Assembly (NCBI RefSeq): GCF_900187035.1
Contig: NZ_LT906446.1
Coordinates: forward strand, 744,001 to 808,000
Length of the DNA: 64,000 bases
Reading direction: 5' to 3'
Source: Megamonas hypermegale
Lineage (GTDB): Bacteria; Bacillota; Negativicutes; Selenomonadales; Selenomonadaceae
The first letter of the stretch is position 1; the number at the start of each line of letters is the position of its first letter. The notes below the pieces were generated by a model. That model searched no databases, was not told the DNA's origin, and saw nothing but the letters and a program-made list of their open reading frames with translations. The position numbers were made by a program, and so were the translations under genes. Of this stretch, positions 1 through 64,000 are shown one piece after another.

Positions 1-107
<107 letters not shown>

Positions 108-183
108 TTAAAATTCCTCCTAAAAAAACATCTATATATAAATATAAGTGTTATCAAATATTAATATTTAAACTAACTATTGA

Positions 184-774
184 TTAGTTAGCTACAACCT
201 TTACCATACTTGGGCGAATTACTCGTCCTTGTACCATGTAACCTTTTTGTAATACTTCTTCAACTGTATTATCTTCTTTTTCAGGGTCTTCTACACGCAT
301 TACTGCTTGATGGAAATTAGGGTCGAATTTTTCACCGACAGCTTTAATTTCTTCAAGACCATTTTTCTGAAGAGAAGTAATAAGCTGATTGTAAACCATG
401 GAAATACCATCGTGAAGTGGACTGCCCTTGGCTTCTTCAACAGCAAGAGCACGTTCAAAATTATCTATGATAGGAAGTAAATCTTTTATAAGACCTTGAA
501 GAATTACACTGGATAAATCTTCGCGTTCTTTTTCATTACGACGACGGAAGTTCATAAAATCTGCTTGCAGTCTTTTGTAATGTTCTTCACTTTCCTGTAA
601 TAAAGCTTTTTGAGCTTCAAGTTCTTTTTTTATAGCTTCTAAATCATCAGTTGCTTGTTCAGCAGGAGATTCTTTGGCATCATTATCAGTATTATCAGCA
701 GTAGTATCAGTGACATTTTCATTAACTTCTGTTTCTTTGGCTACTGTATTTTTATTTTCTTCTGGAGATGTCAT
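184..774 (-). CDS. grpE: Nucleotide exchange factor GrpE
   Basis: 196 aa, a normal GrpE length. Residues 1-45 are acidic and low complexity, residues about 45-95 are a charged heptad-like helix (the GrpE dimer coiled coil), and the C-terminal beta domain holds the family signature around FDPNFHQAVM and ends in GRVIRPSMVKV. GrpE releases ADP from DnaK and acts as its thermosensor. It sits 76 bp upstream of dnaK and 41 bp downstream of hrcA, the usual Firmicutes hrcA-grpE-dnaK operon. Expression should follow heat-shock derepression of HrcA. Confidence 0.97.
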   Translation of the reverse strand: MTSPEENKNTVAKETEVNENVTDTTADNTDNDAKESPAEQATDDLEAIKKELEAQKALLQESEEHYKRLQADFMNFRRRNEKEREDLSSVILQGLIKDLLPIIDNFERALAVEEAKGSPLHDGISMVYNQLITSLQKNGLEEIKAVGEKFDPNFHQAVMRVEDPEKEDNTVEEVLQKGYMVQGRVIRPSMVKVVAN

Positions 775-815
775 AAATTAAACCACCTTCTTATATTTTA
801 AAATAGCTATTTCAG

Positions 816-1841
816 CTACAAATGTAAGCGATGAAATATATCGGCAAGATTTGTATTCATAAATTCTAGCAATGAAATAATTTTGCCGTAATCCATACGC
901 GTCGGACCTAAAACAGCTAAGGTTGCAACGGGTTTGCCATCTAAATGATATGTTACACTTATGATACTGCAATCTTTTATATCATTATATTTATTTTCTT
1001 GCCCAATCGTAACAGCTAATCCTTTGTTGCGTTGTTCTTGTAAGATGTTACAAAGTAAGGTTTCTTGCTCTAGCATGGATAAAATTCGTTTTACATTATC
1101 TATATTGTGAAATTCTGGTTGTTCCATCAGTTGTCCAGCTCCGCCTAAATAAAGGCGATTTTTTTTGTCTTGAGCCATAGCCTCATCAATTATATTGATT
1201 ATGGCATTGAACACTGTGGTATTTACTGTTTCACCACGAATTTTGCGAATTGAAGCCATGCTGATATCACGAAGATTGCGACCCTTTAAATAAGAGTTAA
1301 AAACATTCGCGATGTTTTCAAAATCCTTAAAAGTTACACCGCTTGGAACTGCGATAACCTTATTATTAATAAAGCCTGCATCTGTCATTATAATTGCTAT
1401 GACATGAGAGCTGTCGAGTGGCAGAAAACGTAGATATCTGAAAGCTGTTTGAGATAATTGCGGTGCCAAAACTAAAGAAATATTTTTGGTTAATTGAGAA
1501 ATTATGCGACTTGTTTCACGAAAAATTCCTTCTACTGAACGTGCTTTAGTGGCATACCAATGGTTGATAAGATTTTTCTCATCCTCCGACAATTGTTCCA
1601 ACGTTAAGAGGTCATCTACATAAAAACGATAACCTTTTGATGAAGGGATGCGCCCCGATGATGTATGGAGATGCTTGATATAACCAAGCGTTTCCAAATC
1701 AGCCATTTCATTACGAATAGTAGCAGGGCTAATTCCCAAACCGTATTTTTTGGCGATTGTTCGGGAGCCGATAGGCTCTGCTGTAGATATATAATCATCT
1801 ACAATGGCTCGGAGAATGCGTTGTTTTCTTTCATCTAGCAT
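816..1841 (-). CDS. hrcA: Heat-inducible transcription repressor HrcA
   Basis: Start taken at the ATG at 1841 (product MLDERKQRIL, 341 aa): an AGGGGTG ribosome site lies 8 bases upstream. A longer GTG-initiated reading would run into the CIRCE operator and is less likely. Residues 1-75 are a winged helix (SPATIRNEMADLE recognition region, then GRIPSSKGYRFYVD), followed by the GAF-like dimerisation domain. HrcA binds CIRCE inverted repeats and represses chaperone operons; GroEL helps it fold, giving feedback. A perfect CIRCE lies directly upstream, so it represses itself together with grpE-dnaK. A second CIRCE in front of groES (39.5 kb) is a second target inside this window. Confidence 0.97.
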   Translation of the reverse strand: MLDERKQRILRAIVDDYISTAEPIGSRTIAKKYGLGISPATIRNEMADLETLGYIKHLHTSSGRIPSSKGYRFYVDDLLTLEQLSEDEKNLINHWYATKARSVEGIFRETSRIISQLTKNISLVLAPQLSQTAFRYLRFLPLDSSHVIAIIMTDAGFINNKVIAVPSGVTFKDFENIANVFNSYLKGRNLRDISMASIRKIRGETVNTTVFNAIINIIDEAMAQDKKNRLYLGGAGQLMEQPEFHNIDNVKRILSMLEQETLLCNILQEQRNKGLAVTIGQENKYNDIKDCSIISVTYHLDGKPVATLAVLGPTRMDYGKIISLLEFMNTNLADIFHRLHL

Positions 1842-1858
1842 TTTTTTCACCCCTGTTG

Positions 1859-1885
1859 TTAGCACTCTATATTAGTGAGTGCTAA
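1859..1885 (-). promoter_or_regulatory. CIRCE operator of hrcA-grpE-dnaK
   Basis: Perfect 9-9-9 inverted repeat: TTAGCACTC at 1859-1867, a nine-base spacer, GAGTGCTAA at 1877-1885. This is the full CIRCE consensus bound by HrcA. It lies just downstream of the predicted -10 box, so it overlaps the transcription start and the 5' leader. Confidence 0.97.
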
Positions 1886-1897
1886 CTTCTAATTAAG

Positions 1898-1926
1898 AGA
1901 GTAGCACTATTAGGACAAAAAGTCAA
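1898..1926 (-). promoter_or_regulatory. Promoter of the hrcA operon
   Basis: On the minus strand TTGACT (1926-1921) is followed after 17 bases by TACTCT (1903-1898). The predicted start near 1891 falls immediately before the CIRCE element, the usual geometry for HrcA repression. Confidence 0.75.
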
Positions 1927-2118
1927 GGTTTTTTTAATAATTTTTCTAAAAACTTTATATTAGGCAGTTTTATAAATAAAAATGCAGGGTGCATAGATAG
2001 AATTTATTTTGTGATGGGAAAAGAAAATGGCTAGGATATTAATAAATAAGGCATCTTCTTATATTATATGAACTTTCATAAAAGAAAATATTTTTCCCTT
2101 TTATATTTATAAATTATT
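1927..2118. other. AT-rich divergent intergenic region between hrcA and asp23
   Basis: No convincing gene or RNA is seen between the hrcA promoter and the asp23 promoter. The stretch is AT-rich and separates the divergently transcribed heat-shock and alkaline-shock operons. Confidence 0.5.
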
Positions 2119-2127
2119 TGTTATAAT
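2119..2127 (+). promoter_or_regulatory. Extended -10 promoter of the asp23 operon
   Basis: TGTTATAAT at 2119-2127 is an extended -10 box (TGn plus a perfect TATAAT). No good -35 box is present at the right distance. It is followed by a small inverted repeat (AAAACTA at 2140-2146, TAGTTTT at 2155-2161) and the AAAGGAGGA ribosome site of asp23. Confidence 0.6.
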
Positions 2128-2177
2128 TAGTTTAACATGAAAACTAAACTATTTTAGTTTTAAAGGAGGATTTAATT

Positions 2178-2570
2178 ATGTCTGAAACTACAAAAGGAAC
2201 AAGTAACGAATTAGGTACTATCCGTATTGCTGACGAAGTTGTTAGCATTATTGCTGGTCTCGCAGCTACAGAAGTTGAAGGTGTTGCTGGCATGAGCGGC
2301 GGCATTGCAAGTGGTATTGCAGAAACACTTGGTCGTAAGAATTTCTCTAAAGGTGTAAAAGTTGAAGTTGGCGAAAAAGAAGCAGCTGTGGATTTATATA
2401 TTATCGTAAAATATGGTTCACGTATTCCAGACGTTGCTCTTAATGTACAGGAAAGTGTAAAAAATGCCATTGAAAATATGACAGGTCTTAATACTGTAGA
2501 AGTAAACGTTCATGTACAGGGTGTAGGCTTCCCTGAAGATGTAAAAGAAGAAGAAGTACGTGTCCGCTAA
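2178..2570 (+). CDS. Asp23/Gls24 family envelope stress response protein
   Basis: 130 aa with the whole Asp23 domain (residues about 12-118): the IADEVVSIIAGLAATEVEGV opening is highly characteristic, then VKVEVG, a YGSRIPDVA segment and a C-terminal VNVHVQGV strand. Members are abundant cytoplasmic proteins attached to the membrane by AmaP and associated with alkaline and cell-envelope stress. The next two genes (AmaP-like anchor, DUF2273 membrane protein) complete the usual cluster, and nusB follows, the common Firmicutes order. Strong AAGGAGG ribosome site. Family assignment is firm; the molecular activity of the family is not established. Confidence 0.93.
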   Translation: MSETTKGTSNELGTIRIADEVVSIIAGLAATEVEGVAGMSGGIASGIAETLGRKNFSKGVKVEVGEKEAAVDLYIIVKYGSRIPDVALNVQESVKNAIENMTGLNTVEVNVHVQGVGFPEDVKEEEVRVR

Positions 2571-2584
2571 GAAAGAGGCTTAGT

Positions 2585-3160
2585 ATGAACGTTATAAATC
2601 GTATCATCCTATTCTTTTACGCCTTGGCATTTGGTGCTGTTTCACTTCTAGTAATAGCGTTATATACAAGAATTTTTTCTGATGCGCAAGTTTGGAATGA
2701 ATTCTTATATTTATGCAGTAGATGGGAAACACTTGCCGTAGCTATCGTCGTGTTAATCTGTAGTTTATATCTATGGTTACAGAGTATTTCTTCGCACAGC
2801 AATGATGTAACAGCTAACGAAGCTGTTATAGTGCAAGGAAAAATGGGACAAGTGCGTATCTCTTTAGTGGCTTTAAAGAATATGGCTGATAAGATTGCCG
2901 TTTCCACTGCAGGCGTCCGCGACGTAAAAGTTAGAATAAAAATGACTAAGGCAGCTACCAAGGATAAAACTTTAATACCTAGTTTTAAATTGCGTTTAGT
3001 TGTTAGTGAAACGTATAATATCGTAACAATAAGTGATGATATCAGATATCGTCTTAATGATTATTTATCTAAATACATTGGTATTGAAAATACTAAAATA
3101 GAGATAGATGTTAAGAGTATATCGGATGATCCTTCTGAAGGCAAAAGACACGTAGTATAA
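2585..3160 (+). CDS. amaP: Alkaline shock response membrane anchor protein AmaP
   Basis: 191 aa. Two N-terminal membrane helices (residues about 6-28 and 48-66) are followed by a cytoplasmic Asp23-like domain (about 80-180) containing GKMGQVRISL and GVRDVKVRI. In the family this protein tethers Asp23 to the inner face of the membrane. It follows the asp23 homologue by 14 bp, which supports the call. Ribosome site GAAAGAGG. No odd features. Confidence 0.88.
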   Translation: MNVINRIILFFYALAFGAVSLLVIALYTRIFSDAQVWNEFLYLCSRWETLAVAIVVLICSLYLWLQSISSHSNDVTANEAVIVQGKMGQVRISLVALKNMADKIAVSTAGVRDVKVRIKMTKAATKDKTLIPSFKLRLVVSETYNIVTISDDIRYRLNDYLSKYIGIENTKIEIDVKSISDDPSEGKRHVV

Positions 3161-3179
3161 AAGTTTTAGAGGTGGCACA

Positions 3180-3434
3180 ATGAAGGAAGATATCTTAAAT
3201 TTTATTAAATATCAACTAAAAGAGCATTGTGGTAGAACAATTGGTATTGTTATAGGTTTTATTATTGCATTATCTATATTGGTATTCGGTTTCTTTTCTA
3301 CATTATTTGTGATAATCTGTATGGGACTAGGACTGTTTATCGGTAACAAAATAGATAAGAGCGATAGTGAATTTTTTGAAGACCTAGTTTATCGAATTCA
3401 ACGATTGTTATCACCATTTTCTCGTCGTTGGTAA
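3180..3434 (+). CDS. DUF2273 small integral membrane protein
   Basis: 84 aa with two closely spaced hydrophobic helices (residues about 18-36 and 39-57, GIVIGFIIALSILVFGFF and VIICMGLGLFIGNKI), then a short charged C-terminal tail. This is the small DUF2273 protein regularly found between amaP and nusB. It probably sits in the membrane with AmaP; no enzymatic motif is visible. Preceded by AGAGGTGG. Confidence 0.82.
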   Translation: MKEDILNFIKYQLKEHCGRTIGIVIGFIIALSILVFGFFSTLFVIICMGLGLFIGNKIDKSDSEFFEDLVYRIQRLLSPFSRRW

Positions 3435-3453
3435 AAGGAGATAAAATATATTT

Positions 3454-3849
3454 ATGAGTCGCAGACAAGCGAGAGAAATCGCATTGCAGTCACTGTTTCA
3501 ATTGGATTTTAATGCAAGCAGTAATGAAGAAGCTATAAATCATGCTTTAGAGCATACAAAAATTTCATCTGGTGACTGTGATTATGTAAATTTATTAGTT
3601 AATGGTACTAGAGAAAACTTAGAAGCTATTGATAAAATGATAGCAGATAAATCCAAAGATTGGAAAGTTGAACGCATGTCAGGCATTGACAGAAATATTG
3701 TTCGTTTAGCTATATTTGAAATGAATTTCAGTTCAGATAAATTAGTGCCTAATATAGCAATCAATGAAGCTGTTGAGTTGGCAAAAAAATTTGGTACAGA
3801 TGATTCTGCCCGTTTTGTTAATGGTATTTTAGGTTCAATGATTAAATAA
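3454..3849 (+). CDS. nusB: Transcription antitermination factor NusB
   Basis: 131 aa all-alpha protein. The N-terminal SRRQAREIALQSLFQLDF and C-terminal AINEAVELAKKFGTDDSARFVNGILG are textbook NusB signatures (RNA-binding arginine-rich start, NusE-binding face at the C-terminus). NusB with NusE (S10) binds boxA RNA and supports rRNA antitermination. It ends the asp23-amaP-DUF2273-nusB unit and is followed 11 bp later by an intrinsic terminator hairpin, so readthrough into xseA may be controlled there. Confidence 0.96.
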   Translation: MSRRQAREIALQSLFQLDFNASSNEEAINHALEHTKISSGDCDYVNLLVNGTRENLEAIDKMIADKSKDWKVERMSGIDRNIVRLAIFEMNFSSDKLVPNIAINEAVELAKKFGTDDSARFVNGILGSMIK

Positions 3850-3860
3850 CACTATTTATT

Positions 3861-3887
3861 GCCAGGCTGATTAGCCTGGCATTTTTT
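3861..3887 (+). terminator. Intrinsic terminator between nusB and xseA
   Basis: GCCAGGCT (3861-3868), four-base loop, AGCCTGGC (3873-3880), then ATTTTTT. Strong eight-pair GC-rich stem with a U run. xseA starts 14 bases later without a clear separate promoter, so this may be a partial terminator. Confidence 0.88.
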
Positions 3888-3901
3888 ATGCGAGGCTAAA
3901 A

Positions 3902-5110
3902 ATGTCGGATAAAATCTATACTGTAAGTCAATTAAATAAATATATAAAGCAGCGTTTTGAAGATGATATTATCCTAAATAGTGTGATGATAAGAGGTGAA
4001 ATTTCTAACTTCAAGGTTCATACTTCAGGGCACTGCTATTTTACTTTAAAAGATACCTCCGCTAGTATTAAATGTGTGGCATTTCGCTCATTCGCTATGA
4101 GACTGAGATTTGCTCCTCAAAATGGAATGAAAGTCATTGCAAAGGGATATGTCTCCATATATGAGCGAGATGGTGCATATCAATTATACGTGCAAGGATT
4201 AGTGCCTGAAGGCATCGGTGAATTAAGCCTTGCTTTAGAACAATTGAAGGAAAAATTGAGCAAAGAAGGACTTTTTGATAGTAAATATAAAAAGCCATTG
4301 CCCTTTTATCCTAAAAAAATAGGTGTGGTAACTTCTCGTACAGGTGCTGTCATTAGAGATATCTGTCATGTAGCGAAAAGGCGTAATCCTTTGGTTAAAA
4401 TAGTTCTTTACTCTGTATTAGTTCAAGGCGAAGAAGCAAGCACACAGATTTGTGAAGGTATAAATTTTTTTAATGAAAAATATCCTGTAGATGTGCTTAT
4501 CGTTGGTCGTGGCGGTGGTTCTATGGAAGATTTATGGGCTTTTAATGAGGAAAAAGTCGTTAGAGCTATTTTTAATTCCAAAATCCCTGTAATATCGGCT
4601 GTCGGTCATGAAACAGACTATTCGCTATCAGATTTAGTCAGTGATGTGCGAGCTGCTACACCTTCACAGGCGGCAGAACTTGCTGTTCCGGAACGTGATG
4701 GTTTAATCAATTATATAGATACTTTGCAAAAAGAGCTCAATTATAAATACTATAAACAAATTGAAAGCAAAAAAAGTCAATTACAAATGCTTTTACAAAA
4801 TAGTTTGCTAATGCATAAAGATAAATTATTGATATCAAAGCAACAGCAAATGGACTTATTGATAGAACGGTTATATAAAAGTGCGCAAATAAGCTTTAAA
4901 GATAAACTTCATCAAGCAACGTTATTAAATGAAAAATTACAGACATTAAATCCTATTAATATATTAAAACGCGGTTATAGTTTAACGAAGAAGCAAAATC
5001 AATTTATAAAATCGGTAAAAGATGTACAGCAAAATGATTTTTTGCAAATAGTTTTAGCTGACGGTACAATAAAGGTAAAGGTAATTGATATAGACAAGCA
5101 GGATAAATGA
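3902..5110 (+). CDS. xseA: Exodeoxyribonuclease VII large subunit
   Basis: 402 aa. An N-terminal OB-fold (about 5-100, with VMIRGEISNFKVHTSGHCYF) binds single-stranded DNA; the catalytic region (about 125-330) holds KKIGVVTSRTGAVIRDI, VGRGGGSMEDLWAFNEE and DVRAATPSQAAELAVP, the usual XseA core; a long helical stretch and a final RGYSL beta motif follow. With XseB it forms exonuclease VII, a processive single-strand nuclease acting from both ends without metal. xseB follows by 19 bp. Confidence 0.97.
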   Translation: MSDKIYTVSQLNKYIKQRFEDDIILNSVMIRGEISNFKVHTSGHCYFTLKDTSASIKCVAFRSFAMRLRFAPQNGMKVIAKGYVSIYERDGAYQLYVQGLVPEGIGELSLALEQLKEKLSKEGLFDSKYKKPLPFYPKKIGVVTSRTGAVIRDICHVAKRRNPLVKIVLYSVLVQGEEASTQICEGINFFNEKYPVDVLIVGRGGGSMEDLWAFNEEKVVRAIFNSKIPVISAVGHETDYSLSDLVSDVRAATPSQAAELAVPERDGLINYIDTLQKELNYKYYKQIESKKSQLQMLLQNSLLMHKDKLLISKQQQMDLLIERLYKSAQISFKDKLHQATLLNEKLQTLNPINILKRGYSLTKKQNQFIKSVKDVQQNDFLQIVLADGTIKVKVIDIDKQDK

Positions 5111-5129
5111 TATATTTTGGGGAATTTTT

Positions 5130-5369
5130 ATGGGTAGAAAAAAATTAACTTTTGAAAATGCTATGGAATCTTTAGAAGAAATTGTACAACAGTTGGAAAC
5201 TGGAGATATTCCATTAAATGAATTGATAGATAAATATAATGAAGGAATGAAATTATCTGCGTTTTGTTTATCTGAGTTAAGTAGAGCAGAACAGATAATC
5301 AATACTGAAATAACTGTAGATAAAGATAATAAGATAGTTGAAACAAAATTAAATTTAGAAGGTGAATAA
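5130..5369 (+). CDS. xseB: Exodeoxyribonuclease VII small subunit
   Basis: 79 aa, the typical small-subunit length. LTFENAMESLEEIVQQLE followed by DIPLNELIDKYNEGMKL is the family signature of two helices that wrap around the XseA coiled coil. Directly downstream of xseA and 4 bp before ispA, so translationally coupled. Ribosome site GGGGAAT. Confidence 0.96.
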   Translation: MGRKKLTFENAMESLEEIVQQLETGDIPLNELIDKYNEGMKLSAFCLSELSRAEQIINTEITVDKDNKIVETKLNLEGE

Positions 5370-5373
5370 ATAG

Positions 5374-6252
5374 ATGATGAGAGAATATTTACAAAGAAAA
5401 ATCGAATTAGTAAATAAGGAACTCGATAGTATTTATTTAGAACAAGATGCTTTAAATTCTACTTTGGCAAAATCCATGAATTACAGTTTAATGGCAGGTG
5501 GAAAAAGATTACGCCCTGTTTTATTGATGGCGGCAGCTGATGCAGTGGGAGCAAATGGTGAAAATTTTGTGCATTTAGCGACTTCTATTGAAATGATTCA
5601 TACGTATTCGCTAATTCATGATGATTTACCAGCTATGGATAATGATGATTATCGTAGAGGAAAGTTGACTAATCATAAGGTATTTGGTGATGGTGTAGCT
5701 GTTCTAGCAGGTGATGCACTGCTTACAATGGCATTTGAAGTGATAGCCGATAGCCCTAATGTTGATGTGGCAAAAAAATTAAAAATAGTAAAAGAAATAA
5801 GCCATGCAGCAGGACCTGAGGGAATGGTTGGTGGTCAAGTAATTGATTTAGAATCAGAAGGTAAACATATTGATATGAATACCTTGCAAAAGATGCATAG
5901 AGCAAAAACAGGTGCATTATTCTGTGCTGCCATTCGTTCTGGAGCGATTTTAGGTGATGCAACTGATAAACAGCTTGAAGCATTGACTGAATATGCACGT
6001 CAATTTGGATTGGCTTTTCAAATCACCGATGATATTTTAGATGTTACAGGTGATGAAGCATCTATTGGCAAACCAGTAGGTAGCGATGAAAAAAATCATA
6101 AATCCACTTACGTTACACTAGGTAGTTTACAATCAGCAAAGGATTTGGCTCAAAAAGCAGTAGATAATGCTAAAGAAGCATTAAAAGATTTTGGCACTGA
6201 AGCAGATTTTTTGCGTGAAATAGTGGATTATTTGATTTCACGTAAAAAATAA
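5374..6252 (+). CDS. ispA: Farnesyl/geranylgeranyl diphosphate synthase (IspA type)
   Basis: 292 aa class I trans-prenyltransferase. First aspartate-rich motif DDLPAMDNDD near residue 88, GGKRLRP near residue 45, GGQVIDL in the middle and second motif ITDDILDV near residue 215. It condenses IPP with DMAPP/GPP to make farnesyl (possibly longer) diphosphate for undecaprenyl and quinone chains. Chain length cannot be settled by eye; the residues before the first motif (MIHTYSLIHDD) fit short-chain bacterial IspA. It sits between xseB and dxs, the common Firmicutes arrangement. Two adjacent ATG codons are possible starts. Confidence 0.94.
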   Translation: MMREYLQRKIELVNKELDSIYLEQDALNSTLAKSMNYSLMAGGKRLRPVLLMAAADAVGANGENFVHLATSIEMIHTYSLIHDDLPAMDNDDYRRGKLTNHKVFGDGVAVLAGDALLTMAFEVIADSPNVDVAKKLKIVKEISHAAGPEGMVGGQVIDLESEGKHIDMNTLQKMHRAKTGALFCAAIRSGAILGDATDKQLEALTEYARQFGLAFQITDDILDVTGDEASIGKPVGSDEKNHKSTYVTLGSLQSAKDLAQKAVDNAKEALKDFGTEADFLREIVDYLISRKK

Positions 6253-6273
6253 ATTAAGAAAGAGTGTTGGATT

Positions 6274-8160
6274 ATGAATATCTTAGAGCAAATTAAATCT
6301 CCTGCTGATTTAAAATATCTATCAATACCAAAAATGCAGGCATTGGCTACGCAAATTCGTGAGTTAATTATAAAAACAGTTTCACAAAATGGTGGTCATT
6401 TAGCACCGTGTCTTGGTACAGTAGAACTTACATTAGCACTGCATAAGGTTTTTTCTTGTCCGCGCGATAAAATAGTTTGGGATGTTGGTCATCAAGCATA
6501 TACACATAAGATTTTAACTGGTAGGCGAGATAAATTTTCAACATTGCGTAAAAAAAATGGAATTACGGGTTTTCCTAATCGTTTTGAAAGCATATATGAT
6601 GCCTTTGGTGCAGGTCATGCAAGTACATCAATATCAGCAGCACTTGGTATGGCTGTTGCTAGAGATTTAAACCACGAAAATTATAATGTCATTGCTGTTA
6701 TCGGTGATGGAGCAATGACAGGTGGAGAAGCTTTAGAAGGGCTTAATAATGCAGGAATTTCTAAACGTAAGATGATTGTTATTTTAAATGATAATGAAAT
6801 GTCTATTGCACCAAATGTAGGTGCTTTATCAGAATATTTATCTTTAATTCGCGTTAATGAAAAATATCGTCGTGCTAAAAAAGATGTGCATAGAATTTTA
6901 AGCAGCATACCGCGCATTGGTAATTCTGTGTTAAAAACAGCTAATTATGTGAAAGACGGCTTTAGAAATGCCATTGTACCAGGTGGTTTTTTTGAAAGTT
7001 TAGGATTTACGTATATTGGGCCAACTGATGGAAATAATTTAGAAGACTTAATTAATGTTTTAGAAAAAATAAAAATAAATATGGATGGTCCTGTCCTATT
7101 GCATGTACAGACTAAAAAAGGAAAAGGCTATATTCCTGCAGAACGTCATCCAGATAAATTCCATGGTATTGGTAAATTTGATATTGCTACAGGAAAACCA
7201 ATAGTTTCGGATAGCATTATTCCAACTTATACAGCAGTTTTCAGTCAAGCACTTGTGGATTTAGCGGCACAGGATAAAAATATTACAGCTATTACAGCTG
7301 CTATGCCGTCTGGTACAGGTTTGCAAAAGTTTTCTGAACTGTATCCAAGTCGTTTCTTTGATGTAGGTATTGCTGAAGAACATGCTGTTACTTTTGCAGC
7401 AGGTCAAGCAACACAGGGTAAACATCCTATTGTAGCTATTTATTCAACCTTTTCACAGCGCGCTTATGACCAGATTATTCATGATGTAGCATTGCAGAAT
7501 TTACCAGTTGTTTTATGCCTTGATAGAGCAGGACTTGTCGGTGAAGATGGACCGACACATCATGGTGTTTTTGATATGGCATATATTCGACAAATTCCTA
7601 ATATGGTTTGTATGGCACCAAAAGACGAAAATGAATTGCGCCAAATGCTCTATAGCGCGATAAAATACAATAGCCCGTGTACTATTCGCTATCCACGTGG
7701 CAGTGCTTGTGGCGTGGAAATTCAAGAAGAATTTAGCTTAGTGGAAAAAGGCAAGGGTGAATTATTGTCCATAGGTGATGATATAGCAATTATAGCTGTT
7801 GGTTCTATGGTACAAGAAGCTATAAAAGCAAGAGAAGAACTTTTAAATGAAAAGATAAATTGTTCTGTGATTAATGCTCGTTTTATCAAACCATTAGATG
7901 CTAATTTAATCTTAGCTACAGCTCGCAAGGTTAAATTTATTGTGACTGTAGAAGAAGGAATTTTAGCAGGAGGATTTGGCAGTGCTGTTTTAGAGTTGTT
8001 AAGTGATAATAATATATATGATGTGTCAGTAATTCGCCTTGGTATAAAAGATAAATTTATTGAGCAAGGTACTCGTCAAGAAATTCTTGATGAATGTAAT
8101 TTAAATAGCAAATCAATTGTTAATGCAGTTAAAAACTTTATAAATGGAAGTGATAAATAA
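6274..8160 (+). CDS. dxs: 1-deoxy-D-xylulose-5-phosphate synthase
   Basis: 628 aa, full length. Thiamine diphosphate motif GDGAMTGGEALEGLNNAG near residue 145, transketolase-type HPDKFHGIGKF, and the pyrimidine domain DRAGLVGEDGPTHHG near residue 420, then the C-terminal transketolase domain. It joins pyruvate and glyceraldehyde 3-phosphate, the first step of the MEP isoprenoid pathway, feeding ispA just upstream. tlyA begins at the base after its stop codon, so translation is coupled. Confidence 0.98.
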   Translation: MNILEQIKSPADLKYLSIPKMQALATQIRELIIKTVSQNGGHLAPCLGTVELTLALHKVFSCPRDKIVWDVGHQAYTHKILTGRRDKFSTLRKKNGITGFPNRFESIYDAFGAGHASTSISAALGMAVARDLNHENYNVIAVIGDGAMTGGEALEGLNNAGISKRKMIVILNDNEMSIAPNVGALSEYLSLIRVNEKYRRAKKDVHRILSSIPRIGNSVLKTANYVKDGFRNAIVPGGFFESLGFTYIGPTDGNNLEDLINVLEKIKINMDGPVLLHVQTKKGKGYIPAERHPDKFHGIGKFDIATGKPIVSDSIIPTYTAVFSQALVDLAAQDKNITAITAAMPSGTGLQKFSELYPSRFFDVGIAEEHAVTFAAGQATQGKHPIVAIYSTFSQRAYDQIIHDVALQNLPVVLCLDRAGLVGEDGPTHHGVFDMAYIRQIPNMVCMAPKDENELRQMLYSAIKYNSPCTIRYPRGSACGVEIQEEFSLVEKGKGELLSIGDDIAIIAVGSMVQEAIKAREELLNEKINCSVINARFIKPLDANLILATARKVKFIVTVEEGILAGGFGSAVLELLSDNNIYDVSVIRLGIKDKFIEQGTRQEILDECNLNSKSIVNAVKNFINGSDK

Positions 8161-8970
8161 ATGGCTAAAAAACGTTTAGACGTTTTATTAACTGAACAAA
8201 ATCTCGCGCCTAGTCGTGAACGTGCTAAAACAACCATAATGGCTGGATTGGTATTAGTAGATGGTCAAAAAATTGATAAAGCCGGTACTATGGTAAAAGA
8301 AGATGCTAAAATCCGTATTTTAGGTGATAGTATAGGTTATGTAAGTCGTGGTGGATTAAAATTAGCTAAAGCTATAAAAGAATTTAAACTCGATTTAAAA
8401 GATTTAGTAGTGGCAGATATAGGTGCTTCTACTGGCGGTTTTACAGATTGTTCTTTACAAAATGGTGCTAAAAAGGTTTTTGCTATTGATGTAGGCTATG
8501 GTCAATTGGCATGGTCTTTGCGTACTGATGAACGTGTTGTCAATATGGAACGAACTAATATTCGCTATGTTACACCGGAAGATATCGGCGAACCTATAAA
8601 TTTTGCTTCAATTGATGTAGCATTCATTTCATTAGATAAAGTATTGCCTGTAGCTAAGACACTACTTGCTCCTGATGGAAAAATCGTGGCACTTATAAAA
8701 CCGCAATTTGAAGCAGGTAAAGAAAAAGTCGGTAAAAAAGGTGTAGTACGCGACCCGAAAGTTCATGAAGAAGTCATTGAAAAAATTGTAAAATTGAGTA
8801 CAGAACTTGATTTTGTGCCACGCGAATTAACTTTTTCACCAGTAAAAGGGCCAGAAGGTAATATTGAATATTTGATATTGCTTGATTTAGATAAGGTACA
8901 TCAAAGTAATATAGATGATAATTTAATAAAAGATATAGTAACAAAGGCACATGCTCAATTAGACAAATAG
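8161..8970 (+). CDS. tlyA: TlyA family rRNA (cytidine-2'-O)-methyltransferase
   Basis: 269 aa. N-terminal S4 RNA-binding domain (KKRLDVLLTEQNLAPSRERA, residues 1-62) followed by an FtsJ-like Rossmann methyltransferase: SAM-binding VADIGASTGGFTD near residue 82, ASIDVAFISL, and ALIKPQFEAG with the catalytic lysine. Homologues 2'-O-methylate cytidines in 16S and 23S rRNA; some were earlier annotated as haemolysins. No spacing between dxs stop and this ATG. nadK follows 15 bp later. Confidence 0.95.
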   Translation: MAKKRLDVLLTEQNLAPSRERAKTTIMAGLVLVDGQKIDKAGTMVKEDAKIRILGDSIGYVSRGGLKLAKAIKEFKLDLKDLVVADIGASTGGFTDCSLQNGAKKVFAIDVGYGQLAWSLRTDERVVNMERTNIRYVTPEDIGEPINFASIDVAFISLDKVLPVAKTLLAPDGKIVALIKPQFEAGKEKVGKKGVVRDPKVHEEVIEKIVKLSTELDFVPRELTFSPVKGPEGNIEYLILLDLDKVHQSNIDDNLIKDIVTKAHAQLDK

Positions 8971-8985
8971 AGGAGGCAGAAAATC

Positions 8986-9840
8986 TTGAAAATAGCTATT
9001 CATCCTAATATAACTAAATCAGGTGCCGGAGAAATTTTAGAGCGAGTTATTAAATTTGCTCAAAAGAATGATATACAACTAATATTGCCACCGCGTGAAG
9101 GAAAATTTTTCTATCATGAAGAATTAATTGTACCAGATATAGATAGAGAAAATCTGGATATGGCAATCAGTATTGGAGGAGACGGAACTCTTTTGGGTTT
9201 GTGTCGTCGTTTAGCTAAAGATGGAGTTCCCGTCTGTGGCATAAATATTGGACATTTAGGATTTTTAGCTGATATTGAACCAAGTGAAATTGAAGCCAAA
9301 CTCACTAAGATAGTAAAAAAAGAATATAAGATTGAACAGCGTTTGATGTTATCAGCTTTTATTAAACGTGAAAATGAAATTAAATATGTAGGTAGTGCTG
9401 TAAATGATATTGTAGTTAGCAAATGCGGTGTATCGCGTATGCTTCATTTTAATCTTTCGATTAATGATTATACAGTGACAAGTTATAAAGCTGATGGATT
9501 GATTATCTCTACACCAACAGGTTCAACAGCTTATTCTCTTTCTGCTGGTGGTCCTATTGTCAATCCAAAAGTAAAAGGTATAATCGTTACACCTATTTGT
9601 CCACATGCTTGTTTTATTCGTCCAATGGTAATTGATGAAAGTGAACAGGTAAAACTAGATATAATCAATATTATTAGCATGAGTAAGCGCAGTGTTAATT
9701 TAACATTAGATGGGCAAGAAAGCATTGATATTGAGCCAAATGATGAAATTCTCATTCAGAAGGCTAATTTCCCTGCGCAAATCATTCGTTTTGAAGATAA
9801 GAATTTTTACCAGACTTTTATGAGTAAATTATTCTGTTAA
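8986..9840 (+). CDS. nadK: NAD kinase
   Basis: 284 aa, TTG start at 8986 chosen because an AGAGGAGG ribosome site lies 7-10 bases upstream. GGDGTLL near residue 65 is the conserved nucleotide/catalytic motif, GINIGHLGFLAD follows, and TPTGSTAYSLSAGGPI near residue 170 binds NAD. It phosphorylates NAD to NADP in the cytosol. Located in the usual tlyA-nadK-argR-recN stretch of Firmicutes chromosomes. Confidence 0.97.
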   Translation: MKIAIHPNITKSGAGEILERVIKFAQKNDIQLILPPREGKFFYHEELIVPDIDRENLDMAISIGGDGTLLGLCRRLAKDGVPVCGINIGHLGFLADIEPSEIEAKLTKIVKKEYKIEQRLMLSAFIKRENEIKYVGSAVNDIVVSKCGVSRMLHFNLSINDYTVTSYKADGLIISTPTGSTAYSLSAGGPIVNPKVKGIIVTPICPHACFIRPMVIDESEQVKLDIINIISMSKRSVNLTLDGQESIDIEPNDEILIQKANFPAQIIRFEDKNFYQTFMSKLFC

Positions 9841-9855
9841 TGAAAGGCTGGTTTT

Positions 9856-10431
9856 ATGCAGACATTAAGTAATTCTATTCAAATATCACATATTTTATTA
9901 AAAGAAGCTTTAAATACAGCTAAAGTTATAGTTGATGCAACAGCTGGCAATGGTAATGATACTTTATTTTTGGCACAGAATGCTCAATCAAATACAGATA
10001 TATATGCTTTTGATATTCAAGCAGAAGCTCTTTATAATGCTAAGGAAAAGATGAAAAATTCCTGTATACGCACAGATATTAAAGTTAATTTTATTCAAGC
10101 TTCACATGATGAAGTGCAAACGCATGTTGAGGATAATCTTGATTTAGTGATTTTTAATTTAGGTTATTTACCTGGTGGAAATCACGCTATTACAACTAAG
10201 TCTGAAACGACTTTAAAAGCGTTGCAGATAATGCTAAATAAGTTAAATGTACATGGGCATATAGCTGTTGTTGTATATCCTGGACATGAAGAAGGGTTAA
10301 AAGAAAGTCAATTAATAAAGGATTTTGCCAGTTCTTTAGCGAAAAAGTACTTTACAGTAGGCTGGTATCAAATGATAAATCATAATAATAATGCTCCAGC
10401 TTTATGCTGGATAGAGAAAGTCGGTGAATAA
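9856..10431 (+). CDS. mnmM: tRNA mnm5U34-type methyltransferase (YtqB/MnmM family)
   Basis: 191 aa class I SAM methyltransferase of the PF06962 family. SAM motif VDATAGNGNDTLFLA near residue 27, FNLGYLPGGNHAITTKSETT near residue 100 and VVYPGHEEGLKES near residue 140 are the family hallmarks. Bacillus YtqB (MnmM) methylates 5-aminomethyluridine at the tRNA wobble position; the same reaction is inferred here from sequence resemblance. Older annotations say rRNA methylase. It ends 4 bp before argR. Confidence 0.8.
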   Translation: MQTLSNSIQISHILLKEALNTAKVIVDATAGNGNDTLFLAQNAQSNTDIYAFDIQAEALYNAKEKMKNSCIRTDIKVNFIQASHDEVQTHVEDNLDLVIFNLGYLPGGNHAITTKSETTLKALQIMLNKLNVHGHIAVVVYPGHEEGLKESQLIKDFASSLAKKYFTVGWYQMINHNNNAPALCWIEKVGE

Positions 10432-10435
10432 GTGA

Positions 10436-10888
10436 ATGAAAGCTACCAGACATGCAAGAATAAGAGAAATTATTGAACATAATGTAATTGAAACACAAGA
10501 AGATTTGGCAATGGCGTTAAAAAAACAGCACATTGTTGTAACTCAGGCGACTGTATCACGTGATATTAAAGAATTAATGCTTATTAAAGTACCTACAGGA
10601 GATGGTCGTTATCGTTATGCTTATCCTACAGATAAGGAATTAATTTATTCGAAAAATCGCATGTTAAATTTATTCCGCGATTCTGTAATAAGTTTGAATT
10701 ATAGCGAAAATATCATTGTGGTGAAAACTTTACCAGGTGCTGCTAATGCAGTTGCCTCTACACTTGATTATGCTAAATGGCCAGAGATTATCGGAACAGT
10801 TGCTGGTGATGATAATATATTAGTAGTAATTAAACCAATTTCTGCTGTAGAAGACATCATGAAAAGACTTCGAGATATGCTTGGTTAA
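10436..10888 (+). CDS. argR: Arginine repressor ArgR
   Basis: 150 aa. N-terminal winged helix with VTQATVSRDIKELML (residues about 36-50) and a C-terminal arginine-binding/hexamerisation domain with AANAVASTLD and GTVAGDDNILVV. It controls arginine synthesis and catabolism genes when arginine is bound. Placement just upstream of recN is conserved in Firmicutes. Almost abuts the stop of the preceding methyltransferase gene. Confidence 0.95.
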   Translation: MKATRHARIREIIEHNVIETQEDLAMALKKQHIVVTQATVSRDIKELMLIKVPTGDGRYRYAYPTDKELIYSKNRMLNLFRDSVISLNYSENIIVVKTLPGAANAVASTLDYAKWPEIIGTVAGDDNILVVIKPISAVEDIMKRLRDMLG

Positions 10889-10903
10889 TTTGGGGGTTTT
10901 TAA

Positions 10904-12595
10904 TTGTTAAAGACACTGTCGATTTGGAATTTTGCCTTGATTGAGCACATTCAGATAGAGTTTAATCGTGGGCTTAATATTCTCACCGGTGAAACGGGAG
11001 CCGGCAAATCAATTTTGCTAGGCGCACTCGGCATGGTCATAGGTCATCGCAGTAACCTCGATGTTATTAGAAGTAATGCCGATTTTATGCGCGTAGAAGC
11101 TGTTTTTTCTATAATGAATGAACAAGCTATAAAATATTTTTTGCTTAAAAATAATATATTAATAGAAGATGATACATTAATCATCACACGACAGATTTTA
11201 GCCAGTGGTAGAAATATTATTCAGATAAATAATTGCCATACAACACTTGCCATTTTGCGTCAACTCGGTGAGATGCTTGTGGATATTCATGGTCAACATG
11301 CTAATCAAGCACTTTTAAAACCACAAAAGCAATTAAATTTAATTGATGAGTATGACAATGGAGCGATAAATAGACAAAAAGCTGTTTATGCACAAATTTA
11401 TTATCATTGGCTGGAATTAAAAGAAAAATTGGCAAAAAGCAAGACGAATACGCAGGAAATGGCACAGCGTTTAGATATGCTTAATTGGCAAATCAATGAA
11501 ATTCAAAATGCTAAATTAGAAGTTGATGAAGATACAAAATTAGAAGAACAGATTAAAGTTCTCGCTAATGCTGAAAAAATATCGCTCCTTTCTCAAAATG
11601 CGTATAATTTATTATATGAAGGGGGAAATATTTTAAGTTCATTGGCACAATTACGTAAAGATACAGAGTCTTTAGCTCATTATGATGAAAATATGGCAAA
11701 AGTACATCAAAGTGTAGAAGATGCGTATTTTCAGTTGCAAGATAGTGCAGATGAAATTCGTGATTTTGGTGAAAAGATAGATTATAGTCCACAAAAACTC
11801 GATGCCATGCAATCGCGTATGGAAGAAATAAATAAATTGCGTCGAAAATATGGCTCTAGTATTGAAGAAATTTTAGCTTATTGTGAAAAAGCTAAAGATG
11901 AATTATCTTATATCGAAAATTACGATGCTAATTTAGCGCAATTAGAACAAGAAGTAGCAGATCTTACTCAAGAATTAAAACAGGAAGCAGCTACTTTGCA
12001 TAAATTGCGAGAACAAAGTGCTACTAAATTGACAGATGATATTATAACTGAACTAAAATCTTTATCTATGCCAGATGCTAGAATGAAAGTAAATTTATGG
12101 TTAAATGATGATTTTTCCGAAAATGGTGCTGATGATGTTGAGTTTTTATTTTCCGCAAATTTGGGTGAAGATATGAAACTCTTACAAAAAATCGTATCAG
12201 GCGGTGAATTATCGCGTATAGCTTTAGCCATAAAAACTATAACAGCACAAAAAGATGATGTAGAACTTATGGTATTTGATGAGGTGGATAGTGGTGTTGG
12301 TGGTAAAACTGCACAGATGATGGCGGAAAAAATAGCACGCATTTCTCGCTATCGACAAGTTATCTGCATAACACATCTTCCTCAAATAGCAGCTATGGCG
12401 GATGCACATTTTTATATTCACAAGGAAACAAAAGATAATAAGACTTTTACCAATATCACAGAGATTGATTATGGTGCAAGACTTGCTGAAATTGCTCGCA
12501 TGGCTTCGGGAACAGAGCTTACACAAGCTTCAATGGAAAATGCTGAAGAAATGTTGGCAAATGCACGACATAAAAAAGAATTATTATCTATTTAA
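10904..12595 (+). CDS. recN: DNA repair protein RecN
   Basis: 563 aa SMC-like ATPase; TTG start at 10904 behind a GGGGG-type ribosome site. Walker A GETGAGKS near residue 30, long coiled coil (about 150-370), ABC signature VSGGELSRIALAIK near residue 430 and Walker B MVFDEVDSGVGG near residue 455, then ITHLPQIAAMAD. It is recruited to double-strand breaks and holds ends for recombination. Classic partner of argR upstream. Confidence 0.97.
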   Translation: MLKTLSIWNFALIEHIQIEFNRGLNILTGETGAGKSILLGALGMVIGHRSNLDVIRSNADFMRVEAVFSIMNEQAIKYFLLKNNILIEDDTLIITRQILASGRNIIQINNCHTTLAILRQLGEMLVDIHGQHANQALLKPQKQLNLIDEYDNGAINRQKAVYAQIYYHWLELKEKLAKSKTNTQEMAQRLDMLNWQINEIQNAKLEVDEDTKLEEQIKVLANAEKISLLSQNAYNLLYEGGNILSSLAQLRKDTESLAHYDENMAKVHQSVEDAYFQLQDSADEIRDFGEKIDYSPQKLDAMQSRMEEINKLRRKYGSSIEEILAYCEKAKDELSYIENYDANLAQLEQEVADLTQELKQEAATLHKLREQSATKLTDDIITELKSLSMPDARMKVNLWLNDDFSENGADDVEFLFSANLGEDMKLLQKIVSGGELSRIALAIKTITAQKDDVELMVFDEVDSGVGGKTAQMMAEKIARISRYRQVICITHLPQIAAMADAHFYIHKETKDNKTFTNITEIDYGARLAEIARMASGTELTQASMENAEEMLANARHKKELLSI

Positions 12596-12634
12596 ATTTT
12601 TATGTATAGGTATATACGAAAGGGGAGTTAGTAC

Positions 12635-13321
12635 ATGATTACTTTTAACTATTATGGACATGCTTGTTTTATGCTTGATACTGGACATGAAAAATTATTA
12701 TTTGACCCATTTTTAACTTTCAACACACAAGCAACAGTTAAACCAAAAGACATTGAATGTGATTATATTCTCGTTTCACATGCACATGAAGACCATTTTA
12801 GTGATGCTTTGAAAATCGCGGAAAAAAATCATCCAATGATTATCGCCATTCCTGAAATTATTAATTTATTCCCTAATGGCTATGATAATGTACATGGCAT
12901 GAACTTAGGCGGCAGTGCTCAGTTCTCCTTTGGTACAGTAACTATGGTTCCTGCACTGCACAGCAGTGGTGTGCCTGGTGGCGTAGCTTGTGGCTTTGTC
13001 ATTCATTTTAATGATGATACAGTTGTATATTATTCAGGTGATACTGCTTTATTCAGCGATATGAAACTCATCGGTGAAAAACAAAAAATTCACTATTCAA
13101 TATTGCCAATCGGTGATAACTTCACTATGGGCATTGAAGATGCAGCTAAAGCAGCACAACTGTTAAAAACATCATATGTAATTCCTATTCATTATAATAC
13201 TTGGCCAATAATCGAACAGGAACCAAAAATCTTCAAATCTTATGCAGAAAGCATTGCACATTGCTTTGTAAAAATCGTTAAACCAGGTCAATCTTTAGAC
13301 CTAGAATATATGCATAAGTAA
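12635..13321 (+). CDS. UPF0173 metal-dependent hydrolase (YtkL-like)
   Basis: 228 aa metallo-beta-lactamase fold. The metal motif SHAHEDHF near residue 50, HS in ALHSSGVPGG, SGDTALF near residue 132 and the final IPIHYNTWP complete the active-site set. UPF0173 members are predicted zinc hydrolases of unknown substrate. Strong GGGGAGTT ribosome site. Likely a short transcript with or without miaA 17 bp downstream. Confidence 0.85.
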   Translation: MITFNYYGHACFMLDTGHEKLLFDPFLTFNTQATVKPKDIECDYILVSHAHEDHFSDALKIAEKNHPMIIAIPEIINLFPNGYDNVHGMNLGGSAQFSFGTVTMVPALHSSGVPGGVACGFVIHFNDDTVVYYSGDTALFSDMKLIGEKQKIHYSILPIGDNFTMGIEDAAKAAQLLKTSYVIPIHYNTWPIIEQEPKIFKSYAESIAHCFVKIVKPGQSLDLEYMHK

Positions 13322-13338
13322 AAAATATAAATTTTATA

Positions 13339-14289
13339 ATGAATAAAAAAGAAAAATTAATTGTAATATTAGGCCCGACAGCAGTGGGAAAAACTCAACT
13401 CAGTATCGATTTAGCTAAAGTTTTACAGACAGAAATCATCTCCGGTGATAGTATGCTCGTGTATAAAGGCTTTGATATTGGAACGGCCAAACCCACGCAG
13501 GAAGAAATGTCGGGCGTAAAGCATCATATAATAGATATTCTACAACCTTGGGAAAATTTCAATGTAAGTGATTTTCATACAATTGCTAAACGATTAATTC
13601 ATGAAATTAATTTAACAGGTAAAATACCTATTTTAGCAGGTGGTACAGGTTTATACGTAAAATCACTCGTTGAAGGATATGAATTTAATAAAACTTCGGG
13701 AGATAATGCTTATCGTAGCCATTTAGAAGAATTAGCAACTACGCATGGTAAGCAATATGTACATGATATGTTAAAGGAAGTTGACCCACAGACGGCAGCC
13801 CGCCTTCATGTCAATAATTTTAATCGTGTAATTCGAGCTTTAGAAGTACATCATTTAGGTAAAGAAAGTGTTTCTCAAAGTAGTCAATATGAAAAAACAG
13901 GCGAACTTGTTTATGATACATTTATCGTTGGCCTTAATCGAGAACGTCAAAATTTATACGATAGAATAAACAAGCGTGTCGATATAATGATGGAAAATAA
14001 CTTTATAGATGAAGTTAAACAATTAATGGATAATGGTGCTCAAGTTGATTGGCAATCTATGAAGGGAATTGGTTATCGAGAAATTGCTGCATATTTAAAT
14101 GGTGATATGAATTTAGAGGTAGCTGTTGATGAAATGAAAAAGGCTACACGTCATTTTGCAAAACGTCAAATTACCTGGTATAAAAAAATGCCTTATATAA
14201 AATGGTATGATGCTGACAAATTAAGCTATGAAAATTTGTTGACAACTGTAATAAAAGATTGCAGGAATTTTTTTAGTGATGTAGAATAG
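13339..14289 (+). CDS. miaA: tRNA dimethylallyltransferase MiaA
   Basis: 316 aa. P-loop GPTAVGKTQLS at residues 12-22, SGDSMLVYKGFDIGTAKPT, ILAGGTGLYVKSL and the C-terminal ATRHFAKRQITWYK are diagnostic. It transfers a dimethylallyl group to A37 of UNN-reading tRNAs; MiaB (encoded at 46.1 kb) then adds the methylthio group. hfq follows immediately, as in many bacteria. Confidence 0.97.
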   Translation: MNKKEKLIVILGPTAVGKTQLSIDLAKVLQTEIISGDSMLVYKGFDIGTAKPTQEEMSGVKHHIIDILQPWENFNVSDFHTIAKRLIHEINLTGKIPILAGGTGLYVKSLVEGYEFNKTSGDNAYRSHLEELATTHGKQYVHDMLKEVDPQTAARLHVNNFNRVIRALEVHHLGKESVSQSSQYEKTGELVYDTFIVGLNRERQNLYDRINKRVDIMMENNFIDEVKQLMDNGAQVDWQSMKGIGYREIAAYLNGDMNLEVAVDEMKKATRHFAKRQITWYKKMPYIKWYDADKLSYENLLTTVIKDCRNFFSDVE

Positions 14290-14319
14290 ATGGTATCAAA
14301 ATATAATTGGGGGAGCATT

Positions 14320-14595
14320 ATGCCAAATAAATCTATTAATTTACAAGATGTATTTTTAAATCAAGTTAGAAAAGAAAATGTAGGTGTAGTCATTCATTTG
14401 ACAAATGGTTTTCAGTTACGCGGCAATGTAAAAGGCTTTGATAATTTTACAGTAATTCTTGATGCTGGCGGAAAACAAATGATGGTGTATAAACATGCTA
14501 TTTCTACTATTAGCCCAATGCAACCGCTTAAAAACTCTTTCCAGGATAATAAAGACACAAAAAGACCAGTATCAACAGAAGAAACTAATATGTAA
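14320..14595 (+). CDS. hfq: RNA chaperone Hfq
   Basis: 91 aa from the ATG at 14320 ([18 protein letters not shown]), chosen because a GGGGGAG ribosome site lies 6-11 bases upstream; an in-frame ATG at 14290 lacks one. Sm1 motif ([21 protein letters not shown]) and Sm2 motif ([11 protein letters not shown]) are intact; the tail is short. Hfq forms a hexameric ring that pairs small RNAs with mRNAs. Its presence makes the orphan small-RNA candidates at 27.4-27.7 kb more interesting. A strong terminator follows. Confidence 0.96.
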
Positions 14596-14633
14596 TAATA
14601 GAAAAACTTTGAAAGCTTTTCATAAAAATGACG

Positions 14634-14669
14634 AAAAAGATAGGCAGAAGAATTTCTGCCTATCTTTTT
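14634..14669 (+). terminator. Terminator after hfq
   Basis: AAAAAGATAGGCAGAA (14634-14649), four-base loop, TTCTGCCTATCTTTTT (14654-14669). Sixteen perfect pairs ending in a U run; marks the end of the long 2.2-14.6 kb plus-strand run. Confidence 0.93.
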
Positions 14670-14914
14670 CATTTTATGTATATAGATATGGTAATATATT
14701 AGTTTATATTTAATTTAAATATTAAAAAAATTATAAAAAAACTTAACAAAGTTACATAAAAGTATTATAAATTTACATAGACAATAAATGAAATTAATAT
14801 TTTGATAAATGGATAAAAGTTATTTTTTTAACAAAGTATATCGTTTTTCGTTATTTATTAAGTATAGTTCCGGAGCTATCTTATTATAAATCCATTAAAG
14901 AAGGTGCATTGCAT
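14670..14914 (+). promoter_or_regulatory. Leader/promoter region of cstA, AT-rich
   Basis: About 245 bases without a gene. It ends in AAGAAGG, the cstA ribosome site. TATAGT at 14863-14868 is a possible -10 box but no good -35 box was found. An imperfect palindrome with a GC core, TAGTTCCGGAGCTA (14865-14878, 12 of 14 positions symmetrical), overlaps it and could be an operator or an early mRNA hairpin. Confidence 0.4.
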
Positions 14915-16321
14915 ATGATTACTTTTTTTGTCAGTTTAATTGTTCTCATTTTAGGTTTCTTAATTTATGGTCGATTTGTAGAAAAGGTTTTTAAACCATC
15001 AACAAAACCAACTCCTGCTATAACGCATAATGACGGTGTAGATTACATACCGATGCCTACTTGGAAAGTTTTTATGATTCAATTGTTGAATATAGCTGGT
15101 CTTGGTCCAATTTTTGGGGCTATTGCAGGTGCTCTTTGGGGTCCAGTTGTTTATTTTTGGATTGTAATCGGTACTATTTTCTCTGGTGCTGTACATGATT
15201 ATCTTTCTGGTATGATTTCACTTCGCCATAATGGGGAAAGTATTTCAGAAATCGTAGGTATCTATCTTGGCGATACTATGAAAATAGTAATGCGTATATT
15301 CTCTGTTGTATTGTTGGTTCTTGTAGGTACTGTATTTATGACAGGTCCTGCGCTACTTCTCGCAAAACTTACACCAGATTCTTTAAATGTTACTTTTTGG
15401 TTAATCGTCGTACTCATTTATTATTTCTTAGCAACTTTATTACCTATTGATAAAATTATTGGTAAGATTTATCCATTGTTTGGTGCTTGCTTAATTATTA
15501 TGGCAGTTGGTGTATCTAGTGGTATTATTCTCGGTGGATGGCAAATGCCTGAAATGACACTTCAAAACCTTCATCCAAAAGATTTACCTATTTGGCCATT
15601 AATGTTTATCACTGTTGCTTGTGGTGCTACATCTGGTTTCCATGCTACACAATCTCCACTTATGGCACGTTGCATGAAAGAAGAAAAAAATGGACGTGTA
15701 GTTTTCTATGGTGCTATGGTTGCTGAAGGTATTATCGCTCTTATTTGGGCTTCTGCTGGTATTGCATTTTATGAAACAACTGGTGGTTTAGCAGCTGCTA
15801 TTGCTAGTGCCGGTCCTGGTGGCGTTGTATATGATGTATCCTTTGGTACATTGGGAACAGTTGGTGGTATCTTGGCAATGATTGGCGTTATTGCTTGTCC
15901 AATAACTTCTGGTGATACGGCTTTCAGAAGTGCACGTTATACTATTTCAGACTGGTTTAAAATTGACCAAGTTTCTTATGTTAAACGCTTGTATTTAGCT
16001 GTTCCACTTCTCGCTATTGGCGGTATCTTATCTCAAATTGATTTTGATATAATTTGGCGTTATTTCTCTTGGGCAAATCAAACATTAGCAATGATTGCTC
16101 TTTGGACAGGTGCTATGTACCTTTGGAAACAGTATAAAGGCAGTTGGCAACATTTAATCGCTGTTGTTCCTGCAATCTTTATGACAATGGTTACATTCAC
16201 TTATATTTTGCAAGCTCCTGAAGGCTTTGGATTGCCAACAAGCATCACTTATCCTGCTGGTATCATAATCACTATTTTCTGGACTATTGTTTACTTTAAA
16301 TCTACAGTATTTAAAAAATAA
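14915..16321 (+). CDS. cstA: Carbon starvation protein A family transporter
   Basis: 468 aa from the ATG at 14915, which is 10 bases from AAGAAGG; an in-frame TTG six bases earlier is too close. About 12 membrane helices; conserved GPIFGAIAGALWGP, SGAVHDYLSGM, TSGFHATQSPL and CPITSGDTAFRSARY segments of the CstA family. It is shorter than the E. coli proteins (about 700 aa), matching the short form common in Firmicutes. E. coli members are linked to peptide use and pyruvate uptake; the substrate here is not known. Stand-alone gene closed by its own terminator. Confidence 0.92.
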   Translation: MITFFVSLIVLILGFLIYGRFVEKVFKPSTKPTPAITHNDGVDYIPMPTWKVFMIQLLNIAGLGPIFGAIAGALWGPVVYFWIVIGTIFSGAVHDYLSGMISLRHNGESISEIVGIYLGDTMKIVMRIFSVVLLVLVGTVFMTGPALLLAKLTPDSLNVTFWLIVVLIYYFLATLLPIDKIIGKIYPLFGACLIIMAVGVSSGIILGGWQMPEMTLQNLHPKDLPIWPLMFITVACGATSGFHATQSPLMARCMKEEKNGRVVFYGAMVAEGIIALIWASAGIAFYETTGGLAAAIASAGPGGVVYDVSFGTLGTVGGILAMIGVIACPITSGDTAFRSARYTISDWFKIDQVSYVKRLYLAVPLLAIGGILSQIDFDIIWRYFSWANQTLAMIALWTGAMYLWKQYKGSWQHLIAVVPAIFMTMVTFTYILQAPEGFGLPTSITYPAGIIITIFWTIVYFKSTVFKK

Positions 16322-16333
16322 TATATGAAATGC

Positions 16334-16375
16334 AAAAAGCTACTGTTGGTATCGTTTTCAACAGTAGCTTTTTTT
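16334..16375 (+). terminator. Terminator after cstA
   Basis: AAAAAGCTACTGTTG (16334-16348) pairs with CAACAGTAGCTTTTT starting at 16359, followed by a T run to 16375. It can also serve the convergent zwf gene. Confidence 0.9.
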
Positions 16376-16386
16376 ATAGATAAATT

Positions 16387-17772
16387 TTAGAATATCCAGC
16401 TATGACCAAATCGTTTTAAAAGATTTTCAGCTTCAGCAGGACCATCACTGCCTGGTTCATATGAAAAAATCGGTAATTTATTCCAATGATATAAATCCTT
16501 TAAGTGTTCAACAAATTCCCAGCTAATTTCTATTTGGTCCCATTGAGAGAACCAAGAACGTTCTCCACGAATACAAGCCATGATTAATCTTTCATAAGCT
16601 TCAGGTGTATTTATTTTATTTATATAAGAAGAATTTTGAATGAAATTCATCTTAGCTTGTGTTATTTCATCAGTATCACCAGGTTTTTTTACATTGAATT
16701 GTAAATGAACGCCTTCATTTGGTTGAATTTTTATTATTAAAATATTTTGTGGTGCAGCAATAAATGTTTGACGGAAAACAATAGCTATTTCCATTTCACG
16801 ACATTTTAATTTTTTACCTGTGCGTATATAAAATGGAGTATTCCACCAGCGTTCATTGTCGATAAATAAGCGAAGTGCAGCATATGTTTCAGTATTAGAA
16901 TCAAGTGCTACATTTTTTTCTTGGCGATAACCTTTATACTGTCCTAAAACCATATTATCGCGAATATCTTCCACTTTGCGAAGTGATTTTAAAACGCGTA
17001 ATTGTGCATCATGCATAGCTTGAGTTGAAAATTGTTCTGGCCATTCCATTGCTACAATGGATAAAATTTGGAATAAATGGTTTTGTACCATATCTTTTAA
17101 TGCACCGCTTGTATCGTAATAATTGCCACGTGAACCGATACCTAAATCTTCAAAAGCTGAAATTTGGACTGATTCAATATATTGGGAGTTCCAGAGATTG
17201 GCAAAAATTGGATTGGTAAAGCGAATAGTTTGGATGTTACGAACCATTTCTTTACCTAAATAATGGTCAATGCGATAAATATTTTCTGCTGGGAAAAATG
17301 CTTCTAATTGTTCATTTAATTTTTTAGCAGCTTCTAAATTTTCGCCAAAAGGTTTTTCAAGAATAACTTTGCCTTTATCAGCGTTTTCTACAGAACGTAA
17401 ACCATGAGCTATTACAGCAAAAAAGCGTGGAGCTACAGCAAAATAAAAAATATATTCTGTAAGATTTTCTTCAGCATAAAATTTTGCTAATCGAGTGTAT
17501 TCTTCTAAATTAGAAAAATCCATTTTAAAATATGTTATGCGTTGACAAAAATGATTAAAAGTATCTTCATCATATGGCATTCTAGCAAATTTTTTTACCC
17601 AATCTTTAATGAGTTCGCAATATTTTTCAGTAGTATAATCGCGTCTACCGATAATTACAATGCGAAAATCTTTTTCTGGTGCATTAGATGCCGTTATATT
17701 ATATTGTGCTGGCATTAATTTGCGAAACGTTAAGTCTCCTGTTCCGCCGAATATCGTAAATGTTTTATTCAT
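16387..17772 (-). CDS. zwf: Glucose-6-phosphate dehydrogenase
   Basis: 461 aa from the ATG at 17772 (MNKTFTIFGGTGDL), placed 5-10 bases after GAAAGAGAG; an upstream in-frame TTG would overlap the pgl stop region and lacks a ribosome site. GGTGDLTFRKL is the dinucleotide motif, EKPFGENL holds the conserved lysine region, and RIDHYLGKEMV (about residues 166-176) is the active-site signature. It oxidises glucose 6-phosphate to 6-phosphogluconolactone, making NADPH. The lactonase gene lies 19 bp upstream in the same operon. No gnd gene is in the window. Confidence 0.96.
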   Translation of the reverse strand: MNKTFTIFGGTGDLTFRKLMPAQYNITASNAPEKDFRIVIIGRRDYTTEKYCELIKDWVKKFARMPYDEDTFNHFCQRITYFKMDFSNLEEYTRLAKFYAEENLTEYIFYFAVAPRFFAVIAHGLRSVENADKGKVILEKPFGENLEAAKKLNEQLEAFFPAENIYRIDHYLGKEMVRNIQTIRFTNPIFANLWNSQYIESVQISAFEDLGIGSRGNYYDTSGALKDMVQNHLFQILSIVAMEWPEQFSTQAMHDAQLRVLKSLRKVEDIRDNMVLGQYKGYRQEKNVALDSNTETYAALRLFIDNERWWNTPFYIRTGKKLKCREMEIAIVFRQTFIAAPQNILIIKIQPNEGVHLQFNVKKPGDTDEITQAKMNFIQNSSYINKINTPEAYERLIMACIRGERSWFSQWDQIEISWEFVEHLKDLYHWNKLPIFSYEPGSDGPAEAENLLKRFGHSWIF

Positions 17773-17791
17773 ATTAATCTCTCTTTCAAAT

Positions 17792-18757
17792 TTATAACTC
17801 AATATTTTCTAAAGCAATACCAACGCCATGAGGTACAGATATATCTGCTATTTCGTCTTGTATCATTCGCGTTTTCCTATCTAATTTATATATAATCAGA
17901 TTATCGCTATCCCTATTTACACATAATAAATACTGTTCATCATAACTTAATAAGAAATCTCGTGGATGTATGCCACTTTTTATTTGTTGTGATAATTGTA
18001 TATCATCTTTTACTTTGATTACACTCAGTAAATCAGCACCACGTGTAGAAATATAGATATAATTTTCATCTTTAGTGAGGCGTATAGCTGCTGAAGAAGC
18101 ACCTTCTGTAGGATATTTTTCTAATAAGTTAATTTTGGTGATAAGCTCAAAATTTAAATCATTTACAGAGTAAGCAAAAAATTCATTGCTAAGTTCACTG
18201 ACTAAATAGAAACGATTGTATTCTTTATTAAAAACTCCATGACGTGGACCTGTTTTTTGTGGAAATTTCCATACTTTTACAAGTTTAAAATCTTCGCTGC
18301 GTTTAAAAATGCGTATTTCATCCAATAATAAACATGGAACAAGTATATAATCGCCATATAAAATTACTTGGTGGCAACCAGCTTTTTCTTGAATAGTGAT
18401 TTGCTTAATTAGTGTTAATTTATCACCTTGTAATTTATATACCATAACAACGCCATCATGATAATTAGCTGTATATATATAACCATCACTATATTTAATG
18501 AAGCAAGGTGTTTTATTTTCATATAAAGCTTCATCGAGTAATTTAGCTGTATCTTCATTTAATAAACCAATACCACTTTTACCATCTTTATTCATGGTTA
18601 TGATTAATTTATCTTTAGCTAAAACAACGCATTTAGCATCATTTACTGGATAAAAAGATTTCATATCGAAAACTTTACCAGATTGTTCATCAAAATTAAA
18701 TTGATAAATACCTTTAGTATTAGGAGTATCATACGTACCGATATATCCTTTTATCAT
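17792..18757 (-). CDS. pgl: Lactonase-family beta-propeller protein (probable 6-phosphogluconolactonase)
   Basis: 321 aa seven-bladed beta-propeller of the YbhE-type lactonase family: GYIGTYDTPNTKGIYQF at the start, GPRHGVFN near residue 165 and SGIHPRDFLLS near residue 260 followed by NRDSDNL match the conserved blade motifs. Position directly ahead of zwf strongly suggests it hydrolyses the 6-phosphogluconolactone made by Zwf. Ribosome site AAGGAAG. The specific substrate is inferred from context. Confidence 0.85.
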   Translation of the reverse strand: MIKGYIGTYDTPNTKGIYQFNFDEQSGKVFDMKSFYPVNDAKCVVLAKDKLIITMNKDGKSGIGLLNEDTAKLLDEALYENKTPCFIKYSDGYIYTANYHDGVVMVYKLQGDKLTLIKQITIQEKAGCHQVILYGDYILVPCLLLDEIRIFKRSEDFKLVKVWKFPQKTGPRHGVFNKEYNRFYLVSELSNEFFAYSVNDLNFELITKINLLEKYPTEGASSAAIRLTKDENYIYISTRGADLLSVIKVKDDIQLSQQIKSGIHPRDFLLSYDEQYLLCVNRDSDNLIIYKLDRKTRMIQDEIADISVPHGVGIALENIEL

Positions 18758-18902
18758 ATTAAAACACTTCCTTATTTAATCAAAAATTAACTTTAATGAA
18801 TAATAATTATTCATGTTCTTATTATAGCATTTAATTTACTGATAATACAACTTATAAATACTAAGTTTTTCATAGAAAAATAATATATATATGATTAACC
18901 TC

Positions 18903-18931
18903 TTGCAAAAATTTCTTAAAAGGTCTATACT
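18903..18931 (+). promoter_or_regulatory. Promoter of the acylphosphatase gene
   Basis: TTGCAA (18903-18908), 17-base spacer, TATACT (18926-18931). The predicted start (about 18938) falls at the base of a hairpin, so the mRNA would begin in a stem-loop. Confidence 0.75.
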
Positions 18932-18935
18932 TAGG

Positions 18936-18967
18936 CTATCAATAAGATAAAAAATACTTATTGATAG
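18936..18967 (+). other. 5'-terminal mRNA hairpin of acyP
   Basis: CTATCAATAAG (18936-18946), ten-base AT loop, CTTATTGATAG (18957-18967): eleven perfect pairs. It coincides with the predicted 5' end. No U run follows, so it is not a terminator; an mRNA-stabilising 5' hairpin or protein-binding site is inferred. Confidence 0.6.
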
Positions 18968-19000
18968 ATTATCTTATTATAAAACAAAGGAGACTTTTTT

Positions 19001-19282
19001 ATGACAGATGTCAAACGTTACAAAGCTATTTTAACTGGTAGAGTACAAGGTGTAGGTCTTAGATTCTTTACAATGGAAAACGCTAGCAAATTAGGTCTTA
19101 CTGGTTGGGTAAAAAATATGGCAGATGGTACTGTACATTTAGAAGTACAGGGAGAAGATAGCGTTATCACTGAATTTGTAAATATCATCAAAAAAGGTAA
19201 TTTCATTATCAATGTAGAAACATTTGATGCAGAAGAAATTCCAGTTATTGAAGAAGAAAAAGCTTTTATCATTAGAAATTGA
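19001..19282 (+). CDS. acyP: Acylphosphatase
   Basis: 93 aa, typical size. GRVQGVGLRFFTMENA (residues about 13-28) holds the phosphate loop and catalytic arginine; GWVKNMADGTVHLEVQGE holds the catalytic asparagine (WVKN). It hydrolyses acyl phosphates such as acetyl phosphate or 1,3-bisphosphoglycerate. Single-gene transcript with its own promoter and terminator. Ribosome site AAAGGAGA. Confidence 0.96.
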   Translation: MTDVKRYKAILTGRVQGVGLRFFTMENASKLGLTGWVKNMADGTVHLEVQGEDSVITEFVNIIKKGNFIINVETFDAEEIPVIEEEKAFIIRN

Positions 19283-19318
19283 TAAATCTTTAGCGTTATA
19301 AGGGAATAAGAGAGAGTA

Positions 19319-19361
19319 AAGTCGATAAACTTTTATGGTCAAAAGTGTGTCGACTTATTTT
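19319..19361 (+). terminator. Terminator after acyP
   Basis: Two-tier hairpin: outer AAGTCGA (19319-19325) with TCGACTT (19350-19356) and inner ACTTTT (19329-19334) with AAAAGT (19341-19346), followed by ATTTTATTTT. Confidence 0.75.
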
Positions 19362-19414
19362 ATTTTACGGGAAAAAACCTTTATTTATAAGACTTTATAG
19401 AGAACTATTTTCTT

Positions 19415-19457
19415 TTTGTTACCGTTTGTTACCAATTTAGTTATATATAACTAAATT
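19415..19457. repeat. Direct repeat pair plus 24-bp palindrome downstream of the recombinase
   Basis: TTTGTTACC occurs at 19415-19423 and again at 19425-19433, a 10-bp period that puts both copies on one face of the helix. It is followed at once by a perfect 24-bp palindrome at 19434-19457 (arm AATTTAGTTATA). The recombinase gene ends 31 bp further on. The pattern resembles accessory protein sites near site-specific recombinases, or part of the terminator region; the function is inferred. Confidence 0.5.
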
Positions 19458-19488
19458 ATTATACATAGAAAATTATTATTTCATAAAA

Positions 19489-20496
19489 TCAATCTTTTTC
19501 ATTATCTAAATTAATTATAGACGTGTAACGTTTATCCATATTATTGTAAACATGTGCATATTTGCTGGTTATATTGATATCACTGTGCCTTAAAACTTCT
19601 TTTACTATCTGTAAATCTTTTGTTTTTGAATATATCAAAGTTCCACAAGTATGGCGCAGCATATGGCAGCTGATACCTGCTTTTTTATAGCCTGCTTTAT
19701 CTAGCCATTTATCTATATTGTAGCGAATACCACGTCTATCCATTCGCTTGCCTTTGCTGTAATTTGAAACAGCTGTAAAAACAGGTTCACCCAATTTATC
19801 TATTTTAGAGATATCAAAAGGACGAATATCGAGATATTCTTTTAAAATATTAAATACATCTTGTCGAGGATAAATAAAATCATTATGCCCTTTACCATGA
19901 ATATAAATTGTCTTCATATCCCAATTTATATCGCTTACAGACATTCGATAAACTTCCACTGTGCGCAAGCCTTCAAGTGCCATTAGCATGATTATAGCTC
20001 TATCGCGTAGGTAGTCCACATGTTTTCCATCATATTTAGGAATGATATTTAGCAAATGATTTAGCTGCTCAATTGTCAAAAATTTTAATGGAGAAATTTC
20101 GTTTGGTTCATACGCTTTTACGCCTACATCTTTGGCTGGACTAGTTTTTATCAAATTTAATTTCACTGCAATATTATAAAATTGTTTGATAGCATTTAAT
20201 TTTGATTTTATGCTACCTTTTTTCATTTTTGCTTTTAATAAATAATCTCTATAATACATAAATTGATATTCTGTAATTTCCAGTGGATGGCATTTGTTTT
20301 CTAAACACCACGTTATATATTGGTCTATTGCCGAATAATAATTGCGCAGAGTATCTTCTGAAGGTTCACCTTGTGACAAGTATCTAGCCAATAATGTTTT
20401 GTAATTTAACAGCAGTGTATTTTCATTGATTTCTTCTTGTTTAAGGTAATTTCCTGTTGCTAAAAATTTACCTTCTGTCATTTGAAAATTTTCCAT
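19489..20496 (-). CDS. Tyrosine recombinase (XerC/D-like integrase family)
   Basis: 335 aa. Residues about 25-115 form the SAM-like core-binding domain, 135-325 the catalytic domain. The catalytic set is complete by eye: R178 (LEGLRTVEV), K202 (GKGHND), H278 and R281 (HMLRHT), H304 (VLRHSDINIT) and the nucleophile Y313 (YAHV). It is longer at the N-terminus than ordinary XerC or XerD (about 300 aa). No excisionase, phage, transposon or conjugation genes surround it. An 11-6-11 dif-like site lies about 340 bp upstream of its start and a repeat/palindrome cluster lies just downstream. It could be a Xer-type chromosome resolvase or the survivor of a lost mobile element. Confidence 0.88.
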   Translation of the reverse strand: MENFQMTEGKFLATGNYLKQEEINENTLLLNYKTLLARYLSQGEPSEDTLRNYYSAIDQYITWCLENKCHPLEITEYQFMYYRDYLLKAKMKKGSIKSKLNAIKQFYNIAVKLNLIKTSPAKDVGVKAYEPNEISPLKFLTIEQLNHLLNIIPKYDGKHVDYLRDRAIIMLMALEGLRTVEVYRMSVSDINWDMKTIYIHGKGHNDFIYPRQDVFNILKEYLDIRPFDISKIDKLGEPVFTAVSNYSKGKRMDRRGIRYNIDKWLDKAGYKKAGISCHMLRHTCGTLIYSKTKDLQIVKEVLRHSDINITSKYAHVYNNMDKRYTSIINLDNEKD

Positions 20497-21209
20497 AATA
20501 TATCACCTTAATTTAGTTTTTTAATCATCTTTTTCTTAATACATAAATACCTATTATAAAATATTTTTAATAAGCATATAAATAAAAATATATAATATGA
20601 ATTAATAAATAATATATTTAAATATTTATTGTAAAATAGATAATTATTATTAATTTATATAAGTTATACTATAATATCATATATTTAATTGTAAATAAAC
20701 TTAATAATAAGAGCAATTTTAAGCAATTATTTTTTATTACCGCTTATGATTTATCGCAAAGAAATAAAAAATCGCTGTATTAAGCTACTAGAAGCTCTAA
20801 AATAAAATTGATTATTTTTGATGATTTTATTAAAATTTTACTTCCTATTTTTTATGAAATAGGTAGTTGAATTACATTAAATATATTACCATAAAAATTT
20901 TGACTTGAAAATTGCTTTTTAGGTTAAAATATTATACTGAATTTTTAAATATCTAAAATTATTATTTATAAATATATTATTATCTATAAATAATATATAA
21001 ATTAAACTAATAATACTTTATTTATATTAAATTATCATAAAAGAAAATAAGTTTATTGATAAAATATATCTATAATTCAATATAAAAATAATCTATTTAT
21101 ATTTATTAATTAATAGGAAATTACTTATAAAGAAACAGAAAGGGAAATTTTATGGTGATGAAGCTTTTCAGATGAAAAAATATCTTCTATAATAAAGATA
21201 TTATTTATT
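20497..21209. other. Gene-free, very AT-rich 0.7-kb gap
   Basis: No open frame with coding character or RNA gene was found. The stretch is rich in TAT/ATA runs and carries the dif-like element at 20840-20867. A possible weak promoter (TTGCTT at 20912-20917, TATACT at 20933-20938, spacing only 15) points toward the methyltransferase gene. AT-rich spacers of this sort occur at replication termini and at old integration sites. Confidence 0.5.
20840..20867. other. dif-like Xer recombination site (11-6-11)
   Basis: Left arm ACTTCCTATTT (20840-20850), six-base centre TTTATG (20851-20856), right arm AAATAGGTAGT (20857-20867). The arms are inverted repeats with one mismatch in 11. Arm and spacer lengths are those of dif sites, and the first eight bases, ACTTCCTA, equal the left arm of the B. 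subtilis dif as I recall it. The right arm differs from the classical XerD arm, so both halves look alike. Assignment is inference. Confidence 0.5.
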
Positions 21210-21224
21210 AGGAGGATTTTATTC

Positions 21225-22013
21225 TTGGCAATTGTAACGACAATTCGTAAAGTTAATGATGATTTGATAAAACGCGCGCAGAAAATAGCGGATTTTTTAA
21301 AGATAAAGTATGTTCCACGAGATAAAGCCGGTATATCTAAGTTAAAAGAAAGATATAATACTGATATTGTGTTAATAGTAAAGCAGGATAGCCTTATATT
21401 GGATTTGCCTGAAGGTGAGATGTTTTTTCATCCTAATATGGCACAAGTAAGGGTGAAGCGACTTCGCTACGGTGGCAATGATAATATGTTAGATGCCATG
21501 CAGGTAGAAAAAGGCATGCGCATTTTAGATTGTACACTTGGCTTTGCAGCTGATGCTATTGTAAGCAGTTATGGTGTAGGAGAAAAGGGTAAAGTCGTTG
21601 GGCTTGAAATAAATCCATTGATTAGTTTAGTAGTGAAAGAAGGCTTAAAGACGTATTTGCCAACAAATTACGATTTAAAATCGGCAATGGACAATATTGA
21701 GGTTATCAATCAGGATTATTTATCGTATTTAAAAGCACAACCAGATAATAGTTTTGATATCGTTTATTTTGACCCGATGTTCCGCCATGCATTATTAGAT
21801 AGCAAAAATCTCAGCCCACTTCGCCAATTAGCAGATAATGACCCTGTTTCGCTTGAAGCTATTAATGAAGCAAAACGCGTTGCTAAATATCGCGTTGTTT
21901 TTAAAGAAAACAGTCGTAGTTTAGAATTTGCCCGTTTGGGATTTGAGAAAATTTGCGGTGGGAAGTACGCACCAATTCATTATGGTGTTATAGAATTAAA
22001 TAAAGATTTATAA
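21225..22013 (+). CDS. Class I SAM-dependent methyltransferase (RsmJ-like)
   Basis: 262 aa, TTG start at 21225 with AGGAGG nine bases upstream. An N-terminal alpha/beta part (1-85) is followed by a Rossmann methyltransferase: ILDCTLGFAADAIVSS near residue 100, VVGLEINP, and VYFDPMFR near residue 183, the DP-M-F motif of the DUF548/RsmJ group of 16S rRNA guanine-N2 methyltransferases. That substrate is a family-level inference; other small-molecule or RNA targets are possible. Monocistronic with a clear terminator. Confidence 0.7.
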   Translation: MAIVTTIRKVNDDLIKRAQKIADFLKIKYVPRDKAGISKLKERYNTDIVLIVKQDSLILDLPEGEMFFHPNMAQVRVKRLRYGGNDNMLDAMQVEKGMRILDCTLGFAADAIVSSYGVGEKGKVVGLEINPLISLVVKEGLKTYLPTNYDLKSAMDNIEVINQDYLSYLKAQPDNSFDIVYFDPMFRHALLDSKNLSPLRQLADNDPVSLEAINEAKRVAKYRVVFKENSRSLEFARLGFEKICGGKYAPIHYGVIELNKDL

Positions 22014-22054
22014 AAAAACACCCTTGAATACGTATCGTTCAAGGGTATTTCTTA
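22014..22054 (+). terminator. Bidirectional terminator between the methyltransferase and the MTAP gene
   Basis: ACCCTTGAA (22020-22028), nine-base loop, TTCAAGGGT (22038-22046), with an A run before and a T-rich tail after, so it can serve both convergent genes. Confidence 0.85.
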
Positions 22055-22066
22055 TATCAAATGAAA

Positions 22067-22894
22067 TTAATCATCGTAAATGCCTTTTAATAAAGTTTCT
22101 TTGCGCAAGGAAAGACATTCACATTCTCTATCTTTAGTGGCAAGAGAGCGTATTGTATCGAGTAAAATTCTGCTAATCATTGGAGCATCATCGTAGAAAA
22201 TATCTTCTAATTCATCATGAGACCATGATTTGCGGATACCTTCGCCGTAGTTTACTACATAATAAAGACCTGCGTAGCAAGCACCGATTTCACGGGCAAG
22301 GTAAACTTCTGGGCAAATGGATTGACCAACGATATCGGCATGACCATTCATCATGGCAATTTCAGCAGGACTTTCAAAATGGCGGCCGTCTGTGTTTGCA
22401 TAAGTGCCACGTGTGAAAATACGACCAGAAAAATGTTTGCGTGTATTTTTTATGAGTTCAGCGCGCATTTGTGGACATAATGCATCGCGCATAACGAGCA
22501 GATATTTTCCTTCTAAGCCTACATCTTTGCGTACGGATAAATCGAGATAATCATCAGGAATGAGAAAATCTCTTGTGTCGAGCAATTTATTGACTGTACC
22601 TACGCCACCTTCGGAGAAAATGCGTTTTACTCCAGCTTCGCGGAATGTCCAGAATAATTGGCGGGAAGCATCAGCGCGGCTTACACCAGTGCGCCAACCG
22701 TGCATTTTGCAAGTTAAAACGCGTGTTCCAGCAACTTCGAATAAACGAAGTGCTGTAGTTTTGCCGTATGGTGTGTCAAAAATCATATTATCTTCGATTA
22801 TTTTTACATCATCACATTTTGCTCCAAGTGGAAAATTGCTAGAAAGTGTACCAGAGCCACCGATGATGGCAAAGTCTGCTTTTGGTATATTCAT
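22067..22894 (-). CDS. MTAP-family purine nucleoside phosphorylase
   Basis: 275 aa of the methylthioadenosine phosphorylase/PNP-MTAP family: ADFAIIGGSGTL start, the FSEGGVGTVN segment, MMNGHADIVGQSICPEVYLAREIGA region with the substrate-facing methionine, and a mixed alpha/beta core. Family members split methylthioadenosine, methylthioinosine or 5'-deoxyadenosine with phosphate. It is the last gene of an operon with one MqnC-like and two MqnE-like radical SAM enzymes. This suggests it removes the base from an (amino)futalosine intermediate in place of the MqnB/MTAN hydrolase, or clears the 5'-deoxyadenosine made by those enzymes. The role is inferred. Confidence 0.8.
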   Translation of the reverse strand: MNIPKADFAIIGGSGTLSSNFPLGAKCDDVKIIEDNMIFDTPYGKTTALRLFEVAGTRVLTCKMHGWRTGVSRADASRQLFWTFREAGVKRIFSEGGVGTVNKLLDTRDFLIPDDYLDLSVRKDVGLEGKYLLVMRDALCPQMRAELIKNTRKHFSGRIFTRGTYANTDGRHFESPAEIAMMNGHADIVGQSICPEVYLAREIGACYAGLYYVVNYGEGIRKSWSHDELEDIFYDDAPMISRILLDTIRSLATKDRECECLSLRKETLLKGIYDD

Positions 22895-22918
22895 ATGAAA
22901 AACTCCTTATTTTATTAT

Positions 22919-23950
22919 TTAAAAACGACGAATTATATTGTATTCAGTATCGCGTTGTGCGGCTTGTTTATCTGCTGTTTGAATTGTGCGTACCATTTTT
23001 TCAATAGACATTTGATAAGCTGTACCAGCAGCGCGAACGACATTTTCTTCTAACATGATACTGCCTAAATCATCAGCACCGAAAGCCAGTGTAATCTGTC
23101 CGATTTGTTGTCCCTGTGTAACCCAAGAGCCTTGAATATGGCTGATATTATCAAAATACAAGCGAGCTACAGCCAAGGTTTTTAAGTATTCCCAAGAAGA
23201 GAATTTATTACCGCCAAGTTTTGTATTGCCTGGCTGGAATGTCCACATTATAAATGCTCTAAATCCGCTTGTTTCATCTTGCAATTCGCGGATACGGCGC
23301 ATGTGTTCGATGCGTTCTTCGATGGTTTCGCCAAGACCGAGTACCATTGTTGCAGTGCTTTCCATGCCGATGCTGTGAGCCGTCTTCATTACATTTAACC
23401 AATCATCAGTCATGATTTTTTTCGGGCTTACCATTTTGCGCACGCGGTCAACGAGAATTTCAGCACCGCCACCAGGAAGTGAAGCGAGTCCTGCGCTGTG
23501 CAATTCACTTAATACATATTTTATGGATTTGCCAGAAATCTTAGCGAAGTGAAGTATTTCAGCTGGTGAAAAAGAGTGAATGACTATATCTGGATAAGCG
23601 TTTTTGATTGTGCTAATCATATTTATATAGTAATCAAATGGCAAAGATGGGTGTAATCCACCTTGAAGCATGATTTGAGTACCGCCAGCTTCTTGTGTTT
23701 CTTTTACTTTTTGTAAAATTGTTTCCATCGGCAAAAGATAAGCGTCTTTATGATGTTCAGGACGGAAAAAAGCACAGAAACGGCATTCATTGATACATAC
23801 ATTTGTGTAATTTATATTGCGGTCAACGATAAAAGTGACTGTATTGCCAGGGTGAAATTTTTGACGAACTTCATTAGCTTGTTTGCCAAGTTCTAAAATA
23901 TCACCGTGTTTTAAAAGCTCTATGGCTTCTTCATCAGAAAGTCTTGTCAT
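22919..23950 (-). CDS. mqnC: Cyclic dehypoxanthinyl futalosine synthase (MqnC-like radical SAM enzyme)
   Basis: 343 aa. Radical SAM cluster motif CX3CX2C at C52, C56, C59 (VCINECRFCAFFRPE). GGTQIMLQGGLHPSLPFDYY, LPGGGAEILVDRVR, WTFQPGNTKLGG and GSWVTQGQQIGQ follow the MqnC pattern rather than MqnE. MqnC closes the ring of dehypoxanthine futalosine in the futalosine route to menaquinone. Third gene of the four-gene minus-strand operon, 18 bp after the middle mqnE-like gene. Assignment to MqnC over its relatives CofH and MqnE is fairly secure. Confidence 0.85.
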   Translation of the reverse strand: MTRLSDEEAIELLKHGDILELGKQANEVRQKFHPGNTVTFIVDRNINYTNVCINECRFCAFFRPEHHKDAYLLPMETILQKVKETQEAGGTQIMLQGGLHPSLPFDYYINMISTIKNAYPDIVIHSFSPAEILHFAKISGKSIKYVLSELHSAGLASLPGGGAEILVDRVRKMVSPKKIMTDDWLNVMKTAHSIGMESTATMVLGLGETIEERIEHMRRIRELQDETSGFRAFIMWTFQPGNTKLGGNKFSSWEYLKTLAVARLYFDNISHIQGSWVTQGQQIGQITLAFGADDLGSIMLEENVVRAAGTAYQMSIEKMVRTIQTADKQAAQRDTEYNIIRRF

Positions 23951-23968
23951 GATAAAACCTCATTAATA

Positions 23969-25051
23969 TTAATCATTTTTTATTTCATTATAAAGTGAAT
24001 CACGCTGAACAGGAATATAACCAGCCGTGCGAATTATCTGTTCAAGTTGAGTTGTCGTCATTTTTTGACCAGTATGCGCTCCAGCAGCATGAATTATTTT
24101 TTCTTCTTCAACAGTGCCATCTAAATCATCAGCACCGCAAGCTAAAGCAAATTGAGCTATAGGCAGTGTAAGCATCATCCAGAAAGCTTTTATATGCGGA
24201 ATATTGTCTAAAACAAGACGAGATATCGCGATGAATTTTAAACTTTCATATGAAGTGATTGGCTTTATATCTGGAAAAGCTGTATTTGCTGGATGGAATG
24301 GGAACGATATAAACGCTTGAAAACCGCCCGTTTCATCTTGAATATCGCGCAAAGTGAATAGATGTTTTAAACGTTGTTCTATCGTTTCAACATGGCCATA
24401 AAGTTCTGAAGCATTCGTTTTCATGCCCATTTTATGCGCTGTTTTAATGGTGTAAATCCACTGCTCGCTTGTAGCTTTATTCGGGCAAATTATCTTGCGC
24501 ACTTCGTCATCTAATATTTCAGCACCACCGCCAGGCAATGAATCAAGTCCTGCCTCTTTTAAAATAGATAATACTTCATCAATCGTTTTACCACTGATAT
24601 TAGCAAAATGAACTATTTCCACTGGTGTAAATGCCTGAATATGCACATTTGGCAATAATTCTTTTATCGTCTTTAATATTTCAATGTAATAATTGAAATC
24701 ATTGTGCGGATGAAGTGAACTTACGATATGAATTTCTGTGAGATTTGGCACTGTAGCAATCGTATTTTTTATTTTAGCGATGACATCTTCTTTTGTGAGC
24801 ATGAAACCGCGTTTATCGCCTTCTTCACAGGAAAAAGCACATAGTGGACATGAGGCAGTGCATATATTAGATAAATTGATATGGCGGTTTATATTGTAAT
24901 AGACTTTTTGTCCGCTTTGGCGGATTTTTGCCTGTCTTGCCCAAATTGCCAAATCAATTAAATCGACATTTTCATAAAGATAAAGTGCTTCAGTAAAAGA
25001 AAGACGTTCACCATTTTTAGCTTTTTGTATAGCTGTTGTTTGTATTGACAT
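23969..25051 (-). CDS. MqnE-like radical SAM enzyme (aminofutalosine synthase family), copy 2
   Basis: 360 aa. CX3CX2C at C64, C68, C71 (NICTASCPLCAFSCEE, with an extra cysteine four residues on). LTEIHIVSSLHPHNDFNYYIE, LPGGGAEILDDEVR, FPFHPANTAF, HIKAFWMMLTLPIAQ and ADDLDGTVEEEKI match aminofutalosine synthase. MqnE joins a radical adenosyl group to the chorismate-derived acrylate. It is one of two adjacent MqnE-like genes; keeping two suggests one has changed partner or substrate. INRHINLSN before the cluster matches the usual MqnE text better than the first copy does. Confidence 0.75.
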   Translation of the reverse strand: MSIQTTAIQKAKNGERLSFTEALYLYENVDLIDLAIWARQAKIRQSGQKVYYNINRHINLSNICTASCPLCAFSCEEGDKRGFMLTKEDVIAKIKNTIATVPNLTEIHIVSSLHPHNDFNYYIEILKTIKELLPNVHIQAFTPVEIVHFANISGKTIDEVLSILKEAGLDSLPGGGAEILDDEVRKIICPNKATSEQWIYTIKTAHKMGMKTNASELYGHVETIEQRLKHLFTLRDIQDETGGFQAFISFPFHPANTAFPDIKPITSYESLKFIAISRLVLDNIPHIKAFWMMLTLPIAQFALACGADDLDGTVEEEKIIHAAGAHTGQKMTTTQLEQIIRTAGYIPVQRDSLYNEIKND

Positions 25052-25073
25052 AAAAAAATCCTTTACTGTTAAA

Positions 25074-26168
25074 TTAAAACGTTCTAATTATATTAAAATT
25101 GCAATCACATTCAGCAGGTATTCTGCCTGTTTGCTTGATTAGTGTAATTAAATTATCACGTGTCAAAGCTTTTGGCGAATTTGCTCCCGCATCGTGCATG
25201 ATTTTTTCTTCGCTGATAGTACCATCAATATCGTTTGCACCAAAACCTAATGCTAATTGTGCAATTGGCAAAGTGAGCATTACCCAATAAGCTTTAATAT
25301 TATGGATATTATCGAGCATTAAACGACAAATAGCCATTGTTTTTAAATCGTCCCAAACGCTTGTGCGCTGTACACTTTGACCGAGTTTTGTATTAGCAGG
25401 ATGGAATGGGAAACAAATAAAAGTCTGAATTCCGCCTGTTTCATCTTGAAGATTGCGCAACGTGATTAAATGGTCAACGCGTTCTTCTATCGTTTCGATA
25501 TGACCATAAAGCATGGAAGCATTTGTTTTAATGCCAAGGCTATGTGCTACGCGTGAAACTTCTAACCATTCACTTGCTGTAGCTTTATTAGGGCAGAGCT
25601 TATTTCTGATGCGGTCATTTAAAATTTCTGCTCCACCGCCTGGCATTGCTTCAATCCCTGCGTCTTTTAATTCTTGTAATACTTCGCGAATGGATTTACC
25701 GCTGATTTTGGCAAAATGCGTGATTTCTACACCTGTAAACCCTTTTAAATGAAGTTGTGGAAATTCTTTTTTTAACATTTTTATTACATCTACATAATAA
25801 GAAAACGGCCAATGAGGATGAAGACCGCTCACGATATGCAGATTTTTCATATTAGGGTCAAGGCATGCTCTTTTAACCTTTGCACGAATGTCGTCCATTG
25901 TCATGGCATAAGCGCGTTTATCCGTTTCTTCACAGCCAAAAGCGCAAAAATCACATAATGCAGTACACATATTAGTCAAATTTAAATGACAATTCACATT
26001 ATAATAAACGTAATCTCCGCTAATGCGTTTGCGTACTAAATCAGCAAGATAACCGATACGTGCTAAATCATTAGAGGCAAATAAATTGAGTCCGTCCTCT
26101 TTAGAAAGGCGTTCACCCTTTAAAACTTTTGCTTCAATTAAATCTAATGTATTTAAATTAGTTACCAC
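25074..26168 (-). CDS. MqnE-like radical SAM enzyme (aminofutalosine synthase family), copy 1
   Basis: 364 aa, GTG start at 26168 after AAGAGGTG. CX3CX2C at C68, C72, C75 (MCTALCDFCAFGCEE, with an extra cysteine). KNLHIVSGLHPHWPFSYYVD, MPGGGAEILNDRIR, FPFHPANTKLG, NIKAYWVMLTLPIAQ and ANDIDGTISEEKI place it with MqnE. It reads VNCHLNLTN where the neighbour has INRHINLSN, so an arginine is replaced by cysteine just before the cluster loop. First gene of the operon, divergent from the AEC transporter. Which of the two copies is the true MqnE cannot be told by eye. Confidence 0.75.
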   Translation of the reverse strand: MVTNLNTLDLIEAKVLKGERLSKEDGLNLFASNDLARIGYLADLVRKRISGDYVYYNVNCHLNLTNMCTALCDFCAFGCEETDKRAYAMTMDDIRAKVKRACLDPNMKNLHIVSGLHPHWPFSYYVDVIKMLKKEFPQLHLKGFTGVEITHFAKISGKSIREVLQELKDAGIEAMPGGGAEILNDRIRNKLCPNKATASEWLEVSRVAHSLGIKTNASMLYGHIETIEERVDHLITLRNLQDETGGIQTFICFPFHPANTKLGQSVQRTSVWDDLKTMAICRLMLDNIHNIKAYWVMLTLPIAQLALGFGANDIDGTISEEKIMHDAGANSPKALTRDNLITLIKQTGRIPAECDCNFNIIRTF

Positions 26169-26355
26169 GAAAACACCTCTTAATTTAAAATAAAACTAAT
26201 AAGATTTTACTCTCTTTTATGAAATAAAACAACTGTATACTATAAATAATATATAAACTTATTTATATATAAAATAATATTCATTTATAACCATGTTTAT
26301 TAATTTTGTTTATTGTGATAAAATTTGTATTATCTCAATTAAAGAAGGGATTATT
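26169..26355. promoter_or_regulatory. Divergent control region between the mqn operon and the AEC transporter gene
   Basis: AT-rich 187-base spacer. It must hold promoters for both directions, but only TATA-like tracts (for example TATACT at 26237-26242) are visible and no convincing -35 partner was found. Confidence 0.35.
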
Positions 26356-27300
26356 ATGGATAATTTAATTTTTAGTTTAAATGCTACTATACCAGTATTT
26401 TTAATGATGGTTCTCGGTATGATTTTCCGCAAAATCGGATTATTTGATGAAGCCTTTATCACAAAGATGAATAAATTTGTCTTTGTAGTAGCACTACCAG
26501 CACTTTTATTTGAAGATATCAGTACAGCAGATTTTACAACTGTATGGGATACTTCATATGTATTATTTTGTTTTATCGCCACTTTTTTAAGTATCACTTT
26601 AGCGTTCATCATTTCTATTCCATTTCGTCATAGCGTTTCACAAGGCGAATTTGTGCAAGCAGCTTATCGCAGTAGTGCCGCCATCATCGGCATGGCTTTC
26701 GTACAGAATATTTATGGCGATTACGGCATGGCATCGCTTATGATTATCGGCACAGTGCCGTTATATAATATTATGGCGGTCATCGTTTTAGCGCTCTTAA
26801 AGCCTGGACAAAGTTCACTCACACCTGCATTGATGAAAAAAACTATAAAAGGCATTATAACAAATCCAATTATTTTAGGTATTGTTGTCGGTGCTGTTTG
26901 GTCTTTATTAAAAATTCCAACACCTGTAATCTTAGATAAAACAGTTTCTTTTTTAGGTGTACTTGCAACACCGCTCGGACTCATGGCTATGGGCGCAGCA
27001 TTTAAATTCCAAAGCTTTAGCCAAAATATAAAACCGATTATAACTTGTAGCGTTATGAAATTAATCGGTTTTGTAGCCATATTCATGCCGATTGCTATAT
27101 ACATGGGATTTACACAAAGCAAACTCGTAGCAGCATTGATAATGCTGGGCTCTGCAACTACAGTAAGCTGCTATATAATGGCGCGTAACATGGGACACGA
27201 TGGCACACTCACCGCTGGAGCAGTCATGGTAACAACTCTCGGAAGCGCGTTTTCATTGACTTTCTGGCTTTATATATTAAAGTGTATGGATTTAGTATGA
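26356..27300 (+). CDS. AEC (auxin efflux carrier) family transporter
   Basis: 314 aa from the ATG at 26356 (MDNLIFSLNATIPVFLMM), six bases after AAAGAAGGGA; a longer in-frame start at 26293 has no ribosome site. About ten membrane helices in two five-helix halves; GMIFRKIGLFDEAFITKMNKFVF and the loop after helix 5 fit the family, which exports organic anions such as malate in some bacteria. Substrate here unknown. Divergent from the menaquinone-type operon. Confidence 0.88.
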   Translation: MDNLIFSLNATIPVFLMMVLGMIFRKIGLFDEAFITKMNKFVFVVALPALLFEDISTADFTTVWDTSYVLFCFIATFLSITLAFIISIPFRHSVSQGEFVQAAYRSSAAIIGMAFVQNIYGDYGMASLMIIGTVPLYNIMAVIVLALLKPGQSSLTPALMKKTIKGIITNPIILGIVVGAVWSLLKIPTPVILDKTVSFLGVLATPLGLMAMGAAFKFQSFSQNIKPIITCSVMKLIGFVAIFMPIAIYMGFTQSKLVAALIMLGSATTVSCYIMARNMGHDGTLTAGAVMVTTLGSAFSLTFWLYILKCMDLV

Positions 27301-27351
27301 AATAGATAAAAAAGGCATTTCTTGCCATTTTATTGCCATGATTAATTATTA

Positions 27352-27379
27352 TTGCAAAATCTATACAATATGCTATACT
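27352..27379 (+). promoter_or_regulatory. Orphan promoter of candidate small RNA 1
   Basis: TTGCAA (27352-27357), 16-base spacer, TGC then TATACT (27374-27379): a -35 box with an extended -10 box. No coding start follows; a hairpin terminator lies about 75 bases on. Confidence 0.65.
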
Positions 27380-27385
27380 AAATAT

Positions 27386-27456
27386 AGGCAAAACATGATA
27401 AATTGTCATATGGACACCAAAACCCCATGAAGCTAGCACCTTCATGGGGTTTTACA
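27386..27456 (+). ncRNA. Candidate small RNA 1 (about 70 nt), unassigned
   Basis: Between the AEC gene and the next RNA locus, an extended -10 promoter leads into a short stretch with no start codon plus ribosome site. It ends at a strong hairpin: AAAACCCCATGAA (27419-27431), loop, TTCATGGGGTTTT (27441-27453). The 5' part can form a weak ATGATAAATTGTCAT stem-loop. The 3' U run is only four bases, so termination may be incomplete. No known family recognised. It could be an Hfq-binding small RNA, or the hairpin may simply terminate AEC readthrough. Confidence 0.45.
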
Positions 27457-27534
27457 TAAGTGTTTATTATATTTTTTAGATTTAAGACATCAGTTTAGGT
27501 TAATATTAAATAATAGTTTTTATAAAAAGAAACA

Positions 27535-27562
27535 TTGACTTATAGTAGTTATTTGATATAAT
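27535..27562 (+). promoter_or_regulatory. Strong promoter of candidate small RNA 2
   Basis: TTGACT (27535-27540), 16-base spacer, perfect TATAAT (27557-27562). Predicted start about 27569. No open frame follows. Confidence 0.8.
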
Positions 27563-27568
27563 GAAAAT

Positions 27569-27662
27569 ATAAAGTCAACTTGTGATGGATAAGGCTGGGT
27601 TCCTGAATAGGAGTAGGCATTTGCTTAGAATTTCCTTTGCCCCTGGGGTTGACTTATTTTTT
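27569..27662 (+). ncRNA. Candidate structured RNA 2 (about 94 nt), unassigned
   Basis: Transcription from the TTGACT/TATAAT promoter gives an RNA closed by a long-range stem, AAGTCAAC (27571-27578) with GTTGACTT (27648-27655), followed by ATTTTTTT. The interior is clearly more GC-rich than the surroundings and includes a small hairpin, TCCT-GAAT-AGGA (27601-27612), and a CCCCTGGGG run next to the closing stem. It lacks the 4.5S RNA GGAAGGAAGCA core, tRNA T-loop, 6S and T-box marks. Its terminator overlaps the stop codon of the convergent DUF3644 gene. A real RNA gene is likely; its class is unknown to me. Confidence 0.6.
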
Positions 27663-28655
27663 TAATGATTTTTTTAGACTCTGAATAATGTTTTCAGGGT
27701 CTTTTTTTATTTCAGTATAAATTAAATCTAGAGCTTGATTACTATATGTATAGTTGGGTTGCTTATTTCTAGTATATTTATAACAATATTTATTATTTTC
27801 TTTTAGGTTATAGAATTTTACAAATAAACTGAAATGAAAAGAATTAAAAGTATGCTTTTTTTCTTCGTTTTTACAGTTAGGATTTATAAAGTTTAAATTA
27901 TCTTTTTTTATCCAACTATTGATAATTTCAATACAGCGTTTTGTATTATAAGGACACGATAATTGCATGTCTTTAGAGTCTTTTAATATATATGCAACTT
28001 GTTCTGCAGTTTTTGCAATAGAAAAAGTAGTTGTTGCGTGTTTTTTATCTTTTGTTAAAACAAAATCATGTCGTATAGTGATAGCAAAATTAGAATTATT
28101 TATTTTAGGAATATTTTCATTTATATCTGCAAAAGATTTTAATAATCTATTAGCAATTTCTTTAGGGTATCTTGCCTGTATATCGGATTCTTTTATATCA
28201 GATAATTTAACTGCTAAAGTTAAAAAGTTAGAATTTAGTTGTTCAGTAATGTCTATATTGAAAAATTCTAAGAGTTTATTAGTATAATTTATTACACAAG
28301 CTTGAAATAAAGGTATATAAATTTGCTCATATTCTTCAGTTATAAAATGTGTACTAATATTTCTTAATTCGATTATTTTTTCAAGATTTATGCGTAATGG
28401 GTCTTTATTATTAGTAAAAATTTTAGAAATGCAGTTTTCTAAAGTTATTGTACGATTAGGATTATCTTTATAATATATACTATTATTACCAAATTTATTT
28501 ATCAAATTGGCTTTTAACATTAATTCCCAGGCATTACAAATAAAAAAGCTAAAACCTTCGACACGATATTTTATTGTAGGTTTATTATACAGTTCTATTG
28601 CTAATATAAAAGCTTCTTGACTTTTTGTAATTAATTTATCTATTATTGAATTCAA
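27654..28655 (-). CDS. DUF3644 domain protein with HEPN-type motif
   Basis: 333 aa from a TTG at 28655, eight bases after AGGA; an ATG three codons earlier touches the ribosome site directly. The N-terminal part AFILAIELYNKPTIKYRVEG followed by FFICNAWELMLKA matches DUF3644. ELRNISTHF (R98 to H103) is an Rx4H motif of the kind that forms the active site in HEPN RNases. The C-terminal half is lysine/asparagine rich without a known domain. DUF3644 proteins are often found near restriction or other defence genes. No partner protein gene adjoins; a structured RNA converges on its 3' end. Function unknown. Confidence 0.7.
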   Translation of the reverse strand: MNSIIDKLITKSQEAFILAIELYNKPTIKYRVEGFSFFICNAWELMLKANLINKFGNNSIYYKDNPNRTITLENCISKIFTNNKDPLRINLEKIIELRNISTHFITEEYEQIYIPLFQACVINYTNKLLEFFNIDITEQLNSNFLTLAVKLSDIKESDIQARYPKEIANRLLKSFADINENIPKINNSNFAITIRHDFVLTKDKKHATTTFSIAKTAEQVAYILKDSKDMQLSCPYNTKRCIEIINSWIKKDNLNFINPNCKNEEKKHTFNSFHFSLFVKFYNLKENNKYCYKYTRNKQPNYTYSNQALDLIYTEIKKDPENIIQSLKKSLKK

Positions 28656-28770
28656 AATAATCATTCCTATTATTAATATTTGTTTTAAATAAAATATTTT
28701 TTATATTATAACATATATTATAATTTATTACGCAAACAATTTATTTATCCTATTCAGTACTAATAAAATA

Positions 28771-28797
28771 GAACCACCAATTTAAGTGGTGGTTTTG
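28771..28797 (-). terminator. Terminator of the small secreted protein gene
   Basis: ACCACC (28773-28778) and GGTGGT (28788-28793) form a hairpin just after the gene's stop; T-rich on both sides, so usable in either direction. Confidence 0.65.
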
Positions 28798-28799
28798 AT

Positions 28800-29036
28800 T
28801 TATGGACGGCATACTTTGCAAGGAATATAGCCACTATTCAATGCTTCTTCTCTACTACCAAAGTAAATTTTGTTTTCATCGTAAATCTGTCTTACATATC
28901 TACAGCTAGGATAATGAAATTTATCGGATTTAGCTGAACCGATATATGTATTAGCTAAAACAGTGGACATTGTAACTAATAAAGTGATTAAAGCTAATAA
29001 GATGATTGCAATTTGTTTTTTCGTGGATTTAAACAT
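28800..29036 (-). CDS. Small secreted protein with HxxxC...CxxC (Ada-like zinc) pattern
   Basis: 78 aa from the ATG at 29036, eight bases after AAAGAGG; a GTG three codons earlier overlaps that site. Residues about 7-28 are a signal peptide (KKQIAIILLALITLLVTM). The mature part has KFHYPSCRYVRQI, YFGSREEALNSGY and ends in PCKVCRP, the short motif seen at the C-termini of secreted nucleases and in Ada-type zinc sites (H/C...CxxC). It probably binds one metal outside the membrane. No catalytic residues, so role unknown. Confidence 0.75.
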   Translation of the reverse strand: MFKSTKKQIAIILLALITLLVTMSTVLANTYIGSAKSDKFHYPSCRYVRQIYDENKIYFGSREEALNSGYIPCKVCRP

Positions 29037-29150
29037 TATAAACACCTCTTTAAAATTATATCTCTTAGCGATTATACATAACTATAGTTAATTTGTCCAA
29101 TTCGGAAGTTAATTTTTAATTGATATAATTATTTTGGTATCTATAAATAG

Positions 29151-29185
29151 AAAACCCCATGAATTTATATTTTCATGGGGTTTTT
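29151..29185 (-). terminator. Terminator after the flavin reductase fusion gene
   Basis: AAAACCCCATGAA (29151-29163) and TTCATGGGGTTTTT (29172-29185) form a 13-pair stem with flanking A and T runs. The two arms are the same as those of the hairpin at 27419-27453, only the loop differs. Confidence 0.85.
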
Positions 29186-29192
29186 AGTATTA

Positions 29193-31775
29193 TTAGCAAG
29201 TAGCTCCACCAACGAGATGTTTTTGTGCTGCAAGGTTTTCTTGTTTACGAGCAAGTAAATCATTAGCTAAAAGTTGTGCTTCAACATTTTCAAAGCCAAT
29301 TCTATCAATTGTATCAGAGAAGCGTTCGCCTGTTATACCTTGTTCACGGAATAACAAGATAGCTTTTTCTACTACGCTCAATACTTCTTCTTTAGATGTG
29401 AAAATTTTGCTGAGTGCTCTACCTTCTTTAACGCGTTTGCCCCAACGACCGCCAATATAGATGCGATATCCATCAGAAGCGTTATCAAAGCAATGGAATG
29501 GGCATTTATTTACGCAAAGTCCACAATGATTGCAATGTTTATCATCAATATTTATTTTGCCATCTACTAATTGCAAAGTTTTAATTGGACAAGAATTTAC
29601 AGCCATACATACTTTACAACCGCGACATTTTGCATAATCAATCTGCGGAATACGCTGACCGATGATACCGATATCATTTAAGTTTGGTTTTACACAGTTA
29701 TTTGGGCAACCGCCAACTGCAATTTTAAATTTATGCGGTAATTTTACATCGCGATAACCTTTATAGAAACGGCGATGGATTTCTTCAGATAATGCAAAAG
29801 TATCGATTAAACCGTATTGGCAAGTTGTACCTTTACAGGAAACGACTGGGCGAACTTTAGAACCTGTTCCACCTGTTTCAAGTCCTGCATTTTGCATTAA
29901 GTATTCGCGAAGTGGTTCGATATTTTCATATGGAACACCTTGAATTTCTACTGTTAAACGAGTTGTCATAGTGATTTCGCCACTGCCGAATTTTTCTGCT
30001 GCTTCAGCGATTACTTTGCTTTCATTGGCGGTGATTTTACCGTTTCTTGTGATTACACGACCATTGAATTTATCACCAGTTGTTTTATCTTGTAAAAATC
30101 CTAATGCTTTTACAGCTTTTATTTCTTCAGGTGTCAATTTAGCTGTTGTCTTTACTTTTACATCACTGAAAGTAAGCCCAGCTTCTAATGCTAATGTATT
30201 AGTGTAGCCAAAATGTTTCAAGCGATTTTGTAAAAAGTATGCGCGTTTACCTTTAGCGCAAACGAGTAATAATTTATCATCTTTATTTAAGCCTTCGATT
30301 GGGCCGTTTACTTTAGCAAGGTCAACATAAAGAGCACCGCGAATGCTAGGTTTTAAGCTGGCATCAATTACGCGATAACCGTCAGCTTTGCCTGCTAAGT
30401 ATTCAGCTGGCGTAATGCTGGTTAAATAACCGTTTAATTTATTGAGCATGATATGCACTGTTTGTACAAATGGGTGAATTGCTGTAGAAAATGGCGGTGC
30501 ATAGCAAAAATCCATACATTCACATTGTTCTAATGTTGCACCGAGTGAAATAGCAGTAACGGCAATATCTGCCATTTTGTCGACCGCACCTTGACCGATT
30601 ACTTGAAGTCCGAGAATTTTATGTGTTTTCTTATCTGCAATTAGTTTTGTGATAAAAGCATCAGCATCAGGATAATAATTTGGTTTATCTTCGACAACTG
30701 CCATTAGAGTTTCTACATCATAACCTGCATCGCGCGCTTGTTTTTCACCAAGACCAGTGCGAGCGCAGTTGATATTCGGCAATTTTACGATACCGGTACC
30801 GAGTACACCAGGATATTCTTTATCTATATTAGTTAAAATTTGACCGAGCAAACGACCTTCAAGGTTAGCACTAGAACCCATAGGTGACCATTGGCGTGCA
30901 TGCGTTAAGCGATTTGTTACCATAGCGCAATCGCCTACAGAATATACATCGTTTAAGCTTGTCTGTAATTTATCATTTACAAGTATAGTGCCTTTAAACA
31001 TTTCAATACCAGTATCTTGTAAAAATGCAGTATTTGGGCGCACGCCTACAGATAATACGATTAAATCAGCGGATAATTCGCCAGCCGTTGTTTTAATTCC
31101 CTGTACAGCACTATCGCCGAGAATTTCTTGACCTGCAACACCAGTCATTATACGAATACCTTGTTTTTGCAGATGTTTCTGTACGAAAGCGGCGATTTCA
31201 GGGTCGATTACATTTGGCATGATTTGTGAAGCAAAGTCAATGACAGTTACTTCAACGCCTTGTACTTGCAAGTTTTCAGCTGCTTCTAAACCGATGAAGC
31301 CACCACCTACAACGACAGCTTTTTTTACATTGCTATTTTTCAAATAATCGCGCATATTTACTGCATCGTCAGGTAAGCGTAATTTAAATACACCAGCTTT
31401 ATCTATACCAGTGATTGGCGGAACAACTGGTGAAGCACCTGTAGCGATTACAAGTTTATCATAAGTGTATGAACTTACTTCACCCGTATCAACATCTTTA
31501 GCTAAAACGGTTTTATTTTCACTATCTAATTTAAAAGCTTCTATGCCAGTTACGACATTTACGCCTGTCATAGCTGCATATTTCTGCGGAGTGTTCACGA
31601 TAAGACCAGATTTATCTTCAATTATGCCACCTACATAATAAGGTAATCCACAGCTAGCATATGAGATATCCTTGTCCTTAGCGATAAGTGTAACATCAAC
31701 ACTGCGGTCGGCACGTTTTAATTTAGCCGCTGTTTTTGTTCCTGCGGCAACACCACCAATAATCAATACTTTCAT
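29193..31775 (-). CDS. Fused CoA-disulfide-reductase-like / rhodanese / sulfite-reductase-like iron-sulfur protein
   Basis: 860 aa from the ATG at 31775, eight bases after GGAGGATT; an earlier in-frame TTG lies inside that site. Three parts in order: residues 1-445 are an FAD/NAD reductase of the CoA-disulfide-reductase type (VLIIGGVAAGTKTA, the redox cysteine in YASCGLPYY, AVVVGGGFIGLEAAENL, YSVGDCAM); about 455-540 a rhodanese domain with its loop cysteine in VCAKGKRA; about 555-800 a sulfite/nitrite reductase-like module with a CX4C (SCKGTTCQYGLIDT) and CX3C (GGCPNNC) siroheme/cluster pair and two 4Fe-4S motifs (CRGCKVCMAVNSCP, CNHCGLCVNKCP). It likely moves electrons from NAD(P)H to a sulfur substrate. 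Exact reaction unknown. Confidence 0.8.
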   Translation of the reverse strand: MKVLIIGGVAAGTKTAAKLKRADRSVDVTLIAKDKDISYASCGLPYYVGGIIEDKSGLIVNTPQKYAAMTGVNVVTGIEAFKLDSENKTVLAKDVDTGEVSSYTYDKLVIATGASPVVPPITGIDKAGVFKLRLPDDAVNMRDYLKNSNVKKAVVVGGGFIGLEAAENLQVQGVEVTVIDFASQIMPNVIDPEIAAFVQKHLQKQGIRIMTGVAGQEILGDSAVQGIKTTAGELSADLIVLSVGVRPNTAFLQDTGIEMFKGTILVNDKLQTSLNDVYSVGDCAMVTNRLTHARQWSPMGSSANLEGRLLGQILTNIDKEYPGVLGTGIVKLPNINCARTGLGEKQARDAGYDVETLMAVVEDKPNYYPDADAFITKLIADKKTHKILGLQVIGQGAVDKMADIAVTAISLGATLEQCECMDFCYAPPFSTAIHPFVQTVHIMLNKLNGYLTSITPAEYLAGKADGYRVIDASLKPSIRGALYVDLAKVNGPIEGLNKDDKLLLVCAKGKRAYFLQNRLKHFGYTNTLALEAGLTFSDVKVKTTAKLTPEEIKAVKALGFLQDKTTGDKFNGRVITRNGKITANESKVIAEAAEKFGSGEITMTTRLTVEIQGVPYENIEPLREYLMQNAGLETGGTGSKVRPVVSCKGTTCQYGLIDTFALSEEIHRRFYKGYRDVKLPHKFKIAVGGCPNNCVKPNLNDIGIIGQRIPQIDYAKCRGCKVCMAVNSCPIKTLQLVDGKINIDDKHCNHCGLCVNKCPFHCFDNASDGYRIYIGGRWGKRVKEGRALSKIFTSKEEVLSVVEKAILLFREQGITGERFSDTIDRIGFENVEAQLLANDLLARKQENLAAQKHLVGGATC

Positions 31776-31900
31776 AAAATAATCCTCCAAATATAATATA
31801 TATTAAATTTATAAAATACAAAAAATATTCACTTTATAAATTATAAATCGTTTTGTTTATTTTGTATATATTTTTCAAAAAATTTATATATATTATGCAA

Positions 31901-31931
31901 AAAAGACCAATATTTAATATATTGGTCTTTT
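31901..31931 (-). terminator. Terminator of the helicase gene
   Basis: AAAAGACCAATAT (31901-31913) pairs with ATATTGGTCTTTT (31919-31931), 13 pairs with five-base loop; flanking A and T runs. Confidence 0.88.
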
Positions 31932-31938
31932 CGTCTAA

Positions 31939-34533
31939 CTAAAACTTTGTTGTAGTATTATCAATAAATTGTTCTGGAATATTAGTGAGTAAACGACTTT
32001 TTTTGCCTGAGCACGATATATATAATCTCTTTTTAGCACGAGTTATAGCTACATAAAATAAACGCTTTTCTTCTTCTGTGATATAACCATTTTGTGTGCT
32101 GAAATATGATGGGAATATATCATCATTCATACCAGCGAGAAATTCATATTTGAATTCCAATCCTTTTGCTTGATGTACCGTTATGATTGGAATTTTAGGT
32201 TTTTCAACAGTAAGTGCATCTAAATCACTGCTGGATAATGTAGCGTATTGTAGTAATTCCTTTATGCCGTTTATGCCTGATTGATTGGATAATTCCTTTT
32301 TAGCAATTCTATATAGTGTACGCAAGTTTTCAATACGGTTTCTTCCATCTATCGTTTCAGCTCGGTAAATTCTCGTTAAATCAAAATCTTTTACAATCTG
32401 TACTATTAAATCTTTTAAAGAGATATCTGCCGTTATTTTTTGACGTAAATTGATTAAAAGCTCAGCTGGTTTTATGAATTTTTGTTTTTGTTTACTCAAA
32501 AGTTCTTGGCGTTTTTTAGATGTTGGAATGATTTTTTCTTCTAGCATTTTATGCAGTAAATCCCAAGTTGCTAGTACATCATCAAATGAATCGTGATTTG
32601 ATTTTGTGTCTAAATTAAATAAATTGCTTAGGTGTTCTAATTTATGATTAGGCAAATTAGGATAAAAACGGCGTGCTAAATCGAGCGTATCAAAATTTAT
32701 ATGTTCAAAATTTATTGGGCTCAGTCCGCGGCGTATCAAATTTTGGTTTAAGATATCCATATCATAGCCGCGTATATTATGACCTGTGATTATGGCATCT
32801 TTTATAAATTCGGTGAATTTCATCAATACTTTTTGAGGATTTTTACCGTTTTTAGCGAGATAATCGTCTGAAATATGGTGAACTTTTTCTGAATCACCTA
32901 CGCTTTTTTCTGATTTTAAGTATTCGTTAAAGCTATCTATTCTTTTACCTTTATGAATGCGTACAGCAGATAACTGAATTATATTATCTGTGAAGATATC
33001 CGTTCCCGTACCTTCTATATCGAAAACGATGATGTCTTTAGTGAAATAAGCTTGTATTAAATCGGCAAATGGTTCGTAATATTCATTGGTGAAATTAGCG
33101 TTAATAAAATCAGATAGGCGAAGCCCTGCATTTAAATATTCTTCTGAATTGATTTGTCTGATTGTTCCTATGCCGATATTCGGAATGAGGTTAATCAATA
33201 TGCGTTGCAAGCTTAAATAATCATCAGCATTGATGAGATATTTTAAAATGGATATGACATCTTTTATTTCTTGTCGTTTAAAGAACTTTATACTGTCGAT
33301 TTGAATGAAATCCAATATATTTTTTTGATACTTTTGATTGTAGTTATTCGCTAATACTGTTAAATGATTTGCCAAGGTGTATAAGTATTTGTTTTGGCGG
33401 ACGAGTATGGCTATTTCAGATAAACTTTCTATTTGAGGCAGTAATTGTATTATATTATTGAAAATCCAGCGCGCTTCTTCATATGTGTTTTTAAATTGCT
33501 GAAAGTGGATTTTATGTCCTGTTTCACTGCTTTTTGAAATCATATTCTTAGCATAGGAATGTTCTATCACATCTTTTTGAAATAGATTTTGTAATGTATT
33601 GTAAGCCATTTCTAATAATAATTTTGTCGAACGATAATTTTCCGTGAAATTTATGATGATTGGTTTATAGTTTTTGCAAAAATCATTTAAAATGCGTTCT
33701 GGATTAGAACCACGCCATTCGTAAATCGTCTGAAATTCATCACCGCAAAGCATGATATTGCGATTGGCAAATAAATAATGTAGCATGGTGTATTCAAAAA
33801 TGCTTGTGTCTTGCATTTCATCAATCATGATGTATTTGTATTTTTCATGCCATTTTTCACGTGTTGCTTCATCTTGCAATAATCGATAAGCATTAGCGAT
33901 TAAGTCTTTGTAATCAAGTCCGTTCATCTGTTGCAGAGCATGCTCATAAGCTACAATTATATTTATGCCATCAAATTGGAAGAACTTCGTTAGACTATCG
34001 CTTTTTTGTTGATTGAATGTTTTATTGAATTGCAAATGACGCTGATATAATGAAGTGTAATCTGCTTGAATATCATTATGTAGATGCTGTAAGGCACGTT
34101 CTTGTTTTAGCTGTTCAATGCAATTTACTATATATTGGATATCCAAGGCTTTTCCTTTAGGATATTTTTGTAAAATTTGGCGGATTAAAGCTTTTTGGTC
34201 TTCATCATCAAAAATGACAAATTCCTGGAATGTTTTATGCTTAGCTTTGGCTGAAATCGTGATGATTTGATAAGCAAAGCCATGAATAGTACGTATTGTG
34301 ATATCTTTTGCCGTTTCAAAATCTAATTGAGAGCTGATGCGATTTTTCAGTTCTCGACAAGCTTTATTAGTGAATGTAAGACAGAGAATTTCGCTTGGTT
34401 TTGCTTTTTGTTTTTGTAATATATTGACAACGCGGTATGATAAAACATTTGTCTTACCGGTGCCAGCTCCAGCGCATAACAAAATATTTTTATCGAGTTC
34501 ATTTATGACTTGTAGTTGTTTTTTATTAAACAT
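31939..34533 (-). CDS. UvrD/Rep-type helicase with an internal DEDD-family 3'-5' exonuclease domain
   Basis: 864 aa superfamily 1A helicase. Walker A AGAGTGKT (21-28), motif Ia LCLTFTNKACREL, motif II IDEMQDTS near residue 240, LCGDEFQTIYEWRG, NFTENYRST, ITVHQAKGLEF near 790 and motif VI VAITRAKKRLYIS near 840. Between the two helicase halves (about 490-660) lies a complete DnaQ-like exonuclease: VFDIEGTGTD (Exo I), TGHNIRGYDMDIL (Exo II) and SNHDSFDDVLAT (Exo III with catalytic H and D). So unwinding and 3'-5' trimming are joined in one chain. A repair role is likely; a defence role is possible. Monocistronic. Confidence 0.85.
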   Translation of the reverse strand: MFNKKQLQVINELDKNILLCAGAGTGKTNVLSYRVVNILQKQKAKPSEILCLTFTNKACRELKNRISSQLDFETAKDITIRTIHGFAYQIITISAKAKHKTFQEFVIFDDEDQKALIRQILQKYPKGKALDIQYIVNCIEQLKQERALQHLHNDIQADYTSLYQRHLQFNKTFNQQKSDSLTKFFQFDGINIIVAYEHALQQMNGLDYKDLIANAYRLLQDEATREKWHEKYKYIMIDEMQDTSIFEYTMLHYLFANRNIMLCGDEFQTIYEWRGSNPERILNDFCKNYKPIIINFTENYRSTKLLLEMAYNTLQNLFQKDVIEHSYAKNMISKSSETGHKIHFQQFKNTYEEARWIFNNIIQLLPQIESLSEIAILVRQNKYLYTLANHLTVLANNYNQKYQKNILDFIQIDSIKFFKRQEIKDVISILKYLINADDYLSLQRILINLIPNIGIGTIRQINSEEYLNAGLRLSDFINANFTNEYYEPFADLIQAYFTKDIIVFDIEGTGTDIFTDNIIQLSAVRIHKGKRIDSFNEYLKSEKSVGDSEKVHHISDDYLAKNGKNPQKVLMKFTEFIKDAIITGHNIRGYDMDILNQNLIRRGLSPINFEHINFDTLDLARRFYPNLPNHKLEHLSNLFNLDTKSNHDSFDDVLATWDLLHKMLEEKIIPTSKKRQELLSKQKQKFIKPAELLINLRQKITADISLKDLIVQIVKDFDLTRIYRAETIDGRNRIENLRTLYRIAKKELSNQSGINGIKELLQYATLSSSDLDALTVEKPKIPIITVHQAKGLEFKYEFLAGMNDDIFPSYFSTQNGYITEEEKRLFYVAITRAKKRLYISCSGKKSRLLTNIPEQFIDNTTTKF

Positions 34534-34608
34534 GATAATCTCCTATATATTTAAATTGATTTTCCGTGATAAGCTAATATTATTATACACTATATATTTA
34601 TTAGAAAT

Positions 34609-34640
34609 AAAAGGCAGGTACTTTTTGTACCTGCCTTTTA
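34609..34640 (-). terminator. Terminator after the DUF4337 gene
   Basis: AAAAGGCAGGTAC (34609-34621), five-base loop, GTACCTGCCTTTT (34627-34639). Thirteen perfect pairs flanked by A and T runs. Confidence 0.92.
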
Positions 34641-35246
34641 TCATAATGTCAAATATTTATAATATGAACCGATAAAGATGCTAAAGCCGATAAATCCAGT
34701 TACAGCACCTATATACCAATAGTATTTTATCTTGCTGATTGCCGTGAGCGAAGATAATAAAATGCCTATTTGTAAAAAGATTAAAGCATTACCAAAATTT
34801 GCTGATATCTCTTTCGTAGCGAGATGTTTTTGTTCAGCTGATTTTGCCATTTGTGATAATGTGTATTCTTCTGCTTTATATTGAGCAATTTTCTGCTTGT
34901 AAGCTTCTTTTTTGGCATAGAGCTCTTCTTGTAATTTAGGATTATCTGTCAAATCAGTTTTTGCCAATTCAATTTCAATATTATAAAGTTCAGCTTCTAG
35001 CGTAGTCTTTTTTATCGTTTTTGCTTGATAATGTGACCAGTAGTTGAATGCCTCATTTTGACTGATTACCACCTGATTGCCAAGGCTTGCAGCTTTAAAT
35101 GAAGCGAGCGTGCCAACTACAGCTAAAATCAGAGTTGTTATCGCTACAATGGTTTTTAATCTTTTAGACCAAGCTTTAGTGATAATTTCCTCGTGATACT
35201 CCTTTATAATATTATCGTCATCTGTCTGTTTCCTATCGGGTTCCAT
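34641..35246 (-). CDS. DUF4337 family membrane protein
   Basis: 201 aa. One N-terminal membrane helix (residues about 31-52, TIVAITTLILAVVGTLASF), a periplasmic or cytoplasmic coiled coil (about 75-135, rich in K/E/Q), and two C-terminal helices (about 147-195). The GNQVVISQNEAFNYWSHYQAKT segment is typical of DUF4337. Function unknown. Read alone on the minus strand between the MerR and helicase genes. Confidence 0.75.
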   Translation of the reverse strand: MEPDRKQTDDDNIIKEYHEEIITKAWSKRLKTIVAITTLILAVVGTLASFKAASLGNQVVISQNEAFNYWSHYQAKTIKKTTLEAELYNIEIELAKTDLTDNPKLQEELYAKKEAYKQKIAQYKAEEYTLSQMAKSAEQKHLATKEISANFGNALIFLQIGILLSSLTAISKIKYYWYIGAVTGFIGFSIFIGSYYKYLTL

Positions 35247-35313
35247 AAATCATCTCTTTCTTTTAATATAAGTTTATAAATTATTGTAATAATTATACAT
35301 GATTTTAATCCGT

Positions 35314-35721
35314 TTAGCAATCAATATTATCATTTGTTTTAATGGTTTGTTCTTTTAATTTCTTTTCAGCTGGTATGATGATTTCTTCATAGCGGTCTAC
35401 TTTTTTATTAAGACGTTCAATGACTAAATTCATCACATCTATTTTCTTTTGCAGGCGGTCACGTTGTTCTTTTAATATTTCTTTGCGCGCTTCGGCTGTG
35501 CCTTCTTGATAGAATAATTTGATATAATCGATGAGTGCCTCTATTTCCACGCCAGCGCTTCGCATGCATTTTACAAATTCAATCCAATTACAAGAAACTT
35601 CATCGAAATCGCGAATGCCATTTGATTTGCGCGGAATTGGCGGTAAAAGACCAATGCGTTCATAATATCTGATTGTATCAGCGGAGATATCGTATTTTTC
35701 ACTTACTTCTTTTATAGTCAT
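35314..35721 (-). CDS. MerR family transcriptional regulator
   Basis: 135 aa. Winged helix-turn-helix EVSEKYDISADTIRYYERIGLLPP at the N-terminus, then a dimerisation coiled coil (about 75-120). Cysteines at VSCNWIEFVKCMRSAG resemble the aldehyde/thiol-responsive AdhR/NmlR branch, but this is only a likeness. Its own promoter has the 19-bp spacer and central dyad typical of MerR control, so it is probably autoregulated. No obvious target enzyme gene adjoins; the nearest neighbours are a TSUP transporter and DUF4337. Confidence 0.88.
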   Translation of the reverse strand: MTIKEVSEKYDISADTIRYYERIGLLPPIPRKSNGIRDFDEVSCNWIEFVKCMRSAGVEIEALIDYIKLFYQEGTAEARKEILKEQRDRLQKKIDVMNLVIERLNKKVDRYEEIIIPAEKKLKEQTIKTNDNIDC

Positions 35722-35755
35722 AATATCAACTCCTTAGATTGTCATGCTTGATTTC

Positions 35756-35786
35756 ATAATACCATTTGAAGTCGGCTTCAAGTCAA
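35756..35786 (-). promoter_or_regulatory. MerR-type promoter/operator of the regulator gene
   Basis: On the minus strand TTGACT (35786-35781) and TATTAT (35761-35756) are separated by 19 bases, the overlong spacer that MerR activators correct by twisting DNA. Within it lies a dyad, TTGAAG (35766-35771) and CTTCAA (35776-35781), centred between the boxes. Confidence 0.75.
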
Positions 35787-35901
35787 TATATTCAAATCAT
35801 AGATTTTTATTGATTTATTATAACAATTTATATTCTGTATCTTTCTTTTATATTTTTAAAACACTTTTGGCGGATTTAAATTCAACAATATTCCTATAAA
35901 A
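35787..35901. other. Spacer upstream of the MerR promoter
   Basis: AT-rich, nothing recognised before the terminator of the TSUP gene. Confidence 0.4.
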
Positions 35902-35935
35902 AACCAGCTTATAATTTTAACAAGCTGGTTTTTTC
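35902..35935 (-). terminator. Terminator after the TSUP transporter gene
   Basis: AACCAGCTT (35902-35910), eleven-base loop, AAGCTGGTT (35922-35930), T run on one side and A run on the other. Confidence 0.85.
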
Positions 35936-35965
35936 GTATATATTTTCAATATTAAATTTCTATTT

Positions 35966-36724
35966 TTAATGAAACAACAATAAAATTAATCCACCGATTG
36001 CAGGCATTGCCACTATGCAGAATTTTAAAAATGGACGTGGTGCAAGATGAGTACATTTCGAACCGATAAATGCGCCAATCATTAAACCTAATAAAGTTTG
36101 AATAAAAATTGGAAAATCAAGATTTCCGTTTACAAGGTAACCGAGTCCACCTGATGCTGATATAGGTAGAATGATTAGCATGCACGTTCCAATGGACTTC
36201 AAAAGTGGAACGCCAAAAATCACAAGCAATGTAATTTGAATAAATGCGGCTGCACCAATGCCAAAAGCACCAGATAAGAATCCATTTATAATACCCGTTA
36301 TAATGCCGTAAATATAAAACTTTTTACCTGCTAACTGTTCAGGACGAATATGTATATGTTTATCCATAAAATCAGCTTGATAAACCTTAACATATAAAAT
36401 AATAGCAGATAAAATAATCATCGTTGCAGTGCAAATGCTAAGAATGTCTTCTGGGATTTTATCAGAGAATTCCGCACCTAAAAAAGCACCGACGATACCG
36501 CCTAAGCCAATTACAAGTCCAGTTTTTACAACAACTTCATGTTCACGCAGATGACTGATTACACCAGAAATCATAGTAAATACCATTGAAGCAAGTGCTA
36601 CTCCTAATGCTGTATGAATTGGTACATCAAATACAACAGTTAACAAAGTAATCGTGACACCTGCACCACCAGCACCGACAAAACCAATTAAAGCACCTAG
36701 AAATAGCATAGAAATAAATATCAT
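35966..36724 (-). CDS. TSUP family transporter (TauE/SafE-like)
   Basis: 252 aa from the ATG at 36724, behind AAAAGGAGATG; an in-frame TTG twelve codons earlier has no ribosome site. Eight or so membrane helices in two repeats, with GALIGFVGAGGAGVTI at the start and GFLSGAFGIGAAAFIQ in the second half, the paired glycine-rich motifs of the family. TSUP proteins export or import sulfite, sulfoacetate, taurine-derived or other organic anions. A sulfur role would suit the sulfite-reductase-like fusion protein nearby, but that link is inference. Confidence 0.88.
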   Translation of the reverse strand: MIFISMLFLGALIGFVGAGGAGVTITLLTVVFDVPIHTALGVALASMVFTMISGVISHLREHEVVVKTGLVIGLGGIVGAFLGAEFSDKIPEDILSICTATMIILSAIILYVKVYQADFMDKHIHIRPEQLAGKKFYIYGIITGIINGFLSGAFGIGAAAFIQITLLVIFGVPLLKSIGTCMLIILPISASGGLGYLVNGNLDFPIFIQTLLGLMIGAFIGSKCTHLAPRPFLKFCIVAMPAIGGLILLLFH

Positions 36725-36838
36725 AAAATCATCTCCTTTTCTATATTTTATAATGTACAAAAATTGTATATAATATAACTTAAAGTTCTATGAAAATTTT
36801 ATGATAAATTACATATTTTGAAAGGAAAGACAATATTC

Positions 36839-37375
36839 ATGGCAAATTTTAATTATTTGGAAGAAATACCCGAATTTAAAAATTTTGCTTCTATCTGTAT
36901 CGAAGCAGAAAAACGTTGGAGAACAGATACACCTGTATCTTGTGTAAAAGAAATCAGAACAGCATTAGAGATGGCTATTAGATGGGTATATCATACTGAT
37001 ATAAAGCTTATTTCTGAAAATATTTCTCAAAATAATTTGTATGATTTAATGTCTAATAAAAAATTTTCATGTATTATTAGTACAAAATTAACTAATGAAC
37101 TTCATTACATTCGTAAAAAAGGAAATATAGCGACACATGAAAATGGAATTAACATTGATAAAAATGTAGCTAATACTTGCATGAAATATTTATTTAATTT
37201 TATTCAATGGATGGAAGCAACTTATTGTAAAAAACATTATAAAAAAAGAAGTTTTGAAGAAAATAGTATTATAGATACTTTGTCGGATAATTTAAAAACT
37301 ATAGGAGTAGCAGTCGGAGGAGTTATAGCAGGTGTTATTGGAACTGTAATTTTTAGTTCTAAAAATAAAGCTTAA
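36839..37375 (+). CDS. DUF4145-like protein with a C-terminal membrane helix
   Basis: 178 aa from the ATG at 36839, nine bases after GAAAGGAAAG. Residues about 10-125 match the DUF4145/HsdR N-terminal helical domain: CVKEIRTALEMAIRWVYHTD, NLYDLMSNKKF and ELHYIRKKGNIATHENG. This domain belongs to the HEPN-like group and is normally fused to restriction or helicase proteins. Here it stands alone and ends in a glycine/valine-rich membrane segment (IGVAVGGVIAGVIGTVIF). Function unknown; a membrane-placed nucleic-acid sensor is speculation. Confidence 0.65.
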   Translation: MANFNYLEEIPEFKNFASICIEAEKRWRTDTPVSCVKEIRTALEMAIRWVYHTDIKLISENISQNNLYDLMSNKKFSCIISTKLTNELHYIRKKGNIATHENGINIDKNVANTCMKYLFNFIQWMEATYCKKHYKKRSFEENSIIDTLSDNLKTIGVAVGGVIAGVIGTVIFSSKNKA

Positions 37376-37388
37376 GATTTTATAAAAA

Positions 37389-37414
37389 AAGCCTAGTGAA
37401 AATTCACTAGGCTT
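37389..37414. terminator. Bidirectional terminator between the DUF4145 gene and groEL
   Basis: AAGCCTAGTGAA and TTCACTAGGCTT form a 26-base hairpin preceded by seven A residues, so it ends groEL on the minus strand with a T run and the DUF4145 gene on the plus strand. Confidence 0.88.
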
Positions 37415-37451
37415 AATTTGTTTATTTAGATTTTTGATAAGATGTTTTAAA

Positions 37452-39080
<1,629 letters not shown>

Positions 39081-39137
39081 TTAAAAAGAACCTCCTAGGA
39101 TATACATTTAAAGTTAAGTTTATTTAGTTTCTGCAAA

Positions 39138-39419
39138 TTATTCAATTACAGCTAAGATATCGCTATCTCTAACGATTAAATAATCTGTTCCATCAACTTT
39201 TACATCAGTACCAGCGTATTTAGAGAAGATAACTTTGTCATCTACTTTTACGTCTAAAGCAACTTTTTTGCCATCAACGTATTTGCCTTCGCTTACAGCA
39301 ACTACTACGCCTTCTTGTGGTTTTTCTTTAGCAGTGTCAGGTAAAACGATACCGCTTGCGGTTTTAACATCGCCTTCAGAAACTTTAATAACAACTCTGT
39401 CGCCTAATGGCTTAATCAT
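39138..39419 (-). CDS. groES: Co-chaperonin GroES (Hsp10)
   Basis: 93 aa. [16 protein letters not shown] start, mobile loop [17 protein letters not shown], and [27 protein letters not shown] end are diagnostic. It caps GroEL rings. Controlled by the CIRCE at 39469-39495 and the promoter just upstream. Confidence 0.99.
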
Positions 39420-39468
39420 TGTATATTCCTCCTATATATAATAGTATTTCATACATATTTTTATTTTG

Positions 39469-39495
39469 TTAGCACTCTATATTGATGAGTGCCAA
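39469..39495 (-). promoter_or_regulatory. CIRCE operator of groES-groEL
   Basis: TTAGCACTC (39469-39477), nine-base spacer, GAGTGCCAA (39487-39495); one mismatch from the perfect repeat seen at hrcA. HrcA encoded at 0.8-1.8 kb should bind both. Confidence 0.95.
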
Positions 39496-39507
39496 CTCAC
39501 AGTTATT

Positions 39508-39536
39508 ATTGTAGTTAATTTCAAAAAAAAAATCAA
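39508..39536 (-). promoter_or_regulatory. Promoter of groES-groEL
   Basis: TTGATT (39536-39531), 17-base spacer, TACAAT (39513-39508) on the minus strand, with the CIRCE directly downstream as at hrcA. Confidence 0.8.
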
Positions 39537-39925
39537 GCCTTTTTTTGATTTTTTGATTAATTATTTTAAAAAGCTTAAAAACCCTTGAAATAAAAGGATT
39601 TTGTTTATCAAAAAAGTGAGAATGATTATTGAAAAGTCAAAAAAGATTAAATCAATAGCACTTTTATAGCACTCAAAATATAATTTCATCATTCTAAGTC
39701 TATTAAATAAAATTTTATTACTAGGATATTTCTACTCATTTAGTGAGTAAACTAAATATCAATAAAATAAATGCTCTTAATGCTTAATGAAATTACAGGT
39801 AAGACTATATTGTGTATTATATTAAATAATTGTGTTATAAAAATACATAAAACCCCGATAAAATTTTTACCTTATAGTATTTTTATGCAAAATTAGTTAA
39901 AAACAATAATTACCTCATTTAATTA
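39537..39925. other. 390-bp AT-rich intergenic region upstream of groES
   Basis: No gene seen. It holds a small palindrome, TACTCA (39733-39738) and TGAGTA (39744-39749), with no nearby promoter to explain it. The rest is unremarkable AT-rich spacer. Confidence 0.4.
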
Positions 39926-39953
39926 TTGACAAATAATATCATGAGTATATAAT
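39926..39953 (+). promoter_or_regulatory. Consensus promoter of the DMT transporter gene
   Basis: Perfect TTGACA (39926-39931) and perfect TATAAT (39948-39953) separated by 16 bases. The start region forms a small hairpin, ATAAAAGC (39952-39959) with GCTTTTAT (39969-39976). Confidence 0.85.
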
Positions 39954-40002
39954 AAAAGCCAATTTATAGCTTTTATATATAAGCAAAAGAAGGTTATTTG
40001 TT

Positions 40003-40893
40003 TTGAGAAAATTTGAATATATTCGTAAATATTTTTTAGAAATAAGTATGTTAGTTGTCGTTTTAATTTGGTCATCAAATAATTCAGTGATAAAAATAGG
40101 TATATCAGAAATTGGTACATTTACTTATAATGCTTTACGTCTTAGTATTGCTAGTATTCTTTGTTGGTTATGGCTTTATAAAACCCACACATATAAAAAG
40201 ATGCCTTGGCATGATTTAAAAGCATTAATATTATTGAGTTTATGCGGTTTTTGCTTTACACAAATATGTTTGACATATGGATTATCTAAAACAACAGCAG
40301 GAAATGCTTCACTAGCTTCTGCTATTATGCCTCTTGCTGTAGTTTTGTTAAATCGCATTTTTAAGAAAATACCACTTTCTAAAATGATGACCATAGGAAT
40401 TATTTTATCTTTTAGTGGAGTTTTAAGTATTATTTTTAGTTCCAATAAAGAAATAAGCTTTTCTAATTATCATTTAATAGGTACACTCATTGTTGTTTTC
40501 GGTCAATTTTCTAATGCTTATTATACAATTTATGCTAAAGATTTATTAAATAATTATTCTAGTTGCCAAATAGTAAGTTATTTAATAAGTATATCTGCCG
40601 TAGTATTCTTTATTTTAGCTATTCCAGAAATGCGAACTATAGATTTTAGTTCATTATCTAATTCAGCATGGATAAGTGTTTTTTATTCAGGCATATTTGC
40701 ACTTTGGCTATGCAACATCATTTGGGTATATGCAGTTGGTCAAATAGGTTCAACTAGAACAGCACTTTATCAATATTTATTACCAGTTTGTTCTTTATGG
40801 TTTGCTTATATTTTACTCGATGAAACATTAGTCACAGGTCAAATAATTGGCACGATATTAATTTTAATTGGATTGATAATTAGCAGAAAATAA
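40003..40893 (+). CDS. DMT superfamily (EamA) transporter
   Basis: 296 aa from a TTG at 40003, nine bases after AGAAGG. Ten membrane helices in two EamA repeats: LVVVLIWSSNNSVIKIGI and FTYNALRLSIASI in the first, IGTLIVVFGQFSNAYYTIYAKDLL and IGSTRTALYQYLLPV in the second. Members export amino acids, metabolites or purines. No clue to substrate. It has a near-perfect promoter, suggesting strong expression or tight repression by a factor not visible here. Confidence 0.9.
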   Translation: MRKFEYIRKYFLEISMLVVVLIWSSNNSVIKIGISEIGTFTYNALRLSIASILCWLWLYKTHTYKKMPWHDLKALILLSLCGFCFTQICLTYGLSKTTAGNASLASAIMPLAVVLLNRIFKKIPLSKMMTIGIILSFSGVLSIIFSSNKEISFSNYHLIGTLIVVFGQFSNAYYTIYAKDLLNNYSSCQIVSYLISISAVVFFILAIPEMRTIDFSSLSNSAWISVFYSGIFALWLCNIIWVYAVGQIGSTRTALYQYLLPVCSLWFAYILLDETLVTGQIIGTILILIGLIISRK

Positions 40894-40909
40894 ATTCCCG
40901 ATAAAATAA

Positions 40910-40943
40910 AAAGGCATTTACATAAAAGTAAATGCCTTTATTT
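40910..40943. terminator. Bidirectional terminator between the DMT gene and pncB
   Basis: AAAGGCATTTAC (40910-40921), six-base loop, GTAAATGCCTTT (40928-40939), T-rich tail and A-rich front. Confidence 0.9.
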
Positions 40944-40952
40944 ATTAAAAGA

Positions 40953-42404
40953 TTATTTCATAGAGTTTGCAACGCATAATTCTTTTTTGATATCCCATAA
41001 TTTTTGAGATAAATCAACATAGTAGCGATGAGGATTTTCAAAACGTTTAACTTCATCCCATAAAGAGTTAACTTCGCGTTTGCAATAGTCACGGATTTTA
41101 TCGATAGATGGACTATCGTATACGCGTTTACCATTTTTGAAAATAGGTACTTGAAGTTCTCTAACTGTAAAATTAGTGAGAGTTTTTTGTTTCCAAGTAG
41201 CCATTGGGTCAAAGATAACATGTGGTTTTGTATTATCGATGACTTCATCATGTAAGCAAATTTCATCTGCAATAGCTTTGCCAGTTTCATTATCGTATAA
41301 ACGATAAACTTTTTTGAAATGTGGATTAGTGATTTTTGCAGTATTTTCGCTGAGTTTGATTTTTGGAATGATATTGCCTTGTTCATCTTCAACAGCAACT
41401 AATTTATATACACCGCCAAAAACAGGCGCAGATTTAGATGTAATCATGCGTTCGCCGACACCAAAAGTATCAACTTGTGCACCTTGCATTATTAAATCAC
41501 GGATTAAATGTTCATCAAGTGCATTAGAAGCTACGATTTTGCAAGTTGTAAGTCCTGCATCGTCGAGCATTTTACGAGCTTGTTTAGATAAATAGGAAAT
41601 ATCGCCAGAATCAAGGCGAATAGCAAAATTAGTAATTCCCTGAGGAACGAGCATTTCTTTAAATACACGGATAGCATTTGGTACACCGCTTTTTAAAGTA
41701 TTATACGTATCAACGAGCAATACAGCATTGTGTGGATAAATTTCACAATATGCTTTAAATGCTTCATATTCACTATCAAACATTTGAACCCAAGCATGTG
41801 CCATAGTGCCGCCAGCAGGAACGCCGTAAAGTTCATCTGTAAGTGTGCAAGCAGTTCCAGCGCAACCACCGATATATGCAGCTCTAGCACCTTTTACAGC
41901 ACCATCAGCACCTTGAGCACGGCGAGAACCGAATTCTAATACGGCTCTACCTTGTGCAGCGCGCACAATGCGGTTTGCTTTTGTGGCAATCAAAGATTGG
42001 TGATTTAATGCTAAAAGTACAAAAGTTTCTAAAATCTGGGCTTCAATAGCAGGAGCTTTAATTGTCATGATTGGTTCACGAGGGAAAATACAAGTTCCTT
42101 CTGGTACAGCGTAAATATCACCTGTGAAATGAAAGTTTTTTAAATAATCGATAAAATCATCGCTAAAGAGATTTTTAGAACGGAAATATTCAATATCTTC
42201 TTCGTTGAAGTGCAAATCTTCAATGTATTCGATTACTTGTTGAAGACCTGCTGCAATTGCAAAACCACCATCATCTGGAATGTTACGAAAAAATACATCA
42301 AAATACACATTTTTATTATGTAAATTATTTTTCAGATAACCATTTCCCATTGTAAATTCATAGAAATCACATAACATGGCTAAATTTTCATTTTTTGAAT
42401 TCAT
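40953..42404 (-). CDS. pncB: Nicotinate phosphoribosyltransferase
   Basis: 483 aa. LCDFYEFTMGNGY start, FFRNIPDDGGFAIAAGL, the GSRRAQGADGA catalytic region near residue 155, GTMAHAWVQMF with the active histidine near residue 200, and IRLDSGDISYLS near residue 265. It makes nicotinate mononucleotide from nicotinate and PRPP in NAD salvage. Monocistronic, ribosome site GAAAGGAAG. Confidence 0.96.
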   Translation of the reverse strand: MNSKNENLAMLCDFYEFTMGNGYLKNNLHNKNVYFDVFFRNIPDDGGFAIAAGLQQVIEYIEDLHFNEEDIEYFRSKNLFSDDFIDYLKNFHFTGDIYAVPEGTCIFPREPIMTIKAPAIEAQILETFVLLALNHQSLIATKANRIVRAAQGRAVLEFGSRRAQGADGAVKGARAAYIGGCAGTACTLTDELYGVPAGGTMAHAWVQMFDSEYEAFKAYCEIYPHNAVLLVDTYNTLKSGVPNAIRVFKEMLVPQGITNFAIRLDSGDISYLSKQARKMLDDAGLTTCKIVASNALDEHLIRDLIMQGAQVDTFGVGERMITSKSAPVFGGVYKLVAVEDEQGNIIPKIKLSENTAKITNPHFKKVYRLYDNETGKAIADEICLHDEVIDNTKPHVIFDPMATWKQKTLTNFTVRELQVPIFKNGKRVYDSPSIDKIRDYCKREVNSLWDEVKRFENPHRYYVDLSQKLWDIKKELCVANSMK

Positions 42405-42669
42405 AAAGAACTTCCTTTCAAATTTATAATAAAAAATATTATAAATCCTTCTATATCTTAATATACAATACGTAATAAATTTATTTTAAATAGTTAAAAA
42501 TAAAAACCGTATTTCTAATATTATATAGCAAGCTGTAGTTATTTTCTATACTTTTGCCAAAAATAAGCTAATTTTTACAAATATATCAATTATATTAATC
42601 TAACAAAAAAAGAACTCCATGATATTAAGATACCATGAAATTCTTTCTTATTATTTATTAAATAAACAT
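42405..42669 (-). promoter_or_regulatory. Intergenic region between the amidohydrolase gene and pncB
   Basis: AT-rich spacer. It contains an imperfect hairpin at 42607-42647 (AAAGAACTCCATG against CATGAAATTCTTT), likely the amidohydrolase terminator, and presumably the pncB promoter nearer 42.42 kb, which I could not place. Confidence 0.45.
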
Positions 42670-44277
42670 TTATTTAGTAAAAACACATTCACCATTGATA
42701 TACGTTTTATCGACTTGCACTTTATCCACATCTTCAGGTGCAATAGCGAAGATATCTCTATCTAATGTTATAAAATCAGCTTTATATCCTGTTTTTAATT
42801 GACCAAGATTTTTAAAACCTGCTATTTGAGCTGATTTTTTTGTGTATAAGATTATTGCCGTTTCCATATCAATAATTTGATTAGCTCCGCAATCAGTGCC
42901 ATCATATGCTTTTCTAGTGACAGCACCTTTTATACAGCTAAATGGGTCTGATGGTATAGCCCAAGATGTGGCAGGTGCATCAGTTGAAAAACATAAATTT
43001 ACGTTTTGTTCTAGCAAAGATTTTATTGGATAACATTTTTTCATGGTGTCTTCGCCGAGATTTTGCAGATAACTTTCTATTTCAGCATATAAGAAAATAG
43101 GTTGCGTTACAAAACCGATATTTTTTTCTACAGCTTTATTGATACTATCTTGGCTAGGCAAAGTGATATGTTCTACTCTCACATATGGTCTAGTTTCATT
43201 TAACCAATCTTTTTCAGCATAAACTCTATCTACTATGCGTTTTATAGCACTTGTTCCCATAGCATGTACAGATAATTGACATTTATTTTGTTTGCAAAAA
43301 TCGATTGCCGTTTCCAATTGTTCATCAGAACATACACTGATACCACAACTATCGCTATTTAAGTAAGGTTTATCCATCCAAGCAGTTTTACCAGATACAC
43401 TGCCATCACTGATTAATTTTAAACCAGCTACGAATACTTGATTATCATTATTTTGTTTTTCTTTGCTGATTGCAAAATTTTTATCATTCATGAAGAAATC
43501 CCACATATAATACATGGCAACTTCTTGCTTAAAACCTTTAGCGATAGCTTCTTTATAATAATTGTAATTATCGTATTTATCCAAATTGCCCATATCACAG
43601 ACGGCAACAATGCCTTGTGAAGTCAATAAATCCCCTAAATCCACTAAATTTTGGACTTGTTCAGCTTCATTTAATTCAGGGATATAAGGCAAAACTAAAT
43701 TTCTAGCATTTTCTTCTAAAATGCCAGTAGGTTCGCCAAATTCATCTTTCTCAATATGACCGCCTTCGGGGTCTTTCGTATCTTTCGTTATTCCCGCTAA
43801 AGCTAATGCCTTACTATTTACACATCTTATATGCGCGCATGTGCGAATAATGGATACTGGAAAATCTGTCGTTCCTTCATCTAAATCCCAGCGAGTTATC
43901 GAGCGTTTTTCAGCAAATTTCCCTTCATCATAGCCCCAGCCCAAAATCCAGCCGTCTTTTTTATCTTTTTTCATTTGATTGGCTTTTAATTTTATTTCTT
44001 TGATTAAATCAGCTATTGAATTTACTTTTGGAGGTAGAGCAGATATTTCTTTGCTAAAATCAGCAAGCATTACAGGATGCATATGTGCATCTACAAAACC
44101 TGGTAATACACAAGCATTGTTTAAATCTACTACAGGATAATCAAAATTCGGTCTATCTTCTTTTTTTCCTATCCACTTTATATATCCGTTTTCTACAACC
44201 ATACTGTCAGCATGAAGATTGGCTTCATCTGATGTGAAAATCTTTCCATTTTCATAAATAATATTATTTTGCTTCAT
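42670..44277 (-). CDS. YtcJ-like amidohydrolase family protein
   Basis: 535 aa metal-dependent hydrolase. VLPGFVDAHMHPVML gives the HxH metal pair near residue 66; DGWILGWGYDEGKFAE, CAHIRCVNSKALALAGI, the LSVHAMGTSAIKRI and VEHITLP histidines and LCFSTDAPATSW (aspartate) complete the site. YtcJ-type members hydrolyse amide bonds in varied substrates; the true substrate is unknown. It lies 28 bp downstream of brnQ in the same orientation, so an amino-acid-related substrate is plausible. Confidence 0.85.
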   Translation of the reverse strand: MKQNNIIYENGKIFTSDEANLHADSMVVENGYIKWIGKKEDRPNFDYPVVDLNNACVLPGFVDAHMHPVMLADFSKEISALPPKVNSIADLIKEIKLKANQMKKDKKDGWILGWGYDEGKFAEKRSITRWDLDEGTTDFPVSIIRTCAHIRCVNSKALALAGITKDTKDPEGGHIEKDEFGEPTGILEENARNLVLPYIPELNEAEQVQNLVDLGDLLTSQGIVAVCDMGNLDKYDNYNYYKEAIAKGFKQEVAMYYMWDFFMNDKNFAISKEKQNNDNQVFVAGLKLISDGSVSGKTAWMDKPYLNSDSCGISVCSDEQLETAIDFCKQNKCQLSVHAMGTSAIKRIVDRVYAEKDWLNETRPYVRVEHITLPSQDSINKAVEKNIGFVTQPIFLYAEIESYLQNLGEDTMKKCYPIKSLLEQNVNLCFSTDAPATSWAIPSDPFSCIKGAVTRKAYDGTDCGANQIIDMETAIILYTKKSAQIAGFKNLGQLKTGYKADFITLDRDIFAIAPEDVDKVQVDKTYINGECVFTK

Positions 44278-44305
44278 AAAATATTCTCCACAGATTTAAT
44301 TGAAT

Positions 44306-45655
44306 TTAATTGTTCCATACTTCATAAGCGATGCTTTCTTTTTTCTTGAGTTTATAAACACTAGCACCGATGATATAGCCTAAAATAGTTGGGATTAGCC
44401 AAGCAAAGCCTTGTTTTGCTAATGGAATTTGATTGATAACGCTTATTAATCCAGAAATATCTATATTTAATAAGCCTGTTGTAACAGCTAAATTTAAAGC
44501 ATCAAATAAAGACATTATAAATGCTACCCATACAGCACCTTTCCAAGCTCCATCATTCGGTACCCATTTTTTACCCAATCCCAAGAAAGTCAATACAACA
44601 GACATTGGGAACAATATCATGAAAATAGGACCAGAAATTTTGAGAATATTAGTTACACCAAGGCAAGATATCATGAAAATAGCAAGCGTAATCATCAATG
44701 AAGCCATTTTATAAGAAATTTTACCGTTAGACCATCCTTCTATCCATTGACCAGTAGTTGCAATCATGCCAATAGCAGTAGTTAAACAAGCTAAAATAAC
44801 AGCGATAGATAAAATACAGCTACCTTCATAGCCAGCCAAATTTTTTACTAAATCAGTTAATAAGAATGTAGCATTTACATCTAAACCATAATAATTTACG
44901 CCTTGAGCTCCTAAATATGCCAATCCTGCATAAACGATGAACAATAAAATAAAACCTACAATAATAATACCGAGCATCATTTTATTGTATTCTTGTTTAG
45001 TGCGATAGCCTTTTTCGCGAAAAGCAGCAATAAACATACCAGCGCATAATATGCCTGTACCAACATCACCAGTATTATATCCTGTAAAAAATCCATTTAA
45101 GAAAGAGTCTTTTGCTGTTGAAATTGAACTGCTATGTAATGTATCGATAGGACTTACAACGGCTAAAACGATAATCGCCAATAATGTTATTAACAATAAT
45201 GGTGTTAAATAATTACCAACTTTATCAATAACAGTAGAACGGTTCATAGCAAAATAATACGATACAGCAAAAAATACAGCTAAAAAAATTATTCTTGCAC
45301 TAAGTGGTAATTCGCCAAAAATTCCCTGCATGCCAGATTCAAATGCAACACCGCCACATCTTGGAATTGTACCGAAGATAACGACTAATAAACCTAAACC
45401 CATGTATAAATAATGCCACCAACTATTGACATGTTTCATCATATCATGCAAGCCATAGCCAACATTTCCTACAGATGCCAATGCCATCATTGGAAATAAA
45501 ATACCTGTAAGTGCAAGTCCAATTATTGTCCAACCAACTTGTTCACCTGATGCTAAACCAATAATCGGCGGAAAAATCAAATTGCCTGAGCCAAAAAATA
45601 TGGCAAACATGGCAAAACCCATAACCAAAATATCTTTTTTCATATTTTTTTTCAT
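44306..45655 (-). CDS. brnQ: Branched-chain amino acid transporter BrnQ
   Basis: 449 aa, about 12 membrane helices. FAMFAIFFGSGNLIFPPIIGL near the start is the LIVCS family signature; AVFFAVSYYFAMNRS and LTTAIGMIATTGQWIE are further conserved parts. It takes up leucine, isoleucine and valine with sodium. The consensus promoter at 45721-45748 gives a 65-base leader without room for a T-box. Likely cotranscribed with the amidohydrolase gene. Confidence 0.95.
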   Translation of the reverse strand: MKKNMKKDILVMGFAMFAIFFGSGNLIFPPIIGLASGEQVGWTIIGLALTGILFPMMALASVGNVGYGLHDMMKHVNSWWHYLYMGLGLLVVIFGTIPRCGGVAFESGMQGIFGELPLSARIIFLAVFFAVSYYFAMNRSTVIDKVGNYLTPLLLITLLAIIVLAVVSPIDTLHSSSISTAKDSFLNGFFTGYNTGDVGTGILCAGMFIAAFREKGYRTKQEYNKMMLGIIIVGFILLFIVYAGLAYLGAQGVNYYGLDVNATFLLTDLVKNLAGYEGSCILSIAVILACLTTAIGMIATTGQWIEGWSNGKISYKMASLMITLAIFMISCLGVTNILKISGPIFMILFPMSVVLTFLGLGKKWVPNDGAWKGAVWVAFIMSLFDALNLAVTTGLLNIDISGLISVINQIPLAKQGFAWLIPTILGYIIGASVYKLKKKESIAYEVWNN

Positions 45656-45720
45656 CTAATAAATCACTCCTAATACACATTTCATCATTCAATATATCAC
45701 TCTAACATCTTTATCGTATA

Positions 45721-45748
45721 ATTATACCAAAGTCATACATCTTGTCAA
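45721..45748 (-). promoter_or_regulatory. Consensus promoter of brnQ
   Basis: Perfect TTGACA (45748-45743), 16-base spacer ending in TGG, perfect TATAAT (45726-45721) on the minus strand. Confidence 0.85.
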
Positions 45749-45960
45749 TGAAATATTCAAAATAAATTTTTATCTATATTTTTTCTTTTAAGAATATACA
45801 TTTGTAGTATAAATATATAAAAATATCCATTTTAAAGGAACTGATTTTTATAAAATAAATTTATTTATGATTTTTGATTTAACAATAGATAATTAATTTA
45901 AATGATACTAATACATTTTATTTGTAAAATTATACCAAAAAGCTTCTTAATGACTAAGTA
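45749..45960. other. AT-rich spacer between brnQ and miaB promoters
   Basis: About 210 bases with no gene, RNA or strong structure recognised. Confidence 0.45.
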
Positions 45961-45989
45961 TTGAAGTCCATTTTAGAAAATGATATAAT
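45961..45989 (+). promoter_or_regulatory. Promoter of miaB-mutS-mutL
   Basis: TTGAAG (45961-45966), 17-base spacer, TGA followed by TATAAT (45984-45989), an extended -10 box. Predicted start about 45996. Confidence 0.8.
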
Positions 45990-46004
45990 TGTTTTATTGT
46001 GGAG

Positions 46005-46036
46005 ATAGCCACCAGTAATAATTAGCTGGTGGCTAT
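46005..46036 (+). other. 5'-leader hairpin of miaB mRNA
   Basis: ATAGCCACCAG (46005-46015), ten-base loop, CTGGTGGCTAT (46026-46036), then TCTTATCTT. Eleven GC-containing pairs starting within ten bases of the predicted mRNA start. The tail is only moderately U-rich, so it may be a 5' stabiliser or a weak attenuator. Confidence 0.6.
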
Positions 46037-46091
46037 TCTTATCTTAGTTATTTAAATTTGTTTTAGATTATTTATAGAAAGGATGTATCTT

Positions 46092-47414
46092 TTGCTAGAT
46101 AATAAACAATTACTATATAAAATATTACCTTATGGCTGTCAGATGAATTTTTCTGATGGTGAACGCTTTGCTGGACAATTAGAACGTATGGGCTATAAAC
46201 CAGCAGATAAGATGGAAGATGCAGATATTATCATAATAAATACTTGTTGTGTGCGTGAAAATGCTGAAAAGAAAATTTATGGTAAAATCGGTGAAATAAA
46301 ACATTTAAAACAACAAAATCCAAATTTAATACTTGGCATAACTGGTTGCATGGCACAAAAAGATGGCGACAAAATTTTTAAAAAAGCACCACATGTCGAT
46401 TTCGTGTTAGGTACAAATAAAATGTATGATTTACCAGCTGTATTAGAAGAAATTTACACATCTCGCGGTCATATCGTTAAATTAGCTGGTGATTATGATA
46501 TGCCACCAAATGTTGAACCAGCAAAAAATGATTCATTATTCGCGTATGTGCCTATCATGTACGGTTGCAATAATTTCTGCACTTATTGTATCGTGCCATA
46601 CGTTCGCGGTCGTGAACGTAGCCGTGCACCAGAAGAAATTGTAGCTGAAATCACAAAAATGGTACAAAGCGGTGTAAAAGAAGTAACACTGCTTGGACAA
46701 AATGTAAATTCATACGGTAAAGATAGAAATGATGCTGATTTTGCCGACCTTTTAACTATGGTAGATAAAATTGAAGGCATTGAACGCATTCGTTATATGA
46801 CTTCTCATCCTCGCGATTTAACTGATAAAGTAATTGCAGCAATAAAAAATAGCAAACACGTTTGTGAACATTTCCATTTGCCGGTACAATATGGTACAGA
46901 TAAAATGCTTAAAGCAATGAACCGCGGTTATACTACTGCTTATTATAAAGAACTCATCGCTAAAATTCGTCGTGATTTTCCAAACGCTAGTTTCACCACT
47001 GATTTAATTGTAGGTTTCCCAGGTGAAACAGATGAAGACTTTTCGCAAATGCTCGAATTCTTAAGAGAAATTCGCTATGATGCAGCATACACTTTCGTTT
47101 ATTCTAAACGTTCTGGTACTCCAGCAGCTACAATGAAAAATCAAGTTCCCGAAGCGATTAAAAAAGACCGTTTGCATAAATTGATGGATTTACAAAATGA
47201 AATCAGCCTTGAAATAAATGAAAAACTATTAAATCAAACTGTAGAAGTAATGGTAGAAGGTCCAAGTAAAACTGATAAAACAGTTTACACTGGCCATACA
47301 CGTACAAATAAAATCGTTTTATGGCAACATAAAGATGAAAAAGTGGGCGATTTAGTAAAAGTAAAAATAACTCATCCGCAGACTTGGGTATTAAAAGGCG
47401 AATTGGAGGCGTAA
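46092..47414 (+). CDS. miaB: tRNA-2-methylthio-N6-dimethylallyladenosine synthase MiaB
   Basis: 440 aa from a TTG at 46092, eight bases after AAAGGA; an ATG three codons earlier touches that site. YGCQMNFSDGE, NTCCVRENAEKK and GCMAQ hold the auxiliary cluster cysteines; the radical SAM motif is GCNNFCTYC near residue 155; a TRAM domain fills the last 65 residues. It adds methylthio to i6A37 in tRNA, acting after MiaA (13.3 kb). First gene of the miaB-mutS-mutL operon, a conserved arrangement. Confidence 0.96.
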   Translation: MLDNKQLLYKILPYGCQMNFSDGERFAGQLERMGYKPADKMEDADIIIINTCCVRENAEKKIYGKIGEIKHLKQQNPNLILGITGCMAQKDGDKIFKKAPHVDFVLGTNKMYDLPAVLEEIYTSRGHIVKLAGDYDMPPNVEPAKNDSLFAYVPIMYGCNNFCTYCIVPYVRGRERSRAPEEIVAEITKMVQSGVKEVTLLGQNVNSYGKDRNDADFADLLTMVDKIEGIERIRYMTSHPRDLTDKVIAAIKNSKHVCEHFHLPVQYGTDKMLKAMNRGYTTAYYKELIAKIRRDFPNASFTTDLIVGFPGETDEDFSQMLEFLREIRYDAAYTFVYSKRSGTPAATMKNQVPEAIKKDRLHKLMDLQNEISLEINEKLLNQTVEVMVEGPSKTDKTVYTGHTRTNKIVLWQHKDEKVGDLVKVKITHPQTWVLKGELEA

Positions 47415-47417
47415 ATT

Positions 47418-50105
47418 TTGAAACTCACTCCAATGATGCAACAGTATCAAGCTGTAAAAAATGCTCATCCAGACCAAATTTTATTTTTTCGCTTAGGCGA
47501 TTTTTATGAAATGTTCATGGATGATGCGTTGCTCGTTTCCAAAGAGTTAGAACTTACTTTGACAAAAAGAAGTACAGCAGGTGAAGGCATTCCAATGTGT
47601 GGAGTGCCTTACCATTCTGCTGAACCGTATATAAATAAGCTCGTAAATCGTGGCTATAAAGTGGCAATCTGCGAACAAATCGGTGACCCTAAAGCTAAAG
47701 GACTCACAAAACGCGAAGTTATAAAAATCGTTACACCAGGCACAGTCATGAGTGAATCAGCTTTGAGTGGCAATAAAAATAACTACATCACTTTAATATA
47801 TGAAGAAAATCAGCAAATTGTATTAGCTGGAGCGGATATCACTACTGGTGAATGTTTTTATGGCATATACGATGGAGCAGACCGTTGTCAATTATTATTA
47901 GATGAACTCTACCGTTTAATGATGCCTGAACTTTTACTTATAAAACCATTTTCATATGAAAAACAGTTGCACGATTTCTTAGATTTGCGCTTGTCAAATT
48001 GTCTTGTAAATGAATTAGATAGCGTATCCAATAATATTGATGACCGCATAATTCAGCATTTTGATGCTCAAAATCGTCCTGAAAATGAGATGGTAAAAAA
48101 AGCTGTAGCTACGCTTTTAGATTATGTACATGATACAGTAAAGACGGATTTAAGCCATTTAAACCGTTTGACATATTTAGATGCTTCTAAATCTCTATTT
48201 ATCGATACGTATACCTTGCGCAATTTAGAGATAACTCGCAATTTGCGTGATGGTGGTAAAAAAGATACTCTTTACGATGTGCTTGATTTTACTAGAACAG
48301 CTATGGGAAACCGTTTGCTTCGTAAATGGCTTGAATATCCACTGCTCAGCAAAAAACGCATAAACGCTCGTCTTGATGCTGTAGAAAATCTCGTAAATGA
48401 ATTTTCAGCTCGCAATAATTTGCGTGAAATAATGAAAGACATATATGATTTTGAACGCCTTTTGACACGCATGGAAATTGGCAGTGCTAACGCTCGTGAT
48501 ATGAATGCACTAAAAAGTTCATTGCGTGTGCTTCCTGCTGTAAAAGAACAATTAACAAAATTATCAGCTTCATTGTTGCAAAAAATCGATAGTAAGATTT
48601 TTCTCTATGATGATTTAGTACAATTGATTGATAGAGCTATTGTAGAAGACCCAGGATTTTCCATTCGTGAAGGTGGTTTTATAAAAGACGGTTACAATGC
48701 TGAACTTGATGAATACCGCAATATTGCTCGCAATAGCAAACGTTTATTACAGCAAATGGAAGAGGACGAAAAAACTAAAACTGGCATAAAATCATTAAAG
48801 ATTGGCTATAATAAAGTTTTTGGCTACTACATTGAAGTCCGCCATAGCTCAACAGAAAAAGTTCCAGATTATTATACCCGTAAGCAGACATTAGCTAATG
48901 CTGAACGATATATCACACCGCAATTAAAAGAATTTGAAACAAAAATTCTCGGTGCACAAGAAAAAATTGTACAGATAGAATACAATTTATTTACACAGAT
49001 TAGAGAAGTTTTAAAGACAAAAATCAGCTCCATTCAAGATACAGCACATGAAATAGCTATTTTAGATGTACTAGTGAGCTTAGCACAAGCAGCTACAGAA
49101 TATAATTACATTCGACCCAAATTAGTGGACGGTGGCGTTATAAATATCAAAGATGGACGCCATCCACTCGTAGAGCGAATTTTATCACGTGATTTATTCG
49201 TACCAAACGATACTTGCCTTGATAATGCACAAAATGAAATCATGATTATCACTGGGCCAAATATGGCTGGTAAATCAACTTATATGCGCCAGACAGCACT
49301 TCTCACTTTGATGGCACAAATCGGCTCATTCATTCCAGCAAGAGAAGCTGAAATTTGCCCTGTAGATAAAATTTTTACCCGTATTGGTGCTAGTGATGAC
49401 TTAGTCAGCGGTCAAAGCACTTTTATGGTAGAGATGAATGAAGTAGCGCATATCTTAAAATACGCGACTAAAGATAGTCTTGTCATTTTAGATGAAATCG
49501 GACGCGGTACGAGCACATATGATGGCATGAGTATTGCGCGAGCTGTCATTGAACACATTCGCGATAATATCGGTGCTAAAACATTATTTGCTACACATTA
49601 CCATGAATTGACTGACCTTGAAGATGATGTACATGTAAAAAATTACTGCATAGCAGTAAAAGAAAAAGGCACAGAAGTTACTTTCTTGCGCCGCATTATT
49701 CGAGGCAGCGCCGATAAATCATACGGCATTCATGTAGCAAAATTGGCTGGTTTACCTAACAATGTGATAAAAAGAGCTGAACATATTTTAGCTGATTTAG
49801 AACAAAATGATACAAATATAAATAAAACTTCAAATGTAGATAATACAAATGAAGTCGAAGTCGCACCAAAAGTCACTATAGAAAAATCTGAACCTGAAAC
49901 GATAGAATATGCACAGCCTAAAGCTGATAAAGAAACACATCAAAATAAATTGAAATTTTTACAGGTAGCAGAAATGCCTACATTATTTGGTGTTAGTATT
50001 TCTGTTCAATTAAAAGAATTGGATTTAATGAGTATGACACCGCTTGATGCTATGAATAAATTATATGAACTTCAGCAACAAGCGAAACAAGAGGATAATC
50101 TATGA
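47418..50105 (+). CDS. mutS: DNA mismatch repair protein MutS
   Basis: 895 aa, TTG start at 47418 behind TTGGAGG. N-terminal mismatch-reading domain with LFFRLGDFYEMFMDDA (the F-x-E motif), connector and clamp domains, then the ATPase with GPNMAGKSTYMRQ near residue 615 and LDEIGRGTSTYDG near residue 695, and the TFLRRIIRGSADKSYGIHVAKLAGLP helix-turn-helix. MutS finds mismatches and recruits MutL, encoded next with a 4-base ATGA overlap. Confidence 0.99.
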   Translation: MKLTPMMQQYQAVKNAHPDQILFFRLGDFYEMFMDDALLVSKELELTLTKRSTAGEGIPMCGVPYHSAEPYINKLVNRGYKVAICEQIGDPKAKGLTKREVIKIVTPGTVMSESALSGNKNNYITLIYEENQQIVLAGADITTGECFYGIYDGADRCQLLLDELYRLMMPELLLIKPFSYEKQLHDFLDLRLSNCLVNELDSVSNNIDDRIIQHFDAQNRPENEMVKKAVATLLDYVHDTVKTDLSHLNRLTYLDASKSLFIDTYTLRNLEITRNLRDGGKKDTLYDVLDFTRTAMGNRLLRKWLEYPLLSKKRINARLDAVENLVNEFSARNNLREIMKDIYDFERLLTRMEIGSANARDMNALKSSLRVLPAVKEQLTKLSASLLQKIDSKIFLYDDLVQLIDRAIVEDPGFSIREGGFIKDGYNAELDEYRNIARNSKRLLQQMEEDEKTKTGIKSLKIGYNKVFGYYIEVRHSSTEKVPDYYTRKQTLANAERYITPQLKEFETKILGAQEKIVQIEYNLFTQIREVLKTKISSIQDTAHEIAILDVLVSLAQAATEYNYIRPKLVDGGVINIKDGRHPLVERILSRDLFVPNDTCLDNAQNEIMIITGPNMAGKSTYMRQTALLTLMAQIGSFIPAREAEICPVDKIFTRIGASDDLVSGQSTFMVEMNEVAHILKYATKDSLVILDEIGRGTSTYDGMSIARAVIEHIRDNIGAKTLFATHYHELTDLEDDVHVKNYCIAVKEKGTEVTFLRRIIRGSADKSYGIHVAKLAGLPNNVIKRAEHILADLEQNDTNINKTSNVDNTNEVEVAPKVTIEKSEPETIEYAQPKADKETHQNKLKFLQVAEMPTLFGVSISVQLKELDLMSMTPLDAMNKLYELQQQAKQEDNL

Positions 50106-51997
50106 CAATTCATATTTTAGACGATGTTACAGTTGATAAAATAGCTGCTGGTGAAGTCGTTGAGAGACCAGCTTCAGTTATTAAAGAATTAGTAGAAAAT
50201 TCCATAGATGCCCAAGCCGATAAAATTGAAATAGAAATAATGGCAGGTGGCACTTCTTTTATGCGTGTTACAGATAACGGTATAGGTATGGACAATAAAA
50301 ACGCACGCCTTTGCATTTTACGCCATGCTACGAGCAAAATTCAGCAAGTAGATGACTTGATGGAGATAAATACATTAGGTTTTCGTGGCGAAGCGCTTCC
50401 ATCTATTGCCGCTGTATCTCGTTTTTGTTTGATGACTCGTCCCAAAGATGCCGATTTAGGTACAGTGATAAAAGTGAATGGTGGTCGTACTGATGAAATT
50501 GAGGATGTTGGTTGCAATATCGGTACAACGATAAAAGTAGAAGATTTATTCTTTAATGTACCAGCACGTAAAAAATTTCTCAAAACGACTACAACAGAAG
50601 CTAATAAAATAAATGACTTCATCATTAAATTAGCATTTTCTAAACCACATATCGCTTTTAAATTGATTAACAACAATAAAATGACAATAACTACACCTGG
50701 CAATAATTCACTGTACGATGCTATTGAATGTATTTATGGCGCAAAAGTTAGCGAAGAATTGTTACCAGTAGAATACATTGATGAAGACATAAAAATAACT
50801 GGATTTATAACTAAACCAGCTATCATTCGCAGTTCTCGCTCATGGCAAACTCTAATTGTAAATGGGCGTATTATCACCAGCCGTGTTATTTATAAAGCGA
50901 TTGACAACGCCTATCATTCACTTTTGCCGAAATCTGGTTATCCATTTGTTGTATTAAATATCGAATTGGATAAACGTACAATAGATATAAATGTTCATCC
51001 GCAAAAAGCAGAAGTGAAATTTGAAGATGAAAGCCGTTTATTTAAAGCTGTGTATACGGCTATTTTAGAAGCGATTAAACCTAGCAATAATCAACAATTA
51101 AGCGATTTTGCTGTACCGATTGCAGATAAAGCACTGCATATAGAGGAAAAACCATCAATTCCACCAAAAATCACTCCAAAACAAACACCTTTATTTACAG
51201 CAAATCATTCTACATCAAGTGAATTTTCATCAAAACCAAAACAATCTATGCAGGATTTTCACAAGGCACAAGAAATACTACATCCATCGATAACTACTTC
51301 AACAAAAGAAAATACTTTTAATCAAGTAAAAGAGGATAAAGCTTCATTTGATTTTTCTGCTGAACCTGATAATAATACACCACAAATGAAATCAAATTCT
51401 TGTGAAGTAGATGTCAAAGAAGCAAGCAATTTAATCCCAATAGGTCAAATAGATGCTTGTTTCATCGTGGCACAGGGACCAAATGGTGGTATGTATATAA
51501 TTGACCAGCATGCGGCACATGAACGCATTTTATATGATAAATTCGCTAAACAAACGGATAAGATAGCAGTTCAACCGTTATTAGTTCATTTATTCTTAGA
51601 TGTAGGCAGTCAAGAAATTGATTTAGTTGAAAAATATCAACAGACATTATACGAACTTGGCTTTAATGTAGAACTCGCTGGACAAAATCAAATCAGATTA
51701 AAAGAAATACCAGCTGATATCAAAGAAAGCGATGCAGAATCGATTTTTCGCGAGATACTTCATTCATTGATGCAACTTCACGCACCTACACCGCAAGAAA
51801 TTCGTCATTCTTGCTTAGCCATGACTGCATGCAAAGCCGCTATTAAAGCTGGCGATATATTGAATATCACCCAAATGAAAATTATTTTAAACGAATTGGC
51901 ACATACGACTTTACCTTATACCTGTCCACATGGCAGACCAACCATTATAAAATTCAGCACTTACGATTTAGAAAAAATGTTTAAACGTGTACAATAA
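50102..51997 (+). CDS. mutL: DNA mismatch repair protein MutL
   Basis: 631 aa. GHKL ATPase at the N-terminus: AAGEVVERPASVIKELVENS, RVTDNGIGMD and LGFRGEALPSI. A flexible linker (about 340-450) leads to a C-terminal endonuclease domain with DQHAAHERILYD and the zinc motif CPHGRPT. The usual endonuclease motif is DQHAx2Ex4E; the last position here is aspartate. Overlaps mutS by four bases, so tightly coupled. A long terminator follows. Confidence 0.98.
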   Translation: MTIHILDDVTVDKIAAGEVVERPASVIKELVENSIDAQADKIEIEIMAGGTSFMRVTDNGIGMDNKNARLCILRHATSKIQQVDDLMEINTLGFRGEALPSIAAVSRFCLMTRPKDADLGTVIKVNGGRTDEIEDVGCNIGTTIKVEDLFFNVPARKKFLKTTTTEANKINDFIIKLAFSKPHIAFKLINNNKMTITTPGNNSLYDAIECIYGAKVSEELLPVEYIDEDIKITGFITKPAIIRSSRSWQTLIVNGRIITSRVIYKAIDNAYHSLLPKSGYPFVVLNIELDKRTIDINVHPQKAEVKFEDESRLFKAVYTAILEAIKPSNNQQLSDFAVPIADKALHIEEKPSIPPKITPKQTPLFTANHSTSSEFSSKPKQSMQDFHKAQEILHPSITTSTKENTFNQVKEDKASFDFSAEPDNNTPQMKSNSCEVDVKEASNLIPIGQIDACFIVAQGPNGGMYIIDQHAAHERILYDKFAKQTDKIAVQPLLVHLFLDVGSQEIDLVEKYQQTLYELGFNVELAGQNQIRLKEIPADIKESDAESIFREILHSLMQLHAPTPQEIRHSCLAMTACKAAIKAGDILNITQMKIILNELAHTTLPYTCPHGRPTIIKFSTYDLEKMFKRVQ

Positions 51998-52047
51998 ATA
52001 AAAGGAGCAAAAACCTTTATTGAGGTATTTTGCTCCTTTTATTTATT
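51993..52047. terminator. Bidirectional terminator between mutL and the Abi_2 gene
   Basis: A 20-base arm at 51993-52012 (core AAAAGGAGCAAAA) pairs with 52028-52047 (core TTTTGCTCCTTTT). It overlaps the mutL stop on one side and the Abi_2 stop on the other, serving both. Confidence 0.9.
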
Positions 52048-52342
52048 AATATGTTATCTTATTCGTTTTTTTATGCCAATCCAAAGGAAATCTCAGTTTA
52101 TCAAGAATATCATTAATGGAAATACTCTTTAATCTATTATCTAAGTGATTAAATTCTTTACGAAGTCTATTATGCACTGTAGCATATTCACCATCACGAG
52201 GAAAATAACTGGCATAACCATTGATAATGTTGTAGTAATTTTGAGAAAGCAAATACAGCTTAGCTTTTTCTATATCGTTAATTATTAAACCACGTTCAAG
52301 AAGAATTTGAATTTGTTCATCAATAGTTTTAAAATTTTTCAA
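52046..52342 (-). pseudogene. Shortened Abi_2 (AbiD/AbiF family) protein
   Basis: 98 aa from a TTG at 52342, downstream of GGAGGAGG. The start, KTIDEQIQILLERGLIINDI then YYNIINGYASYF, is the conserved N-terminal part of Abi_2 abortive-infection proteins (normally about 250-350 aa). The end, SINDILDKLRFPLDWHK, matches their C-terminus (family pattern GFPxxW). The helical middle that normally carries the HEPN-type residues is missing, so this looks like an in-frame internal deletion. An R-x4-H (RKEFNH) remains, but it may be chance. The RNA gene and promoter upstream look intact. Probably a decayed toxin gene; a functional mini-protein is possible. Confidence 0.75.
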
Positions 52343-52423
52343 AAAAAAAGCCTCCTCCAATTTAATGGAGAAATCTTTTTTCCCGCGCCGGTCCCCGTAG
52401 AGATACCGGAGCTCGTCTCAAGT
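52341..52423 (-). ncRNA. GC-rich pseudoknotted RNA upstream of the Abi_2 gene (abiF-RNA-like)
   Basis: About 80 nt on the minus strand, starting near 52423. GCtCCGGT (52412-52405) pairs with ACCGGcGC (52392-52385); GAGA (52419-52416), 5' of that stem, pairs with TCTC (52403-52400) in its loop, giving an interleaved H-type pseudoknot. Then a terminator, TTCTCCA with TGGAGGA around 52355-52372, and nine U residues (52349-52341). The 3' arm of the terminator doubles as the ribosome site of the Abi_2 gene. GC content is far above the surroundings. The Rfam abiF class is a structured RNA found upstream of Abi genes; this fits by location and form, but I cannot run the model. Confidence 0.7.
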
Positions 52424-52429
52424 GTCTCC

Positions 52430-52458
52430 ATTATAAAGTTTATATTAGATATTGTCAA
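52430..52458 (-). promoter_or_regulatory. Fully consensus promoter of the abiF-like RNA
   Basis: TTGACA (52458-52453), 17-base spacer, TATAAT (52435-52430): every position matches the sigma-70/SigA consensus. Confidence 0.9.
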
Positions 52459-52557
52459 GAAAAAAATGTTTTTGAATACATTATTTATTACTATTAAAAG
52501 CTATTACTTATAAATGAATTTAATTATTATAAACTTTTCATTATGCAAAGTTAAAAA

Positions 52558-52580
52558 CACTGAGAGCTTACTCCTCAGTG
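52558..52580 (-). terminator. Terminator of scpB
   Basis: CACTGAG (52558-52564) and CTCAGTG (52574-52580), read on the minus strand into TTTTTAACTTT. The stem overlaps the scpB stop codon. Confidence 0.8.
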
Positions 52581-53176
52581 CTTTCTTTCTCTTTGTCTTC
52601 GATTTCCATATTTGAAAATAGATTTGATTCTTGATAAATTTTTTCACGTTCTGCATAGCTTGTACTTGGCAATTCTGGCAAATCTTTTAAATCGTTTAAT
52701 CCGAAACATTGCAAAAATAAATTTGTCGTTCCATATAAAATTGGTCTGCCGATAACTTTTTTTCGTCCGATTTCTTGAATTAAATCGCGTTCTACTAAAC
52801 GGCGCAAAATTTTATCAGAATTAACGCCACGTATTTCTTCGATTTCTTGTTTTGTTACAGGTTGTTTAAATGCTACAATAGATAATGTTTCAAGCAATGG
52901 TTGTGATAATTTTTTATCGACAATCTGGGTGAATTTTTGTAAATAAGGCGCAAGCTTTGCCTTAGTACATAAACGATAACCGCCCGCTATTTTTATAAGT
53001 GCAAGTCCACTACTTTCTTTCTGTAAATCTTCTTGCAATGAAACGATTAATTCATCGAGTTCAATGCTCGATATCGATAAAGTATTAGCAAGTTTTGTAG
53101 TTGGCACTGCTTCACCTGATACAAATAATATAGCTTCTATTGCTGCTTTTAATTCGTTTTTTCGTTCCTCGTTCAA
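52568..53176 (-). CDS. scpB: Segregation and condensation protein ScpB
   Basis: 202 aa, TTG start at 53176 after AAAGGAAC. Two winged-helix domains: LKAAIEAILFVSGEAVP in the first and LETLSIVAFKQPVTKQEIEEIRGVNSD in the second, the ScpB signature, then a flexible acidic tail. ScpB dimers bind ScpA and SMC (smc is at 56.5-60.1 kb) for chromosome compaction. scpA is not in the window. Confidence 0.95.
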   Translation of the reverse strand: MNEERKNELKAAIEAILFVSGEAVPTTKLANTLSISSIELDELIVSLQEDLQKESSGLALIKIAGGYRLCTKAKLAPYLQKFTQIVDKKLSQPLLETLSIVAFKQPVTKQEIEEIRGVNSDKILRRLVERDLIQEIGRKKVIGRPILYGTTNLFLQCFGLNDLKDLPELPSTSYAEREKIYQESNLFSNMEIEDKEKESTEE

Positions 53177-53268
53177 TATAATTCGTTCCTTTTATATTTG
53201 ATATTATATCTATTTTAACAGAAAAGATAACTCTTGCCTATTAATTCAACCCTTTATAAAACAATCTT

Positions 53269-53297
53269 TTGCAAAATATCTGATTATCTATTATTAT
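53269..53297 (+). promoter_or_regulatory. Promoter of the AraC regulator gene
   Basis: TTGCAA (53269-53274), 17-base spacer, TATTAT (53292-53297), 25 bases ahead of the ATG. Confidence 0.65.
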
Positions 53298-53322
53298 ATT
53301 TATATACTAAAGAAGGTGTACT

Positions 53323-54210
53323 ATGCAATATGAAAAAAAGGGATATCTAACATCTTATTTAAAAATATTTCATTTAAAGGATATACAAAAATTAAAATTT
53401 AAAGCACATTATCATGAATTTGATAAAATCATCTTATTTTTAAGTGGAAAAGTTACTTATGTAATTGAAGCACAATCGTATCAACTTTTTCCATATGATA
53501 TGATATTCGTTCCACACAATAGCGTTCATTATCCTATTGTTGATGAAAATACGCAATATGAACGAATTGTTATTTATATAAATCCTGGTTTTTTAGAAAA
53601 ACAAAGTAGTACAGATAGCAATCTTGCGCACTGCTTTAATTATGCTAAACAAAATCATTCCTATGTAATGCACCTTGATAATATTGAAACAAATGATATT
53701 TTATTGCAATTAAATAAATTAGAAGCTTCTTTTAAAGATACCGCTTTTGCTAATAAAATTTATACTAAAATAATCTTTTTAGAATTTATGATATTATTAA
53801 ATCGTGCAATCATCAATGATAACAAAAATATCAATACAAAGCATCTTGTTTCATATGATGAAAATATTTTAGCGGTGCTCAATTTCATCAATCAAAATTT
53901 ATACAGTGAACTCAATATTGAACAGATAGCTAAACAATTTTTTGTCAGCAAATACTACTTAATGCGTCGTTTTAAATCTAAAACGGGCTACAGTATCCAT
54001 CAATATATATTAAATAAACGGCTTTTAGCAGCTAAAGAATATATAAAAAATGGTAAACCCTTGACGCAGATTTGTTTTGATTGTGGTTTTAAAGATTACT
54101 CTGTATTTTGTCGCAGTTTTAAAACAGCATTCAAACAATCACCGCGTGAATTTAAAAAATCTATAACAACAACATCAAATGATTATAAAGAGGTTCAAAT
54201 TAATGACTAA
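53323..54210 (+). CDS. AraC family transcriptional regulator
   Basis: 295 aa. N-terminal cupin-like sensor (residues 15-100: HYHEFDKIILFLSGKVTYVIE, YDMIFVPHNSVHYPI) and C-terminal double helix-turn-helix (about 180-280: NIEQIAKQFFVSKYYLMRRFK, ITQICFDCGFKDYSVFCRSFK-type second helix). The ligand is unknown. The gene overlaps the thiamine diphosphokinase gene by eight bases, so both are likely one transcript, though no thiamine motif is evident in the sensor. Confidence 0.92.
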   Translation: MQYEKKGYLTSYLKIFHLKDIQKLKFKAHYHEFDKIILFLSGKVTYVIEAQSYQLFPYDMIFVPHNSVHYPIVDENTQYERIVIYINPGFLEKQSSTDSNLAHCFNYAKQNHSYVMHLDNIETNDILLQLNKLEASFKDTAFANKIYTKIIFLEFMILLNRAIINDNKNINTKHLVSYDENILAVLNFINQNLYSELNIEQIAKQFFVSKYYLMRRFKSKTGYSIHQYILNKRLLAAKEYIKNGKPLTQICFDCGFKDYSVFCRSFKTAFKQSPREFKKSITTTSNDYKEVQIND

Positions 54211-54919
54211 AATTTTAGAATTACCACAGCTTCAAGCTGTATTCAATTACGAAATCCCTAAAAATCAAGTTGTATTAGTTAGTGGTGGACAAGCTCCATC
54301 AAAAAGTTGGTTAAAAGAAATCATAAAAAATAGACCGTTATGGTGTGCAGACCACGGTGTAGATATCTGTAAAGAAGCTGGTTGTGTGCCTTGCCAACTT
54401 GTCGGCGATGGCGATAGTGCATCTTCTGAAGGTTGGCAATGGGCTATGGATAACGGTGCTTTAATCACTAAAGTCCCTACTAAAAAAGATGTAACTGATA
54501 CACAATTAGCCTTGCAAATGATAAAAGCAGAGTATAATGAAGCCGTTGTCATTATGACAGGTGCTTGGGGCGGTCGTTTTGACCATGCTTTCAGCGCTGT
54601 TTTCAGTCTACAAGGCTTTAATAAAGATAAAATTCGTGGCTGTGTTGCTGACCAAAATGAAGTGATGTTCTTCTTGCGTGATGAAGATAATATTACTTTG
54701 CGTTTTAACAAGCAACCAAAAGCGATATCTTTATTGCCGTTATCCGGTGAATGTAGCGGTGTTAGCATAAACGGTGTTTACTGGCCACTTGACCAAGTGA
54801 TGCTTAATAACAATCTTCCGTATGCTGTCAGCAATGAAGTTAATAGCCGTGAAAATACAATTTGGGTATCATTGAAAAAAGGACTACTCGGTGTATATCT
54901 CTATTGGGAAAATAATTAA
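54203..54919 (+). CDS. Thiamine diphosphokinase
   Basis: 238 aa from the ATG at 54203, nine bases after AAAGAGG. VVLVSGGQAP start, CADHGVDIC, LVGDGDSAS, the catalytic KKDVTDTQLALQ and MTGAWGGRFDHAFS, then the C-terminal thiamine-binding sandwich with PYAVSNEV. It makes thiamine diphosphate, the cofactor of Dxs among others. The start overlaps the end of the AraC gene; a longer ATG start at 54179 lies inside that gene and lacks a ribosome site. Confidence 0.92.
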   Translation: MTKILELPQLQAVFNYEIPKNQVVLVSGGQAPSKSWLKEIIKNRPLWCADHGVDICKEAGCVPCQLVGDGDSASSEGWQWAMDNGALITKVPTKKDVTDTQLALQMIKAEYNEAVVIMTGAWGGRFDHAFSAVFSLQGFNKDKIRGCVADQNEVMFFLRDEDNITLRFNKQPKAISLLPLSGECSGVSINGVYWPLDQVMLNNNLPYAVSNEVNSRENTIWVSLKKGLLGVYLYWENN

Positions 54920-54925
54920 CAATAT

Positions 54926-54978
54926 AAAAAACTGCAATAAACAAGGTGATTAATACCTTAATTTATTGCAGTTTTTTT
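54926..54978. terminator. Bidirectional terminator between thiamine diphosphokinase and hemerythrin genes
   Basis: AAAAACTGCAATAAA (54926-54941 region) pairs with TTTATTGCAGTTTTT (54962-54976), with T and A runs flanking. Confidence 0.9.
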
Positions 54979-54980
54979 AT

Positions 54981-55475
54981 TTACAATACTCCATCGTATT
55001 TTTTTGCTTCTAAATCCAATTTTTCAATTAAATCTTTAGGCAAGTTTTTCTTTGCATACGGATATACAGCATTATTTTCTTTATGAATATGGCGACGTAA
55101 CAAATAGACATAAGACATAATAGTCGTTAAAATTTTCAATTTTAAAACAGTGGTTGGCGCTTGTTTATATGCTTTTAAAGCCTCTTCCAATTCCCATACA
55201 TATAATCTAGCTAAATTGTGTTCAACTATCATTCCATGATTTATCAAATTATTAGCCATTTCACCGAGATTTTCTAACATAGCTTTAAATAATACTTGTT
55301 CTTCTTTTTGATGGTGACGTTTATCCGCATACGTTTTAATAAAATTAATAGCTTCTTCATACGCTTCAAAAGAAATCTCATTTTTTTCCATGAAATTAAT
55401 TGCCATTTGTTCTAATTTATCAGTAAAAGCATGAATATTTTCATGTTCTTTATATAATACTTCAAATATATACAT
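54981..55475 (-). CDS. Hemerythrin domain protein
   Basis: 164 aa four-helix bundle. Iron ligands are visible: YKEHENIH at the start, DKRHHQKEEQVLF near residue 53, NHGMIVEHNLARLYV near residue 80 and RRHIHKENNAVYP near residue 130. Such proteins bind oxygen, NO or iron through a di-iron centre and often protect anaerobes. Stand-alone gene with its own terminator. Confidence 0.9.
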   Translation of the reverse strand: MYIFEVLYKEHENIHAFTDKLEQMAINFMEKNEISFEAYEEAINFIKTYADKRHHQKEEQVLFKAMLENLGEMANNLINHGMIVEHNLARLYVWELEEALKAYKQAPTTVLKLKILTTIMSYVYLLRRHIHKENNAVYPYAKKNLPKDLIEKLDLEAKKYDGVL

Positions 55476-55557
55476 AAAATTCCCTCGCTTAATATAATAT
55501 TACTTTTATTATAAATAACATCAAGCATCATGTATGTTGTTTTTACAACAATATAAA

Positions 55558-55591
55558 AAATAGGCTACCACATATTAGTGATAGCCTATTT
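55558..55591 (-). terminator. Terminator of ftsY
   Basis: AAATAGGCTA (55558-55567) pairs with TAGCCTATTT (55582-55591). An A run before it gives the T run on the minus strand. Confidence 0.85.
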
Positions 55592-55595
55592 CAAA

Positions 55596-56522
55596 TTAAT
55601 CTTCTTTTTTGATATCGAATAATGCAGCAGCAAAATCATTAGCGATAAATGGACGTAAATCATCAATGCCTTCACCAACGCCAATCCATTTTACAGGCAT
55701 AGATAATTCAGCTTTAAGTCCGATTACTACGCCACCTTTAGCTGTGCCATCAAGTTTTGTCAAAACCAAACCAGAAATCGGTGCAGCTTTAGTGAAAAGT
55801 TCTGCTTGATTTATAGCATTTTGACCAGTTGTAGCATCGAGTACAAGCAAAGTTTCATGTGGTGCATCAGCGATTTCACGCTTGATTACACGCTGAATTT
55901 TATTTAATTCCGTCATTAAATTTGCTTTATTATGCAAACGACCTGCTGTATCAATGATGAGCATATCTATTTTTCTAGCTGTGGCAGCTTTTACAGCGTC
56001 AAATACTACAGCCGCTGGGTCAGAACCTTCTTCATGTTTGATAACTGGAACGCCTACACGTTGTCCCCAGATTTCTAATTGGTCAATCGCAGCAGCGCGG
56101 AATGTATCAGCAGCAGCAAACATCACAGATTTTCCCTGTTCTTTATAATATTGACCGAGTTTACCAATTGTTGTAGTCTTGCCTACACCGTTTACACCGA
56201 TTACAAGAATTACAGTCGGCCCACTTTGTGCAATGCGAGTTTCATCATTACCTTCATTGAGCATTTCTGTAATGCGTTTGATTAAAAACGGTTTTAAATC
56301 TTCAGGTGTATTAATTTCTTTTTTCTTAATACCAGCACGAACATCATCCATCAATTTAAGGGAAGTTTTAACACCTACATCTGCCTGAATTAAAGCATCT
56401 TCCAAATCATCTAATAAATCATCATCTATATCAGCATAACCGATAATGACTTTTTCGATTTTTTCAGTTAATGTTTTACGTGTTTTAGTGAGTCCTTCTT
56501 TTAATTTACTAAAAAATCCCAT
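55596..56522 (-). CDS. ftsY: Signal recognition particle receptor FtsY
   Basis: 308 aa SRP GTPase without the long acidic A domain. N domain helices (1-90), then GVNGVGKTTTIGKLGQYY (G1), AADTFRAAAIDQLEIW, DTAGRLHNKANLM (G3) and TKLDGTAKGGVVIGL (G4/G5). It docks ribosome-SRP complexes at the membrane. Lies four bases after smc in the same operon, the usual smc-ftsY order. Confidence 0.98.
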   Translation of the reverse strand: MGFFSKLKEGLTKTRKTLTEKIEKVIIGYADIDDDLLDDLEDALIQADVGVKTSLKLMDDVRAGIKKKEINTPEDLKPFLIKRITEMLNEGNDETRIAQSGPTVILVIGVNGVGKTTTIGKLGQYYKEQGKSVMFAAADTFRAAAIDQLEIWGQRVGVPVIKHEEGSDPAAVVFDAVKAATARKIDMLIIDTAGRLHNKANLMTELNKIQRVIKREIADAPHETLLVLDATTGQNAINQAELFTKAAPISGLVLTKLDGTAKGGVVIGLKAELSMPVKWIGVGEGIDDLRPFIANDFAAALFDIKKED

Positions 56523-56526
56523 AGAT

Positions 56527-59500
56527 TTAGCCTCTTTCCTTATAATCTTCTAATCTTACAGAAATCAATTTTGATACACCTGCATCTTCAATGGTTACAC
56601 CATACATGACATCAGCAGCTTCCATCGTTCCTTTGCGGTGTGTAACCAAAATAAACTGTGTATTTTGAGCGTATTCTTTCAAAAACTTAGCGAAACGTTT
56701 TACATTTGCTTCATCAAGTGGTGCGTCAATTTCATCTAATACGCTAAATGGCGCAGGATTGTATGTGAAAAATGCAAATAACAATGCGATAACAGTGAGT
56801 GTTCTTTCACCGCCAGAGAGAACAGCCAAACTTTGTGGTTTCTTATCAGGTGGTTCTACTTCGATTTCAATGCCTGAATTTAAGATATCATCTTTATTCG
56901 TGAGTATTAAATTCGCTCTGCCACCGCCAAAAAGTTGCTTAAATATATTGTTAAAATTAATTTTTATCTGCTCAAAAGCAGTACCGAACTGACTCGACAT
57001 CGTCTTATCTATCTGCTCGATGATTTTAAGTAAATCTTCTTTAGCCTTGATTAAATCATCAATTTGCTTTGTCATAAATGTATATCGTTCATTCAAAGAT
57101 TCATATTCATTTATAGCATTTGGATTTACTGCACCAATTGCTTTTAATTCTTTTTCTAATTTTTTCAGCTTTGATTTAAGCTCATTTTCTTCAATATCTA
57201 AGCGATGAATTAAAGCTTCTTCCGGTGAAAGAGAATATTCTTCTTGTAATTGATTAATGCACTGTTTGATTTCTGTTTCTAATTTCGCCGTATTTATTTC
57301 ACATTTATGAATTTTATCTTTGAGCACATTTACCTTATCAGCAATTTTAGCTCGTTCTTCATCCATATCAGACAATTCACTTCTAAAGCCTAATTGACGC
57401 TTATAGAGCATATCGTATTCATTTTTGCCATCAGTTTTTAATTTTTCAAGATTAATAGCTGAATTTTCGAGTTGTTTAAGTTCTGCTAAACTGTCATCAA
57501 TTACTTTTTGCAAGCTAGCCATTTCCTTATTGCTATCTTCTAAAAATGTCTGATATCGCTCACATTGCCCTAATAATATTTTTATCTTATCATTATGACG
57601 AATTACTTCTTGTCGAGCTTCTGTACAGCTAATCTGTCTTTGCATGATTTTTTGTTGCTTGATTTTCGTATCCGTTTTTAAACTTTCAATATCGCTTTGA
57701 ATATCATCGTATGAAACTTTATTTTCGCCAATAGTTTGTTTCATTTCGGCGATGATTGCCGTTTGATTTTCGATATCCACTTCTAATGCTGTCTTTTTAA
57801 CTATTAAAGCAGAAATGCGGTTATCAATGGATTTCAAAACATTTTCTTGTTCATTAAACCAAAGCTCTAATTGTTTTAACTCTACATCTTTCTGTGCTAA
57901 TAATAATGAGAGTTCTTGCCAATCTTTTTGCAATGAATTTATATTTTCTGCTAAAGCTTGGCGCTTAGCTTCATCATCTTCATATTTTGCTTTGCGTTCT
58001 TTTAAATCTTTTCGTTCACTTGTGAGAAAATCTTTTAATTCTGCCAGTTCTCCTGCACGATGTAAAAATCCTGCTTCTTTGCTTTGAGAACTCCCACCAG
58101 AAATAGCCCCGCCAGGTTGCAATAATTCACCCTCTAACGTTACGATACGCAAGCGATAATCGTACAATTTAGCCAGTTTTAACGCATTATCTACATCATC
58201 AACTACTAAAATTCGACCGAGTAGCGATTTAGTGATTACCTTATATTCACTATCTATATCGACAAGCTCATCAGCATAAGCGATAAAGCCATATTTGCCA
58301 GCTTCGATTTCAGTTCGTTTACTTCTATGTTCTTGAATTGTCGTTAGTGGCATAAAAGTAACGCGACCTAATTTATTTTTCTTTAAATAATTGATTGCCG
58401 CTTTCGCCGTTTCTGTATCATTCGTAACGACATTTTGCATAGCATTGCCCAAAGCTGTTTCAATAGCAGTGATAAATGGGTCTTCTACATGAATTAGTTC
58501 AGCTACAGCACCGCAAATTCCTTTGCGCCATGGCTCATTAGCCTTTAACACGCGTTTTACAGCTTTGCCAAAACCTTCATATGAAGATTGCATATCTTGG
58601 AAGAACTTAACTTTTTCTTCTGCCATGCGTATATTTTGGCGCATTTCCGCCATTATACCTTCCGCTTCTTTACATTCAGCAGTCAATTCTTTTAAATTAT
58701 CTTGCTGGGATGATATTCCATCTTGCTTTGCCTGTAACTTAGCTTTTGTCTTATCTATATCAGCTAAAAGCAATTCCTTAGCAGTATTTTTTTCTATTTT
58801 TTCATTAATTGCATGCTTATGTGCGCTATGTTGATTTTCAATATTTTGCTCAATATCGCTTAAATCGCGTTGCAATAACAATAATTTTTGATTTTGCTCT
58901 TCAATTTGTTTGCGATGCTTATTTTCCTGTTCTTGCCTTGCTTTTAATTCATTTTCTTTATCTTTTATAGCATCTTCTAATTTTTGCAATTCTGCATTTT
59001 CATTTTGCAACAACTGTTCTAATTTATCAGCCGTATTATTAGCAATGGCAACTTTTCGCTTCAACTCTTCACTATCAGCTTTAGCGATTTTCAAATCATC
59101 AGAAGTTTGTGTTTGTCTCTCTTCCAAACGCTGTTGAGATTGACAACTTTGACGAATGCGTTCTTGCAATAATGTAGATTGATTTTTACTGCGTTCGATT
59201 TCTTCATGAATTTTTTGATTGTTTTCACCCAAACTGCGCAACTTCTTTTCTAAATCAGTGATTGCTTTTTGCTTAGCTATTTTTTCTGCTTCTGAAACGG
59301 ATACACTAGCTTCCAGCGTAGCGCGTTTAGCTTCATAATCGTTTATTTCAGTTTCAAACTTTTTATTTTCATTATTAAGGCTTTCATATTTATAGAGGAT
59401 TTGTGTTAAACGACAATCTTTATATTCTTTATTTATCGTATTATAACGCTGTGTCTTTTCTGATTGTTCTTTAAGTGGACCGAGTTGCTTTTCAATTTCG

Positions 59501-60087
59501 CTGACTATATCATTTAAACGCACAACATTATTCTGCGTATTATCGAGTTTGCGCAAAGCTTCTTTCTTGCGGTCGCGATATTTTGTAATACCAGCACATT
59601 CTTCAAAGAAATAACGTCTATCTTCTGGTTTCGTATTTAAAACTTCATCGACTTTATTTTGACTGATAACGCTCATGGAATTTTTACCAAGTCCCGTATC
59701 AGCGAATAAATTATAAATATCTTTTAATCTACACTTCGTTTTATTGATTAAAAATTCGCTTTCACCAGAACGAAAAATTCGTCTTGTTATCATTATTTCC
59801 TGGAAATCAAGAGGCAATCTGCCATCACTATTATCAAATGTGATAGAAACTTCTGCCGCACCGAGCGGTCGCCTTGTACTGCTACCCGTAAAAATGATAT
59901 CTTCTGCCTTATTGCCACGCAAATTTCGCACATTTTGCTCACCGAGTACCCAGCGAATAGCATCAGTTATATTGCTCTTTCCACTGCCATTTGGTCCGAC
60001 AATTGCCGTTATACCTTTATCAAATTCTATTTCTAATTTATCGGCAAAAGACTTAAAACCGTATGCTTCAAGTCTTTTAAGTTGCAT
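56527..60087 (-). CDS. smc: Chromosome partition protein SMC
   Basis: 1186 aa. N-terminal Walker A GPNGSGKSNITDAIRWVLGE (31-50), coiled-coil arm (about 170-500), hinge (about 510-680, GICGAVAELIHVEDPFITAIE and LRIVTLEGELLQPGGAISGG), returning coil, then signature LSGGERTLTVIAL and Walker B FSVLDEIDAPLDEANV near the end. It compacts and separates chromosomes with ScpA and ScpB (scpB at 52.6 kb). Ribosome site GGGGGTGAA. Confidence 0.99.
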   Translation of the reverse strand: MQLKRLEAYGFKSFADKLEIEFDKGITAIVGPNGSGKSNITDAIRWVLGEQNVRNLRGNKAEDIIFTGSSTRRPLGAAEVSITFDNSDGRLPLDFQEIMITRRIFRSGESEFLINKTKCRLKDIYNLFADTGLGKNSMSVISQNKVDEVLNTKPEDRRYFFEECAGITKYRDRKKEALRKLDNTQNNVVRLNDIVSEIEKQLGPLKEQSEKTQRYNTINKEYKDCRLTQILYKYESLNNENKKFETEINDYEAKRATLEASVSVSEAEKIAKQKAITDLEKKLRSLGENNQKIHEEIERSKNQSTLLQERIRQSCQSQQRLEERQTQTSDDLKIAKADSEELKRKVAIANNTADKLEQLLQNENAELQKLEDAIKDKENELKARQEQENKHRKQIEEQNQKLLLLQRDLSDIEQNIENQHSAHKHAINEKIEKNTAKELLLADIDKTKAKLQAKQDGISSQQDNLKELTAECKEAEGIMAEMRQNIRMAEEKVKFFQDMQSSYEGFGKAVKRVLKANEPWRKGICGAVAELIHVEDPFITAIETALGNAMQNVVTNDTETAKAAINYLKKNKLGRVTFMPLTTIQEHRSKRTEIEAGKYGFIAYADELVDIDSEYKVITKSLLGRILVVDDVDNALKLAKLYDYRLRIVTLEGELLQPGGAISGGSSQSKEAGFLHRAGELAELKDFLTSERKDLKERKAKYEDDEAKRQALAENINSLQKDWQELSLLLAQKDVELKQLELWFNEQENVLKSIDNRISALIVKKTALEVDIENQTAIIAEMKQTIGENKVSYDDIQSDIESLKTDTKIKQQKIMQRQISCTEARQEVIRHNDKIKILLGQCERYQTFLEDSNKEMASLQKVIDDSLAELKQLENSAINLEKLKTDGKNEYDMLYKRQLGFRSELSDMDEERAKIADKVNVLKDKIHKCEINTAKLETEIKQCINQLQEEYSLSPEEALIHRLDIEENELKSKLKKLEKELKAIGAVNPNAINEYESLNERYTFMTKQIDDLIKAKEDLLKIIEQIDKTMSSQFGTAFEQIKINFNNIFKQLFGGGRANLILTNKDDILNSGIEIEVEPPDKKPQSLAVLSGGERTLTVIALLFAFFTYNPAPFSVLDEIDAPLDEANVKRFAKFLKEYAQNTQFILVTHRKGTMEAADVMYGVTIEDAGVSKLISVRLEDYKERG

Positions 60088-60149
60088 AAATTCACCCCCT
60101 GTTTAATATTACATATAGTTAACAAATATTTACTAATATAACACGATAT

Positions 60150-60192
60150 CAAAAAAAGATAAAGGCTGAACACTGCGATAATGTTCAGTCCT
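60150..60192 (-). terminator. Terminator of the HxlR gene
   Basis: GGCTGAACA and TGTTCAGTCC form a nine- to ten-pair stem whose minus-strand tail is TTTATCTTTTTTT. It overlaps the stop codon of the HxlR gene. Confidence 0.85.
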
Positions 60193-60532
60193 TGCTCGTA
60201 TCCATATTACTAAAAATTTTTTTATAATTAATGCCCCATTGTGCCATAGCTTCAATGATAGGTTCCATACTTTTGCCTAAATCGCTCAAAGAATATTCTA
60301 CATGTGGTGGAACTTCAGGATAAATTTTGCGCTTGACAATTCCATCTAATTCCATAGAACGAAGACTATCCGTCAATACTTTTTGGCTGATACCCGTTAA
60401 ATCTCGTTTTAATTCATTAAAGCGCCATGGTCGTTGCATTAAATTGCGTATGATTAAAATTTTCCACTTACTGCCAATCAATTGTACTGTTATAGCTACA
60501 GGACATTCAGGCAATTCCGCTTTTTTTAGCAT
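60185..60532 (-). CDS. HxlR family transcriptional regulator
   Basis: 115 aa winged helix. ECPVAITVQLIGSKWKILIIRNL at the start carries the conserved cysteine; RPWRFNELKRDLTGISQKVLTDSLRSME is the DNA-recognition part, and VEYSLSDLGKSMEPIIEAMAQWG ends the wing. HxlR members often sense aldehydes, quinones or oxidants. No target gene is obvious next to it. Confidence 0.93.
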   Translation of the reverse strand: MLKKAELPECPVAITVQLIGSKWKILIIRNLMQRPWRFNELKRDLTGISQKVLTDSLRSMELDGIVKRKIYPEVPPHVEYSLSDLGKSMEPIIEAMAQWGINYKKIFSNMDTSKD

Positions 60533-60636
60533 ATCATCACTCTTTCTACAATAAATTATAAAGCAAATGCTAATTTACATCAATACAGGTATAATTTTAA
60601 TCATCTATTTTGAAAAAATTTATAGCTAAAACTATA

Positions 60637-60664
60637 AAAGCAGGTTAAAATAACCTGCTTTTTA
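60637..60664 (-). terminator. Terminator of the DUF4261 gene
   Basis: AGCAGGTTA (60639-60647) and TAACCTGCT (60651-60659) with three-base loop, A run on one side and T run on the other; overlaps the gene's end. Confidence 0.85.
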
Positions 60665-61519
60665 TTCGCTTCTATCACCTGCGGCAAATTTACCCATTTC
60701 AATATCAAGAACAGAGCGAAGTGGCTCGATAATAGAGTCTTCATAACGACATTTCCATTGCACAGTATTCGTCATTTTGCCATTGTCATCCATGCCATCA
60801 ATCGTATCTCCATCGCGAATGATATTTTCTTCACTGCTCAATAAATACCAGATTAAACTATAAGCGAGATTGGCAACTTTATTTGGATTTACGCCTTTAA
60901 AATGAAATTGTACATCACTTAAACCAACGCCATTTAATCCCATGCTATCAACGATAAACTCATTGCTATCAGGAACATTAAAGAAACGTATATTTATCAT
61001 ACTGAAAATAAATCTACCAATTCCCTGTTGTTTGAATTTCTTTATAGCTTGTGGAATTTGCAACTTACCAGCAGTTTTAACCCATACTAATTTACAAGTA
61101 GGAAATAAAGATAATGCAATTTCTAACCACTGCATAAGCATGATAGCGCGTTGCTGTGGAATTTGTCCTGAAGCTCCTGCATCAAATATTTTAATGGAAT
61201 ATTTGCATTTAGATAAAAGTTCTTCACTATTTTCTACGTTCCAAATCTGACTGCGTTCAAATTCAGAAATACTATCTTGTTTAAAATCGACAACTTTTCC
61301 CATGCCTAAATAAACAGGTTCAAATTTGCCATCACCTTTAAAAGCTGTATATTCTTTTATAGAAAAACTCGTTAAATCACTTGTTCGATTGACCGCTTCA
61401 ATATCACCAAAAACTTCTTTTGCCACGCGCAATACAGCATTTGATGTAGGTCTTTTTACTTCATCTTCAAATAAAAGTTCAATAACGAAAGAATTTTTTA
61501 AATCACTAATTGTATTCAT
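60662..61519 (-). CDS. DUF4261 domain protein
   Basis: 285 aa soluble protein. The C-terminal third has the DUF4261 pattern (VDSMGLNGVGLSDVQFHFKG, then NPNKVANLAYSLIWYLL and WKCRYEDSIIEPLRSVLDIE). The N-terminal part holds mixed alpha/beta segments such as FVIELLFEDEVKRP with no catalytic motif. Function unknown. It lies downstream of the DUF1292 gene on the same strand but is separated from it by a terminator. Confidence 0.75.
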   Translation of the reverse strand: MNTISDLKNSFVIELLFEDEVKRPTSNAVLRVAKEVFGDIEAVNRTSDLTSFSIKEYTAFKGDGKFEPVYLGMGKVVDFKQDSISEFERSQIWNVENSEELLSKCKYSIKIFDAGASGQIPQQRAIMLMQWLEIALSLFPTCKLVWVKTAGKLQIPQAIKKFKQQGIGRFIFSMINIRFFNVPDSNEFIVDSMGLNGVGLSDVQFHFKGVNPNKVANLAYSLIWYLLSSEENIIRDGDTIDGMDDNGKMTNTVQWKCRYEDSIIEPLRSVLDIEMGKFAAGDRSE

Positions 61520-61544
61520 TTTTCACCTCATCAATTTCATAAAA

Positions 61545-61571
61545 AAGAAGATACCAAAAAGGTACCTTCTT
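61545..61571 (-). terminator. Terminator of the DUF1292 gene
   Basis: AAGAAGATACC (61545-61555) and GGTACCTTCTT (61561-61571) with one mismatch; six A residues before it become the U run on the minus strand. Confidence 0.8.
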
Positions 61572-61596
61572 ATATCAGCATATATTAACAAAAAGA

Positions 61597-61953
61597 TTAT
61601 TCGTCAGCTTCTAATTTATCCATTAATTCTTCATATGCTTTTTGAGCTATTTCAAATTCTTCATCAGTTGGTTCGATGTATTCTACTTCGCCATCTTCAT
61701 CTTTTACAACTTTAGCGAGAATAACATCAACTTCTTCATCGCAATCGCATTCTTCGTCATGAATATGTTCTTCTTCGCAACCGCAACCACATTCATCACC
61801 ATCGATACTTACTAAAATAGCATATTCATCTTCACCAGCAGGGAAAACCATTTCTTCTACATAGTTGTATTCGTTGCCGTCTTCATCAGTGATTACAACA
61901 ACAGTGCCTTCGCTATCATCTTCAATAACGGAATTATTTTTTAATTCATCCAT
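61597..61953 (-). CDS. DUF1292 domain protein with cysteine/histidine-rich insert
   Basis: 118 aa, very acidic. VVITDEDGNEYNYVEEMVF and the ILVSIDGDE strand are the DUF1292 core; the end PTDEEFEIAQKAYEELMD is also typical. Between them lies DECGCGCEEEHIHDEECDCDEE split across residues about 52-73, with five cysteines and two histidines that could bind a metal. DUF1292 function is unknown; relatives often sit near ruvX/alaS-type genes, not seen here. Ribosome site AGGAGGA. Confidence 0.85.
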   Translation of the reverse strand: MDELKNNSVIEDDSEGTVVVITDEDGNEYNYVEEMVFPAGEDEYAILVSIDGDECGCGCEEEHIHDEECDCDEEVDVILAKVVKDEDGEVEYIEPTDEEFEIAQKAYEELMDKLEADE

Positions 61954-62204
61954 TAGAATGTCCTCCTAAATTTAAACTTAACATAATCATATCATATTTC
62001 TTCTTACTTGCCAAAACTTTTTCTAAGCTATGTAAAATTTCTTTAAAATCCCAAAAAACACCATATCAAAAGACTTTTCGATAAAAAATATTATTTCAAC
62101 AAAATATATTTTACAGAGATTATTATAATCTCATTATCATTTTACTTTTAAAATCAAAATTTTATCTAATTATTACATAAACAGAATCTTTATATTTATT
62201 TTCA
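61954..62204. promoter_or_regulatory. Intergenic region upstream of DUF1292 and yefM-yoeB
   Basis: About 250 bases with no gene. It holds a perfect 17-bp palindrome at 62116-62132 (GAGATTA, TTA, TAATCTC) followed by ATTATCATTTT. The combination resembles Fur/PerR-type operators but no single box matches fully. Confidence 0.4.
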
Positions 62205-62233
62205 TTGAAAAAGCGTACTAAATATTGTACAAT
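62205..62233 (+). promoter_or_regulatory. Promoter and operator of yefM-yoeB
   Basis: TTGAAA (62205-62210), 17-base spacer, TACAAT (62228-62233). Two GTAC cores lie at 62215-62218 and 62227-62230, with centres 12 bp apart; the second is inside the perfect palindrome ATTGTACAAT (62224-62233) covering the -10 box. E. coli YefM-YoeB uses TGTACA repeats with the same 12-bp spacing, so this should be the autorepression site. Confidence 0.8.
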
Positions 62234-62257
62234 AAATTATAGAAAGAGGTGTTTAAT

Positions 62258-62515
62258 ATGTTAGCTGTAAATTATTCTACAATTAGAAGCAAACTCAAAA
62301 CTTACTGCGATGAAGCTACAGATAATAATCAAACAATTATTGTTACTCGTAAAGCTGAAAAAAATGTAGTAATTTTAAGCCTTGAGAAATATAATCGCCT
62401 TATGAAAATTGTTCAAAATGCTGAATATTTATCTATGATTGATAGAGGAATAAAACAATTAGAAGCTGGAAAAGGTCAAAAACATGACTTAATTGAGGTT
62501 GATTTAGATGAATAA
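62258..62515 (+). CDS. yefM: Antitoxin of the Phd/YefM family
   Basis: 85 aa from the ATG at 62258, eight bases after AGAAAGAGG; a GTG three codons earlier overlaps that site. NYSTIRSKLKTYCDEATDNNQTIIVTRKAEKNVVILSLEKYNRL is split over the N-terminal DNA-binding fold typical of YefM; the C-terminal half is the toxin-wrapping tail. It neutralises YoeB and represses the operon with it. Overlaps the toxin gene by eight bases. Confidence 0.93.
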   Translation: MLAVNYSTIRSKLKTYCDEATDNNQTIIVTRKAEKNVVILSLEKYNRLMKIVQNAEYLSMIDRGIKQLEAGKGQKHDLIEVDLDE

Positions 62516-62768
62516 ACTTTGGTCTGACCGAGCGTGGGATGATTATTTGTACTGGCAATTTCAAGACAAAAAAACTTTAAAGAAAATAAATGATTTAATT
62601 AAAGATATAGAACGAAATGGATTGTCTGAAGGAATAGGAAAACCAGAACCTTTAAAATATAAAAATGTCTGGAGTAGACGTATCGATAAAGAAAATCGCC
62701 TAGTCTATAATATTGTTGGTGAAGACTTATGGATTATAGCCTGTAGAGGTCATTATATTTCTTTATAA
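62508..62768 (+). CDS. yoeB: Toxin of the Txe/YoeB family, ribosome-dependent mRNA endonuclease
   Basis: 86 aa RelE-fold. WSDRAWDDYLYWQFQDKKT start; catalytic-type residues E47 (GKPEPLK), R64 (KENRLVY) and H82 (CRGHY) correspond to E46, R65 and H83 of E. coli YoeB. WSRRIDKENRLVYN is the family signature. It cuts mRNA in the ribosomal A site when free of YefM. All key residues are present, so the toxin should be active. Terminator at 62807-62846. Confidence 0.94.
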   Translation: MNKLWSDRAWDDYLYWQFQDKKTLKKINDLIKDIERNGLSEGIGKPEPLKYKNVWSRRIDKENRLVYNIVGEDLWIIACRGHYISL

Positions 62769-62806
62769 GTTAAATTATAAAAATCATATTTTATTCATAT
62801 CCTAAA

Positions 62807-62846
62807 AAAAGAGCCTAACCTTAATTTTTAATGGTTAGGTTCTTTT
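62807..62846 (+). terminator. Terminator after yefM-yoeB
   Basis: CCTAACC (62814-62820) and GGTTAGG (62833-62839) with flanking AAAAGAG/TTCTTTT, an A run before and a T run after. Confidence 0.85.
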
Positions 62847-62907
62847 ACAAAATTTAATATGTTAATCTAATAAACTAGTATAATTATAATAAAAGGAGTG
62901 AATTACT

Positions 62908-63447
62908 ATGAACAATAATTTAGTTTACGAAAACACTCAAGACGAAATAAAAACTGAACTTATTAATGGTAAAGTTTTTATGATGTCACCTAGACCAAGA
63001 TTGGAACATAATATAGTTTTAGGTAATATATTTGGTTTATTTTGGACATATTTAAAAGGTAAAACTTGTCGTGCCTATTGTGATGGAGTAGATGTATTTA
63101 TTGATGAAAAAAATAGATTTATTCCTGATGTTATGATTGTTTGTAATCCTAGTATTAGAAAAAAAGATGGAATTTATGGAGCACCTGATTTAGTAGTTGA
63201 AGTATTATCTCCGTCTACCGCTCATAATGATAGATTTAGAAAAAAAGAAATATATGCTAAAGCAGGAGTAAAAGAATATTGGATTGTAGACCCATTAAAC
63301 TGTATAATTGAAACTTATTTAAATCAAAATAATGATTTCATACTGGATAAATTTTATAATACAGATGATACTGAAATCAAAGTTTCCGTTTGCGATAATT
63401 TAGTAGTAAAAATAGAAGATATATTCGATTATATTGATGAATTATAA
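62908..63447 (+). CDS. Uma2 family (DUF820) endonuclease-like protein
   Basis: 179 aa PD-(D/E)XK-type fold. ELINGKVFMMSPRPRLEHN start, FIPDVMIVCNP and APDLVVEVLSPSTAHNDRFRKKEIYAKAGVKEYWIVDP carry the D...ExxxP...K catalytic pattern of Uma2. These proteins are common in cyanobacteria and scattered elsewhere; no substrate is established. TATAAT at 62879-62884 is a probable -10 box. Single gene, AAAAGGAGTG ribosome site. Confidence 0.9.
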   Translation: MNNNLVYENTQDEIKTELINGKVFMMSPRPRLEHNIVLGNIFGLFWTYLKGKTCRAYCDGVDVFIDEKNRFIPDVMIVCNPSIRKKDGIYGAPDLVVEVLSPSTAHNDRFRKKEIYAKAGVKEYWIVDPLNCIIETYLNQNNDFILDKFYNTDDTEIKVSVCDNLVVKIEDIFDYIDEL

Positions 63448-63460
63448 TAAAATACAAAAT

Positions 63461-63514
63461 AAACTGCATCCCAAAAGTTGAACACAAAAATAACTTTTGA
63501 AGTGCAGTTTTTTA
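63461..63514 (+). terminator. Two-tier terminator after the Uma2 gene
   Basis: Outer AAACTGCA (63461-63468) with TGCAGTTT (63503-63510), inner CAAAAGTT (63472-63479) with AACTTTTG (63492-63499), then a T run. Confidence 0.85.
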
Positions 63515-63598
63515 TAATTAAATACTCAAATAAATTTAATCAGTACAATAATAGTTTCTGTTGCCATTTTATTTATAGAAACTTACATAAAATAGAGA

Positions 63599-63630
63599 AA
63601 AGAGAGGACGTAAAAAATCCTCTCTTTTTT
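63599..63630. terminator. Terminator hairpin downstream of pckA
   Basis: AAAGAGAGGA (63599-63608) and TCCTCTCTTT (63618-63627) followed by TTTT; A-rich on the other side, so it can end pckA on the minus strand. Confidence 0.8.
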
Positions 63631-63658
63631 TGTTTGAACGCTATTTTGCCGAAAATCC

Positions 63659-63778
63659 TTGATTTTACTGGCTTCGTGGACTATTTTTTTGTTGCCATTT
63701 TTTTAAAACTATATGAAAATCATACAAAAAATGATTTTGTTCTATTTTCATGAAATCCCGAAACCCCAGTAAAATCAA
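63659..63778. repeat. 120-bp element with 13-bp perfect inverted ends
   Basis: TTGATTTTACTGG (63659-63671) and CCAGTAAAATCAA (63766-63778) are exact inverted copies, extended by TTCG/CGAA just inside. The interior carries a second hairpin, AAAATCAT (63716-63723) with ATGATTTT (63731-63738), nested in ATGAAAAT/ATTTTCAT. No open frame of quality and no clear target duplication. It begins eight bases after the pckA stop. It may be a MITE-like insertion or a structured 3' RNA. Confidence 0.55.
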
Positions 63779-63786
63779 CATATTTT

Positions 63787-64000
63787 TCATTCTTCAAGTC
63801 TAGGTCCTGCATTTAAAATCTCATCTGGTATTTCACCCTTGAAACGCTGAACATTTTCAGCGAATTTACGAACTAATTTAGCAGCTTGTGTATGATAAGC
63901 TTTTTTATCAGCCCATGTATTTTCAGGATTTAATACTTCTGTTGGTACACCTGGACAAGAATCAGGAATACAAAGCTGGAAGTATCCATAATCTTTCCAT
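63787..64000 (-). CDS. pckA: Phosphoenolpyruvate carboxykinase (ATP), C-terminal fragment
   Basis: The last 70 codons and stop; the gene continues past the right edge. CIPDSCPGVPTEVLNPENTW and ADKKAYHTQAAKLVRKFAEN are the conserved end of ATP-dependent PEP carboxykinase. The enzyme interconverts oxaloacetate and PEP with ATP/ADP; in rumen and gut anaerobes it often runs toward oxaloacetate and succinate/propionate. Identity is firm although only the end is seen. Confidence 0.93.
   Translation of the reverse strand, partial: WKDYGYFQLCIPDSCPGVPTEVLNPENTWADKKAYHTQAAKLVRKFAENVQRFKGEIPDEILNAGPRLEE

Follow-up and report, generated by a model that had tools for sequence, protein, structure and literature searches.

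The question raised by this locus is how chromosome dimers are resolved in a bacterium that carries one Xer-like recombinase gene beside a 28-bp palindrome at its replication terminus. FtsK couples dimer resolution to division and controls Xer recombination in most bacteria. The window considered here is a stretch of 64,000 nucleotides from the chromosome of Megamonas hypermegale (genome G000, one contig of 2,230,342 bp), and its features are listed in Table 1. It was compared with the same-genus species G007 (both forming genus g1), with five genomes of the sister genus g6, and with g8, another genus of Selenomonadaceae, where the site was counted in 14 genomes and 12 non-g8 genomes served as comparison. 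We predict from these sequences that the 28-mer is a dif-equivalent dimer-resolution site and that the adjoining gene encodes its one recombinase, a reading to which we assign a probability of about 0.85. The two would probably constitute a single-recombinase Xer/dif system that is independent of FtsK.

Table 1. Features of the window that bear on the predicted dimer-resolution system (positions in the 64,000-nucleotide stretch)
Feature	Position	Strand	Basis
Single Xer-like tyrosine recombinase P0001, 335 aa	19489..20496	-	Phage_integrase, 5.3e-29
Intergenic region, 728 bp, divergent genes (recombinase minus, methyltransferase plus)	20497..21224	.	
Predicted dif-like recombination site, 28 bp	20840..20867	+	single copy, conservation, compensated arm changes
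First arm of the site	20840..20850		
Asymmetric centre of the site	20851..20856		
Second arm of the site	20857..20867		
Plateau of cumulative GC skew, taken as the replication terminus	16000..38000	.	sampled skew

The site reads ACTTCCTATTT-TTTATG-AAATAGGTAGT and opens with the eight bases ACTTCCTA. A preliminary description of this DNA had noted a dif-like 11-6-11 geometry with one mismatch and the identity of the first eight bases to the left arm of the Firmicutes dif, and both statements hold: the arms pair at 10 of 11 positions around the 6-bp centre, with one mismatch between them in the window species, and the shared bases are indeed ACTTCCTA. The 11-6-11 shape alone proves nothing, because at least one such palindrome with at least 10 pairs was present in 34% of 300 dinucleotide shuffles of the AT-rich 728-bp gap carrying the 28-mer, and this third of the shuffles is what speaks for a chance AT-rich palindrome, or a terminator, beside an unrelated integrase. 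The palindrome together with an arm starting with ACTTCCTA was found in 0/300 shuffles of the gap. Between G000 and G007 the 28-mer is identical at 27 of 28 positions, while the other 28-mers of the gap reach 23/28 at best and 18.7 on average; the site is therefore considered real, being conserved in a gap that otherwise aligns at chance level. A transcription terminator was rejected, since both flanking genes point away from the gap and none is needed there. Chance is further contradicted by the compensated arm changes between g1 and g6, by the terminus position in several genera and by the outcome of the g8 prediction in 14/14 genomes (see below), and we give it next to no weight. In the 2.23-Mb genome G000 the 28-mer is present in a single copy, even if up to 3 mismatches are allowed. 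Viral contigs searched for the g1 and g6 sites contained no copy, and genome-contig scans using the recombinase protein and a 23-mer gave no match.

The recombinase gene starts 344 bp from the 28-mer, in agreement with the complete tyrosine recombinase gene previously placed about 340 bp away. Besides the Phage_integrase domain, P0001 has a SAM-like N-terminal domain, and its catalytic residues are R178, K202, H278, R281, H304, and Y313, all of which except H304 are invariant across 22 homologues. It scores 136.2 bits against the XerC model (cut-off 335) and 130.4 bits against the XerD model (cut-off 329.6). The profile of the P0001 family matched XerD at 93.5 bits, XerA at 77.7, and an XerH chain at 64, and XerH was absent among the model hits. 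When the homologues, without the longest-branched ones, were placed in a tree together with XerC and XerD sequences from their class, a branch with full SH-aLRT support set 34/34 of them to one side; by this phylogeny, the P0001 clade is separate from XerC and XerD. The only other Phage_integrase gene in the complete genome G000 encodes a 388-aa integrase located elsewhere, and therefore this genome has no XerC/XerD pair, a point that the preliminary description had left to be checked. Its statement that other mobile genes are missing nearby also stands, as none were recognized beside the recombinase within the window. The product of a gene at 27654-28664 of the window combines DUF3644 with a restriction-endonuclease-like domain of the EC042_2821 type and may be related to defence.

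The change of gene strand around the site had been taken earlier as the place where two replication forks meet. Cumulative GC skew, computed from separate sampled stretches of each genome, agrees with this: in G000 the skew is positive to the left of the site and negative to the right, and the switch lies at the site, in the form of a broad maximum with a plateau of about 20 kb that spans it. The dnaA gene is at 1,934.8 kb, so its antipode falls at about 819.7 kb, and the site, at 764.85 kb, is 2.5% of the genome from the antipode. In G007, the local skew maximum (1,264,236) and the site (1,265,406) are about 1.2 kb apart, and the genes flanking the site have nothing in common with those in the window. 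As the terminus position is kept though the flanking genes wholly differ, the module follows the terminus and not the gene neighbourhood.

In the five g6 genomes, the site is AAGTCCTATTT-TTTATG-AAGTAGGACTT, with the centre TTAATG in one of them. Two double changes between g1 and g6 are compensated, C2A with G27T and T3G with A26C. Covariation was counted only for sites homologous by position or sequence, and the symmetry of the palindromes upstream of the roughly 40% homologues was excluded, because these were found by a palindrome scan. The two arms thus change together between genera, as would suit a single-recombinase system, which the likeness of the arms had already suggested. In other genera the arms resemble DnaA boxes (TTATCCACA), but this likeness was discounted in view of their variation from genus to genus and the asymmetry of the centre. 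All g1 and g6 genomes have a full-length recombinase copy of the P0001 type, and in 7/7 of them the palindrome lies upstream of the recombinase gene, 93-390 bp from its start. Such an arrangement would also fit an operator, unrelated to dimers, through which the recombinase itself or a regulator controls the recombinase gene. However, between the g6 genomes G075 and G066 the recombinase gene is inverted in place and the orientation of the site relative to the flanking genes is unchanged, and the position of the site tracks the skew flip, not the neighbouring genes.

The operator is also contradicted by genus g8. Its gene lies elsewhere, at a distance of 190-380 kb from dnaA, and the region upstream of the gene yielded no AT-rich palindrome of the type found in other genera. 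A perfect 11-6-11 palindrome, ACTATCCATAA-TTACCA-TTATGGATAGT, was detected at the skew flip of G008 by looking near the dnaA antipode, and was predicted from this genome to occur genus-wide. The g8 genomes then proved to have one copy each (14/14), and the non-g8 genomes none (0/12). In 4/4 complete genomes tested (G008, G068, G101, and G123, the skew of the last three being read from newly sampled DNA), the palindrome is at most 4-5 kb from the skew flip, with distances of no more than 4 kb in the last three. In most of the 14 genomes, ftsK is located some 6-16 kb from the palindrome and shares its contig. All 14 sites have the asymmetric centre in common and their flanks diverge; in two genomes (G055/G106) an outer-arm change is compensated, A1G with T28C. 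A single-copy terminus site away from the gene, with compensated arms, argues against both an operator and a chance palindrome, and we consider the operator very improbable. The related genomes resemble the window genome in having the site at the skew switch of the respective chromosome. In viral contigs, the g8 site occurs in one copy, in DNA identical to the G036 chromosome. In IMGVR_UViG_2513237316_000002, the predicted provirus stretch ends about 730 bp beyond a g8 dif-like site, and a prophage may adjoin it.

Nearly all bacteria are described as possessing XerCD and FtsK (PMC5357621). In a survey of 200 genomes of the class, roughly 45 of them from Selenomonadaceae, the XerD cut-off was reached by 101/200 genomes, and by none of the Selenomonadaceae sampled. 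Classical dif, defined by unlike arms with the XerD arm TTATGTNAANN, is present in several XerCD-bearing genomes and was not found in the XerCD-less genomes tested. The Selenomonadaceae genera g10, g12, g30, g7, and g19 have neither XerCD nor a P0001-type gene. In g12 (G012, G039, G057, and others), FtsK and XerD are missing, as is a close P0001 homologue, the recombinase having only weak distant matches there. Families f4, f13, f25, f28, and f35 have no XerD over the cut-off and no close P0001 homologue among the matches listed.

The FtsK motor is matched at about 1e-70 in most genera of Selenomonadaceae. Profile searches detected no FtsK motor in 2/2 g1 and 5/5 g6 genomes, two of the latter having only partial, weaker motor matches that were not assigned to FtsK, and the three of these genomes searched for the FtsK gamma domain (G000, G007, and G005) lack it as well. 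An assembly gap is an unlikely cause of this absence, because G000 is 99.99% complete. The missing FtsK, the recombinase clade apart from XerC and XerD, and the family-wide extent of the system all go beyond the preliminary description.

Homologues of the recombinase are distributed more widely. For instance, the homologue is located at the skew switch in G103 (Selenomonadaceae), at most about 10 kb from it in G218 (family f29, no XerD), and about 25 and 80 kb from it in G166 and G177, respectively, both of which have XerD. Some families (f10, f11, f17) have both XerCD and a homologue, so that the gene is not in every case the only Xer present. In G159 (C2:307.6-309.1 kb), a genome with XerCD, about 430 bp separate the palindrome of the homologue from a classical dif that is intact. 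G202, which has no XerD, has an arm, ACGTCCTATAA, identical to the left one of classical dif in G248, a genome of the same family. Palindromes with Xer-type inner bases, such as ACTCCTTATAA-GTATAA-TTATAAGGAGT, precede wider homologues. Plasmid-borne relatives, some of them on large plasmids, were found in Selenomonas, Alicyclobacillus, Trichlorobacter, and cyanobacteria. Plasmid pSRC1 of Selenomonas ruminantium TAM6421 (285,449 bp) carries a homologue, and on a Trichlorobacter plasmid AATATACATAA-TTACCC-TTATATATACT, which is close to the g8 site, lies 330 bp upstream of the relative.

The relatives on plasmids, the several gene copies in some g16 genomes, and the G159 module near classical dif could also mean that the gene is the integrase, or its remnant, of a mobile element targeting the terminus, with the palindrome as its attachment site; mobile elements are known to target dif sites (PMC5357621). 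We regard this as unlikely, since the gene has no other recognized mobile genes beside it in the window and is kept at full length throughout g1 and g6, the site is present in one copy and not in two flanking copies, and no XerC/XerD remains for dimer resolution.

Returning to the predicted dimer-resolution system, its origin as a plasmid multimer resolvase is probable, because the recombinase lineage is also found on large plasmids. Such a resolvase probably replaced XerCD/dif in Selenomonadaceae, after which a loss of FtsK in the g1/g6 branch would have been possible. We lean, with some reserve, towards the full sequence of events, in which a plasmid-type recombinase and its palindrome displaced XerCD/dif across the family and FtsK was then lost in the clade of the window, leaving a natural case of FtsK-free dimer resolution. 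Under displacement, XerCD families with the gene at or near the terminus, such as that of G159 beside classical dif, would be intermediate states.

No paper on this single-recombinase, FtsK-less system of Selenomonadaceae was found in the literature searched. As regards the shape of the site, the nearest parallel among bacteria is the XerL/dif system of Legionellales, whose dyad arms are uninterrupted (PMC9765430). As described, it resembles the window system in its single recombinase, single-copy near-terminus site, long uninterrupted inverted-repeat arms, and lack of XerC/XerD (PMC9765430). It differs in belonging to another phylum, in the distance of the L. pneumophila xerL gene from dif (more than 400 kb versus 344 bp here, though gene and site are unlinked in g8 too), and in the FtsK homologue of Legionella, none having been found in the genus of the window. 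XerS/difSL of streptococci and lactococci and XerH/difH of Helicobacter and Campylobacter likewise have one recombinase of similar length in a gene-site module (PMC5357621). However, P0001 scores 83.6 bits against the XerS model (cut-off 267) and difSL is 31 bp long, whereas XerH is matched less strongly by the P0001 family profile than XerD is, and depends on FtsK (PMC5357621), which was not found here. Archaeal XerA/dif combines a single recombinase with a 28-bp site in the terminus region and is described as FtsK-independent (PMC2958812, PMC5357621), but P0001 scores 121.1 bits against the XerA model (cut-off 220), and the window system is bacterial, with arms nearly identical to each other. 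Finally, XerCD/dif of Firmicutes shares the 11-6-11 geometry, and the Bacillus-type dif has ACTTCCTA in its left arm. The window system departs from it in its single recombinase, in two arms that both resemble the left (XerC-side) one, and in the absence of FtsK.

From the site and the gene content we infer binding, recombination, dimer resolution, and independence of FtsK as follows. The near-identical arms would be occupied by two recombinase protomers, synapsis would join the sister sites of a chromosome dimer, and strand exchange around TTTATG, the asymmetric 6-bp centre that would set the direction, would convert the dimer into two monomers. Since g1 and g6 are without XerC, XerD, and FtsK, the proposed reaction would require neither the FtsK pump nor activation by FtsK-gamma, as has been proposed for archaeal XerA.

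A family without XerD, with a branch that is also without FtsK, raises the question of how dimers get sorted without a pump, and FtsK-independent resolution in bacteria becomes directly testable. Moreover, these genomes provide a series of states for the replacement of an essential machine: XerCD with a second system nearby, a single system with FtsK, and a single system without it.
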